Origin: Polynucleobacter sp. Adler-ghost
Lineage (GTDB): Bacteria; Pseudomonadota; Gammaproteobacteria; Burkholderiales; Burkholderiaceae
DNA: 64,000 nt
Assembly (NCBI RefSeq): GCF_018688495.1
Contig: NZ_CP061320.1
Coordinates: 1,646,586-1,710,585 of the forward strand
Direction of reading: 5' to 3'
Below are positions 1 through 64,000 of the stretch, in pieces. Every line of letters starts with the position of its first letter. Within the stretch, counting starts at the first letter, position 1. A model generated the notes under the pieces. That model was not told the origin of the DNA. It did not search any database and saw nothing but the letters and a program-made list of their open reading frames with translations. The position numbers and the translations under genes were made by a program.

Positions 1-477
1 ATCGAGGAAGCGTCGGCAGCACTCTTCTGTAACCAAGGATACCCAGGCATATTGGACTCGGGAACTACATCACGCGGGTTACGTAAGTGGATGCGATGCC
101 AATCATCGGAGTAACGAGCACCAACCCGAGCCAAGTCAGGACCTGTACGTTTACTACCCCATAAGAAAGGATGGTCAAATACTGACTCGCCAGCCAAAGA
201 GTAAGGGCCATAACGCTCAACCTCTGAGCGTAATGTACGGATCTGCTGCGAGTGACAGCCAACACAACCTTCACGCTGGTAGATATCGCGGCCAGCCAAA
301 CGTAATGCTGTGTATGGCGCTATGCCAGGGCTTGGTTCAGTTGTTGTGTGCTGAAAAAATAGCGGAACAATTTGCACTAAACCAGCAATCGACACCACAA
401 CGATGGTGGCAATAATTAACCAACCAACATTTTTTTCAAGCGTTCCATGGGAAAAGAATTTATTTTCACTAGACATT
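1..477 (-). CDS. ccoO: cbb3-type cytochrome c oxidase subunit II (CcoO), 3' part missing
   Basis: This is the membrane-anchored monohaem cytochrome c subunit of cbb3 oxidase, which passes electrons towards CcoN. Reading from the ATG at 477 gives 159 codons that run off the window edge. Residues about 18-40 form an N-terminal membrane anchor. A haem c motif CVGCH lies at residues 71-75, and SNMPGYPW near residue 142 supplies the likely axial Met. An AAGGGGAAG ribosome site precedes the start, and ccoN ends 10 bases upstream, so the two are co-transcribed. The remaining C-terminus and any ccoQ/ccoP lie outside the window. Confidence 0.95.
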
Positions 478-487
478 TTTCTTCCCC

Positions 488-1930
488 TTAGTGAGCAGTT
501 ACAGAAGTTTGTGGAATGGGGGCATTGACGAATGCTTTACCAACCACTGTCCTATAAACGTTATATGCCATTAAGAACATACCGCTTAAGTAACAGAGGC
601 CGCCCAACAAACGAATCACATAGAAAGGATAGGTTGCTTTTACAGACTCAACAAAGCTGTAAGTTAATGTGCCATCTGGTTCAAATGCTCTCCACATCAA
701 ACCTTGCATTACTCCAGCAATCCACATCGCAGCGATATAAAGAACCACACCGATCGTAGCGATCCAGAAGTGCACCTCAATTAAGCGGGTGCTATACATG
801 TCTTTCTGTCCAACTAAACGGGGGATCAGGTAGTACAGGGAACCAATCGTAATCATGGCAACCCACCCGAGGGCACCTGAATGAACGTGGCCAATAGTCC
901 AGTCGGTGTAATGCGACAAGCTATTGACAGTCTTGATAGACATCATTGAACCCTCAAACGTAGACATACCGTAGAAAGACAATGCCACTACCAAGAATTT
1001 CAAAATCGGATCGGTGCGCAATTTAAACCAAGCACCAGACAAAGTCATGATGCCGTTGATCATGCCGCCCCATGATGGAGCCAGCAGAATAATTGAGAAC
1101 ACTGTTCCAAGGGACTGCGTCCAGTCAGGCAAGGACGTGTGTTGTAAATGATGGGGACCTGCCCACATATAGGTAAAGTTCAAAGCCCAGAAGTGGACGA
1201 TGGATAAGCGATATGAATAGATTGGACGCTCTGCTTGCTTCGGAATGAAGTAATACATCATACCCAAGAAACTAGTGGTTAAGAAAAAGCCAACTGCATT
1301 GTGGCCATACCACCACTGCACCATAGCATCCTGCACACCAGCATATGCGGAATAGGATTTCCACATACTTGCTGGCATTTCTAAATTGTTAAAAATATGC
1401 AAAATGGCAATCGTCAGGATATACGCGCCAAAGAACCAATTAGAAACATAAATATGTTTGGTTTTGCGCTTCATGATGGTGCCAAAAAACACCACAGCAT
1501 AGGCAACCCAAACCAAGGTGATCAGGATATCAATTGGCCACTCTAGCTCTGCATACTCTTTAGAAGTTGAAATACCCAACGGCAAGGTTACTGCTGCCAA
1601 CACAATCACAGCCTGCCAACCCCAAAAGGTAAAAGCCGCTAGTTTGTCGCAAAAGAGTCTAGCCTGGCATGTGCGCTGTACGATGTAATAAGACGTCGCA
1701 AATAAAGCCGACCCACCGAATGCAAAAATGACCGCATTGGTATGTAATGGTCGTAAGCGGCCATAGCTTAACCAGGGAATATTAAAAGTGATATCAGGCC
1801 AAATTAGCTGAGCAGCAAGGACAACTCCCACGAGCATACCCACAATTCCCCAAAGCACCGTAACGATGGCAAATTGGCTGACAACCTTGTAATTGAAGGT
1901 ATCTTGATTGCTCCCCACGGTAAGTCCCAT
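488..1930 (-). CDS. ccoN: cbb3-type cytochrome c oxidase subunit I (CcoN)
   Basis: This is the catalytic haem-copper subunit of the high-affinity terminal oxidase, an integral inner-membrane protein with about 12 membrane segments. The family histidines are visible: the low-spin haem ligand region near [11 protein letters not shown], the CuB/active-site stretch around [11 protein letters not shown], and the later [10 protein letters not shown]. An upstream in-frame ATG at 1963 exists. I chose the ATG at 1930 because an AGGAG ribosome site sits just before it and the protein then begins at the usual place (MGLTVGSN), giving 480 residues, a normal family length. An FNR-type box lies about 80 bases upstream. 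First gene of ccoNO. Confidence 0.97.
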
Positions 1931-2011
1931 GGTTTCTCCTTTTTTGTGACCCAGCAGCGACATAATTCAAATAGACTGAAGTCATTATCAAAGTAAGCCT
2001 CATGGGGCGTT

Positions 2012-2025
2012 TTGATCTATGTCAA
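2012..2025. promoter_or_regulatory. FNR/ANR-type box upstream of ccoN
   Basis: The sequence TTGATCTATGTCAA is a near-perfect dyad of the FNR/ANR/FixK type (TTGAT-N4-ATCAA), with one changed base in one half. It lies about 82 bases upstream of the chosen ccoN start, where an activator site is expected. cbb3 operons are commonly induced at low oxygen by such regulators. The regulator itself is not in the window. Confidence 0.75.
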
Positions 2026-2052
2026 AAAGGATGCCTGCATTTAGGCATCCTG
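2026..2052 (-). terminator. Rho-independent terminator after ccoS
   Basis: On the minus strand AGGATGCCT and AGGCATCCT form a 9-bp stem with a 6-base loop followed by TTTTT. It lies about 48 bases after the ccoS stop and just before the FNR-type box of ccoN. It therefore separates the ccoIS transcript from the ccoNO promoter. Confidence 0.75.
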
Positions 2053-2099
2053 CAACTCGAATGAGGTGCTTGTACCACCTAAGTACTTAAAAAATAGAG

Positions 2100-2279
2100 T
2101 TATTTTTTATAGTGATCACTTATATTCTTGGATTTAGGCGTATCGTCATCCATCAAAATTGCTTCCCCTGGGCCCTCAAGATCATCAAATTGACCTGCCT
2201 TCACAGACCAAAAGAAAATCCAAGCCAAGAGGCCGATCAACAGCAAGGAAATAGGAATTAATAGAAAAAGGCTTTCCAT
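2100..2279 (-). CDS. ccoS: cbb3-type oxidase assembly protein CcoS
   Basis: CcoS is a small membrane protein needed to insert cofactors into cbb3 oxidase. Translation from the ATG at 2279 gives 59 residues. There is one N-terminal membrane helix (residues about 4-25, rich in Leu/Ile), then the family-typical acidic segment FDDLEGPGEAILMDDD, and a charged tail ending DHYKK. The length and the FDDLEGP motif match CcoS. It begins 9 bases after the ccoI stop, so it is probably translated from the same message. Confidence 0.93.
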   Translation of the reverse strand: MESLFLLIPISLLLIGLLAWIFFWSVKAGQFDDLEGPGEAILMDDDTPKSKNISDHYKK

Positions 2280-2288
2280 ACCTCTAGT

Positions 2289-4727
2289 CTAGGCCTTTCT
2301 GAGGCGCCAGGCATTTAATGTGACCGCCAAGGAGGATAGAGACATACCAATACCAGCAACCCAGGGATTGACCCACCCCATCATCGCCACTGGAATGGCC
2401 AGCAAGTTATAGGCCAGCGCCCAAATCAAGTTTTCTTTAATCACCCGCTGCGTTTTATCAGCCAGTAGTAGCGATTGGGCCAACGGAGCTAAGGAGTTTG
2501 CAGTCAAGATCGCATCCGCACCCGCTGTAGCGAGAGGTGCGCCCGCTCCGACCGCAATAGAAACATCTGCTCGCGCCAATAAAGGGGCATCGTTAATACC
2601 ATCACCAATTGCCCAAACAACCCGATCCTTTTTTTGCAGGCTCTCAATATAGCGATATTTGTCTTCTGGAGAGCACGCACCTTTGAACCGATCGATACCA
2701 ACATGGTGCGCCCACCATGCCACCGTCACTTCATCATCCCCTGAAACCAAATGGACCGCAATCTTGCGAGACCTCGCTGCAGTTAACAACTTTTCCAATC
2801 CCGCTCTTGGAGTATCTAAGAATAGAAAGCTCGCAATCAACCCCTGGTCATCTGCTAGATGTACTTGCCCATATTGACCATCTTGCGCAATCTGCTGAGC
2901 ACCCACCCACGCAGCACTTCCCAGTCGATAAATACCCGAGCTCAGGCCTTTGCCTAATTGATTGATCACTACCTCAGGCAAGGTGCTGAGCGAAAGATTT
3001 TCAGCTTCTGCAGCACGCAATAGTGATAGCGCAAGAGGATGTTTTTGACCTGCCTCCATGGACGCAGCAATTTTCAATGCATCTACTAGAGAAAAATCTG
3101 AGCGGGCAACTAGGACTTCTTGTAATTCTGGTTGACCCATAGTGAGAGTGCCGGTTTTGTCCAGCACTAAATCCGTCACTTTGACCAAACCTTCGAGTAC
3201 ATGACCGCGCACAATCAACATACCGAGTTTTGTTACGGCGCCCTGGGCTGCAGCCATCGCCGTTGGTAAGGCGAGAGATAGGGCGCAAGGGCAACTAGCA
3301 ACTAGCACAGAGACCAAAACAGTCCAAGCCCTACTCGGGTCGACGTAGCACCAAATTGCTGAAGATAAAAAAGCAACTATCAACAGAAGACCTACAAAAT
3401 ACCCAGCCCACTTTTCTGCGAGACTGACCATGACAGGCTTCGCTTGCAGTGCCTGATCAAGCAATGAAGCGATACCTGCAATACGAGTAGATTGGCCCAC
3501 AGCATCGATTCTGATCAATATGGGATTAAGAATATTGTGCGTACCTGCATATACTCGATCACCAATCTTCTTATCAATCGGCTTGGACTCACCAGTAAGC
3601 AGCGACTCATCTAAAGAGCTCTCAGACTCAATCAAAACTCCGTCAGCTGGAACCACATCACCTGGAGGAACACGAATCACTTCACCAGGGTTACAGCGAA
3701 CCACTGGCACAATTTCAACCTGCAAAGATGTTGGATAGCTCGACACCCGCTCACATGTAGCGGGCAATTGTTTTGCCAAAGCCTCTGCCCCACCTTGAGC
3801 ATCCTGTCGTGCCAATAACTCTACATAGCGTGCCGCCAAAATAAAGGCAACAAACATGGTGATGGAATCAAAATAGCCTTGACCTGAGCCTGTTACGAGA
3901 TTTACGGTGCCCGCACTAAATGCTAGGGCTAGAGCCAAAGCAATTGGCACATCCATACCCAACATATGCGTTTGCCGAAACGAAGCAACACTCCTCCAGG
4001 CTGCCCGGAAAATCGGGCCAGCTGAATAAGTCATCACTGGAACCGTGAGAATCCAGCTAGTCCAGCCCAAAAGCAGGTCATATTCCACCGTAATATCACT
4101 ATCACCAACATAACTTGGCCAGGCATACATCATGACTTGCATCATGCCTAGTAATGCAACCCCCAGTCTAGTAAGTAATTGCCGACGTTCTTTTTTAGAT
4201 TTCTCAATGGAGAGTGAGGGCTCAAAAGGCCACGCCTCATAACCAATGCGTTCTATCTCAAAGAGTAAGCGAGCAAGACTGGTTTTCTCAGGTGAAAATT
4301 CCACCTTGACCTTTTGACTTACGTAGTTAATCTGCACTTCTTTGACACCAGGCATACGTCGTAGGTGCTGCTCGCATAACCACACACAAGCAGCACAGCG
4401 AATCTTCTCTAATCGTAGAGTAGTCTCTAAATCAGACCCATCACCACTAGGCCGAGTATATCTACCGAGCAAAGAAGGATCATCGTATGGAGTCAGACTG
4501 TTAGGAATTTCACTGGAAGCAAGATAGGCTGCTGGCTTATCGCTTGACTGTGCGCGGCGTACATAGAATACTTCTAGCCCTTCACCATGAATCGTTTGCG
4601 CAATTGCCATACATCCAGCGCAACAGAATTTTCTATGGACACCAGCAAGCTTAAGCTCATAAGAATCATTTGGAAGAATAAAGCTGCCACAGTGATAACA
4701 GCTATTACTTGGCAAGCTAGGGCTCAT
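2289..4727 (-). CDS. ccoI: Copper-transporting P-type ATPase for cbb3 oxidase assembly (CcoI/FixI)
   Basis: This ATP-driven inner-membrane pump exports Cu(I) for assembly of the CuB centre of cbb3 oxidase. It has an N-terminal Cys-rich segment (CYHCG, CCAGC), an HMA metal-binding domain with CAAC near residue 111, and membrane helices. It also has the TGES actuator loop, the CPC ion-binding motif in SCPCALSL, the phosphorylation site DKTGT and the hinge GDGINDAP. I chose the ATG at 4727 (812 residues) because the longer frame to 4802 would overlap the MFS gene that stops at 4735. The chosen start has only a weak ribosome site. ccoS follows directly. Confidence 0.95.
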   Translation of the reverse strand: MSPSLPSNSCYHCGSFILPNDSYELKLAGVHRKFCCAGCMAIAQTIHGEGLEVFYVRRAQSSDKPAAYLASSEIPNSLTPYDDPSLLGRYTRPSGDGSDLETTLRLEKIRCAACVWLCEQHLRRMPGVKEVQINYVSQKVKVEFSPEKTSLARLLFEIERIGYEAWPFEPSLSIEKSKKERRQLLTRLGVALLGMMQVMMYAWPSYVGDSDITVEYDLLLGWTSWILTVPVMTYSAGPIFRAAWRSVASFRQTHMLGMDVPIALALALAFSAGTVNLVTGSGQGYFDSITMFVAFILAARYVELLARQDAQGGAEALAKQLPATCERVSSYPTSLQVEIVPVVRCNPGEVIRVPPGDVVPADGVLIESESSLDESLLTGESKPIDKKIGDRVYAGTHNILNPILIRIDAVGQSTRIAGIASLLDQALQAKPVMVSLAEKWAGYFVGLLLIVAFLSSAIWCYVDPSRAWTVLVSVLVASCPCALSLALPTAMAAAQGAVTKLGMLIVRGHVLEGLVKVTDLVLDKTGTLTMGQPELQEVLVARSDFSLVDALKIAASMEAGQKHPLALSLLRAAEAENLSLSTLPEVVINQLGKGLSSGIYRLGSAAWVGAQQIAQDGQYGQVHLADDQGLIASFLFLDTPRAGLEKLLTAARSRKIAVHLVSGDDEVTVAWWAHHVGIDRFKGACSPEDKYRYIESLQKKDRVVWAIGDGINDAPLLARADVSIAVGAGAPLATAGADAILTANSLAPLAQSLLLADKTQRVIKENLIWALAYNLLAIPVAMMGWVNPWVAGIGMSLSSLAVTLNAWRLRKA

Positions 4728-4734
4728 GAATAAA

Positions 4735-5979
4735 TCATGACTTACGGGCGATAGACCCACTCGCCCAGCCATTACGACGCTCATAGAGCACAAACAGAAC
4801 ACCCCAAACTACCACTGCAGCATAGGCCCAGACCCAAGATATTTGTGAGGCACGCGAGCCTGTTAAGTCAAGGACAAAACCAAAGATAGCGGGGCCCAAC
4901 AACCCGCCTCCAAAGCCCATTAAAGAATGGAGCCCCATTGCGGCACCTTTAATATTTTCTTTAGCACTAATAACTAAGCCCGCAGTTAAGGTGGCGGAAT
5001 CAGCCATGATAAAAATCGTGTGCCCCACTGCTAGGGCAATAATCAACCACCAAGACTGTCCTGTTGATAAAGCGAGTGCCACTCCAAATGCTGCACTAGA
5101 TAGCATGACAAAGAAAATCCATTTTTGACGTCCTATTCTTAAGGCAATTTCATTCCCGATGATAGATGCAGGAACCCCAAAGAAATTAATCACACCTGCA
5201 AGAGTCGTTGCAGTTAATAAAAAGGAATCACCTGTCAGAATGGCACAGAAACCAAAAAAGGCTACGATCCAACTGCGGGAGGCAAATAACTCGATTGAGT
5301 GGGCGGTATAGCCAAAGATAAATCCTGAGGCTGTTTTATCTTGCAGTACTAAGCGCCACTTATCAAGCGGAAAAATATCACGCAAGTGAATGCGTATTGG
5401 ACCGTGCCACTTTTCATGGGTGAGTGCGGGAATAAATAAGAGCACAATCAACAATGCAGTAAATGGGCCTAAGGCAATGATTCCAAAAACATAGCGCCAG
5501 CCCAAGCTATTTAAGATCCAACCAGAGCATAGATAAGAGAAGCCAGTACCAATCCCAAAGAATGCGGTGTAGAAGGCAATATGGCGGGTCAGTTCGCCGG
5601 TTTTAATGCGATCTGACAGAATTTTTAAGCCGGGCATATAAGTGCCCGCTAGACCAATTCCATTGAGCGCCATAAATATCAAGGCAGTCCAAAAGTTATA
5701 GGCAAAGAGACCCATGCCGAGTAATCCACAGCTTGCTGAAAGACCGCCTACGAGATAGACTTTTTTGGCATCAACGCGATCGGTGAGAGCCGTTGCCAAT
5801 GGGACCATCAGCATGTAACCAAAAAAGAAGGCGCTAGCAATAAGACCAGACTGTAAATTGCTGAGATGCCATTCATCTTGTAATGTTGTTAATACCACTG
5901 CGTAACAAGCAAAACCCAATAGCGCACAAGTTTGCGCCATCAGCATCAGGGGTGTGTAACCAGTGGGTTTCAAACGCAT
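4735..5979 (-). CDS. MFS transporter, substrate unknown
   Basis: A 414-residue polytopic membrane protein of the major facilitator superfamily with about 12 predicted membrane segments. The loop between segments 2 and 3 carries the MFS-type signature near residues 60-72 (ATALTDRVDAKK). No feature identifies the substrate. It starts 6 bases after the stop of the upstream 2OG-dioxygenase gene and ends 7 bases before the chosen ccoI start. It could be co-transcribed with both, although a role in copper or oxidase assembly is not evident from the sequence. Confidence 0.85.
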   Translation of the reverse strand: MRLKPTGYTPLMLMAQTCALLGFACYAVVLTTLQDEWHLSNLQSGLIASAFFFGYMLMVPLATALTDRVDAKKVYLVGGLSASCGLLGMGLFAYNFWTALIFMALNGIGLAGTYMPGLKILSDRIKTGELTRHIAFYTAFFGIGTGFSYLCSGWILNSLGWRYVFGIIALGPFTALLIVLLFIPALTHEKWHGPIRIHLRDIFPLDKWRLVLQDKTASGFIFGYTAHSIELFASRSWIVAFFGFCAILTGDSFLLTATTLAGVINFFGVPASIIGNEIALRIGRQKWIFFVMLSSAAFGVALALSTGQSWWLIIALAVGHTIFIMADSATLTAGLVISAKENIKGAAMGLHSLMGFGGGLLGPAIFGFVLDLTGSRASQISWVWAYAAVVVWGVLFVLYERRNGWASGSIARKS

Positions 5980-5985
5980 AAGAAC

Positions 5986-6741
5986 TTACTGCTGACTACT
6001 GTTAGGGGAATCCTGAAAACCATTCGAACGGAAAGTGAGGACCAAAGTATCTCTATAGCCGTGCTGTCCCAAGGGCTGAATCGGGGTAGATTCATGAATC
6101 ATTCTTTCATCATTCATCAGCAATAAAGACCAAGGCTCGGTGAGAGTAAATCGCAAACCAGTAGAACCGGTTGCACTAAAAATTCGGGTCTCGCCACCCT
6201 TGACATCAACTCGATTGAGTAAAAAGACGGCTACAAAATCAACGCCGTCACGATGGGCACCCTCAGGTGTTGGCCGCCCAATCCCATCAGTCGTATCAAT
6301 TCGAAATTGGTGAGCCTCAATAAACCAAGTATTGACCTTCTTCAGGCCATTCAGAATCTGTGCCAAACCCAGCAAAAGAGAATGCCATGCAGGATTACTA
6401 GTGAGCTCAGCTTGCGAAGGCTCAAACCAACGCTCGATACCGCCATGCAAAGCGTTGTAATCAACAGACTGCCAGTGGGCTCGATGTGGCACGCTCGCCA
6501 GAGATTCGCCCCTGATCTCAAAGCTTGAGTGGCGGCGAAAACGATACCGTCCACCATCCTTCAGGTACGGGTCCCGAGGCAAGTCCTCCCAAAATTGATT
6601 GAGATTGAGTAGCTGAGCAAGATCAACATGTGCAATTTGCGCCACATCCTGAGCAGAGACGACTGCAAAACCATCTTCTCGTAAAGATTGAACCAGCTCC
6701 CTGGCGGGTGTTAGTGGAGGTAAAAGGCTGGAAAGAGTCAT
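5986..6741 (-). CDS. 2OG-Fe(II) dioxygenase family protein, possible free amino-acid hydroxylase
   Basis: A 251-residue cytoplasmic protein resembling the 2OG-Fe dioxygenase family (PF10014), which contains bacterial enzymes that hydroxylate free aliphatic amino acids such as L-isoleucine. The iron-binding triad can be traced: H and D in EGAHRDGVDF (about residues 168-174) and the distal His in DERMIHESTPI (about residue 218). The 2OG-binding Arg is probably in RDTLVLTFR. The MFS gene begins 6 bases downstream, so an exporter-enzyme pair is possible. The substrate is not shown by the sequence. Confidence 0.8.
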   Translation of the reverse strand: MTLSSLLPPLTPARELVQSLREDGFAVVSAQDVAQIAHVDLAQLLNLNQFWEDLPRDPYLKDGGRYRFRRHSSFEIRGESLASVPHRAHWQSVDYNALHGGIERWFEPSQAELTSNPAWHSLLLGLAQILNGLKKVNTWFIEAHQFRIDTTDGIGRPTPEGAHRDGVDFVAVFLLNRVDVKGGETRIFSATGSTGLRFTLTEPWSLLLMNDERMIHESTPIQPLGQHGYRDTLVLTFRSNGFQDSPNSSQQ

Positions 6742-6770
6742 GGGTTTATTTTAGGCGCATACCAACCGAC

Positions 6771-8096
6771 TTAGGAATACAGATTCAAGCGGTTGCGCAC
6801 CTCCCCCACGTGGCCTTTTAGGTCATACAACTCTTTTGCATCCAACATAGATACTTTGATATTGCCCACCCTTCGCTCAATATTCTCCAAATCCTTGAGA
6901 TTCTTTTCTTTTAAATCTGGATTAGATGCATTTCTTTCTACCACTTTAAGCTCCTCATACACCTGAGATAACTTGAGGCGCAGGAGTAAATTTTTAGCTG
7001 CAGGAATATAGGTAAATAAGGGAATCAAAATTACCAGAAGTGGGATCACAATTTTTGCAAAGCGTCCAATCCATACCGCTGTCCAAAAAGGCAAGTGACG
7101 ATGCAAGAAAGACGGACCATCCTTTAAGTAGATTTCAGCATCAACATGTAAAGGAAAATCAAGGCCAGTACCCGATGGAAACTCTCCCGGCTTTTGTAAA
7201 TATGCATAAGTTTTTAAAATATCGTAGGTAGCGCCAAGCAACAGTGTTACCAAAGCAGGACTAACATCATTCTTACCTACTAAGGTAGCTGTTGCGGCCA
7301 ATACCTGAATGTCTTGACGCGGAAGATCATAGGCAATGCTAACGACACCTCGGGGCACTGTTACCTTTGAGAGAAAAGGGAATAAGTGAACATAAGCTTC
7401 AGCCTGCTCAAAGCTCATTAAGCGAATGCCAGGAGTTTCATAAAAATTTTTGACTAAAGGAGCCTCCGCAGCACTTACTAAAAATACAGCATCTAACTCC
7501 CCTTTTTTGAACTTCTCCAACGCATCAAGTGGCTTTAATTTTTCAGCACGAATATCACTAAGGCTCAATCCACTTGCAGAAAGTAATTGAGAGGCCAGGG
7601 ATAGCGTGCCACTACCTTCATTGCCAATGGATACTCGCTTACCTTTTAGCTGACTCAATAAACCCAATCGTCCTGATTCATTTTGAAAGCTGGACTCCCT
7701 GTACCACACCCATACCGGCTCATAAAACACACCGGCGATAGAAATAAAATCAGGGTACTTAGATAAGTCGGCAACGCCACCCTGAACCATTGCAAAGTCA
7801 ACGCCAGAGTGTGGATCCTTTAATAGCGCTAAATTATCGTTTGTTCCACCCGTGGTTTTTAGCTTGAGAGAAATACCCTCCTGGGCAAGCTCACTTTGGA
7901 GCTTTGTACCAAATTGCTGATAAAGGCCGGTTGGGAAACCCGTTGCCAACTCAATCGACCTAGGTGGAGGCGGCACCAACACCCAGAGTGTGGCAAATAG
8001 TATGACAACCAGAATCAAAAAGGCGATGGCAACTGCCACAGGGTTATAGATATTTTTGCGTATGAAGTTCATAAAAATTCTGCTTGTTTTTGTCAT
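6771..8096 (-). CDS. TAXI-family TRAP transporter solute-binding protein with C-terminal membrane anchor
   Basis: A 441-residue solute receptor of the TAXI type. There is an N-terminal membrane segment (about residues 18-42) and then a periplasmic binding domain beginning with the typical IELATGFPTGLYQQFG. A second membrane segment near residues 345-365 is followed by a cytoplasmic helical tail rich in charged residues. TAXI receptors normally work with a fused TRAP membrane protein, which is absent from the neighbourhood. The extra C-terminal membrane helix and coiled tail are less usual and suggest a tethered sensor or receptor. A GGGG-containing ribosome site precedes the ATG. Confidence 0.85.
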   Translation of the reverse strand: MTKTSRIFMNFIRKNIYNPVAVAIAFLILVVILFATLWVLVPPPPRSIELATGFPTGLYQQFGTKLQSELAQEGISLKLKTTGGTNDNLALLKDPHSGVDFAMVQGGVADLSKYPDFISIAGVFYEPVWVWYRESSFQNESGRLGLLSQLKGKRVSIGNEGSGTLSLASQLLSASGLSLSDIRAEKLKPLDALEKFKKGELDAVFLVSAAEAPLVKNFYETPGIRLMSFEQAEAYVHLFPFLSKVTVPRGVVSIAYDLPRQDIQVLAATATLVGKNDVSPALVTLLLGATYDILKTYAYLQKPGEFPSGTGLDFPLHVDAEIYLKDGPSFLHRHLPFWTAVWIGRFAKIVIPLLVILIPLFTYIPAAKNLLLRLKLSQVYEELKVVERNASNPDLKEKNLKDLENIERRVGNIKVSMLDAKELYDLKGHVGEVRNRLNLYS

Positions 8097-8187
8097 TATG
8101 CCCCGAGCCCAAGGATCTAGAGCGGAATGAATTGATTCGAATTATTTCAGGATAAGATGGGGGTTTTCAAGAGCCATTAGGACAATA

Positions 8188-8949
8188 ATGAATTCAGCTG
8201 CCAACAAAGTAGCCCTGGTCACAGGGGCCGGAACGGGTATCGGAAAAGCTTCAGCAAAAGCACTGTTGCAAGGTGGATTTAGAGTCGTTCTAACCGGTAG
8301 AAATCTGGAGAAGCTCAATTTAGCCATTCACGATATTGGTGGGAATAGCCAAAACTGCCTCGCAGTGAGCTGTGATGTTGGCAAACCAGAACAAGTAAAG
8401 AAGTTATTTTCAGCAATCCAAAAACAGTTTGGCCGCATAGACGTGCTCTTTAATAATGCCGGCATGGGAGCGCCTGCAATCCCGATGGAAGATCTGAGTT
8501 ACGAACAGTGGATGAATGTCGTCAATACTAATCTCTGCGGAGCTTTCCTTTGCTCGCAAGAGGCCATCCGCATGATGAAGACTCAGTCTCCGCAAGGTGG
8601 CCGAATTATTAATAATGGCTCGATCTCTGCACATGCGCCCCGCCCGATGTCTGCTCCATATACCGCCACTAAACATGCTATGACTGGATTAACTAAATCG
8701 ATTGCATTGGATGGTCGTCCATTTAATATTACCTGCGGTCAGATCGATATAGGTAATGCCGGCACTGAAATGACAATCCCTATGGCTGCTGGCATTTTGC
8801 AGCCAGATGGCTCAAAAAAGGTTGAGCCACTCATGGATGTAGATCATGTTGGGCAAGCCGTTCTGCAGATGGCTCAACTGCCTTTAGAAAGCAATATTCT
8901 CTCGATGACCATCATGGCAAGCAATATGCCATTTGTTGGTCGGGGCTAA
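8188..8949 (+). CDS. Short-chain dehydrogenase/reductase (SDR)
   Basis: A 253-residue NAD(P)-dependent oxidoreductase with a Rossmann fold. The classical SDR motifs are present: the [10 protein letters not shown] cofactor loop at residues 12-21, NNAG near residue 90, a catalytic Ser in NNGSIS, and Y-x3-K in YTATK. The substrate is unknown. It is divergent from the TAXI gene, with about 90 bases between, and converges on ccmI, its stop abutting the ccmI stop. Confidence 0.92.
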
Positions 8950-10140
8950 TTAAGGCCTAATCTGTCCGATGATAAGACGAGCATTAGTCGTGCCCACCTT
9001 GATCGTTTGCGGTGTAGATATCAAATCACCGGCTTCTGGCATTGCCATTCCTGTTTTTGAAATGCGCACCTCAACTGATACTTCAGGTATTTGAGAAATC
9101 AATGCATTGGGACTCATTGCCAAAGCATCATTCAAAATAAAGCTGATTGGGAATGCAGTAACCGGAGTTTTGAGAACGGCGACTGGCATACGCTCACCAG
9201 GCTTACGGGCGATCACCATCAATACATCACCTGCTTTAATTTTAGACTTCAGTTCTGGTGCAATATCTACCTGCCCGCTTACGCCTTGATTACTGATTGC
9301 TGGCGCGCTAGCTGACGCAAGGCCACCCTTGCTACGTGCCTCCGCAATAGAAGCAGCGATCGCGCGCGCCTCATCAGACTCACCGGGCAATTGCTTTGCT
9401 AACTTCTCCCAGGACTGCACTGCAGCTTTATAGTTCTGCACATTAAAAGCGGCAGTTCCAGAAAGCCAAAGAGCTAACAAATTATTCGGGTCCTGGGCTA
9501 GCGCCTTATTAATGAGTTGCTGTGGCTTACCAGCAAAATTACCATTTGCATTAGCCGCCAATACATCAGCATAGTCAGCCAATAATTGCGGGTCCGAATC
9601 AATAAAAGAGCCTGCACGAGCATAGGCATTTGCAGCCTCAGTATTACGACCCAAAATCCGATAGGAGCGAGCTAGCATAGCCCAACCCTTGAGATTGTCA
9701 GGCTCTTTATCCATCTTAGCGGCAAACTCGTCAACCATCTTTTCAACCGACTCTTGAGTCATCGGCCTCTCAGTGCTCTTCTGGGCAATCTGAGCAGCAT
9801 CACCAAGGTAGAAATAGAAACCCGCTGAAAGTATTACTACAAAAAGACAAATTCCTATGATGGTTTTCTTAGGAGAGCCTAGTACCGCGAAATCATCCGC
9901 TTCATCCGTATCCTGAAAAAGCCGCTGACGCATTTCTGCATGAGTCTGCTCATAGCTATAGCTATCCACAGTACCAGCCAAACGATCAGCCTCGAGCTTA
10001 TCAAGCTCTTCCCGATAGATGGCTGCATTCATCTGACGACGTGAGGTTGCGGATTCTTTTGCGGGAAAAAATAATGGGCGCAAGAGCAGTACCAGGACCA
10101 GGATCAACAAAAGAAGAGCGGATATTACAAAACTAGTCAT
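8950..10140 (-). CDS. ccmI: Cytochrome c maturation protein CcmI (TPR apocytochrome chaperone)
   Basis: CcmI holds apocytochrome c and delivers it to the haem-ligation complex CcmFH. Of 396 residues, the N-terminus has a first membrane helix (about 4-24) and a cytoplasmic leucine-rich loop. A second helix lies near residues 92-113, followed by a periplasmic TPR domain (about 130-260). The C-terminal domain is the beta-rich region with repeated VPV/ARKP-type strands. Its start overlaps the ccmH stop. Last gene of the ccmABCDEFGHI operon. Confidence 0.92.
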   Translation of the reverse strand: MTSFVISALLLLILVLVLLLRPLFFPAKESATSRRQMNAAIYREELDKLEADRLAGTVDSYSYEQTHAEMRQRLFQDTDEADDFAVLGSPKKTIIGICLFVVILSAGFYFYLGDAAQIAQKSTERPMTQESVEKMVDEFAAKMDKEPDNLKGWAMLARSYRILGRNTEAANAYARAGSFIDSDPQLLADYADVLAANANGNFAGKPQQLINKALAQDPNNLLALWLSGTAAFNVQNYKAAVQSWEKLAKQLPGESDEARAIAASIAEARSKGGLASASAPAISNQGVSGQVDIAPELKSKIKAGDVLMVIARKPGERMPVAVLKTPVTAFPISFILNDALAMSPNALISQIPEVSVEVRISKTGMAMPEAGDLISTPQTIKVGTTNARLIIGQIRP

Positions 10141-10630
10141 GTGTATTTTCTATTGAACGGGACTTAGCATCCTGAAGTAGTGCATCAATACGACGATTAT
10201 CCGCATCAGATAGCGTGGTACTAGGCACAACCTGATTTCTACGACGCAGATACACCATTAAACCAATAATTCCGGCGAGCAAGATGACAAAAGGGCCTAT
10301 CCATAGGAGCCAGGTGATCGGCTTTACAGGCGGGCGATATAAAACGAAGTCGCCATAACGCTCCACCATAAAATTCCGAATTTGCTCATCCGTCTTACCC
10401 TCATTGATCAGAATACGAATTTCTCGGCGTAAGTCATTTGCTAAATCAGAGCGTGAGCCGGCAAGGGATTCATTCTGACAAACTAAGCAGCGCATTTCTT
10501 CTGAAATCACAATCAGACGCTGCTCGGTGACCGGGTCATCAGCTAACGGGACTGCATCCTTAGCGGTTGCACCGATAGAACACAACACGGTAAAAGTGAG
10601 CAAGAGGGATTGAAGCGTCTTTCTCAACAT
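10133..10630 (-). CDS. ccmH: Cytochrome c maturation thiol reductase CcmH (CcmL/CycL type)
   Basis: CcmH is a periplasm-facing thiol-oxidoreductase that keeps the apocytochrome CxxCH cysteines reduced for haem attachment. It has 165 residues with a signal peptide (about residues 1-23). The family motif appears as MRCLVCQNES near residue 48, and there is one membrane helix near residues 104-125. It starts at an ATG that overlaps the ccmG stop as TAATG and overlaps ccmI by 8 bases, so translation is coupled. Confidence 0.95.
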   Translation of the reverse strand: MLRKTLQSLLLTFTVLCSIGATAKDAVPLADDPVTEQRLIVISEEMRCLVCQNESLAGSRSDLANDLRREIRILINEGKTDEQIRNFMVERYGDFVLYRPPVKPITWLLWIGPFVILLAGIIGLMVYLRRRNQVVPSTTLSDADNRRIDALLQDAKSRSIENTHD

Positions 10631-11154
10631 TATTTGAGCTCATCTAATAAAGGAATGATCTTCTTACGAAGTAATTCCATCGTGATCGGTCCAATATGTT
10701 TAAACCGAATAACGCCAGCTTTGTCAATTACGTAGGTCTCTGGAACGCCATAGACACCATAATCAATGCCTACTCGGCCATTGGCATCAAAAGCTGATAA
10801 TAGATACGGATTACCTTGACGAGCAAGCATGGCCATTGCGTCGTCACGTTTATCTTTGTAATCCAATCCAATAATTGGTGCCACTTGCAATTTACCCAGC
10901 TCAACCAGAACGGGGTGCTCCTCACGGCAAGCAACACACCAAGAAGCCCAGACATTCAAAATCCAAGGCTTGCCTTTCATACTCTCTGGTGAAAAGGTTT
11001 TTTGAGGATCTGCTAGCTGAGGCAATTCAAAGGCAGGCGCCTGCTTACCAATCAGTGGCGAGGGTATTTCCTGTGGGTCACGATTTAAGCCTACCGCTAA
11101 AAATCCAACCAAAATGACAAATAAAATCAGTGGAATTAAAAACTTGGCTTTCAT
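10630..11154 (-). CDS. ccmG: Thiol:disulfide interchange protein DsbE/CcmG
   Basis: CcmG is a membrane-anchored periplasmic thioredoxin-like protein that reduces apocytochrome c or CcmH during System I maturation. It has 174 residues. One N-terminal anchor (about 5-24) precedes a thioredoxin fold with active site WCVAC in ASWCVACREE near residue 74 and a cis-Pro region VYGVPETYVID. It overlaps the ccmF stop by an ATGA junction and the ccmH start by one base, as expected for a tightly coupled ccm operon. Confidence 0.95.
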   Translation of the reverse strand: MKAKFLIPLILFVILVGFLAVGLNRDPQEIPSPLIGKQAPAFELPQLADPQKTFSPESMKGKPWILNVWASWCVACREEHPVLVELGKLQVAPIIGLDYKDKRDDAMAMLARQGNPYLLSAFDANGRVGIDYGVYGVPETYVIDKAGVIRFKHIGPITMELLRKKIIPLLDELK

Positions 11155-13070
11155 GCCGCCGCCTTCTTCAACTTCATGCGATAGCGCTTATCGGACATAG
11201 CCAGCAAACCACCTAGAGCCATCAATACACAACCACCCCAAATCCAATCAACAAAAGGCTTGTAATAAACTCGGACCGCCCATGCTTTGTCCTCTAACTC
11301 TTCACCCAATGAAACATAGATATCCCGAGTGAGTCCTGCATCAATTGCTGCTTCGGTCATGGGCATCGTTGATGAAAAATAACTGCGCTTTTCTGGGTAC
11401 ATCGTTGCCTCTAGCTTCCCATTGCGAGTTAATAAGAAAGTACCTTGCATCGCTTTATAGTTCGGGCCAGGAACAGGGCTAACACCCTGCAACTGAATAT
11501 CATAGCCACCGACACCTACGCTTTCACCGGCGAGCATACGCACATCTTTTTCCTCTTGATAGGCGCCCACCATAGTGACGCCAATCGTAAAGACTGCTAT
11601 CCCTAAATGCGCTACCTGCATACCAATAAATGAACGCGTTGGTTTACCTGCTTTCGCTTGGCGAATAATTTGTAGTACGCCAGATGAAATCACCCAGAAA
11701 GCCAATAAGAAACCAAGACTGCTGAGCCAAGTAAATTGACCCATGGCAAATGGAATTAAAGCCGCCGCAATCACTGCAACCAGGGCTGCAATCCATAAGC
11801 GCTTGATGACATCCAAGAGATTCGAGTTCTTCCAGCTTGTCCAGGGTCCAATTCCCATCAGCACTAACAAGGGGATCATGATGGGCACGAAAACGCTATT
11901 GAAATATGGAGGCCCTACTGAGATCTTCCCTAAATGAAGAGCATCAATCAGTAAAGGGTAAAGAGTGCCCAAGAGTACTGATGCAGCAGACACCACCAAG
12001 AAAACGTTGCCAAGCAAGATGAAGGTCTCACGTGATGTTAAGCTGAACTTACCACCAAGGGTACTCTTGGGAGCACGCCAAGCGTAAAGTGCCAAGGAGG
12101 AACCCACCACCAGCACCAAGAAAATCAAGATAAAGACGCCGCGTGTAGGGTCAGTAGCAAATGCATGCACTGAAGTCAGCACTCCAGACCGAACTAAGAA
12201 GGTTCCCAAAAGCGATAGTGAGAAAGCGGTAATCGCTAACAACACTGTCCAACTCTTAAAACCGCCGCGCTTCTCAGTGACTGCAAGCGAGTGGAGCAAA
12301 GCAGTGCCAACTAGCCAAGGGATGAATGATGCATTCTCCACAGGATCCCAGAACCACCAGCCACCCCAACCTAATTCGTAATAAGCCCACCAAGAACCCA
12401 GTGCAATACCGAGCGTAAGAAATACCCAAGCAGCTGTTGTCCATGGACGCGACCAACGCGCCCAAGCAGCATCCAAACGCCCTGATAACAAAGATGCAAT
12501 CGCAAATGCAAATGCTACTGAGAAGCCAACATATCCCATGTACAACATTGGAGGATGAAACACCAAGCCTGGATCTTGCAGAAGTGGATTAAGAGATCGT
12601 CCATCCTGAGCAGCTGGTAGCAGTCTCTCAAAAGGATTGGAGGTAGCGATCACGAACAATAGTAGGCCAGTAGTCACCAAACCTAATACACCAATCACAC
12701 GCGCCACCATAAATTCATCTAGCGCCTTCGAAAGCTGAGCTACTAAAAAAGTCCAGGTTGATAGTAAGAAAACCCAGAGTAAAAGAGAGCCTTCATGACC
12801 ACCCCATACCGCACCCAAGCGGTAAATGACGGGCATTTGTGAATTTGAATGCTCTGCTACATAAAGAACAGAAAAATCATTTGAGTAAAAGCTCCAGGCC
12901 AAAATCACAAATGCAATACCGAGCAATAGAAAAACAGTTTGCGCCGCTGGTCTTGCTAACAAAATCCATTCACGGCGACTTTGATGTGCACCGACCAATG
13001 GAAGTGTCCCTTGAATGATGGCGATACATAAGGCTAGTATTAGTGCGTAATGCCCAAATTCAGGAATCAT
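11151..13070 (-). CDS. ccmF: Haem lyase subunit CcmF
   Basis: CcmF is the large inner-membrane subunit of the cytochrome c haem ligase. It takes haem from holo-CcmE and helps attach it to apocytochrome. It has 639 residues, a normal length, and about 14-15 membrane segments. The WWD-type haem-handling motif is seen as GWGGWWFWDPVENASF near residue 235, and conserved histidines flank it. A large periplasmic domain precedes the last membrane segment. It overlaps ccmG by 4 bases and ccmE by one base. Confidence 0.97.
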   Translation of the reverse strand: MIPEFGHYALILALCIAIIQGTLPLVGAHQSRREWILLARPAAQTVFLLLGIAFVILAWSFYSNDFSVLYVAEHSNSQMPVIYRLGAVWGGHEGSLLLWVFLLSTWTFLVAQLSKALDEFMVARVIGVLGLVTTGLLLFVIATSNPFERLLPAAQDGRSLNPLLQDPGLVFHPPMLYMGYVGFSVAFAFAIASLLSGRLDAAWARWSRPWTTAAWVFLTLGIALGSWWAYYELGWGGWWFWDPVENASFIPWLVGTALLHSLAVTEKRGGFKSWTVLLAITAFSLSLLGTFLVRSGVLTSVHAFATDPTRGVFILIFLVLVVGSSLALYAWRAPKSTLGGKFSLTSRETFILLGNVFLVVSAASVLLGTLYPLLIDALHLGKISVGPPYFNSVFVPIMIPLLVLMGIGPWTSWKNSNLLDVIKRLWIAALVAVIAAALIPFAMGQFTWLSSLGFLLAFWVISSGVLQIIRQAKAGKPTRSFIGMQVAHLGIAVFTIGVTMVGAYQEEKDVRMLAGESVGVGGYDIQLQGVSPVPGPNYKAMQGTFLLTRNGKLEATMYPEKRSYFSSTMPMTEAAIDAGLTRDIYVSLGEELEDKAWAVRVYYKPFVDWIWGGCVLMALGGLLAMSDKRYRMKLKKAAA

Positions 13071-13501
13071 TATTTATTTCCATTTTTTTGAGCCTGCTCT
13101 AGAGCATGCTTTGCCTCTGGAGGCATATAGTTTTCATCATGCTTAGCTAATACTTCACTCGCAACAAATTGTCCGCTTGGATCAAGGCGGCCTTGAATCA
13201 CGGCGCCCTTACCCTCTTTAAATAAATCCGGAAGAATGCCAGTGTATGCCACCGGAATATCTTTCACCATATCGGTAATCACAAAGTTCACTGTTAAACC
13301 ATCTCGCTTAACTGATCCATCCTTGACCATGCCGCCAATACGAAAGACTTGACCAGCCGGTGACTTACCAGCAGCTACTTCACTCGGGGTGACATAGAGG
13401 GCAATATTACTATTGAGGGCATTCAAAATTAATACTGCCGCGATGCAAATGGCAATCAGTGCGCCAACAATAATGGCAGCTCGCTTATGTCTTGGTTTCA
13501 C
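13070..13501 (-). CDS. ccmE: Haem chaperone CcmE
   Basis: CcmE binds haem covalently in the periplasm and hands it to CcmF. It has 143 residues: a short cytoplasmic start rich in basic residues, one membrane anchor (about 10-28), then an OB-fold domain. The haem-binding His is in [12 protein letters not shown] near residue 121, with the following Tyr that is typical of the family. The start codon is GTG, inside a GTGA overlap with the ccmD stop, which indicates coupled translation. Confidence 0.95.
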
Positions 13502-13686
13502 TTGCCACCCTGTTGATCAAACTGTTCAGCCAAAACTTCACGTTGCAATCTACGTATGATTGCCTGATGGCGTGCACGAACAGTGAGGGGCTCTAATAAG
13601 AACACCACGGCACAGGCGCCAAAGCTACACCATACATATAGGGCATAGCCACCCATGGCAAAGAATTCAGCCGAACTATTCCACAT
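13498..13686 (-). CDS. ccmD: Haem exporter protein CcmD
   Basis: CcmD is a small membrane protein that helps release holo-CcmE from the CcmABC complex. It has 62 residues with the family-typical N-terminus ([12 protein letters not shown]), one membrane helix (about residues 12-34), and a basic, helical cytoplasmic tail ([14 protein letters not shown]). It starts at an ATG overlapping the ccmC stop as TAATG and runs into ccmE by a GTGA overlap. Its position between ccmC and ccmE confirms the identity. Confidence 0.93.
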
Positions 13687-14456
13687 TAATGCTTCACCTC
13701 ATTTAATTGTCTAACCCAATCAGTATGAGCCTCACGCTCCAAAATGATGGTGCGCACACGCATTAACCCTACTGCAATTGAGTACATCCATAAGCATAAA
13801 GCCATCAACAACATACCCCAAAGCATAGTCTGAGCCATGGCTGGTGCTTTGGTTAGCGAAACGGAGGCGCCTTGATGCAAGGTATTCCACCATTTCACTG
13901 AAAAATAAATAATAGGTACATTCACCACACCAACTAAGGCCAAGATCGCGCCGGCTTTATCGGCACGGCGGACATTATCAATAGAGGCCTGCAAAGCGAT
14001 AAAACCAAGATACAAAAAGAGTAGGATTAATTCTGAGGTTAGGCGGGCGTCCCATACCCACCAAGCACCCCACATAGGTTTGCCCCAAAATGCACCAGTC
14101 CACAGAGATAAGAAAGCCATCCAGGCACCGATCGGGGCCAAGGCCTGAGCCATCATGGCCGATAGGCGAGTATTCAATATCAGGCCTAATCCGGCCCATG
14201 TAGCCATCACCACATAGATAAACATTGACATCCAAGAGACCGGTACATGAACAAAAATAATGCGGTAACCCTGACCTTGCACTGCATCTACCGGTGCCAC
14301 AAAGAAACTTACCCACAAGCCGGCAGATCCAAAAATAACGGTGAGGGCCCAGAACCAAGGAATCATTTTTCCGGCTAGTGGATAAAAGGCACTCGGACTC
14401 GAAAATTTGAACCAGCTCATTACGTGACTAGAAGATAAATTATTTACATTACTCAT
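13686..14456 (-). CDS. ccmC: Haem exporter membrane subunit CcmC
   Basis: CcmC presents haem to CcmE in the CcmABCD complex. It has 256 residues with six predicted membrane helices. The tryptophan-rich haem-handling motif appears as WGAWWVWDARLTSELILL near residue 130, flanked by periplasmic histidines (FVHVPVSWM). An in-frame ATG further upstream (14492) lies inside ccmB. I prefer the ATG at 14456 because it overlaps the ccmB stop as ATGA, the coupling arrangement used elsewhere in this operon. Confidence 0.95.
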   Translation of the reverse strand: MSNVNNLSSSHVMSWFKFSSPSAFYPLAGKMIPWFWALTVIFGSAGLWVSFFVAPVDAVQGQGYRIIFVHVPVSWMSMFIYVVMATWAGLGLILNTRLSAMMAQALAPIGAWMAFLSLWTGAFWGKPMWGAWWVWDARLTSELILLFLYLGFIALQASIDNVRRADKAGAILALVGVVNVPIIYFSVKWWNTLHQGASVSLTKAPAMAQTMLWGMLLMALCLWMYSIAVGLMRVRTIILEREAHTDWVRQLNEVKH

Positions 14457-15118
14457 TCGATAGCAATCTTTACAGCGCTTGCACTGACCCAAGGTACAAA
14501 TGCTAATGCCAAAATCAATAAAGCGCCCAACAGTGAAAAATGCCCCGTGATATCCAGCCCGACACTGCTGGCGTATACGGCGCCCGCCCCAAAGATTAGT
14601 ACAGGAATATAGAGCGGCAAGATCAGGAGGCTCATCAATACGCTGCCACCCCTTACCCCAAGCGTGAGGGCCGCCCCAACCGAGCCTAGCAATGATAAAA
14701 CAGGTGTTCCGAGTAATAAGGCTGCCATCAGCACCTTTAAAGACTGGGTATCTAAGTCAAACTGAATGCCGATCACCGGTGCTAACAAAACCAAGGGTAG
14801 CCCACACACCAGCCAATGGGCAACGATCTTGCCAAATACTAAGGCGGTAAATGAATTCGGGGACAAGACCAGTTGCTCTAGGGTGCCGTCTGCGTAATCA
14901 GCTGCAAACATCCGCTGCAAACCAAGTAAGGTCGAGAGTAAGGCCGCAACCCAAATCACACCAGGAGCAATCTTTCTCAATAAGGCAGTATCAGCACCAA
15001 TTCCCAGCGGGAATAAACTTGTCACAATGACAAAGAAAAACAATGCAGTGAGAACCTCGCTCTTGCGACGCATTACCAACAATAGATCGCGATGGACGAT
15101 AGCGGTAAAAGCGTTCAT
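14453..15118 (-). CDS. ccmB: Haem exporter membrane subunit CcmB
   Basis: CcmB is the permease-like subunit that works with the ATPase CcmA to release haem-loaded CcmE. It has 221 residues with about six membrane helices and the conserved early segment IVHRDLLLVMRRKSEV. The stretch FAADYADGTLEQL near residue 68 is typical of CcmB. It overlaps ccmA by 4 bases upstream and ccmC by 4 bases downstream. Confidence 0.96.
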   Translation of the reverse strand: MNAFTAIVHRDLLLVMRRKSEVLTALFFFVIVTSLFPLGIGADTALLRKIAPGVIWVAALLSTLLGLQRMFAADYADGTLEQLVLSPNSFTALVFGKIVAHWLVCGLPLVLLAPVIGIQFDLDTQSLKVLMAALLLGTPVLSLLGSVGAALTLGVRGGSVLMSLLILPLYIPVLIFGAGAVYASSVGLDITGHFSLLGALLILALAFVPWVSASAVKIAIE

Positions 15119-15762
15119 AGATCCAGTACTCGCAGACCAGAAATAGTCAAAGGCTGATGACTAGTCAGCACCACTAAACCATTGCCCTGAAGATGCTCGA
15201 CGATCAAATCTTGCAACTCCCCGACGGCATGGGTGTCTAAGGCATTAAAGGGCTCATCCAAAATCCATACTTGCGCTCGTCGCGTTAGCATGCGCGCCAT
15301 CAAAACTCGTTTTTTCTGCCCCGCCGATAAACAATGAATAGGCAGGTCTTCGCGCCCCTTCAGGCCAAATCGTCGTAAGCTAGCAAAAGCATCTTGCTCG
15401 GAAAGCGCAATACCATCGATAGCTGCATACATGCGCAAATTCTCAATAGCACTGAGGTCTTCTTTTAGTGCATCGCGATGACCTAAAAACAAAAGTTTGC
15501 TGCGATATTCCGAGGCTTGTTTTTGAATAGCATGGCCACACCAATACACCTCGCCAGACTCAGGAGAAGCCAAGCCAGTGAGTAAGCGCAAGAGGCTTGT
15601 TTTACCAACGCCATTCTCGCCACGAATATGGAGGCACTGCCCAGCAAATAACTGTAAATCCAGACCTGAAAACAGCGCTCTATCACCGCGCACGCAAGTG
15701 ATTTTCCGAGCCTCGAGGGCTGCGGTTGCAGATGCTGGGAAGGAAGAATTGGTCGTTGTCAT
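15115..15762 (-). CDS. ccmA: Haem exporter ATP-binding protein CcmA
   Basis: CcmA is the ABC ATPase subunit that energises haem release from CcmE. Its 215 residues include a Walker A motif GENGVGKTS (about 48-56), the signature LSAGQKKR (about 143-150) and a Walker B VWILDEPF. First gene of the minus-strand ccmABCDEFGHI operon, so its promoter should lie in 15763-15890. I see no convincing -35/-10 pair or operator there. Confidence 0.96.
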   Translation of the reverse strand: MTTTNSSFPASATAALEARKITCVRGDRALFSGLDLQLFAGQCLHIRGENGVGKTSLLRLLTGLASPESGEVYWCGHAIQKQASEYRSKLLFLGHRDALKEDLSAIENLRMYAAIDGIALSEQDAFASLRRFGLKGREDLPIHCLSAGQKKRVLMARMLTRRAQVWILDEPFNALDTHAVGELQDLIVEHLQGNGLVVLTSHQPLTISGLRVLDL

Positions 15763-15891
15763 CGGAGGTAATGGCTTGAATCAAACCACCTCAGGCATTG
15801 TCCAAGACCCACTGGGGGCTGTCAAACTACCTAAAACAGTATTTAAAGAATAAATTTGTTTTAATTCAAGCGCTTAGACAATTATATGCGG

Positions 15892-15916
15892 AGTGAGGGG
15901 GGAGGCACCTCTCACT
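15892..15916 (-). terminator. Possible stem-loop after the TctC gene
   Basis: A 9-bp stem (AGTGAGGGG against CCTCTCACT with one G-T pair) and a 7-base loop lie just beyond the TctC stop at 15929. There is no clear T-run on the minus strand, so it may be a weak terminator or only a stabilising hairpin. Confidence 0.4.
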
Positions 15917-15928
15917 TGAATCATGATG

Positions 15929-16900
15929 CTATTCAGGCTTAATCCCGGCACTTTTAATGATCTTGCCCCAGCGGACTGATTCTTTCTTCTGAAATGACCC
16001 AAAAGCCTCGGGTGACATGGCGTAATACTTCGCCCCCTCTGACTCTAACTTTTTCTGAACTGCAGGCTGTTCCATAATTTTTCCCACTTCCACATTGAGC
16101 TTCTTCACAATGGCAGGCGGAGTGCCGGCAGGAGCAAATAAGCCAATCCAATTTTTGACATCGAATCCAGGCAGCGTCTCACTAATACTCGGCAGATCCG
16201 GCATAGAAGGATCTCTAGTGGCACCTGTTACCGCCAAGCCACGCAATTTATCGCTCTTTACATAAGGCAGAATTGTAGGCATCGTGGCAAACATTAATTG
16301 AGTTTGGCCACCAATTAAATCAGTAATTGCTAATGCATTTCCCTTGTAAGGGATATGTGTCATATCAACCTTTGCGGTGAGAACAAAAAGTTCTCCTGCC
16401 AAATGACTAGCGGTACCAATACCACCCGACCCATAGGATACTTTTCCTGGATTAGCCTTGATGTAGCTAATGAGCTCACTGACATTTTTTACTGGGACGC
16501 TAGGATTAACAGCTAACAAACCTTCAGCATCAAGCACAAAAGCTACCGGTACAAAATCCTTAAATGGATCATAGGGCATGCTCTTCACCAAGTAGGGGTT
16601 TACTGCATGCGTACCAATACTGCCCATAATTAAGGTGTAGCCATCTGCCGGAGATTTGGCCACGAAATCAGCCCCAATATTACCTCCGCCACCCGTTTTG
16701 TTTTCCACTACCACTGGCTGACCATAAGCCTCGCTTAATCCCTGAGCAATGATTCGTGAAAAACCATCAGCGATACCACCGGTAGCAAATGGGGAGATGA
16801 TTTTAATTTGATGATTTGGGTAAGTGGCCACTTGAGCCATCGCAGCATGATGAGTAAAGAAGCTTGAGCCCAAAATGAGAGTCAGGAGTAACTTTTGCAT
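15929..16900 (-). CDS. Bug/TctC-family tripartite tricarboxylate receptor
   Basis: A periplasmic solute receptor of the Bug (TctC) family, which bind carboxylates for TctAB permeases or signalling. The protein from the ATG at 16900 has 323 residues with a clear signal peptide ending near HHAAMA-QV. The mature part shows the family ligand-binding stretches ISPFATGGIADGFSR, ENKTGGGGNIGADFV and THIPYKGNALAITDL. The longer frame to 16978 would overlap the upstream gene and lacks a signal peptide at its start. It follows the SBP_bac_3-like gene by 19 bases. No tctA/tctB is near. Confidence 0.92.
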   Translation of the reverse strand: MQKLLLTLILGSSFFTHHAAMAQVATYPNHQIKIISPFATGGIADGFSRIIAQGLSEAYGQPVVVENKTGGGGNIGADFVAKSPADGYTLIMGSIGTHAVNPYLVKSMPYDPFKDFVPVAFVLDAEGLLAVNPSVPVKNVSELISYIKANPGKVSYGSGGIGTASHLAGELFVLTAKVDMTHIPYKGNALAITDLIGGQTQLMFATMPTILPYVKSDKLRGLAVTGATRDPSMPDLPSISETLPGFDVKNWIGLFAPAGTPPAIVKKLNVEVGKIMEQPAVQKKLESEGAKYYAMSPEAFGSFQKKESVRWGKIIKSAGIKPE

Positions 16901-16919
16901 ATTATTTTTCTGAGGATAT

Positions 16920-17654
16920 TTAAGGGAGCGCTGCAACTGAAAGGCCTTGCACCTGATATTGACTAATGAGATCAGCAACCAAGCCAGATCTAATAAATTC
17001 TTCTACACAAGCATTCAAAAATTCAATCGACTCTAGGTGTGTTTTTTGTGTGGCAATCGCCTGCTGTATTCCAGTAAATTGCCCATCTAGAATTCTGGCG
17101 CCAGGAATATTTTGAGAAGCAGCCACTAGGCCAGTTTTTAAGCCTGCCAAAACATCTAATTTCTCGCTGACGAATAGCTCATTACTCGCTTGCACACTAT
17201 CAGCATGGACTAGGCTGGCATGTTTGAGATTACGCTGTAGCCATAAGTCATAAGCACTTTTGTAAAAAGATGCAATCCTCACCCCTGGCTGATCCACCTG
17301 AGACAACTCATTTATGGGGGAGTTGGCGGGAACCAGGTAACTAGCCTCAAGCTCAACATAGGCAGGAGTAAAAGTAAGCTTCTGAGCACGAGCAGGATCG
17401 GAGCCCAATAAGGAGATGCCACATCTTCCACTGACGACGGCATCGACAACCTCATCTTGCGTATTAAAACCTATCAAACTTAACTCCACACCTAAACGCT
17501 TTGCAATAGCGCGGCAGATATCTGGTGAGATACCAGTGGGCTCTCCAGAAGATGATCGACCCGTAACCAATAAGAAGTTGCCTAAATACACCGCAGCAGA
17601 TAGAACGCCATTAGGCGCGAGTTGCATTCTGACTTCAGGCGAAATAGAGTCCAT
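16920..17654 (-). CDS. SBP_bac_3-like amino-acid-binding domain protein without signal peptide
   Basis: A 244-residue protein with the fold of extracellular solute-binding family 3 (polar amino-acid receptors). The domain covers nearly the whole length, starting at NGVLSAAVYLGN with GISPDICRAIAKRLG near residue 45. I see no signal peptide or lipobox at the N-terminus (MDSISPEVRMQLA), nor a membrane segment. It either acts in the cytoplasm or starts elsewhere. It precedes the Bug receptor gene by 19 bases and follows the MBL-fold gene by about 31 bases, suggesting one transcript. Confidence 0.75.
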   Translation of the reverse strand: MDSISPEVRMQLAPNGVLSAAVYLGNFLLVTGRSSSGEPTGISPDICRAIAKRLGVELSLIGFNTQDEVVDAVVSGRCGISLLGSDPARAQKLTFTPAYVELEASYLVPANSPINELSQVDQPGVRIASFYKSAYDLWLQRNLKHASLVHADSVQASNELFVSEKLDVLAGLKTGLVAASQNIPGARILDGQFTGIQQAIATQKTHLESIEFLNACVEEFIRSGLVADLISQYQVQGLSVAALP

Positions 17655-17685
17655 AAAATTCCTATTGAACAGTGTGTTCCATTAA

Positions 17686-18546
17686 TTAGAACTGAACTGT
17701 CTGCCCCTCAGTCATGGGAATAATCTTAATTGTGCTGCCCTTCATGGCCCCTTGGAATTCAGCCAAGGTTCCCTTCGCCAATGGATTGGAGTTGTAGTGC
17801 ATTGGTATCACCATTTTTGGCTTTACCCAGGTTCGCAAAGCGAAGGCAGCATCGTCCGGCGCCATAGTGAAATTACCACCAATAGGGATCATTACCAAAT
17901 CTGGCTTGTAGTGCTCGCCAATAAATTTCATATCGCCAAAAAGTCCTGTATCGCCCATGTGCCAAATTTTGAAGCCATTCTCAAGTTCAATGATGTAGCC
18001 CATCGCTTCACCTGCCGCATGAGACTCCATCTTTTCAGTTGCCGGATTCTTCCATACTAGTAAAGAGGAGTGCTCAGCCTGCACAGCCGTAACCTTGATA
18101 CCAGGCAATGGTGTAACACGACCAGTTTTATTGAAGCGATGACCAAGATCGGCAGGCAATATTCCCAGAGTAATTAATGGGGTCACCATATCTGCAGGTC
18201 CATATAACTTAGTGTTATTCATTTTTGCAAGCGCAGGTGCATCGCCAATGTGGTCGACGTGAGCATGTGTTACCAATAACAAATCTATCGGGCCAATAGC
18301 AGACAGATCATTCTTATAAATAGCGGGAGCTTTCGGACCGCCAGTAATCCATGGATCGATCAAGATCGCCTTGCCGCTAGGACTTTTGATGCGAAATCCA
18401 GCCTGACCTAACCACAGAACCTCTGTTGCAGGCTGCGCACTAGATTTGCTAGGCGCTTGAGCTTGGGCAAGTAATGAGGAACCCATTAAGAATGCAGCAG
18501 CCATTCCCATTAAAAAAGTGTCCAACACAATATATCTACGCATCAC
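17686..18546 (-). CDS. Exported metallo-beta-lactamase-fold hydrolase (UPF0173-like)
   Basis: A 286-residue metal-dependent hydrolase of the MBL superfamily. An N-terminal signal peptide (residues about 1-29, ending AQAQA) predicts export. The zinc-binding motif THAHVDHIGD lies near residue 93, with further ligands in HMGDTGLFGD and the final PMHYNSNP. The overall layout resembles the UPF0173 / YtkL-like hydrolases, whose physiological substrates are mostly unknown. It is the first gene before the SBP_bac_3-like and Bug receptor genes. Confidence 0.85.
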   Translation of the reverse strand: MMRRYIVLDTFLMGMAAAFLMGSSLLAQAQAPSKSSAQPATEVLWLGQAGFRIKSPSGKAILIDPWITGGPKAPAIYKNDLSAIGPIDLLLVTHAHVDHIGDAPALAKMNNTKLYGPADMVTPLITLGILPADLGHRFNKTGRVTPLPGIKVTAVQAEHSSLLVWKNPATEKMESHAAGEAMGYIIELENGFKIWHMGDTGLFGDMKFIGEHYKPDLVMIPIGGNFTMAPDDAAFALRTWVKPKMVIPMHYNSNPLAKGTLAEFQGAMKGSTIKIIPMTEGQTVQF

Positions 18547-18672
18547 TGCCTCCGAGTTTTTATCTTCTCAAACTATAGCGGAGAAAGCGGAACTTGGCTT
18601 TTATATCGCGCTGCATCAATTTATAGAGATTGTATTTCTCCAAAAAAACTAACCATTGCTACGGAATGTCAA

Positions 18673-18698
18673 TAAAAAAACCCCGCCGAAGCGGGGCT
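18673..18698 (-). terminator. Rho-independent terminator after the quinone reductase gene
   Basis: On the minus strand a GC-rich hairpin (CCCCGC stem, 4-base loop) is followed by a run of seven T. It lies 20-45 bases after the stop at 18718, ending the quinone reductase transcript. Confidence 0.9.
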
Positions 18699-18717
18699 CT
18701 CATAATTCAATATTTGT

Positions 18718-19698
18718 TTACGGCGTAATTACGATCGCACCTGAAACTTTTCTACCTTCTGCAGCTTTATGAGCATCAGCAGCTTGCTCGAGCTTGAACT
18801 TCGCGCCGATCTGTACCTTCACGCGACCTTGTGCAATCGCATCAAATACTGCACGAGCATTTTCTTGAAGTAATTCCGGTGTTGCGTTGTGCGGGAATAC
18901 AGAAGGTCTGGTTAGGAAAAGGCAACCCTTCTTATTTAGAATCTCAGGTTGAATCTCTGGAGCAGGTCCAGAGGCGGCACCAAATAAAGCCACCGTGCCA
19001 AATGGTGCAGCACAATCGAGTGATCCCAAGAAAGTAGTCTTAGCAACCGAGTCATAAACTACATTTGCTTTACGACCGCCTGTTGCCTTCATAAACTCTT
19101 CAACCCAATTTGGTTTTGAATAGTCCACCACGGCATCGCAGCCTGCTTCTTTAGCTGCGGCAAACTTAGCTTCAGATCCTACTGTGCCCACTACAAAAGC
19201 ACCTAAGGACTTTGCCCATCCTGATAGGATTTGGCCAACACCACCAGCGGCAGCGTGGACCAAAACGACATCCCCAGATTTCACCTTGTAGGTTTTTTGA
19301 ACTAAGTATTGGGCAGTCATTGCCTTGAAAAACACAGCAGCAGCAATTTCATCGGATACATTGTCTGGCACTGCAACCAACTTATCCACTGCAACATTGC
19401 GCGCACTGGCATAAGCACCGATACCAGCATTCATGTACGTCACACGATCGCCTAGCTTGAATCGCGTAACACCTTCACCAAGCGCCTCAACTACACCGAC
19501 CGCCTCATGGCCTAAACCTGTTGGTAGTTCCAAGGGGTAAACGCCAGAGCGCTGGTACACATCAATAAAGTTAAAACCAATCGCGGTTTGACGAAGTTGC
19601 ACTTCCCCTTTGCCTGGAGTTGGAAGCTCTTTATCGATTAATTGAATCACATCGGCGCTACCGAGTTCTGAAAGACTAACAATTCGAGCAGTTGTCAC
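18718..19698 (-). CDS. qorA: NADPH:quinone reductase, zeta-crystallin type
   Basis: A 326-residue MDR-superfamily oxidoreductase that reduces quinones with NADPH and lacks the zinc ligands of alcohol dehydrogenases. Visible features are the N-terminal GroES-like domain with GFNFIDVYQRSGVYP, and GLGHEAVGVV. The Rossmann domain carries HAAAGGVGQILSGWAKSLGA near residue 148. The start codon is GTG, preceded by an AAGGTGA ribosome site. It stands alone between DUF2452 and a strong terminator. Confidence 0.9.
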   Translation of the reverse strand: MTTARIVSLSELGSADVIQLIDKELPTPGKGEVQLRQTAIGFNFIDVYQRSGVYPLELPTGLGHEAVGVVEALGEGVTRFKLGDRVTYMNAGIGAYASARNVAVDKLVAVPDNVSDEIAAAVFFKAMTAQYLVQKTYKVKSGDVVLVHAAAGGVGQILSGWAKSLGAFVVGTVGSEAKFAAAKEAGCDAVVDYSKPNWVEEFMKATGGRKANVVYDSVAKTTFLGSLDCAAPFGTVALFGAASGPAPEIQPEILNKKGCLFLTRPSVFPHNATPELLQENARAVFDAIAQGRVKVQIGAKFKLEQAADAHKAAEGRKVSGAIVITP

Positions 19699-19726
19699 AA
19701 GTCACCTTATTATTTTTATAAAAAAA

Positions 19727-20179
19727 TTATCTTACTGCAAGCGAGGATGAGACAGCCTCATCCTCCTCAACGATAGCCCAAGTGCTATCCCCAAGCTTTT
19801 TGACTGCCATCGAATAAGTCCAGGCATCCGGAATGCCACAACTCCACTGATCAGGTCCATTTTGAATCAATACATTGCTGCCAATGCGGCTATCGAAGTA
19901 GAGATGGTAGGTTTTTCCATGGAGGGGATTAAAACTAAATTTGGCACTATGGACCATTTCTGTAGCATCTAAACGAGCCTGAAGAGAACGTGCTTGCTTC
20001 ATTAATACTTCAGCTTGCTCCATGATGCGATCGTATTCAAGCTTTGCATTCTGGCGCGCGACATTGACTGCCTTGTCTTTTTCCTCTAAGACCTTAATCG
20101 GTGCAAATACGGGCGCACCCACTTCCATGGGATATTCAATGCCAGCATGCCGTGCTGGATCGGTATCTTCGATTCTCAT
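19727..20179 (-). CDS. DUF2452-family protein
   Basis: A 150-residue soluble protein resembling DUF2452 (PF10504). The family's C-terminal core is recognisable as FSFNPLHGKTYHLYFDS followed by a GPDQWSCG segment. The centre (about residues 33-70) is helical and charged and likely forms a coiled coil. No catalytic motif is evident and the function is unknown. It lies 28 bases upstream of the quinone reductase on the same strand, so both may be on one message. Confidence 0.75.
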   Translation of the reverse strand: MRIEDTDPARHAGIEYPMEVGAPVFAPIKVLEEKDKAVNVARQNAKLEYDRIMEQAEVLMKQARSLQARLDATEMVHSAKFSFNPLHGKTYHLYFDSRIGSNVLIQNGPDQWSCGIPDAWTYSMAVKKLGDSTWAIVEEDEAVSSSLAVR

Positions 20180-20267
20180 GACTTTTTTAACCTACTGATT
20201 TATATAGTGAAAGTGTGACACAAATTCACAAAATGCGTTTTTTCCAGCTATAAATATGGTGAGCCCC

Positions 20268-21794
20268 TTACAAGGAGCTTAAATCCCCTAGAAGGCTTTT
20301 GGCATGGAGTGCGATTGCCTGCTGATCTGTATCGCTGATGCGGGATAAGTTCGCAGTCATCAGGCGGGTACGTGGGCTAGCCTCAAATTGGACGCGATGC
20401 TTAATGAGAAAGTTCCAATAGAGGTTGGTCATTGGGCAAGCACCCTCCCCAAACCGAATATCGGGCTTGTATTGGCAGGAGCCACAATAGTTGCTCATTC
20501 TCTTGATATAGGCGCCACTGGCAATATAAGGCTTGCTAGTAAAACGGCCACCACTCGCAAATAAGGCCATGCCCGCTGTATTGGGCAACTCTACCCACTC
20601 AATCGCATCAACATAGACTGCCAAATACCAGTCACAAACGTCTTTAGGTAAGATTTCTGCAAGCAATGCAAAGTTGCCGGTCACCATCAGGCGTTGAATA
20701 TGGTGGGCATAACCATACTCTAGGGTTTGGCCTATCGCCTCTTGCATACACTTCATTTTTGTTTTGCCAGTCCAGTACCAAGCAGGCAATGGATTTTGGT
20801 GATCATAAAAATTATCTAAAGCCATTTGCGGCATATCAAGGTAGTACATGCCTCGCACAAATTCTCGCCAACCTAGGATTTGACGAATAAACCCCTCTAC
20901 AGTCGCCAATTCCAAATCGTGTTTTTTCCAGGCAACCAAAACAGCATCAATGACTTCCCTGGGGTTGAGCAACTTTAAGTTCAGCGAACTCGACAGCAGC
21001 GAGTGCCAACCAAACGGTGTATCAGTCCACATCGCATCTTCATAAATACCAAATGTTGCTAAGCGGTGCTCAACAAATCCTGCTAGAGCTTGAAGCGCAT
21101 GTTGACGGGTTACTGGCCACTGAAAATGCGCCAGCGATCCAGGATGATCTGGGTAGCGCTCCTCTACTTCAGCAAAAACTCTTTTGGTAATAGCGTCAGG
21201 TGCAAATAATTCTGGAGGTGGAATTAAGCCGGGACCCTTCTTTGGAAAGGGTTTGCGATTATCTCGATCGAAGTTCCACTGCCCGCCCTCAGGATTACCC
21301 TCTTGATCAATTAAGATCCCATGGGTTTTACGCATGAGTCTATAAAAGTATTCCAGTCGCAACTCTTTTTTATTGGCAACCCATTCCTTGAATTCTGTAT
21401 GAGTGCAATAAAAATGAGTGTCTTGCCGCATCTCTAAAACAATGTTGAGCCCCAAGGCCAAAGCCTCAATCGATTGCTTTAGACGCCATTCCCCAGGCTC
21501 CACACAAACTAGATGCGTAAATTTCCCGCTACCAATCTTTTTACTGAGCTCTTCAACAATGGTCTTGGGCGAATGTTGGATATAGGTGAGAGTAAAACCC
21601 AAATCTTTTAGATGCTCAGCAAAATGACGCATTGCTGATAAAAATAAAGCAATCCGCGCTTTGTGAGACCAAACATGTTGCGCTTCATTGGCAGACTCCA
21701 CCATCAGCACTTCATCCGACTTAGGGTTGATATCCTTTAAGGCAGCACTATTGATATCTAATTGATCGCCTAGGATTAGTATGAGCTTTTTCAA
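20268..21794 (-). CDS. phrB: FeS-type bacterial photolyase/cryptochrome (PhrB-like, (6-4) photolyase group)
   Basis: A 508-residue flavoprotein of the FeS-BCP photolyase family, which uses blue light to repair UV photoproducts, mainly (6-4) lesions. The N-terminal Rossmann-like domain starts KLILILGDQLD. The C-terminal helical FAD domain contains QILGWREFVRG and the cysteines of the [4Fe-4S] site in NYCGSCQYKP and GEGACPMTNLYW, a hallmark of this group. The start codon appears to be TTG with an AAGGAA ribosome site upstream. It belongs to a local group of photolyase-associated families extending to 26.8 kb. Confidence 0.92.
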   Translation of the reverse strand: MKKLILILGDQLDINSAALKDINPKSDEVLMVESANEAQHVWSHKARIALFLSAMRHFAEHLKDLGFTLTYIQHSPKTIVEELSKKIGSGKFTHLVCVEPGEWRLKQSIEALALGLNIVLEMRQDTHFYCTHTEFKEWVANKKELRLEYFYRLMRKTHGILIDQEGNPEGGQWNFDRDNRKPFPKKGPGLIPPPELFAPDAITKRVFAEVEERYPDHPGSLAHFQWPVTRQHALQALAGFVEHRLATFGIYEDAMWTDTPFGWHSLLSSSLNLKLLNPREVIDAVLVAWKKHDLELATVEGFIRQILGWREFVRGMYYLDMPQMALDNFYDHQNPLPAWYWTGKTKMKCMQEAIGQTLEYGYAHHIQRLMVTGNFALLAEILPKDVCDWYLAVYVDAIEWVELPNTAGMALFASGGRFTSKPYIASGAYIKRMSNYCGSCQYKPDIRFGEGACPMTNLYWNFLIKHRVQFEASPRTRLMTANLSRISDTDQQAIALHAKSLLGDLSSL

Positions 21795-21844
21795 GCCGGC
21801 ATTCCTTGCCGTAGCATAGATAAGAAAATTTGATAAGACATCAA

Positions 21845-22399
21845 TTAGCGCTTATAAAAACTCAAAGTCACTTCACCCAAGTCAATTCCAAATTTGCTCA
21901 TCTTGGCTTTATTGAGCATGACCTTAGGCGTTACCAAGTACATCCAATCATTAAATTGCACGTGATAAATTGTGCCGTCTACGGGCAAGGCTAAGGTGTA
22001 AGCCCAATTGAGCGCATTACCAGCCGATTCGCCCAGCGCATCCCCCACCACATCATCTGCCCTACCAATATATTTACCAGGAGCAGTTTCAGTCAAAGTC
22101 CAGATACGCTTTTGCTTCGTACCATCGGAATATTCAAAGCTTTCATCGAGAGTACCCACTTTCTTACCATCAACCACTTTCCACTGCGCTACCAACAGAA
22201 CGGTAAATCGTTTTTTGACCTCACCACTACGATCAGTGAATATTCCATAAGCATCTATCGTGCCGTTGAAGTACTCACTTAAATCAAGATTGGGCTTCTC
22301 ATTGGCGTACTGCGTTACCGAAGGTGATGAGCAGGCAAATAAACCTATGATTACTAAACCCAAGAATGTCCATTTTGCAGCGATAAAAGTTTTATGCAT
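21845..22399 (-). CDS. DUF3833 lipoprotein
   Basis: A 184-residue lipoprotein. The signal peptide ends in LFACSS, so Cys at about residue 23 is the predicted lipid attachment site. The mature region resembles DUF3833 proteins, with the family-like LSEYFNGTIDAYGIFTDRSG near residue 41 and a beta-rich, lipocalin-like remainder. The function is unknown. It abuts the chalcone-isomerase-like gene upstream (stop of one next to start of the other), so the pair is co-transcribed. Confidence 0.85.
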   Translation of the reverse strand: MHKTFIAAKWTFLGLVIIGLFACSSPSVTQYANEKPNLDLSEYFNGTIDAYGIFTDRSGEVKKRFTVLLVAQWKVVDGKKVGTLDESFEYSDGTKQKRIWTLTETAPGKYIGRADDVVGDALGESAGNALNWAYTLALPVDGTIYHVQFNDWMYLVTPKVMLNKAKMSKFGIDLGEVTLSFYKR

Positions 22400-22948
22400 T
22401 TAGCATGCTCCTGAAATGAGTTGTGGTGGACAACCTTGCCCTAATAAGTCCACCCTGAGTTTGGGTGCACTCGTCTTTGAATCAAGCCAAATACCAAAAA
22501 AAGCTTTTGCAAAATCAGTACCCTGAATTTGGGATATTTTTTTGCCTTCATAAAAGAAACTGGTTCCCTGCTTCGGGGTATAAACGGCAGAAATAGTCTG
22601 ACCAGGCTCCACATTAGGAAGAATGCTTGCTAGCTCCTTTCCCCAAGCTGATGCCTGAGAATCAGCTACACCTAAATTTTTCATCTCTTGTGCCGTACGG
22701 TTGGCAATTGCCTCGCCGGAGAAGGCTCTCTGGTATTGCAGCTCAAGAGCAAACTCTTGAGAATCCTTGGTTGCACCTCGATATAAATTGGCATCGTAAA
22801 CATGAAATCCCCAAAAGTTCAGTCTACCCAAACCTTGTAATTGGACTTGACCCATCATGCTTTTAATATGTGGCGGTTCCTTAGCAAGGCTCATTGAAGT
22901 TAGCGTGCTAAGAGCTAAAGTAATCACTAATTTATCAACCAGTTTCAT
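22400..22948 (-). CDS. Exported chalcone isomerase-like protein
   Basis: The 182-residue protein from the ATG at 22948 has a signal peptide (about residues 1-22, ending SLA). Its fold is like the bacterial chalcone-isomerase-like family (PF16036). The segment LGRLNFWGFHVYDANLY and the helix SGEAIANRTAQEMKNLG are typical. The family is not known to act on flavonoids in bacteria and the physiological role is unclear. The longer frame to 22984 overlaps the preceding gene, while the chosen ATG follows an AAGG-type ribosome site. It is followed directly by DUF3833. Confidence 0.82.
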   Translation of the reverse strand: MKLVDKLVITLALSTLTSMSLAKEPPHIKSMMGQVQLQGLGRLNFWGFHVYDANLYRGATKDSQEFALELQYQRAFSGEAIANRTAQEMKNLGVADSQASAWGKELASILPNVEPGQTISAVYTPKQGTSFFYEGKKISQIQGTDFAKAFFGIWLDSKTSAPKLRVDLLGQGCPPQLISGAC

Positions 22949-22952
22949 ATCC

Positions 22953-23339
22953 TTACCCTTTTTTATTAACGAGACGCAGAGCAAAAGGACCTAAGAGCGC
23001 TGAAATCGTATGGCGATGCTTTGCAAAGAATCGATAAGCTGCATTCCAAAATGGCTTGAGTAAAGGTCTAGAAAAAAGCCATGCAAGCTTTGGCAGATTA
23101 GCTCGACGATAGGCTTCTGAAAATACATCCACACCCTCAAGTAGTTCACCATCATCATATTGCGCGCACATGTAGGCTAAGGCTTGCGTGCAAGAGACCC
23201 CTACGCGTTCTGGAGAATACAAATCAGAATTGATATCAACAAAGCTCAGCAGTCCTGCTTCATTTCGCCCTGAAAGAAATTGAATTTCTGCCTGACATAA
23301 AGGGCAAAGACCGTCATAGAACATAGTGAGCTTTTTCAT
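22953..23339 (-). CDS. Thiol-disulfide oxidoreductase of the DCC family (DUF393)
   Basis: A 128-residue protein of the DCC family, named after its D-x-x-C-x-x-C active site, seen here as YDGLCPLCQAE at residues 8-18. Members are predicted thioredoxin-like redox proteins. The remainder is rich in aromatic and basic residues, with FWNAAYRFFAKHR near the C-terminus. It lies 4 bases before the chalcone-isomerase-like gene and 5 bases after the TIGR03643-like gene, forming a four-gene minus-strand operon with DUF3833. Confidence 0.88.
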   Translation of the reverse strand: MKKLTMFYDGLCPLCQAEIQFLSGRNEAGLLSFVDINSDLYSPERVGVSCTQALAYMCAQYDDGELLEGVDVFSEAYRRANLPKLAWLFSRPLLKPFWNAAYRFFAKHRHTISALLGPFALRLVNKKG

Positions 23340-23344
23340 GACGT

Positions 23345-23614
23345 TTATTTTTGTTTGTACTGAGTTGAGCAGTAGGCGCGGTTTACCAATTTACTTCGCA
23401 GAGCGATATGCTTAGTTGATCTACCGGTGACTCGCTTACGCCATAATTCAAAAGAACTGCGTTTGAGATTTTTTCTCATCAAAGCAATCACTTGAGGCTC
23501 AGAATATCCAAAAGTAGCTTCAATGGCTTCAAAAGGAGTGCGATCCTCCCAGGCCATCTCAATCAACCTGGAAAGGTCTGCTTCTGAAAGCGCTTGGGGT
23601 AGGCGAGTTGTCAT
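23345..23614 (-). CDS. TIGR03643-family small protein (DUF2805)
   Basis: An 89-residue cytoplasmic protein matching the TIGR03643/DUF2805 family. The conserved core LIEMAWEDRTPFEAIEATFGYSE is followed by VIALMRKNLKRSSFELWRKRV, which looks like a helix-turn-helix-type DNA-binding or structural domain. The function is unknown. It often occurs with photolyase genes, as here. An in-frame TTG lies one codon upstream; I chose the ATG at 23614. It is divergent from the SDR gene. Confidence 0.85.
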   Translation of the reverse strand: MTTRLPQALSEADLSRLIEMAWEDRTPFEAIEATFGYSEPQVIALMRKNLKRSSFELWRKRVTGRSTKHIALRSKLVNRAYCSTQYKQK

Positions 23615-23673
23615 CAAGCAAGTTTAAGACTTATTCAATAAACTGGCTGAGACCCTACTCATTGCAAGTTTTT

Positions 23674-24369
23674 ATGCCACTTATCCCCACACCCTTCCGC
23701 GCACTCGTGATTGGTTCCTCCGGAACCATCGGTGCCGCCTTTGAGGAGTTACTGGAGAATCATCCAGCATGTACTGAGGTGGTCGGCATACATCGCTCAT
23801 CTCCTAGTCCAATTGATTATCAAGATCTCAGTACGATTGAAGAGGCAGCTAAGTCTTTCGCTGGAAAAGCGCCCTTTCAGCTGATGATTAATACCATTGG
23901 GATATTGCATTCTGCGGATTGGATGCCAGAGAAAAAACTAGATGACCTGAATGCTGAACAACTAGAAGCAATGCTACAGATCAATGCAATTGGTCCAGGC
24001 CTAACCATGAGGCACTTTTCCAAGCTACTAGATCCATCAGGATCTGTCATGGCAACCCTCTCAGCCAAAGTAGGTAGTATTGAAGACAATCGTCTCGGAG
24101 GTTGGTACAGCTATCGAGCCTCTAAGGCAGCACTCAATATGCTGATTAAGACGACTGCCATTGAACTTGCACGAACCAAACCGAATGCCGCACTCATAGC
24201 ATTACATCCCGGAACAGTAAACTCTCGCCTATCAAAACCCTTTAAAGGTCAGCAAATTGGTCGGCCTCCCCTCGATGCCGCGCAAGATATGCTGAATGTC
24301 TTGCTCTCACTAGATAGGGAAGATTCAGGGACTTTTATTAGTTACTCTGGAGAACGCTTACCTTGGTAG
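23674..24369 (+). CDS. Short-chain dehydrogenase (C-factor/CsgA-like SDR)
   Basis: A 231-residue SDR with an atypical cofactor loop (IGSSGTIGAAF near residue 12), NTIG in place of NNAG, and catalytic Ser and Y-x3-K in YRASKAAL. The long substrate-side end resembles the CsgA/C-factor-like SDRs that often accompany photolyases. I chose the ATG at 23674, just before the Rossmann motif. A longer frame from 23608 would overlap the divergent TIGR03643 gene start. Neither start has a strong ribosome site. Confidence 0.82.
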   Translation: MPLIPTPFRALVIGSSGTIGAAFEELLENHPACTEVVGIHRSSPSPIDYQDLSTIEEAAKSFAGKAPFQLMINTIGILHSADWMPEKKLDDLNAEQLEAMLQINAIGPGLTMRHFSKLLDPSGSVMATLSAKVGSIEDNRLGGWYSYRASKAALNMLIKTTAIELARTKPNAALIALHPGTVNSRLSKPFKGQQIGRPPLDAAQDMLNVLLSLDREDSGTFISYSGERLPW

Positions 24370-24382
24370 GCTATCTATTTTT

Positions 24383-24961
24383 ATGAAACTACGTTTATTC
24401 TTTTTCTTTATCACCTGTACCTTAGTTTTTACTCAGAGTAAATTGGCTACAGCGCAGAGTGAGTTAGCTAACAAGCTAAATGACGGTACGCATATTCTCT
24501 TAATGAGACATGCTGATGCGCCTGGCTATGGGGACCCAAAGAACTATCAAATCGGGCAATGCTCCACTCAGCGCAACCTTGGAGATCAAGGGCGAAAACA
24601 GGCTAAGAATACTGGTGACTGGCTATCGAGCCAAGGAATTGGACAGGCGAAGGTTTACAGCAGCCCCTGGTGTCGTTGTATTGATACGGCCACCCTGTTG
24701 AACAAGGGGGATGTAAAAAAAGAGGTAGCCTTAGGTTCATTTTTTGATGACATGAGTCAGGCAAAAAAGCAGACCGACGAACTCACAAAATTCATTGCAG
24801 CTGAGCGAAAACAGTTTCTAGGCACACCAATCATCATGGTGACACACCACGTCAATATTCAATCTTATGTTGGCGTGGTTATTAACTCAGGCGATATGGT
24901 CTTAGTGAAAGTTGATCCTACTGGAAAGCCTCTATCTTTCAAGCTATATCCAAGCCCCTAA
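24383..24961 (+). CDS. Exported histidine phosphatase-superfamily protein
   Basis: A 192-residue protein with a signal peptide (about residues 1-24, ending ATA-QS). A histidine phosphatase domain follows. The catalytic RHG-type motif is LMRHADAPG near residue 41, SSPWCRCIDTA supplies the second Arg region, and the second His is in MVTHHVNIQ near residue 154. The Cys-rich SSPWCRC is unusual but consistent with a periplasmic protein. It follows the SDR gene by 13 bases. Substrate unknown. Confidence 0.85.
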   Translation: MKLRLFFFFITCTLVFTQSKLATAQSELANKLNDGTHILLMRHADAPGYGDPKNYQIGQCSTQRNLGDQGRKQAKNTGDWLSSQGIGQAKVYSSPWCRCIDTATLLNKGDVKKEVALGSFFDDMSQAKKQTDELTKFIAAERKQFLGTPIIMVTHHVNIQSYVGVVINSGDMVLVKVDPTGKPLSFKLYPSP

Positions 24962-24996
24962 AACCAGTCTATTTTTTCTCAAAGTAAAGAGTCTTT

Positions 24997-25377
24997 ATGC
25001 AAGATACCGTCACCTTAAATGTATTGGGCCAACCTTTGGTACCCTGCTCCTTTGATCCTTTGACAGGATTTTTTAGAGATGGTTGCTGTAAAACTAATGA
25101 GCAAGATTTAGGTAGTCATTTGGTATGCGCTATTGTGACAAATGACTTTTTACAATTTAGCCTTAAAAGAGGGAATGATCTCATCACCCCACGCCCTGAA
25201 TATCAGTTCCCAGGCCTCATAGCAGGCGATCAGTGGTGCCTTTGTCTTAACCGCTGGATCGAAGCCCTAGAGGCGAACTGTGCTCCCACAATTCAATTAG
25301 AAAGCACTCACGCTAGGGTATTGGATAAGGTATCAATGGAGGTCTTACTCCAGTACTCTCAGAGCCAGAGTCTTTGA
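24997..25377 (+). CDS. DUF2237-family protein
   Basis: A 126-residue cytoplasmic protein of the DUF2237 family. The family signature is seen in LNVLGQPLVPCSFDPLTGFF, DGCCKTNEQDLGSHLVCA and GLIAGDQWCLCLNRWIEA. Conserved Cys, Asp and Trp residues suggest a metal or cofactor site, but no activity is known. It overlaps the 3' end of the convergent cryptochrome gene by 19 bases. Confidence 0.9.
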   Translation: MQDTVTLNVLGQPLVPCSFDPLTGFFRDGCCKTNEQDLGSHLVCAIVTNDFLQFSLKRGNDLITPRPEYQFPGLIAGDQWCLCLNRWIEALEANCAPTIQLESTHARVLDKVSMEVLLQYSQSQSL

Positions 25378-26603
25378 TATTCCCCTCGGGGATCGTGATC
25401 TTGTTCTTGCTTGGCGATATTGAAACGCCTGCCACCCCGCGGATCAGTTCCTAGCCCAGCCAAATACAACCAGTTACCTTGATTGCTATAGACGTCATAG
25501 TCAATCAGCTGAGACTCAAACCAAGCGGCGCCTAAACGCCAATCTCCCTGTAAATCGTAGATCCAGTAACTGGCAACTATCTGACGCATTCGATTAGATA
25601 AGTAACCGGTTTTAAGTAGCTCTAGCATTCCGGCATCTATCAGTGATTTACCAGTGCTACCAGTGCGCCAAGACTCGAAGTGCTGGTAGCCGCCTTTCGA
25701 GATCGGAGTCTCGCTCAAACCTGCTTCTCGATATAGTTGTATACCGTATTTAAAGTGTAGAAAACGGAAATAATCTCGCCATAGCAGCTCAAACCAAAGC
25801 CAGTAGGTGCCATCGTTTGCACCGTGAGTTTGTTCATATACATCTAATTTAGCAACAATTGTCCTTGCAGAAACGCAACCCAAGGCTAAGTAAGGAGAAA
25901 ACTTGCTTGAATAGTCTTGTCCAATAAGTTGATTACGAGTTTCTTTATAGGTATCCGGCAAGCGTCTTGCAAGGTATTGTTTCAAGTGCTCTAGGGCGTT
26001 GCGCTCGCCACCCAAAAACTGATGCATCGAGTTATCTAATTCCTGAGAACTCTGCATTAGGGGTATCTGTGCAAGCTCTGGCAAGGCAGGAATTTTAGAA
26101 GGCGCTATCACTGGTGGTGAAAACTTCAAGCCGGCGTACTCTACTTTTTTACGAAACTGGGTAAACATATCCGGCATATCTTGAGCAGTAAAGGGTAAGC
26201 TCTCTGGCGACAACATGCTCGACTGCCAGAACTCCTGAAGTGTAATTCCCCGCCCTAGAATCTCTTGGCTCCGTCGGATTTCTTCTGGGGCTTCGATACG
26301 CTCACAATACACCGCATTGGCATGCGTATCTTGAGCTAACTGCGCAAGGATATCCGCCGGTTCGCCAGCATATTCCAGCAGATCGGATCCTAAAGCACGT
26401 AGCTGTACCCTTAAATCTTTCAAGGACTCCCTTAAAAAAGCCTTGCGATGAAATCCCTCTCTCGGAAAACCAAAAACATGAGCAGCTTGCGGGAGATGAA
26501 TATAGATGGGTAGCAAACGGTCAGCACGATTACATGCCTCTAGCAAGGCAGGATTATCTATCAGCCTTAAATCATTTTTGAACCAATAAATCAGCGTACT
26601 CAT
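25359..26603 (-). CDS. Cryptochrome-DASH-type photolyase
   Basis: A 414-residue member of the cryptochrome/photolyase family, DASH type, which repairs cyclobutane dimers in single-stranded DNA and may act as a blue-light receptor. The N-terminal antenna domain opens with IYWFKNDLRLIDNPAL. The FAD domain includes QDYSSKFSPYLALGCVSAR near residue 228, LWFELLWRDYFRF, and YDVYSNQGNWLYLAG near residue 378. The C-terminal extension is short. It starts directly next to the DUF2256 gene, so the two form an operon. Confidence 0.93.
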   Translation of the reverse strand: MSTLIYWFKNDLRLIDNPALLEACNRADRLLPIYIHLPQAAHVFGFPREGFHRKAFLRESLKDLRVQLRALGSDLLEYAGEPADILAQLAQDTHANAVYCERIEAPEEIRRSQEILGRGITLQEFWQSSMLSPESLPFTAQDMPDMFTQFRKKVEYAGLKFSPPVIAPSKIPALPELAQIPLMQSSQELDNSMHQFLGGERNALEHLKQYLARRLPDTYKETRNQLIGQDYSSKFSPYLALGCVSARTIVAKLDVYEQTHGANDGTYWLWFELLWRDYFRFLHFKYGIQLYREAGLSETPISKGGYQHFESWRTGSTGKSLIDAGMLELLKTGYLSNRMRQIVASYWIYDLQGDWRLGAAWFESQLIDYDVYSNQGNWLYLAGLGTDPRGGRRFNIAKQEQDHDPRGEYQRLWL

Positions 26604-26789
26604 TTACTTCATCCCAAGAGTGGCTGATGAAGATTTATTGGCTCGGCAAGTATCAGAGCAGTACTTAATAGACTCCCAATTTTTAGCCCAAGATTTACGC
26701 CAAGTCATTTCTTTGCCACAAGTGACGCATAACTTGCTCGGTAAATAGGATTTGTTTCCCTTAAATCCTGATTTTTCTATCTTGCTCAT
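26604..26789 (-). CDS. DUF2256 small zinc-finger-like protein
   Basis: A 61-residue protein of the DUF2256 family. Two Cys pairs, CVTCGK and YCSDTCR, flank the conserved WRKSWAKNWESI, suggesting a small zinc-binding domain. Such genes are commonly linked to cryptochrome/photolyase genes, and here the cryptochrome-DASH start follows its stop directly. I chose the ATG at 26789; a GTG two codons upstream is possible. Confidence 0.88.
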   Translation of the reverse strand: MSKIEKSGFKGNKSYLPSKLCVTCGKEMTWRKSWAKNWESIKYCSDTCRANKSSSATLGMK

Positions 26790-26844
26790 ACCCACCTATT
26801 TAAAAACGAATAGACTTATCAACAAAATCACAAAAGAGAATGTA

Positions 26845-27747
26845 TTGAAAGCTTTTTACGCAGATCATTATGTTTTACCACTTCCAGCCGGACACCGCTT
26901 TCCGATGGAAAAGTATGCACAATTGCGTGATCTAGTATCACAACTGGAAGACATCAAGCTTGAGAATGCCCCCGCAATTACCGACACTCAAATACTCTAC
27001 GCTCATGATCCAGGTTATCTGATCAAAGTCTTGCAAGGCAAGCTCAGCACCCAAGAACAACAAGAAATTGGTTTTCCTTGGAGTACACAGATGGTGGAGC
27101 GCTCTCGAAGATCTGCAGGGGCAACTTTAGCAGCTGCGCAATCTGCACTTACAGAAGGAATAGCTGCCAATTTGGCTGGGGGAACACACCACGCTTACCG
27201 TAATAAGGGGAGTGGATTCTGCGTCTTTAATGACTCTGCCATTGCGGCTCGAGCACTCCAGAGAGAAATCAGCGCCAACTTGCAAGTAGCCATCATTGAT
27301 CTAGATGTTCATCAGGGTAACGGTACCGCCTCTATTTTAGAAAATGACACTTCTATATTTACACTGTCGATTCACGGGGAAAATAACTTTCCTTTTACAA
27401 AAGAGCATAGCGATCTTGATGTTGGCTTACCAGACAAAACGGGGGATGATGCCTATTTAGCGACGCTGCATCAAAGCCTAGAAATATTAGATGTGCGCTT
27501 TAAGCCCAATTGCATTATTTACTTAGCTGGAGCTGATCCCCACGAAGGGGACCGCTTAGGAAAGCTTAGCTTGACTAAAGAAGGCATGCGACAGCGAGAT
27601 GAGGTTATTTTTCAGTATGGCTTAGATCGCCAAATTCCAATTGCCTTTAGTATGGCGGGCGGATATGGCAGAGAAATTCAGTCAACTGTAGATATTCATT
27701 TTCAGACCATCCAAACTGCACTTCAGTTTCAACAGCAATACAGTTGA
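26845..27747 (+). CDS. Histone deacetylase-family (acetoin utilisation AcuC-like) deacetylase
   Basis: A zinc hydrolase of the HDAC/AcuC superfamily that removes acetyl groups from small amines or proteins. The catalytic His pair is in GGTHHAY and the metal ligands are in IDLDVHQGNGT and GADPHEGDRLG, with MAGGYGR near the C-terminus. The open frame extends from 26752. The extra N-terminus does not look like the family and overlaps the divergent DUF2256 start, so I favour the TTG at 26845 (about 300 residues, beginning KAFYADHYVLP). The start remains uncertain. The gene is last in the photolyase-associated cluster. Confidence 0.85.
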   Translation: MKAFYADHYVLPLPAGHRFPMEKYAQLRDLVSQLEDIKLENAPAITDTQILYAHDPGYLIKVLQGKLSTQEQQEIGFPWSTQMVERSRRSAGATLAAAQSALTEGIAANLAGGTHHAYRNKGSGFCVFNDSAIAARALQREISANLQVAIIDLDVHQGNGTASILENDTSIFTLSIHGENNFPFTKEHSDLDVGLPDKTGDDAYLATLHQSLEILDVRFKPNCIIYLAGADPHEGDRLGKLSLTKEGMRQRDEVIFQYGLDRQIPIAFSMAGGYGREIQSTVDIHFQTIQTALQFQQQYS

Positions 27748-27769
27748 ATTACCCTACAATACGCTTGCC

Positions 27770-28651
27770 ATGATTTGCATTCGAGCCGCCATACTGTTAT
27801 TGATCTTAACCAGACCAGTTCTATCATGGGCAATAGATTTGCAACCTAACGATATTGTTGCGCCACTACCCAATAAAAATTATGTCACGGTGAGTTACCT
27901 AAATACCGAGAACAATACGCTCTACCGGAATGGAAGCGCTGCATTAAGCAGCCCTATCATTGATACCCAGAGTGCAATTTTTCGTGGTACCAGAACGTAT
28001 GATCTTGGCAACCTGCCAGCAGTCAGCTTTATTCAACTACCCTACGGATCTATTCAACCAGGGGGCTCACTAGCAAGTCAAGCAGGTAATACTGGGGTTG
28101 GTGATCTCACTATTGCAACAGCAATATGGCCGTATCACAACAGAGTCACCAGAACCTACCTTGGCCTAGCGGGATACCTTATTAGCCCAACGGGCAGCTA
28201 TTCCAGTCAGCGAGCCTTTAATGTTGGTGAGAATCGCTTTCGCACGGACTTGCAGATGGGCTTTCAAACGCCGATCACCTCTAATGTAGATGGCATGATT
28301 GCGGTTGACACCATGTGGTTTGGTGGCAATAGTGAATGTGCTGCTGCATGTGGCTTAACTACCAACGGATCTTTGACTCAAAAGCCACTGACTACTACTC
28401 AGCTGGGCCCCATCTACCGTATCAATCAAATCTTTACCGTAGCAGCCTCTTACTTTTACGTTGCTGGAGGTGCAACCTCAATTAATAATAACTATCAAAA
28501 TAATGTTGCCAATACGCAAAGATTCTTATTAAGTGGGCAAGCCCACACACCGATTGGAAGAATCTCTTTGCAATACGGACGTGATACAGAAATCAAAAAC
28601 GGCTTTGTTCAAACGCGCTTGCTTGCCATCAGAATCATGAAAGAGTTTTAA
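27770..28651 (+). CDS. Outer-membrane beta-barrel transporter (Phenol_MetA_deg family)
   Basis: A 293-residue outer-membrane protein with a signal peptide (about residues 1-20) and alternating beta strands. It ends in phenylalanine (IRIMKEF), as is typical of barrel proteins. The repeated pattern GVGDLTIATAIWPYHN and the LAGYLISPTGSY strand-turn resemble the Phenol_MetA_deg / DUF-type transporters predicted to let hydrophobic compounds cross the outer membrane. It follows the HDAC-like gene by 22 bases. The cargo is unknown. Confidence 0.8.
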   Translation: MICIRAAILLLILTRPVLSWAIDLQPNDIVAPLPNKNYVTVSYLNTENNTLYRNGSAALSSPIIDTQSAIFRGTRTYDLGNLPAVSFIQLPYGSIQPGGSLASQAGNTGVGDLTIATAIWPYHNRVTRTYLGLAGYLISPTGSYSSQRAFNVGENRFRTDLQMGFQTPITSNVDGMIAVDTMWFGGNSECAAACGLTTNGSLTQKPLTTTQLGPIYRINQIFTVAASYFYVAGGATSINNNYQNNVANTQRFLLSGQAHTPIGRISLQYGRDTEIKNGFVQTRLLAIRIMKEF

Positions 28652-28678
28652 CCACAAATTCACGCTGATTGGCATTAG

Positions 28679-29137
28679 TCAATACCGATTAGCTTTGTAA
28701 GTAGTCCAGTATTTCTGCATCTCAATAAATAGAAATGAAGCAGACCAAGTAATTAAGATGAAGCCGGTCAGCGCTTCCACTCCAGTCAAATAGCGAAGGT
28801 AGCCTTGCGCCACAATCTCGCCGTAACCTAAAGTTGTGAAGGTAACAAAAGACAGGTAGGCGCAATCCAACAAAATGCCATGACCTGAAAGCTCACCAAC
28901 GAGACCGCCCATGACAGGGAACTGCAAGGTAAAGAAGTAACCTAAGGCAAACAGCCAGATCTCCACTACATGCGCCATGAAGATGGCACCAACGCCAACG
29001 AATACCCGAAAACGCGGTGCAATGTGAGCTATTTTGGGCAGCAGCTTATCAAGCTGAAAAAGAGCCTCATAATGCAATAGGATCGCAATAAGTGCCAAAG
29101 ATCCATTGATGATGAAGGCAGTGATGAGCAACATCAT
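28679..29137 (-). CDS. Two-transmembrane potassium channel-like protein
   Basis: A small ion-channel protein of about 152 residues (157 from the upstream ATG at 29152). There are three hydrophobic segments and a pore loop with selectivity filter TLGYGEIV in FVTFTTLGYGE near residue 110, the TxGYG signature of K+ channels. I prefer the ATG at 29137, which follows a GGGGGA ribosome site by seven bases. No cytoplasmic regulatory domain (RCK) is attached. It lies 18 bases after the eRF1-like gene on the same strand. Confidence 0.85.
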   Translation of the reverse strand: MMLLITAFIINGSLALIAILLHYEALFQLDKLLPKIAHIAPRFRVFVGVGAIFMAHVVEIWLFALGYFFTLQFPVMGGLVGELSGHGILLDCAYLSFVTFTTLGYGEIVAQGYLRYLTGVEALTGFILITWSASFLFIEMQKYWTTYKANRY

Positions 29138-29170
29138 TAAATTATCCCCCATTTTCAGGGGGATAAATAA

Positions 29171-29575
29171 TCAACCAGTAATAACGGTATCGCCTTTTAA
29201 GGCATCTACTTTGGCAAAGTACTTTTTAGCATATGCCAATAGCTGGCCATCACTCGGATGATCAACAGTCTCAATACCAACTATTTTTTCAGCAATGCCA
29301 TGATCATGTTTAGTAGCATGCTTCATCAAATCCAATTTTGTAGAGCCTGGCCCCACTATCAAAATCTCTTTAGATTCCATCACCGCTTGAATAACTTCAT
29401 GCAAGTAATGTTGATCTGGTTCAGCACGCGCGCCACTAACAGAGCCACTTTTATGATGGACGTTTTTATGGGTAGATCTGGTCTTAATGACCTCGCTCTC
29501 ACTAGCGGTGGGATTGAAATAAATAACATGCGCTTCTTGATGGTCAATCCAAATGACTGAGTGATTAAATGACAT
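29171..29575 (-). CDS. eRF1-domain-like small protein (translational machinery protein)
   Basis: A 134-residue cytoplasmic protein resembling the bacterial family annotated as translational machinery protein, related to eRF1 domain 3/Pelota folds. Characteristic features are the N-terminal VIWIDHQEAHVIYF, the basic Gly/Ser-rich middle, and EILIVGPGSTKLDLMKHATKHD near residue 92. Its role is uncertain; ribosome hibernation or rescue is sometimes inferred. It follows the 88-residue small gene by about 50 bases, downstream of an FNR-type box, so low-oxygen control is possible. Confidence 0.75.
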   Translation of the reverse strand: MSFNHSVIWIDHQEAHVIYFNPTASESEVIKTRSTHKNVHHKSGSVSGARAEPDQHYLHEVIQAVMESKEILIVGPGSTKLDLMKHATKHDHGIAEKIVGIETVDHPSDGQLLAYAKKYFAKVDALKGDTVITG

Positions 29576-29624
29576 ATATTTTCTTTCTAATTAATGCAAC
29601 GGGATACAAAATTAATAAAAACAA

Positions 29625-29891
29625 TTAATCTAAAATGAGATCATGGCTAAATAGGTGCACAGCTCCATCTACAGTATGACCATTCAGAATCTTTTGCTCA
29701 GCTATCGAGAGTAGCTTTAATTGATGCGTTTTAAATAATTGCAAAGTATTTTTTTCAACACCCTCGGGGTCTAAGTCCTGAAGAGCTTCATAACTAAAAC
29801 TGCATTTAAAAGCTTTGCCATCCAAGATGGCTGGATAAGAGATATCACCAGTTTTTAAAAGGGATGCAGGACCAACAAATTCAAGCTTCAT
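29625..29891 (-). CDS. Small conserved protein, possibly DUF1488-like
   Basis: An 88-residue soluble protein. The layout of short beta strands (ISYPAILDGKAFKCSFSYEAL) followed by an alpha-helical segment (LQLFKTHQLKLLSIAEQKIL) resembles DUF1488, but I cannot confirm the family. A good ribosome site (GGTGAG) precedes the ATG. A perfect FNR-type dyad lies 67-80 bases upstream, so the gene is probably induced at low oxygen together with the eRF1-like gene that follows. Confidence 0.55.
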   Translation of the reverse strand: MKLEFVGPASLLKTGDISYPAILDGKAFKCSFSYEALQDLDPEGVEKNTLQLFKTHQLKLLSIAEQKILNGHTVDGAVHLFSHDLILD

Positions 29892-29957
29892 ATAGACTCA
29901 CCTTATCAAGAGTAATCAAACAACCCTAATAGTCTGAACCTAATTAGGGAAGTGTAC

Positions 29958-29971
29958 TTGATATAAATCAA
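29958..29971. promoter_or_regulatory. FNR/ANR-type box in front of the small protein and eRF1-like genes
   Basis: The sequence TTGATATAAATCAA is a perfect dyad of the FNR/ANR type (TTGAT-N4-ATCAA). It lies 67-80 bases upstream of the start at 29891 on the minus strand and overlaps the last codons of the cupin gene. The position fits an activator site for 29625-29891 and the genes behind it. Confidence 0.7.
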
Positions 29972-30252
29972 ATAACCTCAGCACTATTTTTCCTGCTTGC
30001 CAAGTATTGAACGCCATTGCTACCATAGCGCTCAGTATGAACTTGATTTGCTAATAGGCGAAACACTTCGCCAGAAATATAAGCCGTCCTGACGCCATCA
30101 ACCACTAGGTCAATTTGCCCAGAAAGCACCAAGGCCTGGACCTCGAATGGATGTGTATGAGCATCCAAAAATCCGCCCGCCTCTCGCTGCACCAAGGTTG
30201 GCTCCGGAAATCCATCCAAGACCAACATGCTCATAAATTGCTCTTTAGTCAT
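29968..30252 (-). CDS. Small cupin-domain protein
   Basis: A 94-residue single-domain cupin. The metal-binding residues are visible: AHTHPFEVQALVLSGQ (motif 1, His-x-His and Glu) near residues 31-46, and NQVHTERYG (motif 2 His) near residue 72. The domain spans nearly the entire protein. It may act as a small-molecule binding protein or isomerase, substrate unknown. It follows the VOC-family gene by 9 bases on the same strand. Confidence 0.85.
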   Translation of the reverse strand: MTKEQFMSMLVLDGFPEPTLVQREAGGFLDAHTHPFEVQALVLSGQIDLVVDGVRTAYISGEVFRLLANQVHTERYGSNGVQYLASRKNSAEVI

Positions 30253-30261
30253 CTGAGAAAG

Positions 30262-30654
30262 CTAAACCAGTTCACTGATTTCAATCAGATTTTGGTCAGG
30301 GTCACGCACATACACTGAATTAATCTTTGAGGTAGCGCCAGTCCGAATGATGGGTCCCTCAATAATGAGCCAACTCTCTTTATTCAGTTTTTCAATCACT
30401 TGCACCAAAGGTCTATCAGCAATAAAACATAAATCCAAGGAACCCGGTGTCGGAATATCCGCTTTAGGCTCAAACTCCTTGCCCTTAATATGCAGATTAA
30501 TTTTTTGATTGCCAAACTTAAATGCTTTGCGTTCAACTGGTGGCGTTCCACCAATAAAACTCTCTAATTTCATTCCTAAAACTCGGGTATAAAAATCTAC
30601 GCACTCACCCTCATTGGCGGTAGTTAATACCAAGTGGTCAACATGATCAATCAT
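30262..30654 (-). CDS. VOC-family (glyoxalase/dioxygenase-like) protein
   Basis: A 130-residue protein of the vicinal oxygen chelate superfamily. Its two beta-alpha-beta-beta-beta modules start at HVDHLVLTT and at GSLDLCFIADRPL. Likely metal ligands are the His near residue 5, His in INLHIKG and Glu in LIEIS near the C-terminus. It resembles small glyoxalase- or virulence-protein-like VOC members of unknown substrate. I chose the ATG at 30654 with the GAGAGGG ribosome site; the frame extends upstream to a TTG that overlaps the TctC gene. Confidence 0.85.
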   Translation of the reverse strand: MIDHVDHLVLTTANEGECVDFYTRVLGMKLESFIGGTPPVERKAFKFGNQKINLHIKGKEFEPKADIPTPGSLDLCFIADRPLVQVIEKLNKESWLIIEGPIIRTGATSKINSVYVRDPDQNLIEISELV

Positions 30655-30668
30655 CTCATTTAACCCTC

Positions 30669-31655
30669 TCAATCAGCTTCAATCCTGGCGGTCTTCACCA
30701 CTGAGGTCCATCTGATATTTTCAGTCTTAATAAACTCATCCAACTGCTTAGGATTCATGTAGACAGCCTCAGCACCCATCTCTACTGCCTTTTGTTTAAA
30801 TGCCGGTTCGGCCATTACTTTAGCGATTTCAGTTGTCAGTTGATTCACAATAGATGCAGGTGTATTGATTGGGGCAAAAACCGCAAACCATGATGTCGCA
30901 TCCAGTTTTGGTAAGCCTGCCTCGGCAGCCGTAGGAACATCAGGCAAGCTCTGCAAACGCTTCTTGCCTGTTGTTGCTAATGCTCGTAGTTTGCCAGTTT
31001 GGATGTGGGGAATAAATGGTGGAGGCGTTCCAAATGTTAAATCAACCTGGCCACCTAATAAATCAGCTAATGCCGGACCGGTACCTTTGTAAGGAATATG
31101 GGTCATTTTGATACCAGCCTGCTGCTCCAACATCGCGCCAGTAACATGTTGTAGGGAGCCATTGCCTGAGGATGCGTAATTCAACTTCCCAGGATTTGCT
31201 TTTGCATAGGAGATGAGTTCTTTCATCGTCTTAAATGGCAAGTCTGCACGTACCACCACAATTTGCGGTGCTGAGATCACATTCGCTACAGGCTGAAAAT
31301 CTTTCAGCTCCCATGGCAAAGGATTTTTACTAACCAAAGGCGTAATCACGTGATAGCCAGAATACTGAACCAGCAAAGTGTAGCCATCAGGATCAGCCTT
31401 CTTCACGGCTGTAGCTGCAATCGCACCAGATGCTCCTGCTTTGTTTTCAACCACAATCGTTTGACCCAAAGCGGTCCCAAGAGGAAGAGCCAACACCCTA
31501 GCTGTGAAATCTGTTGTACCACCCGGAGCAGAAGAAGCAATAAATGTAATCGGACGATTCGGATACTTCCCCGAATCCTGACCGTAGCTAGAAATTGATA
31601 CTTGACTCAACAGAATCAAGACCAATATGTTGATCCGAGAAAAATAGGTGCGCAT
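30669..31655 (-). CDS. Bug/TctC-family tripartite tricarboxylate receptor
   Basis: A periplasmic solute receptor of 328 residues (from the ATG at 31655) with a signal peptide ending near SSYGQ. The Bug-family ligand loops are present: IASSAPGGTTDFTAR, VENKAGASGAIAA and THIPYKGTGPALADLLGG. It closes the catabolic run 30.7-38.9 kb, directly behind the HMG-CoA-lyase-like gene (about 30 bases). The context suggests a receptor for the carboxylic acid handled by that pathway. TctAB partners are absent. Confidence 0.92.
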   Translation of the reverse strand: MRTYFSRINILVLILLSQVSISSYGQDSGKYPNRPITFIASSAPGGTTDFTARVLALPLGTALGQTIVVENKAGASGAIAATAVKKADPDGYTLLVQYSGYHVITPLVSKNPLPWELKDFQPVANVISAPQIVVVRADLPFKTMKELISYAKANPGKLNYASSGNGSLQHVTGAMLEQQAGIKMTHIPYKGTGPALADLLGGQVDLTFGTPPPFIPHIQTGKLRALATTGKKRLQSLPDVPTAAEAGLPKLDATSWFAVFAPINTPASIVNQLTTEIAKVMAEPAFKQKAVEMGAEAVYMNPKQLDEFIKTENIRWTSVVKTARIEAD

Positions 31656-31685
31656 TGGATTAACTTTCAATTTAGGTAGATCAAA

Positions 31686-32612
31686 TTAACGTAAATCTTC
31701 AACATAAGCAGGGGTGGGATGTAAATCACAGATACCGCCAGCCTTAGCAACCTGCCCTGGAACAGGATGACCAACAATCAAGGGGAGCTCACGAGCTAAG
31801 CTCAGTAATTTAAGGATATTGATGCCCGTGTCGTAACCCATGGCATCGAGCATATGAATAGCGTCTTCACTAGAGATATTGCCACTAGCGCCCGGCGCAT
31901 AGGGACATCCGCCCAAGCCGCCAAGAGAACCATCAAACCGAGTGATGCCTGACTGAACTGCTGCAAGCACGTTTGCTAAGCCCATTCCTCGTGTATTGTG
32001 AAAATGAAAAGTCAACTGCAAGTTACCAAACTGCTTTTGCAAATCATCTGCCATTTTTGCAACCTGAGCAGGATGCGCCATTCCGGTGGTATCGCAAATA
32101 GTGACGCCACGTACGCCCAGATCTGCAAATCGTTGAACAAATTCTTCTACTACGCTTTGTGGTACATCACCTTCCATAGGGCAACCAAATGCAGTAGATA
32201 GGGATACATTGATTGGGGTTCTACCGTTTACATAACGGATTACCTCAGCCAATCCAGAAAAACTTTTTTCTCGACTCATTCGCAAATTAGCCAAGTTATG
32301 GGTTTCAGAAGTCGACATGACGAGATTGAATTCATCTGCGCCTGATTCAAAAGCGCGCTCTGCACCACGTAGATTAGGAACTAGGACGGTGTATTCAACA
32401 CCAGATATACGCGAAATTCTGCCCATGACTTCTTCTGCATCACGCAGCATAGGAATAGCTTTAGGCGAGGTAAATGAGGTCACCTCAATCTTGGCGAATC
32501 CACACTGGCTAAGCTCATCTACCAGCTTAACCTTGTCATCCGTCGGAATGAAATTGGGCTCAATCTGAAATCCGTCCCTAGTCACAACGTCATTGAAATA
32601 AATTCTAGTCAT
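31686..32612 (-). CDS. HMG-CoA lyase-family (DRE-TIM) acyl-CoA lyase
   Basis: A 308-residue TIM-barrel lyase of the HMG-CoA lyase family, which cleaves 3-hydroxy-3-methyl acyl-CoA esters to acetyl-CoA plus a keto acid. The N-terminal VVTRDGFQ replaces the usual DGLQ metal site. EVTSFTSPKAIPML lies near residue 41, and the C-terminal active-site signature is GLGGCPYAPGASGN near residue 233. The HMGL family includes HMG-CoA and citramalyl-CoA lyases. With a CaiB CoA-transferase just upstream and LeuCD-type hydro-lyases nearby, a role on a citramalate-like acid is plausible; this is inference. Confidence 0.85.
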   Translation of the reverse strand: MTRIYFNDVVTRDGFQIEPNFIPTDDKVKLVDELSQCGFAKIEVTSFTSPKAIPMLRDAEEVMGRISRISGVEYTVLVPNLRGAERAFESGADEFNLVMSTSETHNLANLRMSREKSFSGLAEVIRYVNGRTPINVSLSTAFGCPMEGDVPQSVVEEFVQRFADLGVRGVTICDTTGMAHPAQVAKMADDLQKQFGNLQLTFHFHNTRGMGLANVLAAVQSGITRFDGSLGGLGGCPYAPGASGNISSEDAIHMLDAMGYDTGINILKLLSLARELPLIVGHPVPGQVAKAGGICDLHPTPAYVEDLR

Positions 32613-32641
32613 AAGATTGAACCATTTGCTTAAATTGCTGG

Positions 32642-33835
32642 TTATTTAGTGAATGCAATGCCGCGCGCTTTTAAGGATGCTACCTGAGTCTCTGTTAAAC
32701 CAATACTTTGCAAAATTTCATCAGTATTCTCTCCAATATCCGGAGCCAGGGTTTTAATTGATCCAGGGGTACGCGAGAGCTTTGGTAGCACGTTTGGCAC
32801 ATCTAATCTAGTTCCATCGCGCATCTGAATATGTTCAATATTGCCACGGGCTTTGTAATGCGGGTCGCTGGCAATATCTGCTACGGTATATATTTTCCCC
32901 GCAGGAACGGCCACCGTATCTAGCAACCCCAGAGCTTGATCAGTCGTCATTGTTTGTGCCCAAACACCAATTGCCTGATCCAATTCTGCAACACGAGCCA
33001 CTCTGCCATCATTATTTTCAAGCGCTGGGTCATTCGCTAAATCTGCTCGGCCAATCAAGTTCATCAGACGCTTAAAGATACTATCGCCGTTCCCAGCAAC
33101 CAGTACATAACCGCCATCGGCACAAAGGTAGGCATTACTTGGGGCAATGCCAGGTAAGGCACTGCCGCCCGCCTGTCTAACTTCACCAAAGGCACTGTAT
33201 TCGGGTATCAAGCTTTCCATGCAATTAAAGACTGCTTCATATAGAGCAATATCAATTACTTGACCTTTACCACTCTGGTGACGCTCTTGAAGTGCTAACA
33301 AAATTCCGATCACACCGTGCAGCGATGCTAATGTATCGCCGATGCTAATGCCGACACGAACAGGCACCCTTCCTGGCTCAGCAGTTAAATGTCGCAAACC
33401 ACCCATCGCCTCTGCCACTACACCAAATCCTGGCTTATCTCGATAAGGGCCAGTTTGACCATAGCCACTAATTCTCAAAACAATCAGCCTAGGGTTGAGT
33501 TCAAGCAATTTCTCTGGATCAAGGCCCCAGCCCTCTAGGGTGCCTGGCCGAAAATTCTCGATCAGGACATCCGCTTCTGTAATTAAGGTACGAGCAATTT
33601 CCTGAGCTTCAGCTTGCTTTAAATCCAATGAAAGAGAGCGCTTGTTGCGCGATTGAACTTGCCACCAGACTGAAGTGCCATCTTTTAGCAAACGCCATTT
33701 TCTTAGAGCATCGCCTGTATTCGGCGGCTCAATCTTGATGACATCAGCACCAAAATCACCCAGTGTTTTTGCAGCAAATGGACCAGCGATTAGCTGGCCC
33801 ATCTCAATGACTTTTAACTTAGCTAATGGCTCCAT
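32642..33835 (-). CDS. CaiB/BaiF-type CoA-transferase
   Basis: A 397-residue class III CoA-transferase that moves CoA between carboxylic acids through an aspartyl-thioester. The N-terminal VIEMGQLIAGPFAAKTLGDFGADVIK is typical of the family, with FGVVAEAMGGLRHL near residue 142 and the following DTLASLHGVIG that holds the likely catalytic Asp region. I chose the ATG at 33835 because a TTGAGGA ribosome site precedes it. It lies 29 bases upstream of the HMG-CoA-lyase-like gene, so the pair probably activates and cleaves one acid. Confidence 0.92.
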   Translation of the reverse strand: MEPLAKLKVIEMGQLIAGPFAAKTLGDFGADVIKIEPPNTGDALRKWRLLKDGTSVWWQVQSRNKRSLSLDLKQAEAQEIARTLITEADVLIENFRPGTLEGWGLDPEKLLELNPRLIVLRISGYGQTGPYRDKPGFGVVAEAMGGLRHLTAEPGRVPVRVGISIGDTLASLHGVIGILLALQERHQSGKGQVIDIALYEAVFNCMESLIPEYSAFGEVRQAGGSALPGIAPSNAYLCADGGYVLVAGNGDSIFKRLMNLIGRADLANDPALENNDGRVARVAELDQAIGVWAQTMTTDQALGLLDTVAVPAGKIYTVADIASDPHYKARGNIEHIQMRDGTRLDVPNVLPKLSRTPGSIKTLAPDIGENTDEILQSIGLTETQVASLKARGIAFTK

Positions 33836-33904
33836 ATTTATCCTCAAATAGGCTATGTTTTAATAAATTATGCTCTTTTAGCCTACTTGGAATTGAGTGC
33901 CGAT

Positions 33905-35206
33905 CTAATTTGCTGGACATCCATTTACTAACTGTTTTCCAGCAATGCGATCTTTAATCCAAGCAAGATACATCGGAGCTGAGACACCGGGAGTAGAAAA
34001 GTGAGTTTGCTCTCCTGGTAACTGAATTCTCTGAACATTTGCACCCATAGTGCACATCTGCTTTTGATATAGCTCATGCTCAATTGGGGGAACTGCAGTA
34101 TCTTTGGTGCCCCAGTAAATAACGACTGGCGCTACAGGCTTTACTGGCTTCACACTCCCATCAATTAATGCCTTCACCCAAGCCAAGGAGTTGCTGGGCT
34201 GCGGCTTTAATAAAGACTTGTACTTGTCTCCATAAGCATAATTAAAAGAATCCGCCATCACATGGACGCATTTATTGCCAGCCAATTTATCTACAAACCT
34301 TGCACCTTCATCAGTCAGAATGTCTGTTAACTTGAGATGTGGATATGCAGCTTGAGTACCCCAAAGACCCATTACATAGTGGGCGAATAAAAATATATTC
34401 GGGACATTGGCTTGAGTAAATTCATTTATCAACTTATTCGCACCAGCCTCATCAGTCGGCGGGTTACGGAGCATCGCTGCTTGATCATCCGGCGCCAAGC
34501 CAACAAATCCAAGGTATTGAAGGTTATCGGCAGCTGTACCTTGAAGCGCTTGGTAGCCAGGCAAACTTGCAGCAGCAATAATTGCCCCTCCACCCTGTGA
34601 CCAGCCATAAGCAATTGCTTTCTTGCCAGCACCAAGTTCCTTCATTGAGCTTGCCGCTCTTACAGAATTAATCACATCTCTACCATTAGTAGCTGCAACA
34701 GCATATTGATGCTTACCGCCACCACCTAGCCCCTGATAATCCGTAGCAATGATCACATACCCTTCCTTGATAAATTGCTCAACATTCGGAATACCGTAGT
34801 CAGTCCAAGAGTTACCATCCGCCAAGAAATATTCATTCAAAGGAGCAGTTGGGTCAATAATTTGGGAAGGGCCACAATTTTGAGCCGAGCCTGTAGTGCC
34901 ATGCGCCCAAGCCAAAATAGGTCTACCTTCTTTTGGGGGAACCCCCAAAGGGGCTATAGCAACACCGGTGGCAATGGTCTTACGCTCACCAACATCAGAG
35001 GAAATATAAGCAACTCTCCATGCTTGTGCGCCCTTGACAGATGTTTTAATTTTTTCTTGCTTTAGGATTTGTCCCAATTTCCCTTCGGGACTCATTTTTA
35101 TTACAGCATCATAAAAAGGAGGAACCGGTGGAACTGCTTGTGCGCACGAGGGAGTTAAGCCAATAAAAAATATTGGCAATAAAAATACTTTGAATAAATT
35201 TTTCAT
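33905..35206 (-). CDS. Secreted lipase-like alpha/beta hydrolase
   Basis: The protein from the ATG at 35206 has 433 residues with a signal peptide (about 1-24, ending CAQA). The body resembles secretory lipases. ILAWAHGTTGSAQNCGPS is the oxyanion-loop region, the nucleophile elbow is GWSQGGG near residue 203, and the C-terminal acid/His are likely in GTKDTAVPP and EQTHFS. Paired Cys residues fit a periplasmic or secreted enzyme. It follows the double-cupin gene with a short gap. The ester it hydrolyses is not identifiable. Confidence 0.85.
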   Translation of the reverse strand: MKNLFKVFLLPIFFIGLTPSCAQAVPPVPPFYDAVIKMSPEGKLGQILKQEKIKTSVKGAQAWRVAYISSDVGERKTIATGVAIAPLGVPPKEGRPILAWAHGTTGSAQNCGPSQIIDPTAPLNEYFLADGNSWTDYGIPNVEQFIKEGYVIIATDYQGLGGGGKHQYAVAATNGRDVINSVRAASSMKELGAGKKAIAYGWSQGGGAIIAAASLPGYQALQGTAADNLQYLGFVGLAPDDQAAMLRNPPTDEAGANKLINEFTQANVPNIFLFAHYVMGLWGTQAAYPHLKLTDILTDEGARFVDKLAGNKCVHVMADSFNYAYGDKYKSLLKPQPSNSLAWVKALIDGSVKPVKPVAPVVIYWGTKDTAVPPIEHELYQKQMCTMGANVQRIQLPGEQTHFSTPGVSAPMYLAWIKDRIAGKQLVNGCPAN

Positions 35207-35226
35207 AAAAAATCCTGTAAACACAA

Positions 35227-35880
35227 TCAATCTAACAAATGCCCAGTCTTAACAAATATGGTACATCCCTCTTTACTGAAAGGCTGATGCAAACTCAGGT
35301 GAGGACTTCTGATCCATGATCCAGCAGGATAGCGTCCATGCTCATCTTCAAACACACCATCGACTACAAAAATTTCTTCACCACCATAGTGCTTATGTGG
35401 ATTGAAATAGGTTTGGGGAGCCCATCGAACTAAAGTTGAGCCATTACCCTGCCGCATGAGCGGCATCACATGAAGGCCAGGCACCATGCCTTGATACCAA
35501 GGAGCTGATTTTGTATCAATGAGCTCTCGCTCCACATGCTCAACTCCAAGATGTCGCAGTTTCACAAAAAGAGTGCAGCCAGTTTTACTATGAGGCGCAT
35601 GAGAAGATCCAGGAGGATTCATGATGTAGGTGCCAGCAGGATAATCGCCAGTCTCATCACTAAATACCCCATCCAGCACCAATATTTCTTCACCAAATTC
35701 ATGACTGTGCGTTGGAAAATGAGAATTGGGTAAATACCGAACGATCGAAGTTGCCTTTGCGATTTCATCGCCAATTCGATCAAGCATGCGTCTCTCAATA
35801 CCCGCCTCAGGGCTAGGAATCCAAGGTAGATCATGATGATTAATCACGACTCTCTTACTGTAGTCGGAGTTGATATTCAT
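35227..35880 (-). CDS. Double-cupin protein, ChrR-like
   Basis: A 217-residue protein with two cupin domains in tandem. Domain 1 (about residues 30-110) shows FPTHSHEFGEEILVLDG, and domain 2 (about 135-215) shows FNPHKHYGGEEIFVVDG. Both carry the His-x-His-x-Glu metal-binding set, and each ends in a similar GCTLFVK/GCTIFVK strand. The repeats resemble the cupin part of ChrR anti-sigma factors. No zinc-finger N-terminus is present, so it is probably an enzyme or binding protein. It lies between the lipase-like gene and leuD. Confidence 0.85.
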   Translation of the reverse strand: MNINSDYSKRVVINHHDLPWIPSPEAGIERRMLDRIGDEIAKATSIVRYLPNSHFPTHSHEFGEEILVLDGVFSDETGDYPAGTYIMNPPGSSHAPHSKTGCTLFVKLRHLGVEHVERELIDTKSAPWYQGMVPGLHVMPLMRQGNGSTLVRWAPQTYFNPHKHYGGEEIFVVDGVFEDEHGRYPAGSWIRSPHLSLHQPFSKEGCTIFVKTGHLLD

Positions 35881-35948
35881 TTATTAGATTCAGATATTTA
35901 AAAAGATGACTAACGGTAGCAAGCAATTAAGACGAGCGCTTAGTACAC

Positions 35949-36590
35949 TCAATTTAACCTATCGATCGTTTTTCTTGCAACATCCTTTACCCAAGGTTGC
36001 TTGTTCCAGTGCTTTTGGGCAAAAGTATCAATTTCTGCCTTGTATTTCAAGGTAAGGCCAATCACATCCAATCCCTCCAAGAACATTCGGCGATGTCTTG
36101 CTGACATGGGAAATGTGAACTCATGATGGGTAGTGCGAACCTTTAGGTTTTCAATATCGATATCCACACTTATTGGCGCACCCTTATCATCAGCCTCTTT
36201 CATGAGGGCTTGCACTTGATCTTCAGGCAACACAACCAACAATAGGCCGTTCCCCATTGCATTGGAGTAGAAAATCTCTGCAAAGCTGGAAGCAATGACC
36301 GCCTTAAATCCAAACTGCTGCATTCCCCAAACGGCATGTTCACGACTAGAGCCACAGCCATAGTTGGGACCGGCAAGCAAAATATCTGTTTTTGCATAAG
36401 CTGGCTGGTTTAAAAAGAAGTTTTGTTTTGGCTCCCCACGCTCATCAAAGCGCAGATCATAAAATAAGCCCTGCGCTAAGCCAGCCTTATCAATACCGCG
36501 TAAAAATTGCTTTGGCATGACTTGGTCTGTATCAAAATTGGCAATGCGCAATGCGGCGGCATACCCATGAATTTTAGATAGCTTATGCAT
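35949..36590 (-). CDS. leuD: Isopropylmalate isomerase-type small subunit (LeuD-like)
   Basis: A 213-residue aconitase-superfamily swivel subunit. Family features are IANFDTDQVMPKQFLRG near residue 20, and GPNYGCGSSREHAVWGMQQFGF containing the substrate-binding Ser-Ser-Arg near residue 77. It overlaps leuC by 8 bases, with a GGAG ribosome site inside leuC. No leuB or leuA adjoins it. The catabolic neighbours (CaiB, HMGL-like, TctC) suggest it is a paralogue that hydrates or isomerises a dicarboxylic acid such as citraconate. This function is inference. Confidence 0.88.
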   Translation of the reverse strand: MHKLSKIHGYAAALRIANFDTDQVMPKQFLRGIDKAGLAQGLFYDLRFDERGEPKQNFFLNQPAYAKTDILLAGPNYGCGSSREHAVWGMQQFGFKAVIASSFAEIFYSNAMGNGLLLVVLPEDQVQALMKEADDKGAPISVDIDIENLKVRTTHHEFTFPMSARHRRMFLEGLDVIGLTLKYKAEIDTFAQKHWNKQPWVKDVARKTIDRLN

Positions 36591-38007
36591 TGACAGCTCC
36601 TTGTAATTTACGCACATCTGTAATCTTGCCTGTAACTGCGGCGGCGGCGGCCATAGCAGGACTCATCAAATGGGTAATGGCGCCTCTACCTTGACGACCT
36701 TCAAAGTTGCGATTAGTTGTGGAGGCACAGCGTATGCCAGCAGCCAGAACATCATCGTTCATGGCAAGACACATAGAACAACCAGGCTTACGCCATTCAA
36801 AACCAGCAGCAATAAGCTTGTCAGCAATCCCCTCTTTTTCAGCCTGGGCTTTAACGGCGCCAGAGCCTGGCACAACCATTGCTCGAACACCAGCCGCTAC
36901 TTTGCGATCACCGATTGCAGTAAGCACATTCCGTAGATCTTCAATGCGGCCATTAGTACATGAGCCGATAAATACGTGGTCAATTGGTGTGCCCTCTAAG
37001 GTTTGACCATCAGATAACTGGGTATATCTCAATGCTTGTTCAAGACTCAACTTATCAAGCGGATCCTCAAAAGAATCCTTGGTCGGAATAGCGGCGTTAA
37101 TCGCAATGGCCTGGTCTGGACTGGTTCCCCAAGTTACAAAGGGTGCCATATTACTTGCATCAAATGCATATTCTTTTTCAAAATGCGCATCTTTATCTGA
37201 ATATAAGCTTGCCCAATACGCTAATGCACGCTCTTTCATCTCACCCGTAATATCAGGACATCTTGCCAACACGTAATCAATGGCTGTTTTATCTGGTGCA
37301 ATCAAGGCCCCTCGAGCACCTGCCTCCACTGCCATATTGCATAAGGTAAAGCGTGCCTCAGTACTCAAGTCTATTAATGCAGATCCACTGAACTCGACTA
37401 CGTAGCCAATTGCACCTTTAGCACCAATTTGACTAATGATGTTCAATATCATGTCTTTAGAGGTAGTACCAACTGGTAATGTGCCGTTGATCTTGATGTG
37501 CATATTTTTAGCTAAGCGGTATACCAAAGTTTGGGTGGCTAGAACATGCTCAACTTCGGATGTGCCAATACCAAAACCTAAGGCTCCTAAGGCTCCGTAG
37601 GTAGTAGTGTGACTATCGCCACAAATGATCACCATACCCGGACGTACCATGCCATGCTCGGGGGATACGACATGCTCAATGCCTTGCAATGGATGATTGG
37701 TATCAAACAAAGGAATATTGTGCTTCACACAATTTTTCTTCAGGTTGAGGGCTTGCAAAGAAGAGGCTGGATCAGCAATCTTTCTAGGCATTTCATTATG
37801 GGTGGGGATGATGTGACTAACAACAGAGATGTTTTGCCCTGGCATTAGCACTCCACGATCTTTTTCATCCAGACCTGAAAATGCTTGTGGACTGGTGTAT
37901 TCATTCATCAAATGTAAATCGCAAAAGAGCAGTACATTCTCCTCATCTAAGCTTGCTACTGTATGTGAATCTACTATTTTTTGATACAGAGTTTTAGCGC
38001 TCATCAT
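36583..38007 (-). CDS. leuC: Isopropylmalate isomerase-type large subunit (LeuC-like)
   Basis: A 474-residue aconitase-superfamily subunit with the [4Fe-4S] cysteines visible: VFIGSCTNGR near residue 350 and CSMCLAMN near residue 410. MVIICGDSHTTTYGALGALGFGIG near residue 125 is the substrate loop. Two consecutive ATG codons overlap the stop of the upstream hydrolase, indicating coupling. The pair LeuCD here is separated from leucine genes and belongs to a catabolic operon, so classical leucine synthesis is less likely than a hydratase role. Confidence 0.88.
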   Translation of the reverse strand: MMSAKTLYQKIVDSHTVASLDEENVLLFCDLHLMNEYTSPQAFSGLDEKDRGVLMPGQNISVVSHIIPTHNEMPRKIADPASSLQALNLKKNCVKHNIPLFDTNHPLQGIEHVVSPEHGMVRPGMVIICGDSHTTTYGALGALGFGIGTSEVEHVLATQTLVYRLAKNMHIKINGTLPVGTTSKDMILNIISQIGAKGAIGYVVEFSGSALIDLSTEARFTLCNMAVEAGARGALIAPDKTAIDYVLARCPDITGEMKERALAYWASLYSDKDAHFEKEYAFDASNMAPFVTWGTSPDQAIAINAAIPTKDSFEDPLDKLSLEQALRYTQLSDGQTLEGTPIDHVFIGSCTNGRIEDLRNVLTAIGDRKVAAGVRAMVVPGSGAVKAQAEKEGIADKLIAAGFEWRKPGCSMCLAMNDDVLAAGIRCASTTNRNFEGRQGRGAITHLMSPAMAAAAAVTGKITDVRKLQGAVNA

Positions 38008-38906
38008 CAACTGTCCCGATTTAAAAATGTCAGTACTTTTTCCAGCAGAATATCGGGCGCCTCCTCTGGAAGGTAGTGCCCACAAGGCAAGGTCTCACCA
38101 ATCACACTTCGACAAATCGCCTGCCACTCCTGGAGGGGCTTGAAGCATTTATCAACTACTCCGTCTGCACCCCAAAGTACCATTGTTGGCATCTCCAACT
38201 TCCTGCCAGCTGCAATATCTTCGCGATCGTGGATTAAATCAATTCCAGCTGCGGCGCGGTAATCCTCACACATGCCATGAGCTGCTCCAGGCAGGGCAAT
38301 GCAACGCATATATTCAGCTAAAGCCCTAGGGTCAAAGGGTTTTAGTCCAGCATGACGCCTACCCATTAAATCCCGAATATAAGCCGCAGGATCCGCCTCA
38401 ATGAGTCGCTCCGGTAATGGAGAGGGTTGTATTAAAAAGAACCAATGCCAGTAAGCTTTAGCAAATGCATCATTGGTTTTTTCATACATAGAGAGGGTTG
38501 GAGCAATATCGAGCATGATCAAGCTTCTGACTGAGGCTGCATGATCCATCGCTAAACGATGGGCGACCCGTGCACCACGATCGTGCGCCAGCACATCAAA
38601 ACGATTAAAACCAAGTTGCTGCATGACTTCTACCTGATCCTGCGCCATCACTCTCTTTGAATAATTACTATGGTCACTTGTGCCTTGTGGTTTAGAAGAG
38701 TCCCCGTAACCCCGCAGATCCGTCATTACTAATGTATGGCTCTTCATAAGCTCTGGCGCAACCTTGTGCCAAATGGCGTGGGTTTGGGGATGCCCATGTA
38801 ATAGCAATAGTGGTGAGCCAGCCCCGCCCACATGGCCAGTAATTTGAACCCCATTTACCTCAAAAACACGCCCCTGAAATCCTGGAAATAATGCATCTAA
38901 TGACAT
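38007..38906 (-). CDS. Fluoroacetate dehalogenase-like alpha/beta hydrolase
   Basis: The protein from the ATG at 38906 has 299 residues of the haloalkane/epoxide hydrolase group. The nucleophile elbow is LAHDRGARVAHR near residue 105, with Asp as nucleophile followed by two Arg that bind a carboxylate. YWHWFF near residue 150 matches the His-Trp pair forming the halide pocket in fluoroacetate dehalogenases. WGADGVVDK and GHYLPEEAP supply the acid and His. The match of these residues supports a haloacetate dehalogenase or close relative. It is the first gene of the run with leuC. Confidence 0.85.
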   Translation of the reverse strand: MSLDALFPGFQGRVFEVNGVQITGHVGGAGSPLLLLHGHPQTHAIWHKVAPELMKSHTLVMTDLRGYGDSSKPQGTSDHSNYSKRVMAQDQVEVMQQLGFNRFDVLAHDRGARVAHRLAMDHAASVRSLIMLDIAPTLSMYEKTNDAFAKAYWHWFFLIQPSPLPERLIEADPAAYIRDLMGRRHAGLKPFDPRALAEYMRCIALPGAAHGMCEDYRAAAGIDLIHDREDIAAGRKLEMPTMVLWGADGVVDKCFKPLQEWQAICRSVIGETLPCGHYLPEEAPDILLEKVLTFLNRDS

Positions 38907-39017
38907 AAGTACCATTCGTCTATTGATTTAACCTACAGCAATACTAAGCTGATTTATCTTTACCTTTAAGCTGGATGAAATATAAAAAAGTACCAGTCTT
39001 AGATTTTTGTTATTTTT

Positions 39018-39078
39018 GCTGAGCCACTAGGAATTGAACTAAAGATTAAAAGATTGCGGTTTGCATATCTTTCACTAC
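39018..39078 (-). pseudogene. Very decayed copy of the tRNA-Ile(CAU) 3' exon plus intron end
   Basis: This stretch aligns end to end with the 3' exon and the end of the group I intron of the tRNA-Ile gene at 58330-58628. The T-arm remnant is seen as ATTGAAC, and the last intron segment as CGGTTTG and CTTTCACTACT. Many substitutions and one deletion separate it from the intact gene, so it is an old remnant. It lies in the gap between the dehalogenase-like and amidohydrolase genes and marks the left-most junction of the accretion zone that I can see. Confidence 0.7.
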
Positions 39079-39104
39079 TACAGCATTTTCCTTGCGCGGC
39101 TAAA

Positions 39105-40607
39105 TTAAGCCTGCATATAGCCATATCTTAAGTTTGTTCTTCCATCGCCATGCTGGTCATAATTCATCTTTGCTAAAGCAACCTTATCAGTCATTAAAGC
39201 TGCTCGTTGTGCAGCGGTAAAGTTATAGAGCCGTGCAGAATTCTCACCGAAGATCGCCCGCTTGACTGGCCCATCTGCAGCCCCCAGTGGATTAAAACCA
39301 TATCTTTTCTGCATATCCTCAGGAATTTCTAATCTGCGCAAGGCCTCAATTTGCCACTGAGGAGAGCCAGTCCAAATGGCGTCAGTACCCCAAACAACAT
39401 GATCTGCTCCCAAGCCTTGAATTAGCTGACCCAACATCGCAGCACATAGTCTTGGCTCCGCAATAGTGCTTTGAGCAAAAATTTGACCTAAGTCGCCATA
39501 GATATTTGTGACGCCAGTTTTTTGTGGGATTTGAGCTAAATCTGTCACCCAATCAATTCGACCAGATTGTCTAAATTGCTCCCAACCTATATCCCAAGTG
39601 CCGCCCGTATAACGAAATGCTGAATGATAAATAATAAAATTTAATTGAGGCCAATCTTTGGCAGCTTTCGCAACATCATCTACTTTTGCATAAGCTAATA
39701 GGTGAGGATATTGCTGCGTGATAGATGGCGGATAAAGGCCCTTATGAACACAGACATTCGCTAAGCTTGGCTTGTCTTTACTCCATTTTGCTAACTTTTC
39801 ATAAAAAGGATAGAGTAATTTTTCATCATCAAGACGCCAAGGATGTTTTGAAAGCTGCTTATTTGTGTTGTCACCGATGGTGTAACCCTTAAAAGAATCT
39901 GGCTTTAAATTTTCATGATCCGCTTCGGCCTTTTCTAGCCAACCTGACATTCCCGGCATAAAAATTGCGTGTGAGAACATTCTTTTGGTACCGGATTCTT
40001 GATTGACCGATTGACGAGCCTGCGCCTTCATGGCGTTAGTTAAAAACCAATCTCGAGGATCCTCGGATCCAGAACCAGAAATCAATGCCACTTTAGTATC
40101 GCTATCTAAGTAAACCTCTTTAAAGTAATTCGCGAACTTCAAGTCATCCAATGTTTGTGGCTTGCCTACTAAAGCAGGATTCCATGAGGCTTTGCCAACG
40201 GCCTCACGAGATCTTACAAAGCCCTCTAACCTAGTATCGTCACGTAGGAAATGGGTATGCATATCCATGATGAACTGATCTTTTAATACGAGAGCCCTTT
40301 CATTGGCCAGCTCTGGTGTTGCCGCCTCTGCATGGCTAACGCTATATAGCGGACCAAAAGTGTCATTCATTGCAAGAAAAGCTGCTGCCATTCCTGCGGC
40401 ACTTTGAAAAAATCGGCGGCGCGGTATTCCCTGATTCTTCGCAAGCGTTGTACCAATATCCTTAATACGACTTTCAAATTCTTTTTGCTTAGGCGTCTGC
40501 GCACCAGGCAAAAACTCGTCACTTGAAATTGCCTGGGTAGGTATTGGTGAGCGAAAGTGCGCTCTTTCTGCTGGAATTAATCTTGCAATTTCATCAGGGC
40601 TCATCAT
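39105..40607 (-). CDS. Exported amidohydrolase (TIM-barrel, Amidohydro_2)
   Basis: A 500-residue metal-dependent hydrolase or decarboxylase of the amidohydrolase-2 family. A twin-arginine-like signal (RRRFFQSAAGMAAAFLA) lies unusually far in, near residue 62, preceded by a long hydrophilic leader. The metal site is MDMHTHF near residue 115. IIYHSAFRYTG and VWGTDAIWTG near residue 405 hold the further His and Asp. It starts at the ATG at 40607 with an AGGAAG ribosome site. It stands alone between the decayed tRNA copy (39.02 kb) and a repeat copy at 40.70 kb. Substrate unknown. Confidence 0.85.
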   Translation of the reverse strand: MMSPDEIARLIPAERAHFRSPIPTQAISSDEFLPGAQTPKQKEFESRIKDIGTTLAKNQGIPRRRFFQSAAGMAAAFLAMNDTFGPLYSVSHAEAATPELANERALVLKDQFIMDMHTHFLRDDTRLEGFVRSREAVGKASWNPALVGKPQTLDDLKFANYFKEVYLDSDTKVALISGSGSEDPRDWFLTNAMKAQARQSVNQESGTKRMFSHAIFMPGMSGWLEKAEADHENLKPDSFKGYTIGDNTNKQLSKHPWRLDDEKLLYPFYEKLAKWSKDKPSLANVCVHKGLYPPSITQQYPHLLAYAKVDDVAKAAKDWPQLNFIIYHSAFRYTGGTWDIGWEQFRQSGRIDWVTDLAQIPQKTGVTNIYGDLGQIFAQSTIAEPRLCAAMLGQLIQGLGADHVVWGTDAIWTGSPQWQIEALRRLEIPEDMQKRYGFNPLGAADGPVKRAIFGENSARLYNFTAAQRAALMTDKVALAKMNYDQHGDGRTNLRYGYMQA

Positions 40608-40700
40608 AGCTTAAGCTTCCTTTAGTTAAATTAAAGCAATACACATTGATGCTTTTAATTCAGTCAACCCATTATTCACAGTTATTTCATATTTTTCTTA

Positions 40701-40766
40701 TTTGGTTTTCAAAATCAAAAATTTGGAGGCAATGTACTAAGCACCTCGTTACTCCAAAGTACTTTT
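40701..40766. repeat. Partial third copy of the island-end repeat (hairpin part)
   Basis: The sequence resembles 44510-44567 and 58941-59001, including TTTGGTTTTCAAAA and the hairpin arms around CGTTACTCCAAAG. Similarity is imperfect (several substitutions) and covers only the right part of the 180-bp repeat. In this 255-base gene-free gap I see nothing else. It suggests a further junction between the amidohydrolase and the CnbZ-like gene. Confidence 0.6.
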
Positions 40767-40862
40767 AAATAATGTTATTGGGGTGTTACCTTAATTAATG
40801 CTTGTTCAATTAATCACATCTCAGGATCAACAAACAACATTTTTAATTACTTCTATTTATGT

Positions 40863-41633
40863 TTATATAAAAATTTGATCCACAAAACCCCGAAGATCCA
40901 TCTCAAAATCAAGACCAGCGACAGGTGGTCTAGCAAAGTGCCAATTGAGACCACTATGCAAATATCCTTGCTTAGCAAACACCTCTTCCACTAAACCACC
41001 TATGTTGTGAACTGAGTATGCTTGAGCACTAGTCACATCACTCCAATCAAATCCAAGACTTTTTAGGCGCTTAGTCATTTCATTGGAAACAAATTCCATT
41101 TTCAATTTCAAGCCTGAGTTAGAGGTATCGCCGTAAGCAATAATCCTGTCTCGGTAAGGTTCAGAACCTGATCTAGCATCTCCGCCGCCAGATAAAATAA
41201 AACCGCCAGGAGATTTACTACTTGTCGGTACAGTATAGGCAAATGAATACATTGCGACCTCAGTTGGCCCAAAATATTCAGGGCAAACATTGGTTCTAGC
41301 CACCGGGCTTATAAAAGAATGTTCCTTTGACTCCGCTTGATAAATTCCCCATTGTTCAAGAGTATTTACATACTTTCTATTGAAATCAATAAATCCTTGA
41401 TCATCAAACTGCTTCGGGGACCTGAGTTCACAATGTGCAAATGCAGATAATGGACGACCTATTTTTTTCAGATGATTCGCTATGCAAATGAATGCCTCGT
41501 TCATGGGAAGCAATGATTTAAATCTAGCTTGAATTAACTGAAAACCTGGTTCGGCAGCAATGCCGGCAGAATACTGAAAGACACTTGGAAGGTAGCGATA
41601 TCCACCCTCTTTAAACACAGCCATGGAATACAT
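40863..41633 (-). CDS. RidA-superfamily protein, CnbZ-like (2-amino-chloromuconate deaminase family)
   Basis: A 256-residue protein that I match from memory to the CnbZ family, which deaminates 2-amino(chloro)muconate in aminophenol and chloronitrobenzene degradation. Supporting segments are YLPSVFQYSAGIAAEPG near residue 14, AFAHCELRSPKQFDDQGF near residue 66, ARTNVCPE, and the C-terminal HFARPPVAGLDFEMDLRG. The fold would be two RidA-like halves. It follows a Bug receptor gene by about 10 bases, with an RraA-like and an aspartate-dehydrogenase-like gene further up. Confidence 0.65.
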   Translation of the reverse strand: MYSMAVFKEGGYRYLPSVFQYSAGIAAEPGFQLIQARFKSLLPMNEAFICIANHLKKIGRPLSAFAHCELRSPKQFDDQGFIDFNRKYVNTLEQWGIYQAESKEHSFISPVARTNVCPEYFGPTEVAMYSFAYTVPTSSKSPGGFILSGGGDARSGSEPYRDRIIAYGDTSNSGLKLKMEFVSNEMTKRLKSLGFDWSDVTSAQAYSVHNIGGLVEEVFAKQGYLHSGLNWHFARPPVAGLDFEMDLRGFVDQIFI

Positions 41634-41643
41634 AATTACCCCG

Positions 41644-42627
41644 TCAGTCAGACTGCATTTTTGTAGATTTCACAATTCGCTCGTATTTTAGGATTTCAGA
41701 TTGAATATGCTCTTGGAACTTAGCGGGGCTACCGCCAATAACTTCAATCCCTCTGTCGCTAAAGTTCTTTTTTACAGCAGGATCCTGCAAAGCCTTATTA
41801 ATGGCTAGATTCATTCTATCCACAGCATCCTTTGTCATACTACTTGGCGCAACAATGCCATACCAGGAGTCTGTTTCAAATGTGGGAAATCCTTGTTCAG
41901 CAATAGTGGGGATTTCAGGAGCAAGAGGTGCTCGAGTTAAATAGGTAGTCCCGATTGCCTTAATTTTTCCAGATTTAATATACGGCAGAAAATCCGGTAA
42001 GTTTCCAAACATCAAATCCACATTACCGGCAATCAAATCAGTTAATGCTGGACCTTGCCCGCGATAAGGAATATGCACTACATAAATTCCGGCCATGGAT
42101 TTCAGCATCTCGCCTGCGAAATGAGCTGTTGTGCCATTGCCAAATGAAGCGTAAGAAAGTTTTCCTGGGTTTTTCTTTGCGTAATCAATCAGCTCTTTTA
42201 AATTATTCACAGGCAAACTAGATTTCACGGCCAAGACATTCGCCGTACGTGCCATCAAAACGACTGGTTGCAAATCTTTTGTAGTGTTATAGGGCAGAGT
42301 TTTAAGCAAAGATTGGTTTACTGTAAAACTATTAGCAACGCCTCCAACAGTCAGATTGTCTGTCGCCTTAGCGGTTGCATCCACGCCAATTACTGTTCCT
42401 GCACCTGGCTTGTTATCCACAATTACAGGTGAGCCTAAAGACTTAGAGATTTCCGGGGTAACTGTTCGAACCACAGAATCTAATGTACTGGCTCCACCCG
42501 GGAAAGGAACAATGACTCTAACGGTGTGCCCATTTGGCCAGTTCGTCTGCGCCGATGACCCAAAAGAAATTGCCCAAAATAAAACTGCAATACTACGAAT
42601 CAGAAGTGCTCGTTCAATCGTTAGCAT
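41644..42627 (-). CDS. Bug/TctC-family tripartite tricarboxylate receptor
   Basis: A 327-residue periplasmic receptor with a signal peptide ending near FGSSAQ. Bug-family motifs are IVPFPGGASTLDSVVR, VDNKPGAGTVIGVDA and VHIPYRGQGPALTDLIAG. It begins with an AGGATTACTC ribosome region before the ATG. It lies between the CnbZ-like gene and the RraA-like gene on the same strand, so it probably serves this small catabolic group. Confidence 0.92.
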   Translation of the reverse strand: MLTIERALLIRSIAVLFWAISFGSSAQTNWPNGHTVRVIVPFPGGASTLDSVVRTVTPEISKSLGSPVIVDNKPGAGTVIGVDATAKATDNLTVGGVANSFTVNQSLLKTLPYNTTKDLQPVVLMARTANVLAVKSSLPVNNLKELIDYAKKNPGKLSYASFGNGTTAHFAGEMLKSMAGIYVVHIPYRGQGPALTDLIAGNVDLMFGNLPDFLPYIKSGKIKAIGTTYLTRAPLAPEIPTIAEQGFPTFETDSWYGIVAPSSMTKDAVDRMNLAINKALQDPAVKKNFSDRGIEVIGGSPAKFQEHIQSEILKYERIVKSTKMQSD

Positions 42628-42701
42628 GAGTAATCCTATTGAATATCGGTGAGAAGATAAAAATCAGGAAAAAATATTAGTCATAAAACTTACATCGATC
42701 A

Positions 42702-43382
42702 TTAAACATGGCCATACTTTTTTAATGCATCTGCAAGACTTAAACCATTAGCAATATCGATCCGAATATTCTTTTCAATTGCGGTTAATCGTTCTGATTC
42801 AACCAAAACAGATTCGACATGCTCCATTGGGATCACAATCGCACCATCGTCGTCACACAAAATAAAGTCGCCCGGCCTAACAATGACATTGCCGCCATCA
42901 TGCCCACGCATATAAACAGGCACCTGACTGGCAGTTACCTTCCAGCGTCCAATAGATTGAACCGGGGTTCGATAGCAAGCAAAAACTGGGAACTGATGCT
43001 CACCAATCCATCGAACATCTCGTATACCTCCGTCAAGCAATGCCCCAACCGAACCACGCTCTTTCATGCCAAGGGCAATTAATTCTCCAAAATAACAAAT
43101 TCCGTTGCCATCTCCACTCCACACACTAATTTCACCTGAAGAGATCCCTTGGCAAGCAGTCATTTTGTCAGCATCACCCCCCTGTGGATAGGGTGTCATT
43201 TGTCCGCGAATCGTATAAGCCCACCCTGCCATTCTTTTTGTTGTGTCTGGAAAAGGTGAAAATTGCGAGGATAGGCCTTGTTGTAGAAGGTTCATATTAT
43301 CCAAGACGTCAGCAACATTAGAGGTATCAACCTCTAGATAACGAAGGCGTATCTCTTCTTTTTTGGCCGCTGTAAAAGTCAT
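42702..43382 (-). CDS. RraA-family aldolase/decarboxylase (HMG/CHA aldolase-like)
   Basis: A 226-residue protein of the RraA / 4-hydroxy-4-methyl-2-oxoglutarate aldolase family. These enzymes cleave HMG or CHA to pyruvate and oxaloacetate/pyruvate, the last step of several protocatechuate and gallate pathways, and decarboxylate oxaloacetate. The active-site signature is LLDGGIRDVRWIG near residue 118, with GDGNGICYFGELIALGMKERG before it and the later FILCDDDGAIVIP. It follows the aspartate-dehydrogenase-like gene by about 20 bases. A good AAGGAAG ribosome site precedes the ATG. Confidence 0.88.
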   Translation of the reverse strand: MTFTAAKKEEIRLRYLEVDTSNVADVLDNMNLLQQGLSSQFSPFPDTTKRMAGWAYTIRGQMTPYPQGGDADKMTACQGISSGEISVWSGDGNGICYFGELIALGMKERGSVGALLDGGIRDVRWIGEHQFPVFACYRTPVQSIGRWKVTASQVPVYMRGHDGGNVIVRPGDFILCDDDGAIVIPMEHVESVLVESERLTAIEKNIRIDIANGLSLADALKKYGHV

Positions 43383-43403
43383 TAATCTTCCTTTATTTTA
43401 TTT

Positions 43404-44225
43404 TTAGGTTCCAACTTGGAATGTTGACAACATCTTACGCAGCATGGCAACTACACTTTGCGCAACGATACGTCCAGTTTTAGGATTTTCTGAGGGGATA
43501 TTCTCCATTTTCATGGAAAATTTTGCAGAATCTGACTCAACTGTAATCGTATGCGTATTTCTTACTACAGTAGGGTCTGCCCAAATTTCTAAATGAGTTT
43601 TCTCAGGGCCAACACCCGCCAAAGCCAAAGCCACCACTACATTCAGGTTCGCAGGAAAACCTTTAGCAGCTTCCCTTGCATTCCCTGAAAATACTTTTAA
43701 TGGCTCAGTAAGCCCATCTACTGAAATATTATTCTCAATTAAATGAGGGGCACCCTTCAATCCTAAAGGAGGCTTATTAGTTACCATTTTGACTGAAAAT
43801 ATTTCTCCTTCAGCCGCAGCGATCATTGCATCCAAACCAATTAGAGCGCCTGTTGGCACCATGATAGTTCCACCTGTAGTTTTTGCCAGTTCAATTAATT
43901 CAGGTTTAAATAGAATGGCGCCAACAGATAAAACTATGGCTTTTTTCTTGGCGCGCAAAAAGGGACTAATGATATCCCCCAATAATTCTGCTGGCGCACA
44001 TTCAACCACTACATCAGCCTCTGGCTCTAAGTCTGAAATCGAAAGCACCTTAACCGGATAAGCAAGCGTATTTACAAAATCTTTTGCCTTGTCATGATTT
44101 TTTGCTGATACTGCTGTTAACACCACCCCCGGAATACTCCCGCTAGTTAAACTGCTGGCCAAGGATTTTCCAATTGCCCCCAATCCAGCAATCGCCACTC
44201 TAAGTGGTTTAGTTGTAGTCTCCAT
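43404..44225 (-). CDS. Aspartate dehydrogenase-like protein (NadX family)
   Basis: A 273-residue NAD(P)-dependent oxidoreductase related to L-aspartate dehydrogenase. The Rossmann motif is VAIAGLGAIGKSLA near residue 10, followed by the catalytic-domain stretch GTIMVPTGALIGLDA near residue 118 and the C-terminal NLNVVVALALAGVGPEKT. Family members oxidise L-aspartate to iminoaspartate or reduce related imines. It is the first gene of the unit with RraA-like, Bug receptor and CnbZ-like genes, fitting a pathway that handles an amino-dicarboxylic intermediate, though this is inference. Confidence 0.85.
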   Translation of the reverse strand: METTTKPLRVAIAGLGAIGKSLASSLTSGSIPGVVLTAVSAKNHDKAKDFVNTLAYPVKVLSISDLEPEADVVVECAPAELLGDIISPFLRAKKKAIVLSVGAILFKPELIELAKTTGGTIMVPTGALIGLDAMIAAAEGEIFSVKMVTNKPPLGLKGAPHLIENNISVDGLTEPLKVFSGNAREAAKGFPANLNVVVALALAGVGPEKTHLEIWADPTVVRNTHTITVESDSAKFSMKMENIPSENPKTGRIVAQSVVAMLRKMLSTFQVGT

Positions 44226-44348
44226 AGGTACTCTCTGATTTAGTTTTTATATTTGAATTAGGATACCTAATAATTAAAAAAAAATATAGTGAAATGGCTA
44301 TCTACAAAAAACAAAACCCCCACCATTTCTGATGAGGGTTTGCTTTTC

Positions 44349-44393
44349 TGGTGGGCCCACCAGAACTTGAACCTGGGACCAAAGGATTATGAG
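44349..44393 (-). pseudogene. tRNA-Ile(CAU) 3' exon fragment fused to a foreign end
   Basis: On the minus strand this carries the anticodon loop CTCATAA, the 3' anticodon stem, T-arm and acceptor 3' strand with CCA, equal to the 3' exon at 58330-58369 except one T-arm change. There is no intron sequence. The upstream side is GGGCTTCTGCT instead of the tRNA 5' half. This is the arrangement expected of an attachment site whose crossover lies in the anticodon loop. Confidence 0.85.
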
Positions 44394-44567
44394 AGCAGAA
44401 GCCCATGATAGATCCATATAAACAGGGGGGTCTGCGGGTGGTCTGTGTCGGTGTGTAAGTAAATGTGTAAGCAAATTCACGCATTTACTAGAAGAGCTAG
44501 ATCGCTCTTTGGTTTTCAAAACCACAGGAATTTTGGAGCAACCATCTAGCACATCGTTGCTCCAAAG
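44387..44567. repeat. 180-bp island-end repeat, copy 1
   Basis: A direct imperfect repeat of 58822-59001. Shared parts include TTATGAGAGCAGA at the left edge, ATATAAACAGGGGG, TCTGCGGGTGGTC, two GTGTAAG direct repeats, and a hairpin TTTGGAGCAAC...GTTGCTCCAAA at the right. The left edge is fused to the tRNA 3' exon. The GTGTAAG repeats look like integrase arm-type sites. Confidence 0.8.
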
Positions 44568-44592
44568 GACTTTTTTTAAATAAAGATTTTTA

Positions 44593-45369
44593 TTATCTAT
44601 TCAAAAAATTTTCAACCGATGTTCGATGCTCTACAGAACTAAAACACATTCCTAGAGCCATATTACTTTGAGAAAAAATATCCTCAAGCGAAGACTCTAT
44701 ACTTTTATTAATAATACGTTTACTCAGCATGAAGGCAGGCTTGGCTGTGTCTTTAAATGTATTAGCCCATTGTTTAGCATTCTCGAGTAAGCCCCCTGGA
44801 TCTGAGTAGCGATCTACGATGCCGATTGTCATTGCCTCTTCAAATTTGACCCTTCTTCCTGAGAAGATTAAATCTTTAGCCAAGCTCATTCCAACTCGTC
44901 GAGGTAAAAAATACATCCCACCTCCATCTGGAATCACCGCTCTGTCAATGTATGACCAGCAAAACAACGCATTTTCACTGGCAATAATGAAATCACATGC
45001 TAGCGCTAAATCAGCACCCAATCCAAAAGCTGAGCCATTTACAGCAGCAATAATGGGTTTTGGCATATTGTGAATCAGCGTAATCATTCGCTGAATTTCT
45101 TGATGTCTCTTCCATCCCTTGATAGCTATTTCGCCAGCTGGAATCTCAAGCCTTTTAGCCATCGCCTCAATATCACCGCCCGCACAAAAACTAGCACCAT
45201 TTCCACTTAAAATAACAGCGTATATGCTCTCATCATTTGATACCGACTCAAGAGCATTGAGAAGCTCATGTCTTATCTGATCGTTCAAGGCGTTGTGCTT
45301 ACTTGGTCTATTAAGAAAAAGAAATGCCACGCCATCATCAACTCTTAAATCAATACATTCATAATTCAT
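44593..45369 (-). CDS. Enoyl-CoA hydratase/isomerase family protein
   Basis: A 258-residue crotonase-fold protein that hydrates or isomerises enoyl-CoA. The oxyanion-hole motifs are SGNGASFCAGGDIEAM near residue 59 and NGSAFGLGADLALACDF near residue 109. At the second catalytic position the residues are IPDGGGMYFLP (Asp-Gly-Gly), so one of the usual hydratase Glu pair may be replaced, which is closer to isomerases or decarboxylases. It is read opposite to the CaiB gene set, beside the IclR gene, and likely belongs to the same pathway. Confidence 0.9.
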   Translation of the reverse strand: MNYECIDLRVDDGVAFLFLNRPSKHNALNDQIRHELLNALESVSNDESIYAVILSGNGASFCAGGDIEAMAKRLEIPAGEIAIKGWKRHQEIQRMITLIHNMPKPIIAAVNGSAFGLGADLALACDFIIASENALFCWSYIDRAVIPDGGGMYFLPRRVGMSLAKDLIFSGRRVKFEEAMTIGIVDRYSDPGGLLENAKQWANTFKDTAKPAFMLSKRIINKSIESSLEDIFSQSNMALGMCFSSVEHRTSVENFLNR

Positions 45370-45408
45370 TGAAAGACCCCTTTAAGGATTATTGTTTTTA
45401 TAAAGTGC

Positions 45409-46194
45409 TTAAGATTTTCTGCTGATAAAAATTCTTCCACTATCCTTTTCAATATTATGTTTTGCTTCAAGTAAATGCGGAATAATAAATTGATGAATCT
45501 CTTGCTGCGAAAGCTTTGAACCACTGAGAGTGCAATTTAGCGCAATAGTTGGATCATCACTACTTCCAACCCTAAGCGGGACTGATACAGCGCATACATT
45601 TGGCTCCCAGTCACCAAGACTCAGGCAGTATGAATTTTTTTCAAAAAAAACTTTATCTCGATTAAAGTGATGTAGGTCCCTACGATACTGGGTCGGATAA
45701 GTAATCTTTATTCTATTTAAAATAGCGTTCTGATCTTTTTCCGAGGAGGCGAGTAAAAGAGCACGCCCTATCGAAGTAGTTAAAAGTGGCCTACTACTTC
45801 CAATATCTGGCTTTAAAAAATTCCGTCGATCAAGTCGCATTGCGTCTATATATACAACTTCAAGACGTCCAAGCATCCCTAAATTAACCGTCCATTTTGT
45901 TTTGGTAGCCAACTGCTCCATATGAGGGCGAGCTAAATGTCGAATTTCTAGGCCAGCCAACATGGGATAACCCAACATTAAAACTCCAGGTCCAAGGCGA
46001 TATTTTTGTAATCTATCCACCTTCAATAAGTAACCCAATTTTTCAAGTGTGTAAGTTAGACGCGAAACTGTTGCCTTAGGGAGCGAAGTTCTTTCACATA
46101 ACTCTTTGTTGCCCAATAATTGGTCAGCAGGATTAAACGCCCTCAGCACTTCTAGGCCCCTACTTAGATTTATTGCAAACTGACGATCGATCAT
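45409..46194 (-). CDS. IclR-family transcriptional regulator
   Basis: A 261-residue IclR-type regulator. The N-terminal winged helix (about residues 10-75) has LCERTSLPKATVSRLTYTLEKLGYL, and the C-terminal effector domain carries MRLDRRNFLKPDIGSSRPLLTTSIGRALL near residue 135. It is divergent from the CaiB gene, and a 9+3+9 palindrome lies in the intergenic region. It probably controls the CaiB-MaoC-ACAD-TctC-AcuI set in response to a pathway acid. Confidence 0.93.
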   Translation of the reverse strand: MIDRQFAINLSRGLEVLRAFNPADQLLGNKELCERTSLPKATVSRLTYTLEKLGYLLKVDRLQKYRLGPGVLMLGYPMLAGLEIRHLARPHMEQLATKTKWTVNLGMLGRLEVVYIDAMRLDRRNFLKPDIGSSRPLLTTSIGRALLLASSEKDQNAILNRIKITYPTQYRRDLHHFNRDKVFFEKNSYCLSLGDWEPNVCAVSVPLRVGSSDDPTIALNCTLSGSKLSQQEIHQFIIPHLLEAKHNIEKDSGRIFISRKS

Positions 46195-46264
46195 GCCTTT
46201 TAGCCCCTTTCAAGGTCTACACATCCTTATTCTTTTCCCGGTGGATAGCAATCTATTCTAACAA

Positions 46265-46285
46265 GTGTTTCGCTAGGCGAAACAC
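46265..46285. promoter_or_regulatory. Putative IclR operator palindrome
   Basis: GTGTTTCGC and GCGAAACAC form a perfect 9-bp inverted repeat around a 3-base centre. It lies between the divergent IclR gene (starts 46194) and the CaiB gene (start 46350). The GTTTCGC...GCGAAAC half-sites resemble known IclR-family operators. Confidence 0.75.
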
Positions 46286-46349
46286 ACTGATGGTCCTAAT
46301 TTTCTCTGATTCAATAGAAATTCCTACTAAAAATCGACCAAAAAAAAAT

Positions 46350-47570
46350 ATGAGCACAACTCAAACACCAAGCAGTAATAAAGGTCCTTTATCTGGTGTA
46401 CGTATCCTGGATATGGCCACTGTAATTGCTGGTCCATTTGCAGCGACGCTTTGCGCTGACTTAGGCGCTGAAGTCACCAAACTCGAACTACCTGCCAGCA
46501 ATGATCCTTTGAGAACTTTTGCTCCCATGAAGGATCATCATTCTTTATATTGGAAAGTTACCAATAGAGGCAAAAAAGGCATTACCTTAGATGTACGAAA
46601 GCCTGAGGGAAAAGAAATTTTTTTAAGAATGCTGCCCTCTTTTGATGTATTGGTGGAAAATTTTAGGACTGGCACCCTTGATCAATGGGGTCTTGATATC
46701 AAAACCTTGCATCAAGCTAATCCTCAGCTTATCGTTCTTCGTCTTACTGGGTTTGGTCAGACTGGCCCCTATGCCAGAAGGCCAGGCTTTGCTCGCATCT
46801 TTGAGGCAATGAGTGGCTTTACAAACTTAACGGGAATGGCTGATGGCCCCCCTCAGCATATGAATTACCCTTTAGGAGATGTAGTTTCCGGATTATTTGG
46901 CGCGTTCTCCATAGCAGCAGCTTTAGTTGAGAGATATCGATCAAAAGATATGTTCGGCAGGGAAATCGACCTATCCGCAACCGAGGCCATGATGCGTCTA
47001 CTTGATCCACTAGCAGTAGAGCTGGATCAATTAAATTACATTCGCGGGCGTGCCGGATCAAGGGCAACATATACAGCCCCTTCTAATATTTACAAAACAT
47101 CTGATGGGGTTTGGGTCAGCATAGTTGGCTCATCCGATCCAATATTTAAGCGGTTTTGTTCTGCAATGGGAATGGAAGAATTGGCAAGCAATCCTAAATT
47201 TTCTAACAATCAGTTGCGCCTAAAGAATTTAGATGAAATAGACCAAATTATCTCTAACTGGTGCTCTTCGCTAAATTTTGAAATGTTAGCAATAGTCCTT
47301 AACCAGCATGATGTTCCTTTTACCAAGGTTTATGACATTAATGATGTCTTGAATGATCCCCACTTTATAGAGCGCAATGCAATCATCAGGCTACCTGATG
47401 AAGATTTAGGCAGTATTCCGGCCCCTTGTATCGTTCCGCGTTTTTCTGGCATACCCGAATATATTCCCCATAGTGGATCGAAAACTGGTGCCCATAATAT
47501 TTCTTTTTATTCTGAACTTGGCTTGAGTGATGAAGAAATTTCCAAACTAAAAGCTAGCAACGTTATATAA
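46350..47570 (+). CDS. CaiB/BaiF-type CoA-transferase
   Basis: The protein from the ATG at 46350 has 406 residues and is a class III CoA-transferase. The N-terminus GVRILDMATVIAGPFAATLCADLGAEVTKLE is diagnostic, with VLVENFRTGTLDQWGLD near residue 98 and GFARIFEAMSGFTNLTG with the following GDVVSGLFGAFS region near residue 180. The frame runs upstream to 46173, but the extra part is unlike the family and crosses the operator. First gene of the plus-strand operon, followed by MaoC within about 12 bases. Confidence 0.93.
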   Translation: MSTTQTPSSNKGPLSGVRILDMATVIAGPFAATLCADLGAEVTKLELPASNDPLRTFAPMKDHHSLYWKVTNRGKKGITLDVRKPEGKEIFLRMLPSFDVLVENFRTGTLDQWGLDIKTLHQANPQLIVLRLTGFGQTGPYARRPGFARIFEAMSGFTNLTGMADGPPQHMNYPLGDVVSGLFGAFSIAAALVERYRSKDMFGREIDLSATEAMMRLLDPLAVELDQLNYIRGRAGSRATYTAPSNIYKTSDGVWVSIVGSSDPIFKRFCSAMGMEELASNPKFSNNQLRLKNLDEIDQIISNWCSSLNFEMLAIVLNQHDVPFTKVYDINDVLNDPHFIERNAIIRLPDEDLGSIPAPCIVPRFSGIPEYIPHSGSKTGAHNISFYSELGLSDEEISKLKASNVI

Positions 47571-47582
47571 AAGGAGTACTGC

Positions 47583-48068
47583 ATGCACAAAATTACACTT
47601 GGCTCTCTTAACGAACTAAAAAACTGGGTTGGCAAAGAGCTTCCCCCTTCCGATTGGCAGGAAATCACTCAACAGCGTATTGATTTATTTGCAGAGGCTG
47701 GTGGAGATAATCAGTGGATACACGTAGACCCAGTAAGAGCTGCTAAAGAATCCCCTTATGGCGTCACAATAGCTCATGGCTTTTTAATCCTCTCACTCTT
47801 AAGTAGATTTTTCACAGATACTGTTCACATTGATGGCGTTACATTGTCGATCAATTATGGAGCCAATAAAGTCAGATTTACTGATCCAGTTTTAGTAAAT
47901 TCTAGAGTGCGCGCTCATTTCACCTTAACCTCCCTTGAGGCATTTAAAGGCGGAGTACAAATTATTTGGAATGTATCTATAGAGCAAGAAGGTAAGGAGC
48001 GGCCTTGCATGATCGCAGAATGGATAAGCCGACGTTATGGGGCTTTTGATAGCGAAGCTTCGCAATGA
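47583..48068 (+). CDS. MaoC-family dehydratase
   Basis: A 161-residue hot-dog-fold hydratase. The catalytic Asp/His motif is FAEAGGDNQWIHVDPVRAAKESPYG near residue 36, followed by TIAHGFLILSLLSRFF. Members hydrate trans-enoyl-CoA or mesaconyl-CoA-type substrates. An AAAGGAG ribosome site precedes the ATG. It lies between the CaiB-type transferase and acyl-CoA dehydrogenase genes, consistent with a CoA-linked degradation pathway. Confidence 0.93.
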   Translation: MHKITLGSLNELKNWVGKELPPSDWQEITQQRIDLFAEAGGDNQWIHVDPVRAAKESPYGVTIAHGFLILSLLSRFFTDTVHIDGVTLSINYGANKVRFTDPVLVNSRVRAHFTLTSLEAFKGGVQIIWNVSIEQEGKERPCMIAEWISRRYGAFDSEASQ

Positions 48069-48096
48069 AATTTCATACTTTGATTAAAGGAGCTCT

Positions 48097-49257
48097 ATGA
48101 TTCGCAACCCAAACGAATTCTCTTCTTTTTTAGATTCACTAAAAAAGTATTGCCAGAATAAACTTATTCCTCGTGAAGCGGAAGTTGAATTACTAGATGA
48201 GGTACCCCCAGATTTAGTGACCGATATGGCTGGGTTCGGACTATTTGGATTCTCAATTCCAGAGACATATGGCGGTTTCGGCATGACGACTGAAGAACTG
48301 GTATTGGCCGCTATGGAAATATCGCAATGCTCCGTTGCCTTTCGTGCGCGAGTAGGAACCAACACTGGAATTGGGTCTGAGGCTTTGGTTGCCGATGGAT
48401 CAGAAGCACAAAAAGAAAAATATTTACCTAGACTAGCCAGCGGTGAAATTACTGGATGCTTTGCAATTACCGAGCCTGATGCAGGCTCTGACGCTGCCTC
48501 TTTAAAAACTTCGGCAAGAAAAGAGGGAAATGATTTCATTTTAAATGGCACCAAATGCTTTATTACCAATGCACCCATATCTGATCTATTTACCGTTATG
48601 GCAAGAACAGATCAGAGCAAGCCTAAGTCCGATGGTGTTTCCGCATTTTTAATAGAAAGAAATACGCCGGGACTCACTGTTGGTAGTCCATATAAAAAAA
48701 TGGGGCAAGCAGGATCCCCAGTTTCAGAAGTGCATTTCGAAAACTGCCGTATTCCTGCTAGCAATCTGATTGGGATAGAGGGTGCGGGCTTTAAAACTGC
48801 AATGAAAGTATTAAATAAGCAGCGCATACATTTAGCAGCACTTTGTATTGGTCCAGCCATTCGCATGTTAGATGAAATTGTGAATTACGCATCTGTCAGA
48901 GAGCAATTTGGCAAGCCTATTGGCACTTTTCAATTAGTGCAGGCGATGATTGCAGACTGTCAAACTGAAATTTACGCTGCTAAAGCACTTGTTTTGGAAA
49001 CTGCTCGAAAACGTGACTCTGGAGAAGATGTCAGCATGGAAGCTTCCATCTGCAAATATTTCTCCTCAGAAATGTGTGGAAGGGTTGCAGATCGTTGTGT
49101 ACAGATACTAGGTGGATATGGTTATATTTCCGATAACCCGATTGAGAGATTTTATCGAGATGTGCGTCTTTTCCGCCTCTATGAAGGAACGAGTCAAATT
49201 CATCAACTAAACATCGCTAGAAATACGTTCAAAAAAGCAGGACATACCTTTAACTAA
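48097..49257 (+). CDS. Acyl-CoA dehydrogenase
   Basis: A 386-residue FAD enzyme that oxidises acyl-CoA to enoyl-CoA. The flavin-binding signature is CFAITEPDAGSDAASLKTSA near residue 122, the electron-transfer region is FGKPIGTFQLVQ, and QILGGYGYISDNPIERFYRD near residue 335 precedes the catalytic Glu in LYEGTSQIHQLNIAR. An AAAGGAG ribosome site is present. The substrate is presumably the acid activated by the CaiB-type enzyme; the chain length cannot be seen. Confidence 0.95.
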   Translation: MIRNPNEFSSFLDSLKKYCQNKLIPREAEVELLDEVPPDLVTDMAGFGLFGFSIPETYGGFGMTTEELVLAAMEISQCSVAFRARVGTNTGIGSEALVADGSEAQKEKYLPRLASGEITGCFAITEPDAGSDAASLKTSARKEGNDFILNGTKCFITNAPISDLFTVMARTDQSKPKSDGVSAFLIERNTPGLTVGSPYKKMGQAGSPVSEVHFENCRIPASNLIGIEGAGFKTAMKVLNKQRIHLAALCIGPAIRMLDEIVNYASVREQFGKPIGTFQLVQAMIADCQTEIYAAKALVLETARKRDSGEDVSMEASICKYFSSEMCGRVADRCVQILGGYGYISDNPIERFYRDVRLFRLYEGTSQIHQLNIARNTFKKAGHTFN

Positions 49258-49280
49258 CAATTTAATTTTTTGGAGAAATA

Positions 49281-50252
49281 ATGAAAAATAAACTTCATAT
49301 AACGATTTTTTCTTTGCTCTGCGTAACATCTGCTTTTAACGCTTTTGGGCAGGATGCAAGCTATCCTAATCGCCCCATCAAAATTATTGTCCCTTACGCC
49401 GCAGGTGGTGGTGCGGATAATGTTGCGAGAACGATTGGTCAGAAATTAGGGCCAATACTTGGCCAAACAATAATTGTTGAAAATAAACCAGGTGCCTCAA
49501 CACAAACAGGAACACTCGCAGTTGCAAAAGCCCCTGCCGATGGCTATACCTTGTTAATGGGTACGGCAAACCTTGCAACAAATCCCGCATTATTTGAGAA
49601 ATTGCCTTATGATACTCAAAAGGATTTAGCTCCGATAACGCTTATTACCAAAGTTCCCGTTTATATTTTTGTTACAAATAATTCAAATATTAAAAGTGTT
49701 ACTGAGTTACTTGCTAAAGCAAAATCAACACCCGACGGCCTATCTTATTCAACACCGGGAAATGGCAGCATTGGACATTTGGCTGGAGAGCTATTTAAAA
49801 GTGACTCCAAAAGCAATCTACATCACATCCCTTACAAGGGAAGCTCAGAAGCAACAACCGCCCTTATTGGCGGACAGGTTCAGTTAAGTTTTGATAATTA
49901 TGGTCCAGTAATGGCGCAAGTTAACGCGGGCAATGCAGTCCCATTAGCAATTGCCATGCCGAGTAGGGCAAGCATTACGCCTAATGTTCCAACATTAAAA
50001 GAGCTAGGATACCCAATGGAAGCATATTCCTGGTGGGGAATTTTGGCGCCAGCAGGCACACCAACTCCTATTATCAATCGCCTAAATAGCGCCATTCAGA
50101 CAGTCATAAAGATGCCTGATGTTCGCGAGGGCATGCAAAAACAAGGGGTGGAATTTGTTGGAAGTACTCCTACCGAGTTTGCTGAACATATCAGACTTGA
50201 AACAATCAAGTGGTCACAAGTTACCAAACAAGCCAACATCAAAGCCCAATAA
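49281..50252 (+). CDS. Bug/TctC-family tripartite tricarboxylate receptor
   Basis: A 323-residue periplasmic receptor with a signal peptide ending near FNAFGQ. Family motifs are IVPYAAGGGADNVARTIG, VENKPGASTQTGTLAVAKA and HHIPYKGSSEATTALIGG. It starts after a GGAGAAATA ribosome region, 23 bases behind the acyl-CoA dehydrogenase gene, so it is in the same operon and is likely the receptor for this pathway's acid. Confidence 0.93.
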   Translation: MKNKLHITIFSLLCVTSAFNAFGQDASYPNRPIKIIVPYAAGGGADNVARTIGQKLGPILGQTIIVENKPGASTQTGTLAVAKAPADGYTLLMGTANLATNPALFEKLPYDTQKDLAPITLITKVPVYIFVTNNSNIKSVTELLAKAKSTPDGLSYSTPGNGSIGHLAGELFKSDSKSNLHHIPYKGSSEATTALIGGQVQLSFDNYGPVMAQVNAGNAVPLAIAMPSRASITPNVPTLKELGYPMEAYSWWGILAPAGTPTPIINRLNSAIQTVIKMPDVREGMQKQGVEFVGSTPTEFAEHIRLETIKWSQVTKQANIKAQ

Positions 50253-50253
50253 C

Positions 50254-51243
50254 ATGAATACACCTTTTAAAGCTTTTCGCCTTTACTCCTTAGATGGAGC
50301 AGTCACCAGAAAAATTGAATCCATTCAATTGGACTCTTTAAGCCCCGGCAATGTGATCATCAAGGTAGCATATTCTAGTATTAACTATAAGGATGCATTG
50401 GCTTCGAAAGGTCTTAATAATATAGTTCGTGAATGGCCAAGAATTAGCGGTATTGATTTGACTGGCATAGTGGTTGAATCGCTTGATTCACGCTTTAGCC
50501 CAGGTGATGAGGTATTAGTAAATGGTTGCGGGCTGGGAGTAGATCATGATGGTGGGCATGCCCAATATGCACGCGTGAATGCAGATTGGGTAATGAAAAT
50601 ACCTCAAGGCATTACGCTTCTTGATGCCGCTACTATCGGTGTAGCAGGTTATACGGCAGGACTATCTCTTGACTTAATGGAGCTAAACGGCCTCAATCCA
50701 CTAAGCGGTCCAATCCTAGTAACCGGAGCAACTGGCGGTGTAGCCACTATTGCAATTGATATGTTATCGAAAAGAGGTTATCAAGTTACCGCTATGAGTG
50801 GCAAACCAAATGAGGCGGAATATCTTAAAAACCTCGGTGCCACTGAAGTCATTACACGAATTTCATCAGAGAGTAAATTTAAGCCACTTGAAAAAGCGCA
50901 ATGGGCAGGAGCAATTGACTCAGTTGGCGGCTCTACTTTATCTTGGATCACTCGCGTGATGCAACCAGGCGGAGTAATTGCGGCCTTTGGAAATGCTGGT
51001 GGAGCAGAACTTGAGACTACTGTAATTCCATTTATTCTCAGAGGAATCCGTTTGATTGGTATCAATGCAAATTCACCTATGAATATAAGAGAAAAAGTTT
51101 GGAAAAAGATTGCGAATGAATATCACCCAACTCATCTAAAAGAAATCGCCAGTATCATAAGTATTGAGGAATTAGCACATCATCTAGATCTCACGCTAGC
51201 AGGAAAATCGAAGGGCAGAATTGTGATTGACATGAATCAATAA
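50254..51243 (+). CDS. acuI: Acryloyl-CoA reductase-like oxidoreductase (AcuI/YhdH family)
   Basis: The protein from the ATG at 50254 has 329 residues and is a zinc-free MDR-family reductase resembling AcuI/YhdH, which reduces acryloyl-CoA to propionyl-CoA with NADPH. Typical segments are YSSINYKDALASKGL near residue 45, GVDHDGGHAQYARVNADW near residue 93, the Rossmann VTGATGGVATIAIDML, and TAMSGKPNEAEYLKNLGA near residue 180. Its ATG directly follows the TctC stop. A longer frame from 50119 overlaps the TctC gene and is unlikely. Confidence 0.88.
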   Translation: MNTPFKAFRLYSLDGAVTRKIESIQLDSLSPGNVIIKVAYSSINYKDALASKGLNNIVREWPRISGIDLTGIVVESLDSRFSPGDEVLVNGCGLGVDHDGGHAQYARVNADWVMKIPQGITLLDAATIGVAGYTAGLSLDLMELNGLNPLSGPILVTGATGGVATIAIDMLSKRGYQVTAMSGKPNEAEYLKNLGATEVITRISSESKFKPLEKAQWAGAIDSVGGSTLSWITRVMQPGGVIAAFGNAGGAELETTVIPFILRGIRLIGINANSPMNIREKVWKKIANEYHPTHLKEIASIISIEELAHHLDLTLAGKSKGRIVIDMNQ

Positions 51244-51272
51244 GATCTGAAATAAGAAAATAAGGAGATAAT

Positions 51273-52247
51273 ATGAAGCGCCGAGAGTTTCTCATTACCA
51301 TTCCCAGTATTGGCCTATATCCGTTTGTGTCATACAGTCAGACAGGATTTCCGAGCAACTCAATTAAGATAGTTTGCCCCTACGCGGCTGGGGGTGGCCC
51401 AGATATACAGCTAAGACAAGCGGCTCCTTTTCTGGGCGAAACATTTAAGCAATCCGTGATTATTGAAAATAAAGTCGGTGCCGGCGGTGTACTAGCGACT
51501 CAATTTACTGCTCAGTCAGCCCCTGATGGCTACACCCTTATGCTCGGATCAAACATACAATTAATTCAAAAAATTATTAAGCCAGAAATTTCAATTAGCC
51601 CCTTAACGGATTTTGCGCCCATCAGCAATATGTACTCCTTCCCAACCGTGATGATGGTTTCAGCAGACTCTCCATATAAAAGAGTTGAAGATGTTATTGC
51701 TGCTGCCAAAGCCAGTCCTGGATCTATGAATTATGGATCTGGCGGGATTGGCACTTCAGCACATATTGCCGGGGCAACATTTGTAACATTGAACAATTTA
51801 AAGGTAATTCATATCCCGTTAAAAGGATCGGTGGAAATTGCTACGTCTTTAATCCGAGGCGATACACAATTTGCCTTTCCAATAGCAGGTACAGCCGTAC
51901 CATTGATCAAAGGAGGAAAAGTACGTGCACTTGCCGTAACAAGTAAAAATCGTTTAACACAATTACCAGATGTGCCAACACTAAATGAAATAATGAAAAA
52001 TGAGTTAACAATTCAGGAATCATGGTTTGGCATGTGGGCTCCGATCAAAACACCTCGAGATAAGATTGATGCTCTTTTTCAAGGTATTACTAGCGCCTTG
52101 AATAACAAAGCTCTGAAGACAACTTTTGAGGAGGCGGGCAATATGGTTACGCCCAGTCAGAGCCCTCAAAACTTTGGAATATATATGGCGAGTGAAAATA
52201 AAAAATGGGCTGAGATTATCCGCCTTACAGGCATAACTGCTGAATAA
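51273..52247 (+). CDS. Bug/TctC-family tripartite tricarboxylate receptor, Tat-like signal
   Basis: A 324-residue receptor of the Bug family, the second in this operon. The signal is short and begins MKRREFLITIPS, a twin-arginine-like start, unlike the Sec signals of the other four copies. Motifs are IVCPYAAGGGPDIQLRQA, IENKVGAGGVLATQF and IHIPLKGSVEIATSLIRG. An AAGGAG ribosome site lies before the ATG. Last gene of the operon, ending before a strong hairpin and a tRNA fragment. Confidence 0.9.
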   Translation: MKRREFLITIPSIGLYPFVSYSQTGFPSNSIKIVCPYAAGGGPDIQLRQAAPFLGETFKQSVIIENKVGAGGVLATQFTAQSAPDGYTLMLGSNIQLIQKIIKPEISISPLTDFAPISNMYSFPTVMMVSADSPYKRVEDVIAAAKASPGSMNYGSGGIGTSAHIAGATFVTLNNLKVIHIPLKGSVEIATSLIRGDTQFAFPIAGTAVPLIKGGKVRALAVTSKNRLTQLPDVPTLNEIMKNELTIQESWFGMWAPIKTPRDKIDALFQGITSALNNKALKTTFEEAGNMVTPSQSPQNFGIYMASENKKWAEIIRLTGITAE

Positions 52248-52292
52248 GATATTAACTAATTATTCATAATCTGCAAATCCGCTTTTCCAACT

Positions 52293-52307
52293 ATTACTTT
52301 AAGTAAC
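52293..52307. repeat. Short palindrome of the GTTACTTTAAGTAAC type
   Basis: ATTACTTTAAGTAAC is a weaker copy of the hairpin motif also found at 53918-53940, 58265-58285 and 59021-59040. It lies behind the last TctC gene at a junction. Confidence 0.5.
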
Positions 52308-52315
52308 ACTCAAAA

Positions 52316-52340
52316 AAATACCAACCCGAAGGTTGGTATT
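52316..52340. terminator. Strong bidirectional hairpin terminator
   Basis: AATACCAACC and GGTTGGTATT form a 10-bp stem around CGAA, with A-rich and T-rich flanks. It can end the TctC transcript from the left and the tRNA fragment side from the right. Confidence 0.85.
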
Positions 52341-52348
52341 TTCATTTC

Positions 52349-52469
52349 TGGTGGGCCCACCAGGACTTGAACCTGTAATAAAGGAGTCCAGTTTGCGTAG
52401 CTTTCACAACTCCCTAGACTATGAATTCGTCATCTCCATTACTTGACCTGAATGGGTGCCGTCCAGTCT
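52349..52469 (-). pseudogene. Decayed tRNA-Ile(CAU) 3' exon with about 80 nt of the group I intron
   Basis: On the minus strand the acceptor and T-arm (GGTTCAAGTCCTGGTGGGCC) are intact. The variable loop and anticodon stem are damaged, and the intron end is altered but recognisable (TAGTCTAGGGAGTTGTG, GACTGGACGGCACCC, the P7 strands). It extends further into the intron than the copy at 54.92 kb. The stop of the HATPase/STAS gene lies exactly at its edge. Confidence 0.85.
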
Positions 52470-53510
52470 TTACCCACAATTACTTTGAGCAGCCTTAATC
52501 ATTTTTTTAACCTCTAGGCTCTCATTTATAGAGTGAATTGTAATTTGTGGATTTTGTTTAACAAAAACACGAAATACTTCATCTGCAAATGCCTGACCAA
52601 TTGACTCAACACCCTTAAAGTCTAGTAGCACTGTCTTAAAACGATCAACGCGATTTAAAATACGCTTCGCCTGTGAACGCGAAATAAGCTGGCCACCTTC
52701 GTATAGAGCTAGCTTAACGGGCACAACAGTTTTATTAAACGCGTAATCTTCGTCTTCCGTGCCGCTAAAACTATCAAATACTGTACGCAATATTCTTTCT
52801 GAATTAAGCGCTATCTTCATGACAACCCTAGTTCCTTGATGACTTTTTTCGTTATGAAGTAAAAAGTCTATTCCCGAGTCGTCCGCATGCGTAAAGACTA
52901 AATCACCAGAGAAAATAAAAAATTCATCAAAAGCACGTGATGAGAAAAAGATTCCTTGCCCAGTATGATTACTTGGATCTGTAGTGAGCTTTCCTTTGCT
53001 CAACTCCAAAATAGACTCACGTGGATCATGCAGCTTTAATAATCTAGCGATATGGTTAAAAATTCCCTCGCCATTATCAATAATTGATATTGAAATAAGA
53101 TCGGGCGTTCTTTCTACATGAATATAGACCTCTGTGCCTTCCGAATGATCAATGGCGTTATTTAGCATTTCAGTAAAACCGTAATGACAAATATTGGCAA
53201 TTTCTTTAGGCAAGCCATTAAATATTTCACCAAAATCACGCGAATAGACTTCAGACTCCTCTAGCCCCTTTAATTTAAATAGACCATCATGAAATCGCTT
53301 TACACCTAACTGATATACCCGCGCCTTTGTACTGCCGCTGGAAGCTAAAAATCCATCCTTAACTAAGGCTGCAAAATGAGCATGGATAGCCTGCCTAGTA
53401 AGGCCAAACCTTTCCATTGCGGCATGAGCTAAATCGAGTTGATTAGCTTTAACGCCATCCACTAAGAACTGACGTACTTCTTGGGAGCGCTTTGTATTGG
53501 CAAATTTCAT
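52470..53510 (-). CDS. HATPase and STAS-like (DUF4325) regulatory protein with N-terminal winged helix
   Basis: A 346-residue cytoplasmic protein with three parts. A winged helix-turn-helix (about residues 8-65) contains LTRQAIHAHFAALVKDGFL. A GHKL ATPase domain (about 105-225) has the N box FTEMLNNAIDHS, the D box IDNGEGIF, and the G2 box GQGIFFSS. The C-terminal STAS-like DUF4325 domain (about 255-340) has VLLDFKGVESIGQAFADEVF. The design resembles anti-sigma kinase/antagonist pairs fused to DNA binding. It is preceded by three 20-bp direct repeats and its stop lies on the tRNA/intron fragment. Target unknown. Confidence 0.85.
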   Translation of the reverse strand: MKFANTKRSQEVRQFLVDGVKANQLDLAHAAMERFGLTRQAIHAHFAALVKDGFLASSGSTKARVYQLGVKRFHDGLFKLKGLEESEVYSRDFGEIFNGLPKEIANICHYGFTEMLNNAIDHSEGTEVYIHVERTPDLISISIIDNGEGIFNHIARLLKLHDPRESILELSKGKLTTDPSNHTGQGIFFSSRAFDEFFIFSGDLVFTHADDSGIDFLLHNEKSHQGTRVVMKIALNSERILRTVFDSFSGTEDEDYAFNKTVVPVKLALYEGGQLISRSQAKRILNRVDRFKTVLLDFKGVESIGQAFADEVFRVFVKQNPQITIHSINESLEVKKMIKAAQSNCG

Positions 53511-53517
53511 GTCTATT

Positions 53518-53575
53518 TTTGTAAAGTTTTATGAAATTATTGTAAAGTTTTATGAAATTATTGTAAAGTTTTTGA
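53518..53575. repeat. Three direct repeats upstream of the HATPase/STAS gene
   Basis: AACTTTACAATAATTTCATA occurs twice in full and a third time in part (minus strand), directly before the start at 53510. Exact spacing of two DNA turns makes them candidate operators for the winged-helix domain of the adjoining protein. Confidence 0.75.
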
Positions 53576-53610
53576 TCAAGGATTGACAAGAAACCCTGAA
53601 TAAATAGTAC

Positions 53611-53796
53611 TTATATGCGCTCTGAGGCCCTTTTAACCCTATTCACCGCTAAATCAAGTTGAGTCTCTTTAGTAGTTGCTCGTATCCACTTGTTATCCAC
53701 CTTATAGCGACATTGCCACACGGCACTATGCTCGCGTTGATAGAGGGTTAGGTTACGGTGTATGAGTTGATGTGTACTTTCTTTTTTAGTTGCCAT
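53611..53796 (-). pseudogene. Possible N-terminal fragment of a tyrosine integrase
   Basis: A 61-codon frame whose translation (NLTLYQREHSAVWQCRYKV, then DNKWIRATTKE and LAVNRVKRASERI) looks like the N-terminal arm and SAM-like start of a phage-type integrase. It stops after the first segment and no catalytic domain follows. I treat it as a truncated remnant, though it could be an unrelated small protein. If correct, it is the only trace of a recombinase in the 39-59 kb zone. Confidence 0.5.
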
Positions 53797-53917
53797 ACAT
53801 ATACTTTAGCTTCAGAGCCTAAGCTAGAGCAACCAAGTTGGCTGAATTATCAGGGTCAATTTAGCCAAAAGAAAGTGTGGCTAGTTGTGGCAGTTAATGG
53901 AGGTTTTTTGGAAGTCT

Positions 53918-53940
53918 AAGCGTTACTTTAAGTAACGCTT
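53918..53940. terminator. Perfect hairpin AAGCGTTACTT/AAGTAACGCTT
   Basis: An 11-bp inverted repeat with a one-base centre immediately beyond the TIR-like gene stop (53943). It likely ends that transcript and is one of four copies of this palindrome in the accretion zone. Confidence 0.65.
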
Positions 53941-53942
53941 GA

Positions 53943-54386
53943 TTAATATCCAGCCTTTCTAGCAGCCTTTTCAATCCATGAACCCATATTTTCATATCCA
54001 TCATCCTTATTCCAGTAATAAAGTGGATATTCATTCGAAACCATTCGTCCGCAACGATCTGTAGTCTGCCCTTGTAAATCTTTTATTTTACTTACATCAA
54101 TTGCTAGTAATCCATTGCCTATAGCTATGCTCTTTTGAATCTCATATTTCACCCAACGGCTGTTGCAAGTTTTATCGCCAATCAATACAACTGTTACTGA
54201 AGTGCCCCTTAATTGGTTATCAATCCAATTTTTAATGGAGGTATCGCCTTGTCTTTTAATTTTTTCGAAATCTGCTGCATCAATAAACCCAGCCGCATCC
54301 CTACCCTGAGTAACCCAACTATTTCTGACGATCATAGCTCTAGAAACATCTTTATATTTGAAGCTAAAAAATACTCTTCTGGCCAT
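53943..54386 (-). CDS. TIR-like (DUF1863/ThsB-type) protein
   Basis: A 147-residue protein of the TIR-like family PF08937, which includes ThsB of the Thoeris phage-defence system. Features are the opening strand RRVFFSFKYKD (residues 2-12), the middle IKNWIDNQLRGTSVTVVLIG near residue 50, and NSRWVKYEIQKSIAIGNGLLAIDV near residue 78, where the Glu of KYEI sits at the position of the TIR catalytic Glu. An AGGAG ribosome site is present. It starts 16 bases behind a small membrane protein gene, so the two are one operon. A defence role is inference. Confidence 0.8.
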   Translation of the reverse strand: MARRVFFSFKYKDVSRAMIVRNSWVTQGRDAAGFIDAADFEKIKRQGDTSIKNWIDNQLRGTSVTVVLIGDKTCNSRWVKYEIQKSIAIGNGLLAIDVSKIKDLQGQTTDRCGRMVSNEYPLYYWNKDDGYENMGSWIEKAARKAGY

Positions 54387-54402
54387 AAAGACTCTCCTAT
54401 TG

Positions 54403-54816
54403 TTAGCTACGTACTAGATATAAGTACACAGCAACACTAACCAACAATACAATACACCCGTGAAAAATAAGCAATGTTCTTGAGTACAGGGCTGCCAGTA
54501 ATGAAGGTGTCTGATTGACTACACCACCAGTACTCATGACAAATAAAGAGCTAGGAATTTCACCGCTAGCTACCCCTTCATATAATTTTCTATACAGCCT
54601 TTCTTGATATAAAAAATATCCATCTAAAACCCAAAACATAAACACTGGAAAATAAGCAAGTAATAGAAATTTCTTTTCTGCATCTTTAGTGGCTAAAGCA
54701 AAGCATGCAGCAACTAAAGTTATGCTCCACCCTTTTAGCAAGAATGAATTTGATCCCAATCGATTAATAACACCCTGAATAAAACCTAGATGAGCAATCT
54801 GTTTACTTGAATCCAT
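54403..54816 (-). CDS. Small three-helix membrane protein paired with the TIR-like gene
   Basis: A 137-residue protein with three predicted membrane helices: about residues 28-44 (LKGWSITLVAACFAL), 50-71 (FLLLAYFPVFMFWVLDGYFLY) and 113-135. Between them is a hydrophilic loop starting QERLYRKLYEGVASGE. The layout resembles SLATT-type and other small membrane effectors of defence systems, but I cannot assign a family. It is upstream of, and 16 bases from, the TIR-like gene, so it may be the membrane partner of that protein. Confidence 0.7.
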   Translation of the reverse strand: MDSSKQIAHLGFIQGVINRLGSNSFLLKGWSITLVAACFALATKDAEKKFLLLAYFPVFMFWVLDGYFLYQERLYRKLYEGVASGEIPSSLFVMSTGGVVNQTPSLLAALYSRTLLIFHGCIVLLVSVAVYLYLVRS

Positions 54817-54874
54817 AAAGTAGCCTTTAATGACTTTTGCAATTTTTTAATGGAAACTCTATCATCTTGACTTA

Positions 54875-55000
54875 CAAAAGACAAAACCCCAGCTATCTCT
54901 AACTGGGGTTTGCTTTTCTGGTGGGCCCACCAGGACTTGAACCTGGGACCAAAGGATTCCGGTTTGTGTAGCTTTCACTACTCCCTGGACTATGCCTTCA
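54875..55000 (-). repeat. 126-bp exact direct repeat, copy 1 (terminator, tRNA 3' exon, intron end)
   Basis: Identical to 58286-58411, 3411 bp away, in the same orientation. It comprises a terminator hairpin (CCCCAG stem), the complete tRNA-Ile 3' exon with CCA (54919-54958) and the last 42 nt of the group I intron including the 3' P7 strand. Outside these limits the sequences diverge at once. The GntR gene stop lies 3 bases from its edge. Confidence 0.92.
54919..54958 (-). pseudogene. Exact copy of the tRNA-Ile(CAU) 3' exon
   Basis: Forty bases from A37 through CCA, identical to the intact gene, preceded by the last 42 nt of the intron and without a 5' exon. It cannot make a tRNA by itself. 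Confidence 0.92.
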
Positions 55001-55002
55001 AA

Positions 55003-55704
55003 CTATCTTTTTAGTGTTTGATGGACAAACTTTTCCAGACTCTCAAATAACTCATCCGAAGCCCTTTCAGCGGCTTTAGAGTCGCCATTAGAGATTGCCA
55101 AAGCGAGGTTTGCGTGCAGTTTTCCAGATTCCGCATCATCCTGGCTTTGATGATAAACAAACCAAAATCTCCGCGATAAAGAATCTAAAGAATCTAATGC
55201 CCTAGATGCAAATTCATTTCTCACGCAAGTGGAAAAATGATCATGAAAGGCTTTATCAGCCTGCAAAAGTGCATGACCGTCTCTTGTTTTGACTGCACCC
55301 AAAAGCTGATCAGCAATTGCTTGCATTTGCTTACGCTCTTCATCACCTGAACGTCTTGCAGCAGATCCGGCAGCAAATCGAGATACTACACACCTAAATT
55401 CCAAAAGCTTTAACTGATCAGCAATATTGATTTCGGTGACAACAATTCCCCGACGCGGAAGGATGTTAACTAATCCCTCCCTAGCTAATCGTTGGAGAGC
55501 CTCTCCAATCGGCGTTCTGCTGACTTGAAGCATCTCGCCCAACTCTGACTCAGAAAGCATCTGTCCCGGCTTAAATTGAAGAGTGACGATCATTTCCTCA
55601 AGCTCAGCGTACACCTTATCAGCCAAGCTGATGATGTCAGTCTTTTGCAAGACTAGTCGCTTCTTTTTTCCGGTATTTTTTAATTCAGTATTTTTTAATT
55701 TCAC
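55003..55704 (-). CDS. GntR-family (FadR subfamily) transcriptional regulator
   Basis: A 233-residue regulator. The N-terminal winged helix (about residues 24-90) shows YAELEEMIVTLQFKPGQMLSESELGEMLQVSRTPIGEAL in overlapping segments. The C-terminal FadR-type all-helical effector domain includes RRSGDEERKQMQ and the likely metal His in FHDHFS. It precedes the MHS permease and haloacid dehalogenase in a three-gene unit and probably controls them in response to a small acid. A low-complexity start (KLKNTELKNTGKKKR) is unusual. Confidence 0.92.
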   Translation of the reverse strand: MKLKNTELKNTGKKKRLVLQKTDIISLADKVYAELEEMIVTLQFKPGQMLSESELGEMLQVSRTPIGEALQRLAREGLVNILPRRGIVVTEINIADQLKLLEFRCVVSRFAAGSAARRSGDEERKQMQAIADQLLGAVKTRDGHALLQADKAFHDHFSTCVRNEFASRALDSLDSLSRRFWFVYHQSQDDAESGKLHANLALAISNGDSKAAERASDELFESLEKFVHQTLKR

Positions 55705-55771
55705 AGCAGGATTTAGGTATTGAAAATAGTGAGGATATTAAACCCCACCATTTTCGCCTGAAACTAGGTTT

Positions 55772-57442
55772 TTATAATTTTATATCCACATTTTTAGTTT
55801 CCGGTAAAAATATCAAGCCAAAAATTACAGTCACTGCCGCAATAATTACCGGGTACCAGAGTCCATAGTAAATATCGCCCTCTAAGGCCACTAGAGCAAA
55901 GGCTGTTGTAGGCATTAGGCCCCCAAACCAACCAGTGCCAATATGATAGGGCAGCGAGAGGGAAGAATAGCGAATTTTGGTTGGAAAGAGCTCAACCAAG
56001 GCTGCCGCTGTTGGTCCATAAGCCATCGTTACATAGATTACAAGCAAAAATACCAGCAAGAAAACCATTGGTTTATTGATCTCATCTACATTTGCTTTTT
56101 GAGGATAACCAGCCTCTGAAATGGTAGCGCTCAGCTCTTTTGCAAAATTATTCATTTTTAGTGCAGCCTCTTCTTTTGAGAGTCCCACTGAGTCAAATGA
56201 ATTAACAATCTTATCGCCAACTTTAACGCTCGCAATTGTTCCGGGCACCGCATTCTCAACATGATAGTTAACTGATGCAGCTACTAACTTTGCCTTAGCA
56301 ATATCACAAGAAGAGGTAAATTTCTTAGTTCCAGTGGGGTTAAATTGAAATTGACAATCCCCAGGATCTGCTACCACAACTACAGGGGAATTTTTTAATG
56401 CCATCTCTAGAGCAGGATTCGCATAATGTGTCAGACCTTTAAATATTGGGAAATAGGTCAGCACAGCCAATGCCATTCCAGTCAGAATAATTTTTTTTCT
56501 TCCAATACGATCTGATAGCGTGCCAAATATCAAAAAGAATGGGGTGGCGAGTAAAAGCGCCCCAGCCACAATTAAATTCGCAGTAACGCTATCAACCTTA
56601 AGTGTTTGCGTCAAGAAAAGTAGTACATAAAATTGACCCGTATACCAAACACACCCTAATCCGGCGGTGATACCAAACAATGCTATCAATACAATTTTCA
56701 AATTTTTCCAACGCAGGAATGACTCTGTTAATGGGGCTTTTGACTCAGCCCCCTCCTCTTTCATTTTGGCAAACACAGGCGACTCGCTCATAGACATGCG
56801 AATCCATACAGAGATTCCTAGCAAAATGATGGATACCAAGAACGGGATGCGCCAACCCCAATCTCCAAAGGCCGCCTCACCCAAGAATAGTCTCGTTGAT
56901 AGGATTACTAACAGTGATAGAAATAGCCCCAAGGTTGCGGTAGTCTGTATCCAAGCAGTAAATTGCCCCCGTTGATTATTCGGCGCATGCTCCGCTACAT
57001 AAACTACAGCACCGCCATACTCTCCGCCAAGCGCAAGACCTTGCAACAACCTAAGCGAAATCAGAATAATCGGCGCTGCAATACCTATACTTTCATATGC
57101 AGGCAGCAAACCAACACCAAAGGTCGATAAGCCCATAATGAGGATGGTCATTAAAAAGGTATATTTGCGACCGATCATGTCCCCAAGTCGACCAAATACG
57201 AGGGCGCCAAATGGGCGAACGATAAAGCCTGCCGCAAAGGCTAATAAAGCAAAAATAAGTCCCGTTGTTGGATCGGCCTTGGCAAAAAATTGCTTCGCTA
57301 TTACAGCTGCCAAAGATCCATATAAAAAGAAGTCATACCATTCAAATACAGTACCTAAAGATGAAGCAATGAGTATTTTTCGCTCCGCCTCAGTAATGAC
57401 CCTTTTGCTGTTTACAGAATTATTTGTGCTTTGAGTTGACAT
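55772..57442 (-). CDS. MHS-family MFS permease with large periplasmic loop, haloacid-permease-like
   Basis: A 556-residue member of the metabolite:H+ symporter branch of MFS. About 12 membrane helices and the MFS signature FGRLGDMIGRKYTF near residue 82 are visible. A long insert (about residues 340-455) with paired Cys residues (DPGDCQFQF, SSCDIAKAK) forms an extra-membrane domain. The length and insert match the haloacetate permeases Deh4p/Dehp2 of Burkholderia, which sit beside a dehalogenase, as here. Start at the ATG after AAAGGGGGC. The substrate is inferred. Confidence 0.88.
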   Translation of the reverse strand: MSTQSTNNSVNSKRVITEAERKILIASSLGTVFEWYDFFLYGSLAAVIAKQFFAKADPTTGLIFALLAFAAGFIVRPFGALVFGRLGDMIGRKYTFLMTILIMGLSTFGVGLLPAYESIGIAAPIILISLRLLQGLALGGEYGGAVVYVAEHAPNNQRGQFTAWIQTTATLGLFLSLLVILSTRLFLGEAAFGDWGWRIPFLVSIILLGISVWIRMSMSESPVFAKMKEEGAESKAPLTESFLRWKNLKIVLIALFGITAGLGCVWYTGQFYVLLFLTQTLKVDSVTANLIVAGALLLATPFFLIFGTLSDRIGRKKIILTGMALAVLTYFPIFKGLTHYANPALEMALKNSPVVVVADPGDCQFQFNPTGTKKFTSSCDIAKAKLVAASVNYHVENAVPGTIASVKVGDKIVNSFDSVGLSKEEAALKMNNFAKELSATISEAGYPQKANVDEINKPMVFLLVFLLVIYVTMAYGPTAAALVELFPTKIRYSSLSLPYHIGTGWFGGLMPTTAFALVALEGDIYYGLWYPVIIAAVTVIFGLIFLPETKNVDIKL

Positions 57443-57470
57443 TTACAGCCCCCTTTAAAAGTTTATTTGC

Positions 57471-58145
57471 TTAGCCAAGAAGATTTGGAATTTCGGCTAT
57501 CGAAGTTAATGCAACATCAGGAAGAAGGCCCACCTCGTCAGGGATTGCACCATTCCGATTAATCCAAATCACCTGAAACCCGAATGCTTTGGCACCAGCT
57601 ACATCAAAGTAATTTGATGTAACAAATCCAATTTCATGTCTTTGGAGATCGAACTTATCAGTTGCCAACTGATAAGTTCTTGGATGTGGCTTATAAACTT
57701 TGACCTCATCCACACTTAATAAGGCGTCAAATTGATCCGTAATTCCTGCGTTGCCAACTAAATTTGTTAGTAATGATGGGGTTCCAACAGATAGGATTGC
57801 CCTCTTAAGTCCACTCAATTTAGGAAGAGTCTGCCTAGCATCCTCAAAGGGAGATAACCTTTCGTAGGCATCCATTAAGGCACCTCTCTCACTTGTTCCT
57901 CCAGGAAGCCCTAAATATTTCAATGAATACTTAAGGCCTGCTTCTGTATTTTGGTTATGGGGTATATATCTACCCATAATGGTTCTCAAAAACATATATT
58001 CAATTTGCTTTGATCTCCAAAGTTGACTTAACTCCTTGCCTTTCCCTGGGTACATCTTTTCAGCCAAAGCAACAACTGAGTGAACATCAAACACCGTTCC
58101 ATAAGCGTCAAACGCAAGAGCTTTAATTCCGTGCAATTTTTTCAT
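57471..58145 (-). CDS. Type II haloacid dehalogenase (L-2-haloacid dehalogenase)
   Basis: The protein from the ATG at 58145 has 224 residues of the HAD superfamily. The nucleophile motif is LAFDAYGTVFDVHSV (Asp near residue 11). SQLWRSKQIEYMFLRTIMGRY near residue 43 is typical of type II haloacid dehalogenases, SVGTPSLL supplies motif II, and KVYKPHPRTYQLA motif III. FVTSNYFDVAGAKAFGF holds the conserved Ser/Asn-Tyr-Asp of this group. A ribosome site AAGGAA precedes the ATG, and a longer frame to 58214 is less likely. It forms a unit with the MHS permease and GntR genes. Confidence 0.92.
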   Translation of the reverse strand: MKKLHGIKALAFDAYGTVFDVHSVVALAEKMYPGKGKELSQLWRSKQIEYMFLRTIMGRYIPHNQNTEAGLKYSLKYLGLPGGTSERGALMDAYERLSPFEDARQTLPKLSGLKRAILSVGTPSLLTNLVGNAGITDQFDALLSVDEVKVYKPHPRTYQLATDKFDLQRHEIGFVTSNYFDVAGAKAFGFQVIWINRNGAIPDEVGLLPDVALTSIAEIPNLLG

Positions 58146-58264
58146 ACATTCCTTACTGAAGTTCAATTGGGATTTCAGTAGGATACTAGTAAAAAATGGG
58201 AAAAACATAGCCAATCAAGCTAGTGAAAACCCTTGTTTGCAAAAATTTTTACTTCGAATTGCTC

Positions 58265-58285
58265 AGCGTTACTCAAAGTAACGCT
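58265..58285. repeat. Perfect hairpin AGCGTTACT-CAA-AGTAACGCT
   Basis: A 9-bp inverted repeat with a three-base centre. It is one of four related palindromes in the zone and lies immediately beside the 126-bp repeat copy at 58286. Confidence 0.6.
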
Positions 58286-58411
58286 CAAAAGACAAAACCC
58301 CAGCTATCTCTAACTGGGGTTTGCTTTTCTGGTGGGCCCACCAGGACTTGAACCTGGGACCAAAGGATTCCGGTTTGTGTAGCTTTCACTACTCCCTGGA
58401 CTATGCCTTCA
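58286..58411 (-). repeat. 126-bp exact direct repeat, copy 2
   Basis: Identical to 54875-55000. It comprises the terminator hairpin after the tRNA (58291-58322), the 3' exon and the last part of the intron. This copy is inside the intact tRNA gene. The pair bounds a 3411-bp cassette with GntR, MHS permease and haloacid dehalogenase. Confidence 0.92.
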
Positions 58412-58628
58412 TCATATAAAGATTTACATCCTTACTTAGATGGGTGCCGTCTAGTCTCTACACCTTCAACAGCACTTTCATACTGAAGCTTGGCTCGGCG
58501 TTAGCTTGTGCAGCTTTTGGCTGCATTTAGCTTTCTCCGAATTTGACACCATCCCTTATGCAGTTTCCACGCATAAGGCACAACTTTCGCTATGAGTCCT
58601 CTGCTCTAACCAACTGAGCTATGGGCCC
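58330..58628 (-). tRNA. tRNA-Ile(CAU, lysidine type) interrupted by a group I intron
   Basis: The 5' exon (58592-58628) has acceptor GGGCCCA, D-arm GCTC...GAGC and anticodon stem GAGGA with loop CTCAT. The 3' exon (58330-58369) gives AA, stem TCCTT, variable loop, T-arm CCAGG/TTCAAGT/CCTGG, acceptor TGGGCCC and encoded CCA. Joined, they make a complete 77-nt cloverleaf. The anticodon CAU with these identity bases resembles tRNA-Ile2, in which C34 is changed to lysidine to read AUA, rather than elongator Met. The intron sits after U36. A terminator follows at 58291-58322. Confidence 0.9.
58370..58591 (-). ncRNA. Group I self-splicing intron in the anticodon loop of tRNA-Ile(CAU)
   Basis: A 222-nt intron without an open frame, similar in sequence and site to the Azoarcus tRNA-Ile intron. 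Its guide sequence GTG can pair with the CAT of the 5' exon. P2 is CCTTATGC/GCATAAGG with a GGAAAC-type loop. GGTGTCAAATTCGG leads into P3/P4. The two P7 strands are AGACTAGACGG (near 58450) and CATAGTCCAGGG (near 58400), the diagnostic group I pair. The intron ends in G before the 3' exon. It begins A rather than at the guide, leaving a short 10-nt leader. Confidence 0.9.
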
Positions 58629-58821
58629 TAAAACTTTCATTTACTACACACCTTACTGCTGGTGCTTACCACTTCAAAACCACACTAAAACCGCATTTAC
58701 TACACACCTCGGTTTTTGCTCCGGTGTGTAAGCGGTGTGTAAGCAATTTTGACTACCTAATTCACCACTAACCTCTTGAATCTATTGAGGTCTTTGTTAC
58801 AAGACCCCTTGGGCTTCTTTC
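58629..58821. other. Gene-free region upstream of tRNA-Ile with GTGTGTAAG-type repeats
   Basis: There is no open frame. The sequence holds several copies of GTGTGTAAG or its reverse complement (for example 58731-58744 and ACTACACACC at 58652 and 58710), and a hairpin GGTCTT...AAGACC near 58790-58806. The repeats resemble arm-type integrase sites and occur also in the 180-bp repeat. Confidence 0.6.
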
Positions 58822-59001
58822 TTATGAGAGCAGACACCCAAGGTAGACCCATATAAACAGGGGGTCTGCGGGTGGTCAGTGTCGATGTGTAAGCAAATGT
58901 GTAAGTAAATTCATGGATTTAAAGGAAGTACTAGTTCGTTCTTTGGTTTTTAAAACCAAAGGATTTTTAGAGCAACCATCTAACACTTCGTTGCTCCAAA
59001 G
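58822..59001. repeat. 180-bp island-end repeat, copy 2
   Basis: A direct imperfect repeat of 44387-44567. Its left edge TTATGAG is the reverse complement of the tRNA anticodon loop CTCATAA but is not followed by tRNA sequence here. It holds two GTGTAAG repeats (58889-58909) and the TTAGAGCAACC...GTTGCTCCAAAG hairpin. Confidence 0.8.
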
Positions 59002-59300
59002 TAGTTTATGAACGATTTTTAAGCGCTACTTAAAGTAACACGAAGGTCTAAAAACTTCGATAGTGATAAATCGCTTCCGACCTCGGATTTATTGCACGGC
59101 TATCCGGAAGGTTTTAATAAGGGAACGCCGGCAAAAGGCCGATAATCTTCATCGAATAGCTTATCGCACTACCCTATAGAAAAAACATCGAACAAAAACT
59201 AAAGGGATTGAGTCCGGTGCAATACCCAGCTCAATCCCTTCTGATAGGCTAATAAAACTATCCAACTTTTGTAGGTCAGCTCACTTGGATCTTTTTTATA
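59002..59300. other. Gene-free region between the accretion zone and the liv operon
   Basis: I see a weak palindrome (GCGCTACTTAAAGTAAC, 59021-59040) and one long terminator hairpin (59202-59240). There is no supportable gene. Confidence 0.7.
59196..59240 (-). terminator. Terminator of the liv operon
   Basis: AAGGGATTGAG and CTCAATCCCTT form an 11-bp stem with a 17-base loop, followed on the minus strand by TTTAGTTTTTG. It lies about 60 bases after the binding-protein stop. Confidence 0.7.
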
Positions 59301-60602
59301 TTAAGTGGGTTGAGAGCTTAAATTAAAGCGCACAGGTAGATTCTTAGCTAATTCTTCCTTAGAGACCTTTTTCTTCACTTCAAATTTACCACCCTCAATA
59401 CGGCTGATATAGTGGTCTGTAATGCCGCTATGGTCTTCCTTACGCAAAATTTTATCGCCCTCTGGGTGTGCTAATGAGTTTTTCATCTGCAAGCCTTCTA
59501 GCGCTTGGATTGCTCCAGGCATATCTTTGCGTGATTTGTAACCAGAAGCCTCAATAGCAGCCTTGAGTGCATAGATGTTTTCCCACGCTTGCCAGCAATG
59601 GGATTTAGCCATTACGCGATTTGAATTCTTTTCACGTGCATAAGTATCGTCAATTTCTAAAATTCGATTGAATTCTTTATGGGGCGCATCATCTTTATAC
59701 TTTGTGTTACGTGGAAAGTTTTCTAAAATGTAGACGCCCTCTGCAGCACCACTTAAGGCATCTGGATCAATAGCCTCAATCGTTCCAGAAATCGAATAGA
59801 GCTTAGCTTTCTTATCTACACCCATTGATTTAGCCTGAGTAAAGTAGGCCACTGCCAAAGGTCCAAAGAAGATAGAAAAGACTACATCTGTATCTGGTGG
59901 AATTTGAGTCAAATATGGAACTAAATCTTTGGCATCCAGAGGAACAGGAATACCCTTTGTAATGCTTCCGCCCATTCTCTCAACAACCGCTTTTGCTTCA
60001 GCAAAATGACTTTGTCCCCATGCATAGTCAGCATAAACAACACACCATTTTTTTCCTAAATTTTCCATTGCCCATGGAACACCGGCTGCTGCAAGGGAAT
60101 AGGTATCGCTACCTGTTCTAAAGCTATATCGAGTGCCTTTAGAGCCAGTAGCCTCAGTAGCCTCACCAGTTGAGAAGTAAGGTACTTTTAGTTCAGTGGC
60201 AATTGGAATGGAGGCCAACATTACACCAGAGTGAACAGAGCCAGTTACGAATTCAGCATTCATTCGCTGAATTAGATTTCTTAACTTTCTAGCTCCAGTT
60301 GCTGGATTGGATTCAGTATCTTCCGTTACTAATTCCACCTTGCGATTAGCGATACCGCCTTGTGCATTAATTAATTCAACGGCCTTACGTGCACATTTGT
60401 CATGCCAGTACCCCCATGATGAAAAACCGCCAGTAAGCTCAGCATGATGGCCAATAATGATGGGGCCGGCTGATTGTGCAAATAGGTTACTCACAATAGT
60501 CATATTTGCCAAACCTGCAGCGACTCCACCCTTCAAGGCGTAGTCCATTAATGTCCGACGGCCTGGATTAATAACATCAATATTACTTTTAATTTTTTTC
60601 AT
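59301..60602 (-). CDS. Branched-chain amino-acid-type ABC transporter substrate-binding protein
   Basis: A 433-residue periplasmic receptor of the Peripla_BP_6 (LivK/urea/amide) type. The N-terminus has a Tat-like signal (GRRTLMDYALKGGVAAGLANM) ending near LFAQS. Domain signatures are IIIGHHAELTGGFSSWGYW near residue 48, ELINAQGGIANRKVELVTEDTES in overlapping segments, and VYADYAWGQSHFAEA near residue 185. A GGGAG ribosome site precedes the ATG. Last gene of livHMGF-SBP, ending at a hairpin terminator. The ligand could be an amino acid, amide or other small acid. Confidence 0.92.
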   Translation of the reverse strand: MKKIKSNIDVINPGRRTLMDYALKGGVAAGLANMTIVSNLFAQSAGPIIIGHHAELTGGFSSWGYWHDKCARKAVELINAQGGIANRKVELVTEDTESNPATGARKLRNLIQRMNAEFVTGSVHSGVMLASIPIATELKVPYFSTGEATEATGSKGTRYSFRTGSDTYSLAAAGVPWAMENLGKKWCVVYADYAWGQSHFAEAKAVVERMGGSITKGIPVPLDAKDLVPYLTQIPPDTDVVFSIFFGPLAVAYFTQAKSMGVDKKAKLYSISGTIEAIDPDALSGAAEGVYILENFPRNTKYKDDAPHKEFNRILEIDDTYAREKNSNRVMAKSHCWQAWENIYALKAAIEASGYKSRKDMPGAIQALEGLQMKNSLAHPEGDKILRKEDHSGITDHYISRIEGGKFEVKKKVSKEELAKNLPVRFNLSSQPT

Positions 60603-60632
60603 TTGAATCTCCCTTTAGTTATTAATAAACCA

Positions 60633-61349
60633 CTAAACATGCATTCCCAAATGTTCATGAAGAATTTCAGGATTACTTCGTACGTCATCCGTTTTTGTTT
60701 CAAAAATAATGCTTCCTTTATCCATAACCAAAATACGACTACATAACCGAATTGCTGTTTGGACGTTTTGCTCTACCAGCAATATTCCGATTCCCGCTCC
60801 GTTTATCCTTTTTATTTCCTCTCTAATTTCAGACACTAAAATGGGCATAATTCCTTCAGTAGGCTCATCCAGCAAAATGATCTTTGGATGAATCAGCAAT
60901 ATTCTTGCTATAGACAACATTTGCTGCTCACCGCCAGACAAAGTGCCTGCCTGCTGATTGAGCCTCTCTTTGAGCCTCGGAAAACGCTCAAAAATGTAAT
61001 CAGAAAGATCCGGTGAACACTCCTTTTTGTATCCTAAATACAGATTTTCTTTAACGGTCAAGTTCGGGAAAAGTCCCCTACCTTGCGGTACATAACCAAC
61101 ACCCATTCGAGGAATTTGATAAGGCGAAATCGTATTGATTAACTTTCCTTCAAACTGAATTGTTCCAGACTGGCATTTCAATAAACCCATAATCGTCTTT
61201 AATGTAGAGGTTTTCCCAACACCATTCCTACCTAGAATTGCTAATGACTCGCCTTGGTAAAGTCTAAAAGAAAGATCACGCAAAACGTTCACCTTCCCAT
61301 ATGATGATTTCACATCTTTTAGCTCAAGCAAAATCTCATTTGATGTCAT
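60633..61349 (-). CDS. livF: Branched-chain amino-acid ABC transporter ATPase LivF
   Basis: A 238-residue ABC ATPase. The Walker A is LGRNGVGKTSTLK near residue 37, the signature is LSGGEQQMLSIARIL near residue 138, and the Walker B is IILLDEPTEGI. The Q-loop region VGYVPQGRGLFPNLTV is typical of LivF. It overlaps livG by 4 bases upstream and is followed by the binding-protein gene about 30 bases later. Confidence 0.95.
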   Translation of the reverse strand: MTSNEILLELKDVKSSYGKVNVLRDLSFRLYQGESLAILGRNGVGKTSTLKTIMGLLKCQSGTIQFEGKLINTISPYQIPRMGVGYVPQGRGLFPNLTVKENLYLGYKKECSPDLSDYIFERFPRLKERLNQQAGTLSGGEQQMLSIARILLIHPKIILLDEPTEGIMPILVSEIREEIKRINGAGIGILLVEQNVQTAIRLCSRILVMDKGSIIFETKTDDVRSNPEILHEHLGMHV

Positions 61350-62107
61350 GACAATTCCAATTCATCGCTACCAAAATAAATCTCCTTAACGCCATCGTTT
61401 CTTGAAATTTCTTCTGGAGTTCCTGCAGCGAATACTTTTCCAAATGCCATTACAGTTATGTGATCCGCCATTTTGAACACTACTTCCATATCATGTTCAA
61501 TAATTACCACATGCACTTCCTTTGACAAATCAATGATCTTCTCAACAACCTTTTCAGTTTCAGCTGGGCTCATACCGCAAACTGGCTCATCGAAGAGTAT
61601 TAGCTTTGGCTCTGCAATCATTGCCATTCCAATTTCTAAAACCGCTACATCACCATAAGATAGCGATCCAGCCTGCAGATGGGCAATCCGCTCCAAGTTA
61701 AGCTTTTCAATTATGGCTGAGACGCGATTATCGATACCAGTAAATTTAGAAGCATTAGCAAATGGATGTAAGTTTTTGGTATGGGCATTGGCCGTAACCC
61801 ACAAATTCTCGTAGGTAGTCATTGACGGAAAAATACTCTTAATTTGTAACGTTCGTTTAATGCCAATGCGTGAAATTTCAAATGGCTTTAGGTTGGTAAT
61901 TTCTTGACCTTCAAATTTGATTGACCCTGAGTCTGACTGAATAAACCCGGTAATTAAATTAAATAAAGTTGTCTTACCTGCCCCGTTCGGACCAATAATT
62001 GCATTTATTCCGCCCAGCTTAAAACTTAAGCTAACGTCATTTACTGCCAAAAGTCCACCAAATGCTTTGGTAAGGTTATTTATTTGAAGATAAGGCTTAG
62101 CACTCAT
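61346..62107 (-). CDS. livG: Branched-chain amino-acid ABC transporter ATPase LivG
   Basis: A 253-residue ABC ATPase. The Walker A is [17 protein letters not shown] near residue 38, the signature region is [20 protein letters not shown] with an altered LSYGD in place of LSGG, as in LivG, and the Walker B is [13 protein letters not shown]. It overlaps livM and livF by 4 bases each. Confidence 0.95.
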
Positions 62108-63081
62108 TTTTTATCGCCCCCACTCTTCTTTAATAAAATTTGATTCCACATCCCTACAATCCCCTTGGGCGCGTAAATTACGACTAATATGGCGATCGCA
62201 CCCACAATCAACGCGTAGTGTTGCCAATAACTAGAGATAACCTCTCTAATAAGAATGAAGAGAGCTGTGCCTACAAATGGCCCAGCTAAAGTGCCGGCTC
62301 CCCCAAGGATTGCCCACACGACACCTTCGCCCGATACGTGATAGAACATGTATGAAACTGACGCATATCGTCCAAACAGAGCAAATAGCGCGCCTGAGAT
62401 TCCCGCAAAAATACCTGAAATCACAAATGCTGTCAGTTTTAATCGGTAAACATTTAGGCCAATTAGAGCGGCACGCGTTTCGTTATCCCTAACTGCCATT
62501 AGCGATTTTCCCAACGGACTTGAAACGAGCCGCTTGAATATAAAAAACAACAATGTAACTACAGCAAGAATAAAAAAGTATTGAGTTGTAGGGTTTGAAA
62601 TCGTAAGTATTAAATCTCCAAACTTAAAAAGTTCAGGTGCAGTAAAATTTACCCCGTCATCTCCGCCAGTAATTGGCTTAATGGTTAATGCGATGAAGTA
62701 GAAAATGAGGGAAAAAACGACTGTAATTATTGCAAAATAATGCCAAGTCAGTCGAACTGCTAGAGCCCCTGTAATTAAAGCCATTAATCCAGCCGACGAC
62801 ACGCCCAAAAGAAAAGAACCCCAAAAGCCTAAACCCAGCATTGTTAAGCCCAGTGCCACTCCGTACATACCACATCCGAAGTAGAGAGCCTGTCCGAAAG
62901 AAAGTAGGCCAACATATCCGAATAAAAAATTGATACTTGCAGCAAAACAAGACCAAATTAGAATCTCTGTAAGAATGCTCATCCAGAAGGCATCCCCAAT
63001 TACTGGGATGATCCAAGGTGCTGCTAAAAGAATGGCGAGCAGAAGATATGTGAGGATTTTGTTAACAATGGGTATCCTCAT
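62104..63081 (-). CDS. livM: Branched-chain amino-acid ABC transporter permease LivM
   Basis: A 325-residue inner-membrane permease with about 8-10 hydrophobic segments. Family motifs are FLFGYVGLLSFGQALYFGCGMY near residue 49 (split across a helix), and VRDNETRAALIGLNVYRLKL near residue 195, the coupling-loop contact with the ATPases. GEGVVWAILGGAGTLAGPFVG lies near the C-terminus. It overlaps livH and livG by 4 bases each. Confidence 0.95.
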   Translation of the reverse strand: MRIPIVNKILTYLLLAILLAAPWIIPVIGDAFWMSILTEILIWSCFAASINFLFGYVGLLSFGQALYFGCGMYGVALGLTMLGLGFWGSFLLGVSSAGLMALITGALAVRLTWHYFAIITVVFSLIFYFIALTIKPITGGDDGVNFTAPELFKFGDLILTISNPTTQYFFILAVVTLLFFIFKRLVSSPLGKSLMAVRDNETRAALIGLNVYRLKLTAFVISGIFAGISGALFALFGRYASVSYMFYHVSGEGVVWAILGGAGTLAGPFVGTALFILIREVISSYWQHYALIVGAIAILVVIYAPKGIVGMWNQILLKKSGGDKK

Positions 63082-63938
63082 TTTGCCAACCCCTTAAAAA
63101 GACCTTGTGGTCGGAACAATAAAACAGCACTCATTAATACCAGTGAGAATATTCGCGCAATGGTTGGATCAGTAAATCCAGAAATAACACCCTCTAGGAA
63201 CGAAAGCAGTACTGCTGCTGCCGCTGTTCCCGGCAAGTTTCCAAGACCGCCAATAATCACCGCCATAAAACAAAATGGAAGTATGTCTACCCCAGCCCGA
63301 AAGTCAACGGTTGTTATTGGGGCAGCCACTATGCCACCTAAGGTTGCCATTGCAAACCCGAGACCAAACGTAATCCAGAAAATAGATTGCGTAGGAATGC
63401 CTAGGGCTGTAGCACTATCTCGGTCATGCCTTACGGCGCGCATCCATGTTCCCAGCTTGGTCTTATTTAAGAATAGGAAGAAACAAGTAATCGCCGCGGC
63501 TGATATCAAGGCGGCGACTATTCTATAAATATCATACTCAACACCCAATAGATCAAAAGTACCTTGAATTGGCGAAACCAAGCGCTTTGGTGCAGCGCCA
63601 AAAGTCATACGCACAACTTCTTGGATAATCATAGACAAGCCAAATGTGGCAACGATCGACAGCTCGGCCGCATTTCTAAGCCTTTCCATCACTAGCTTTT
63701 GAATAAGCGCTCCAAGTAAAAAACCTATAAGTGGGACTAATATGAAAGCCGGCCAAAACAGGCCGGATACAGTGAAGATAACGTAAGTGAGCACTGTGCC
63801 CACCATGAAGAAATCGCCGTGGGCAAGATTAATCACATCCAGCAATCCAAAGATAATGGATAACCCTAATGCTATAAGCGCGATGATTAAGCCAAACACA
63901 AGGCCATTAATGGCTAAGACCGCGATGGTACTGCTCAT
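63078..63938 (-). CDS. livH: Branched-chain amino-acid ABC transporter permease LivH
   Basis: A 286-residue permease with about 8 membrane segments. Features are LGLSIIFGLLDVINLAHGDF near residue 24, ATFGLSMIIQEVVRM near residue 95, RAVRHDRDSATALGIPTQ near residue 165, and VIIGGLGNLPGTAAAAVLL near the C-terminus, all typical of LivH. First gene of the operon; only 62 bases of upstream sequence are in the window, and I see no certain promoter there. Confidence 0.95.
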   Translation of the reverse strand: MSSTIAVLAINGLVFGLIIALIALGLSIIFGLLDVINLAHGDFFMVGTVLTYVIFTVSGLFWPAFILVPLIGFLLGALIQKLVMERLRNAAELSIVATFGLSMIIQEVVRMTFGAAPKRLVSPIQGTFDLLGVEYDIYRIVAALISAAAITCFFLFLNKTKLGTWMRAVRHDRDSATALGIPTQSIFWITFGLGFAMATLGGIVAAPITTVDFRAGVDILPFCFMAVIIGGLGNLPGTAAAAVLLSFLEGVISGFTDPTIARIFSLVLMSAVLLFRPQGLFKGLAK

Positions 63939-64000
63939 GATGATGGGAGATTAGTTGTCATAGCCTCAATTTATTACACAACAATGAAATGATATATGTG

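Follow-up and report, generated by a model that had tools for sequence, protein, structure and literature searches.

A gene cassette between repeated tRNA(CAU) ends in a Polynucleobacter island array has recently crossed species borders, probably through homologous recombination

The window analyzed here, a 64,000-nt stretch of the Polynucleobacter sp. Adler-ghost genome (G000 in our comparison set of 186 genomes of the genus Polynucleobacter), contains a 3.4-kb cassette of GntR/FCD regulator, MFS permease and HAD-type hydrolase genes enclosed by two identical 126-bp repeats (126 of 126 nt, 100%) that are spaced by 3411 nt (Table 1). Each repeat joins 42 nt from the end of an intron to the 40-nt 3' exon of a tRNA(CAU), followed by a 44-nt segment that contains a terminator-like hairpin; the stop codon of the GntR/FCD gene lies 2 nt from the intron fragment. 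The dehalogenase of the initial annotation is a candidate label for the HAD-type hydrolase. The initial annotation had described exact repeats with this content, and the Rfam match and exon mapping agree with it; the abrupt divergence inside the intron that it reported is seen as well, with similarity stopping abruptly at either end of the repeat. Its view of the cassette as mobile and non-autonomous is supported; no recombinase gene is present among the Pfam domain matches of the cassette ORFs.

The proximal repeat belongs to a complete tRNA(CAU) gene that is interrupted by an intron matching Rfam RF00028 (58604-58377, minus strand; 57.4 bits vs a gathering score of 50). ARAGORN calls no tRNA on the window; once the gene is spliced in silico, it calls a 77-nt tRNA with anticodon CAU. 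ARAGORN labels CAU tRNAs as Met; we regard tRNA-Ile2(CAU) as the candidate identity. The intron itself, putatively self-splicing, is of group I. When 31 distinct introns are aligned, 1588 of the 1602 cells are canonical and 16 of 52 pairs show two-sided change, both counted on a structure predicted from the same alignment. In Azoarcus, the anticodon loop of tRNA-Ile(CAU) is likewise interrupted by a small intron of group I; the introns described here resemble it in size, tRNA and position, but they lie mostly on islands and are repeated in arrays.

The genome of G000 holds five more matches to the 126-bp repeat. Three are decayed tRNA ends inside the window (39024, 44305 and 52339). A fourth falls on the 3' exon of a tRNA gene adjoining rpoD that is intact and has no intron (contig 1714659-1714735), and the last, at 871 kb, covers only positions 6-37 of the query, which is the terminator part. 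Because the rpoD-linked copy lies 9.4 kb away, beyond the window, the status of the intron-bearing tRNA as a second, island-borne copy could not be inferred from the window.

Table 1. Positions of the cassette, its repeats and the surrounding island features, numbered from the first letter of the window
Feature	Position	Strand	Remarks
GntR/FCD regulator	55003..55704	-	PF00392, PF07729
MFS permease	55772..57442	-	PF00083 5.1e-36, PF07690 1.3e-23
HAD-type hydrolase	57471..58145	-	PF00702 5.4e-17
Distal 126-bp repeat	54875..55000	-	Fixed scar, right end of cassette
Distal repeat subdivisions	Intron tail 55000-54959; 3' exon 54958-54919; terminator part 54918-54875	-	
Proximal 126-bp repeat	58286..58411	-	3' end and terminator of complete intron-bearing tRNA
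Complete island-borne tRNA(CAU)	58330..58628	-	
tRNA(CAU) subdivisions	5' exon 58628-58592; group I intron 58591-58370 (222 nt); 3' exon 58369-58330	-	
P' arm	58629..58823	-	TTACACACC / GGTGTGTAGTAA repeats; compared portion 97% identical to P' of other arrays
Core CTCATAA, P/P' meeting point (attP-like junction)	58822..58828	-	Exact 12-mer CTGCTCTCATAA at 58822-58833
P arm	58824..58953 (outer limit approximate)	-	CTTACACA repeats
Core CTCATAA, opposite end of island unit	44387..44393	-	tRNA 3' half (44388-44349) directly adjoins P arm
Island integrase remnant	53632..53796	-	First 55 codons, 94.5% identity
Second scar: intron 3' fragment and decayed 3' exon	52339..52473	-	Behind DUF4325 gene

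The cassette is nested in a larger unit. Islands of this family share the core CTCATAA, which lies in the tRNA anticodon loop and is recombined by a tyrosine integrase, and the two cores of the window delimit an integrase-defined unit of ~14.4 kb; in this unit and its relatives, a tRNA gene and a displaced tRNA fragment stand at opposite ends in the same orientation. The comparison covered 28 arrays of 20-80 kb each, hand-picked from one-contig genomes rather than drawn at random, to which 16 further sequences were added, mostly fetched for intron matches. A full-length integrase (at least 66% identity) occurs in eight of the 28 arrays, and the window unit retains only the 55-codon remnant. 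The island integrase is missed by PF00589 alone (nine matches in the genome of G000, none within the array) and was recovered via cross-array ORF comparison. A metagenome-assembled genome labelled Legionellaceae (L148) carries a 97% identical integrase piece, perhaps through a binning error.

Within the 28 chosen arrays, a short core is shared, CTCAT/A being found at 31 of 36 P junctions, and 14 split tRNA 5' halves are joined to P' at CTCAT/AA. The resident tRNA is split and not rebuilt in half of the arrays (14/28), and P', which measures 160-220 nt across arrays, is followed by a complete tRNA of the same anticodon at 21 of 21 array sites; as an exception, one P' at L150 precedes another split tRNA copy. 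Islands of this family split this tRNA and bring a replacement, usually an intron-bearing one. The locus as a whole is made up of variable modules between repeated tRNA ends adjoining a tRNA gene, as expected of an additive flexible genomic island. The distal 126-bp repeat is flanked by no P arm, P' arm or CTCATAA, and the 126-bp repeats are not crossover sites of the island integrase.

The whole cassette is present in at least four of the 186 genomes, a count that holds among the matches listed, since the genome searches scored few candidates per genome. Between G000 and G076 it differs at 2 of 3285 positions while rpoD is 88.6% identical (1249 bp), and between G000 and G185 at 5 of 3270 positions plus 15 gap columns while rpoD is 80.3% identical (2542 bp). 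Both G076 and G185 belong to species other than that of G000, and the recent arrival proposed initially is borne out by the two differences separating the G000 cassette from that of another species. The right end of the cassette is fixed in four genomes, and identity runs out within the tRNA 3' part on both sides. In three strains, a strain-associated variant is common to both flanks, located in the terminator stem in G000, at an intron-tail base in G076 and at exon base 13 in G185. There is one informative variant per strain. The G076 base is not private, in that one of the two other G076 copies compared also carries it, and the two G185 flanks differ from each other at the first marker. A search for an empty site via the distal flank of G000 across the 186 genomes gave, past the exon and terminator, G000 alone among the matches listed.

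In at least one strain the exchanged tract begins within the intron tail, a boundary that rests mainly on one base differing among G076, G000 and G185; partial intron matches in BLAST are cut back by a variable loop, and their starts were therefore not taken as breakpoints. The crossover in the intron suggested by the initial annotation therefore survives as a tract end, but not as a site-specific insertion, the core of the island system being CTCATAA in the anticodon loop.

We consider it rather probable that the cassette is a non-autonomous module spread between species by homologous recombination at repeated tRNA ends. The repeats are ends of tRNA(CAU) gene copies, and mobile islands have accreted beside rpoD into the long array that holds them. 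Autonomous islands use the tyrosine integrase at CTCATAA, splitting the resident tRNA and supplying a complete substitute that in most cases contains a group I intron, and the 3.4-kb cassette sits behind one such tRNA. Its right end is a fixed scar, in which the GntR stop is joined to the last 42 nt of an intron and the 3' exon; we infer that an attachment junction formed at an intron-bearing tRNA was later deleted in part and left this scar. The scar and the tRNA end would together provide ~80-130 bp of homology, and homologous recombination onto a resident tRNA end would place one and the same recipient stretch on both sides of the cassette. The variants common to both flanks in three strains point to homologous exchange or conversion. 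The sequences directly display the anatomy, the recent passage from species to species and these common variants; a RecA-type exchange, rather than another recombinase, is the presumed mover. If the two repeats had converted one another once the cassette was in place, the flanks would look no different.

A rather unlikely alternative is that the cassette first arrived by an integrase-type or other insertion and that gene conversion between the 126-bp copies later equalized the flanks. Direct repeats 3.4 kb apart can convert, and this history predicts the same flank variants, but it would need conversion in three strains within the time of 2-5 differences per 3.3 kb; the distal end, moreover, has neither core nor arm, and the flanks of G185 are unequal at the first marker. 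Quite improbable is a site-specific insertion by a recombinase whose crossover falls on the intron-tail or exon part of the repeat. The exact repeat, the compact cassette and a right end constant in four genomes speak for it, but the cassette has no recombinase and the known island core is located elsewhere; a separate recent integrase-type transfer in the same arrays has both ends at CTCATAA, whereas those of the cassette lie elsewhere. Since the flank variants are common to both sides in three strains, no single point separates the element from host sequence, and a single short-core crossover would not leave such variants; with a distal repeat lacking arms and core, we reject a site-specific crossover in the intron as the preferred reading. 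Long exact repeats can mislead assemblies, but an assembly artefact or collapsed repeat has a nearly negligible probability, as the cassette with both ends is also assembled in G076 and G185, each a one-contig genome.

The islands and their repeated tRNA ends can be placed among known systems. As in tRNA-dependent lysogeny of actinobacteriophages, which includes tRNA-Ile2-CAT cases in Gordonia phages OneUp and Mollymur, a tyrosine integrase acts at a short core within a tRNA gene, this gene stays broken at attL, and a complete tRNA of the same isotype is carried (PMC10865867); unlike those phages, the elements here are bacterial islands stacked in arrays, and in most of them a group I intron occupies the core position of the replacement tRNA. 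In that paper the term intron occurs once, in a reference, and an intron-bearing replacement is not described with it (PMC10865867). The varied modules between tRNA-end direct repeats recall the additive flexible genomic islands of Ca. Methylopumilus described in PMC10872708, which cites the Polynucleobacter studies of Hoetzinger et al. 2017 and 2021; there, 20-nt exon repeats of tRNA-Lys are involved, whereas the present repeats extend into an intron and are accompanied by arms, core and integrase. Islander tRNA/tmRNA islands likewise pair a tRNA gene with a displaced fragment in one orientation, and both an anticodon-centred crossover, as one of the known subsites, and tandems are on record, but those islands restore the split gene, whereas P'-type elements bring a whole second gene (PMC4383910). 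No title in the literature searched, mostly at title level, concerns integrative elements whose replacement tRNA contains an intron.

The intron position coincides exactly with the integrase core, so an intron-bearing tRNA would be a poor attB while splicing would still yield tRNA. It is possible, though doubtful, that the intron partly shields the replacement tRNA from the integrase, that the array grows as a result and that a mobile ribozyme becomes indispensable to the host for a tRNA it requires; later elements would then insert at leftover P' ends, enlarging the array. None of the 36 P-arm junctions of the 28 arrays falls on the intron; 16 lie on an intronless exon and 14 at P' ends. Three junctions of P with the intron exist outside those arrays (L156, G087 and G076; two of the loci were fetched for intron matches), which rules out an absolute shield, and any protection by the intron would be partial. 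An intronless copy was not detected by pattern in 49 of the 56 genomes with an intron-bearing gene, the exact patterns missing variants to the extent that neither is found in 44 of 186 genomes. In G106 and G023 the intron is inside the rpoD-linked tRNA itself, without P', so it is not exclusively island-borne.

Taken as a whole, the locus indicates that genes lacking their own recombinase can cross species as a module, with repeated tRNA ends serving as homology. The island system around it extends across the genus, and its islands often substitute an intron-bearing copy for a tRNA gene. Two questions become testable: can an intron shield a site of integration, and do free-living bacteria rely on a mobile ribozyme?

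The exact 126-bp direct repeats that the initial annotation described around a 3.4-kb cassette, reaching into a group I intron, are borne out, as is their content: read on the minus strand, each copy comprises the last 42 nt of the intron, the 40-nt 3' exon of a tRNA gene, and 44 nt that include a terminator-like hairpin. The intron of the complete tRNA gene matches Rfam RF00028 (57.4 bits), and the intron fragment lies 2 nt from the GntR stop codon. Among the genome's seven matches to the repeat is the 3' exon of an intact tRNA(CAU) gene that lacks the intron and immediately follows rpoD, 9.4 kb to the right and beyond the window; the window's intron-bearing tRNA is thus a second copy. Decayed tRNA 3' ends lie at 52339, 44305, and 39024, while the seventh match (871 kb) covers the terminator part only. 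ARAGORN labels the gene tRNA-Met because of its CAU; we infer a tRNA-Ile2(CAU).

Features of the cassette and of the surrounding island in the window
Feature	Position	Strand	Remarks
126-bp direct repeat, exact	54875-55000 (distal) and 58286-58411 (proximal)	minus (tRNA direction)
Complete intron-bearing tRNA gene	58330-58628	minus	222-nt intron; its end is the right repeat copy
HAD hydrolase, MFS permease, and GntR/FCD regulator genes		minus	cassette genes between the repeats
Core, P meets P'	58822-58828		attP-like
Core, P meets tRNA 3' half	44387-44393
Integrase remnant	53632-53796		55 codons

With two candidates scored per genome, the complete cassette was found in four of the 186 genomes of the Polynucleobacter set: the window's own genome (G000), G076, G185, and G145. 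Compared with G000, it differs at 2 of 3285 positions in G076, at 5 of 3270 (plus 15 gap columns) in G185, and at 391 of 3277 (plus 8 gap columns) in G145, whereas rpoD identity is 88.6% to G076 (1249 bp) and 80.3% to G185 (2542 bp). The cassette therefore moved recently between species as one unit, in keeping with the recent arrival first proposed, and on either side its identity ends within the 3' part of the tRNA.

The setting is an array of stacked mobile islands beside rpoD, which we compared across 28 rpoD-linked arrays (one from our own genome, the others from 27 relatives selected among those with one-contig genomes). Half of the arrays, 14, keep an intact rpoD-linked tRNA without an intron; in the other 14 it is split after GGACTCAT. 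The split tRNA leads into an arm region, P', of some 160-220 nt that carries TTACACACC / GGTGTGTAGTAA-like repeats, and then into a complete tRNA. Such a tRNA follows each of the 21 P' sites counted over the arrays and bears the intron at 19 of them (exceptions, G073 and G138). The opposite arm, P, with CTTACACA repeats, terminates in CTCAT/A at 31 of 36 sites and is followed by the tRNA 3' half (AATCC) at 16, by P' of another element or by a second type resembling P' (AACC[AT]GAG) at 14, and by decayed or other sequence at 6. Judged by sequence, this junction pattern is the signature of integration at the core CTCATAA in the anticodon loop. Of the 36 junctions, 8 have the second type, as CTCAT/AACC[AT]GAG, behind the P arm (arrays G010, G012, G031, G077, G079, G082, and G138).

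In 8 of the 28 arrays a tyrosine integrase (about 450 aa) is present at full length, with 66% identity or more; it lies 1-7 kb behind a replacement tRNA in seven of them and 25 kb behind it in G145. Its TGAR, LRH, and HY columns, which we take to be the catalytic motifs, are invariant across 7 aligned copies; its Pfam matches are weak (0.025 and 0.043), and among the best 120 of 2415 listed, homologs bear the source name integrase, some with PF00589. Six named Polynucleobacter loci (L142-L146, L150) encode it at 93-97% identity. Separately, 6 of the 28 arrays, L053 among them, share a conserved module that encodes a tyrosine recombinase of 195 aa (PF00589). At L150:901-1653 (P. sinensis MWH-HuW1), a split tRNA, P', a second split tRNA, P', and an intron-bearing tRNA follow one another, and an element seems to have struck another element's replacement tRNA. 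In G185 (contig 1, 1598694-1828457), the intron-bearing tRNA copies at 1.60-1.68 Mb are in plus orientation and those at 1.78-1.83 Mb in minus orientation, a pattern suggestive of an inverted segment in the array. At L153:5474-5933, in a MAG labelled Bordetella parapertussis, a 50% integrase piece adjoins a split tRNA and a complete copy that lacks the intron; apart from the intron, the layout is the same.

In the window, CTGCTCTCATAA has two exact copies and a third place with one mismatch (chance expectation at one mismatch, 0.47). The two cores delimit an integrase-defined unit of about 14.4 kb, at whose tRNA end the cassette is nested; with the cores elsewhere, the 126-bp repeats are ruled out as att sites of the island integrase. 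Next to the cassette, 52339-54874 holds a ThsB-like TIR gene (PF08937), a small ORF with no hit in Pfam, and a DUF4325/HATPase gene; these surround the integrase remnant and may form a defence module. Three receptor-type genes in 41644-52247 (at 41644, 49281, and 51273) look by sequence like the tripartite tricarboxylate family, and the one scanned, at 51273, matches PF03401.

How the cassette was exchanged can be read from four markers in the repeats: tail bases 4 (A/T) and 34 (A/G) of the intron end, exon base 13 (C/T), and the terminator stem. Tail base 34 is G in both flanks of G076 and A in both flanks of G000 and of G185; G recurs in one of two other G076 copies compared and is therefore strain-associated rather than a private variant. 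Exon base 13 is T in both G185 flanks and C in the four other G185 copies matched (a fifth was unmatched); three more G185 copies are 100% identical to the query exon. The stem is alike in both G000 flanks and unlike the cassette-side stem of G076 and G185. At these three markers the flanks thus agree within a strain where strains differ, despite the same cassette, an argument limited to one marker per strain; tail base 4 differs between the G185 flanks (T proximal, A distal).

All three strains would be explained by a pair of homologous exchanges on a single resident tRNA end, or by one exchange plus conversion. Strains differ at distal base 34, so in at least one of them the tract starts to its left, within intron tail bases 1-33; in G185 the start falls after tail base 4 and before exon base 13. 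At its far end the tract runs past exon base 13 in G185 and past the terminator stem in G000. Conversion between the flanks after cassette arrival would look the same, as it predicts the same flank pattern. A single crossover at the 7-bp core would leave one flank from the element and the other from the host, which the flank agreement speaks against. The proposed crossover in the intron is accordingly partly right, as a tract start in at least one strain; as one short-core event it is not supported. An element shared by G010:34526-42423 and G082:18527-26424 (14 differences in 7898 bp) provides the contrast: sharing starts at TCTGCTCTCATAA on the left and runs to CTCATAA on the right. Integrase-made ends and those probably made by homology can be distinguished within the same arrays. 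The earlier interpretation as a whole is partly supported, and homologous exchange of a non-autonomous module inside a tRNA-dependent island array is most likely.

A GntR-stop/intron-tail junction occurs in four genomes, a DUF4325-gene/intron junction in five arrays, and P-arm/intron/3'-exon junctions in L156, G087, and G076. The GntR and DUF4325 scars may have arisen by deletion, in which a P-arm/intron/3'-exon junction would have lost the arm and most of the intron.

In the available text of PMC10865867, tRNA-dependent lysogeny, which includes tRNA-Ile2-CAT phages of Gordonia, is the closest principle to these islands, and the additive islands of Methylopumilus at tRNA-Lys, in that of PMC10872708, are the closest layout. 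Neither available text describes a replacement tRNA whose intron occupies the core position, or module exchange by intron-plus-exon homology. Parts of the array may already have been published in the Polynucleobacter island papers by Hoetzinger et al.

By exact pattern, 93 of the 186 genomes carry the intronless gene, 56 the intron-bearing 5' junction, 7 (the window's own genome among them) both, and 44 neither; 49 of the 56 genomes with the intron-bearing gene have no intronless copy by this pattern. In G106 and G023 the intron lies within the rpoD-linked gene itself, and among 299 sampled family genomes, 8 of other genera match, in the 5' exon only. The intron is structurally conserved, with 1588 of 1602 cells canonical across 31 distinct sequences and two-sided change at 16 of 52 predicted pairs. 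The CAU-reading tRNA-Ile is essential elsewhere; if the tRNA is essential here, cells of these 49 genomes would rely on a spliced, mostly island-borne tRNA.
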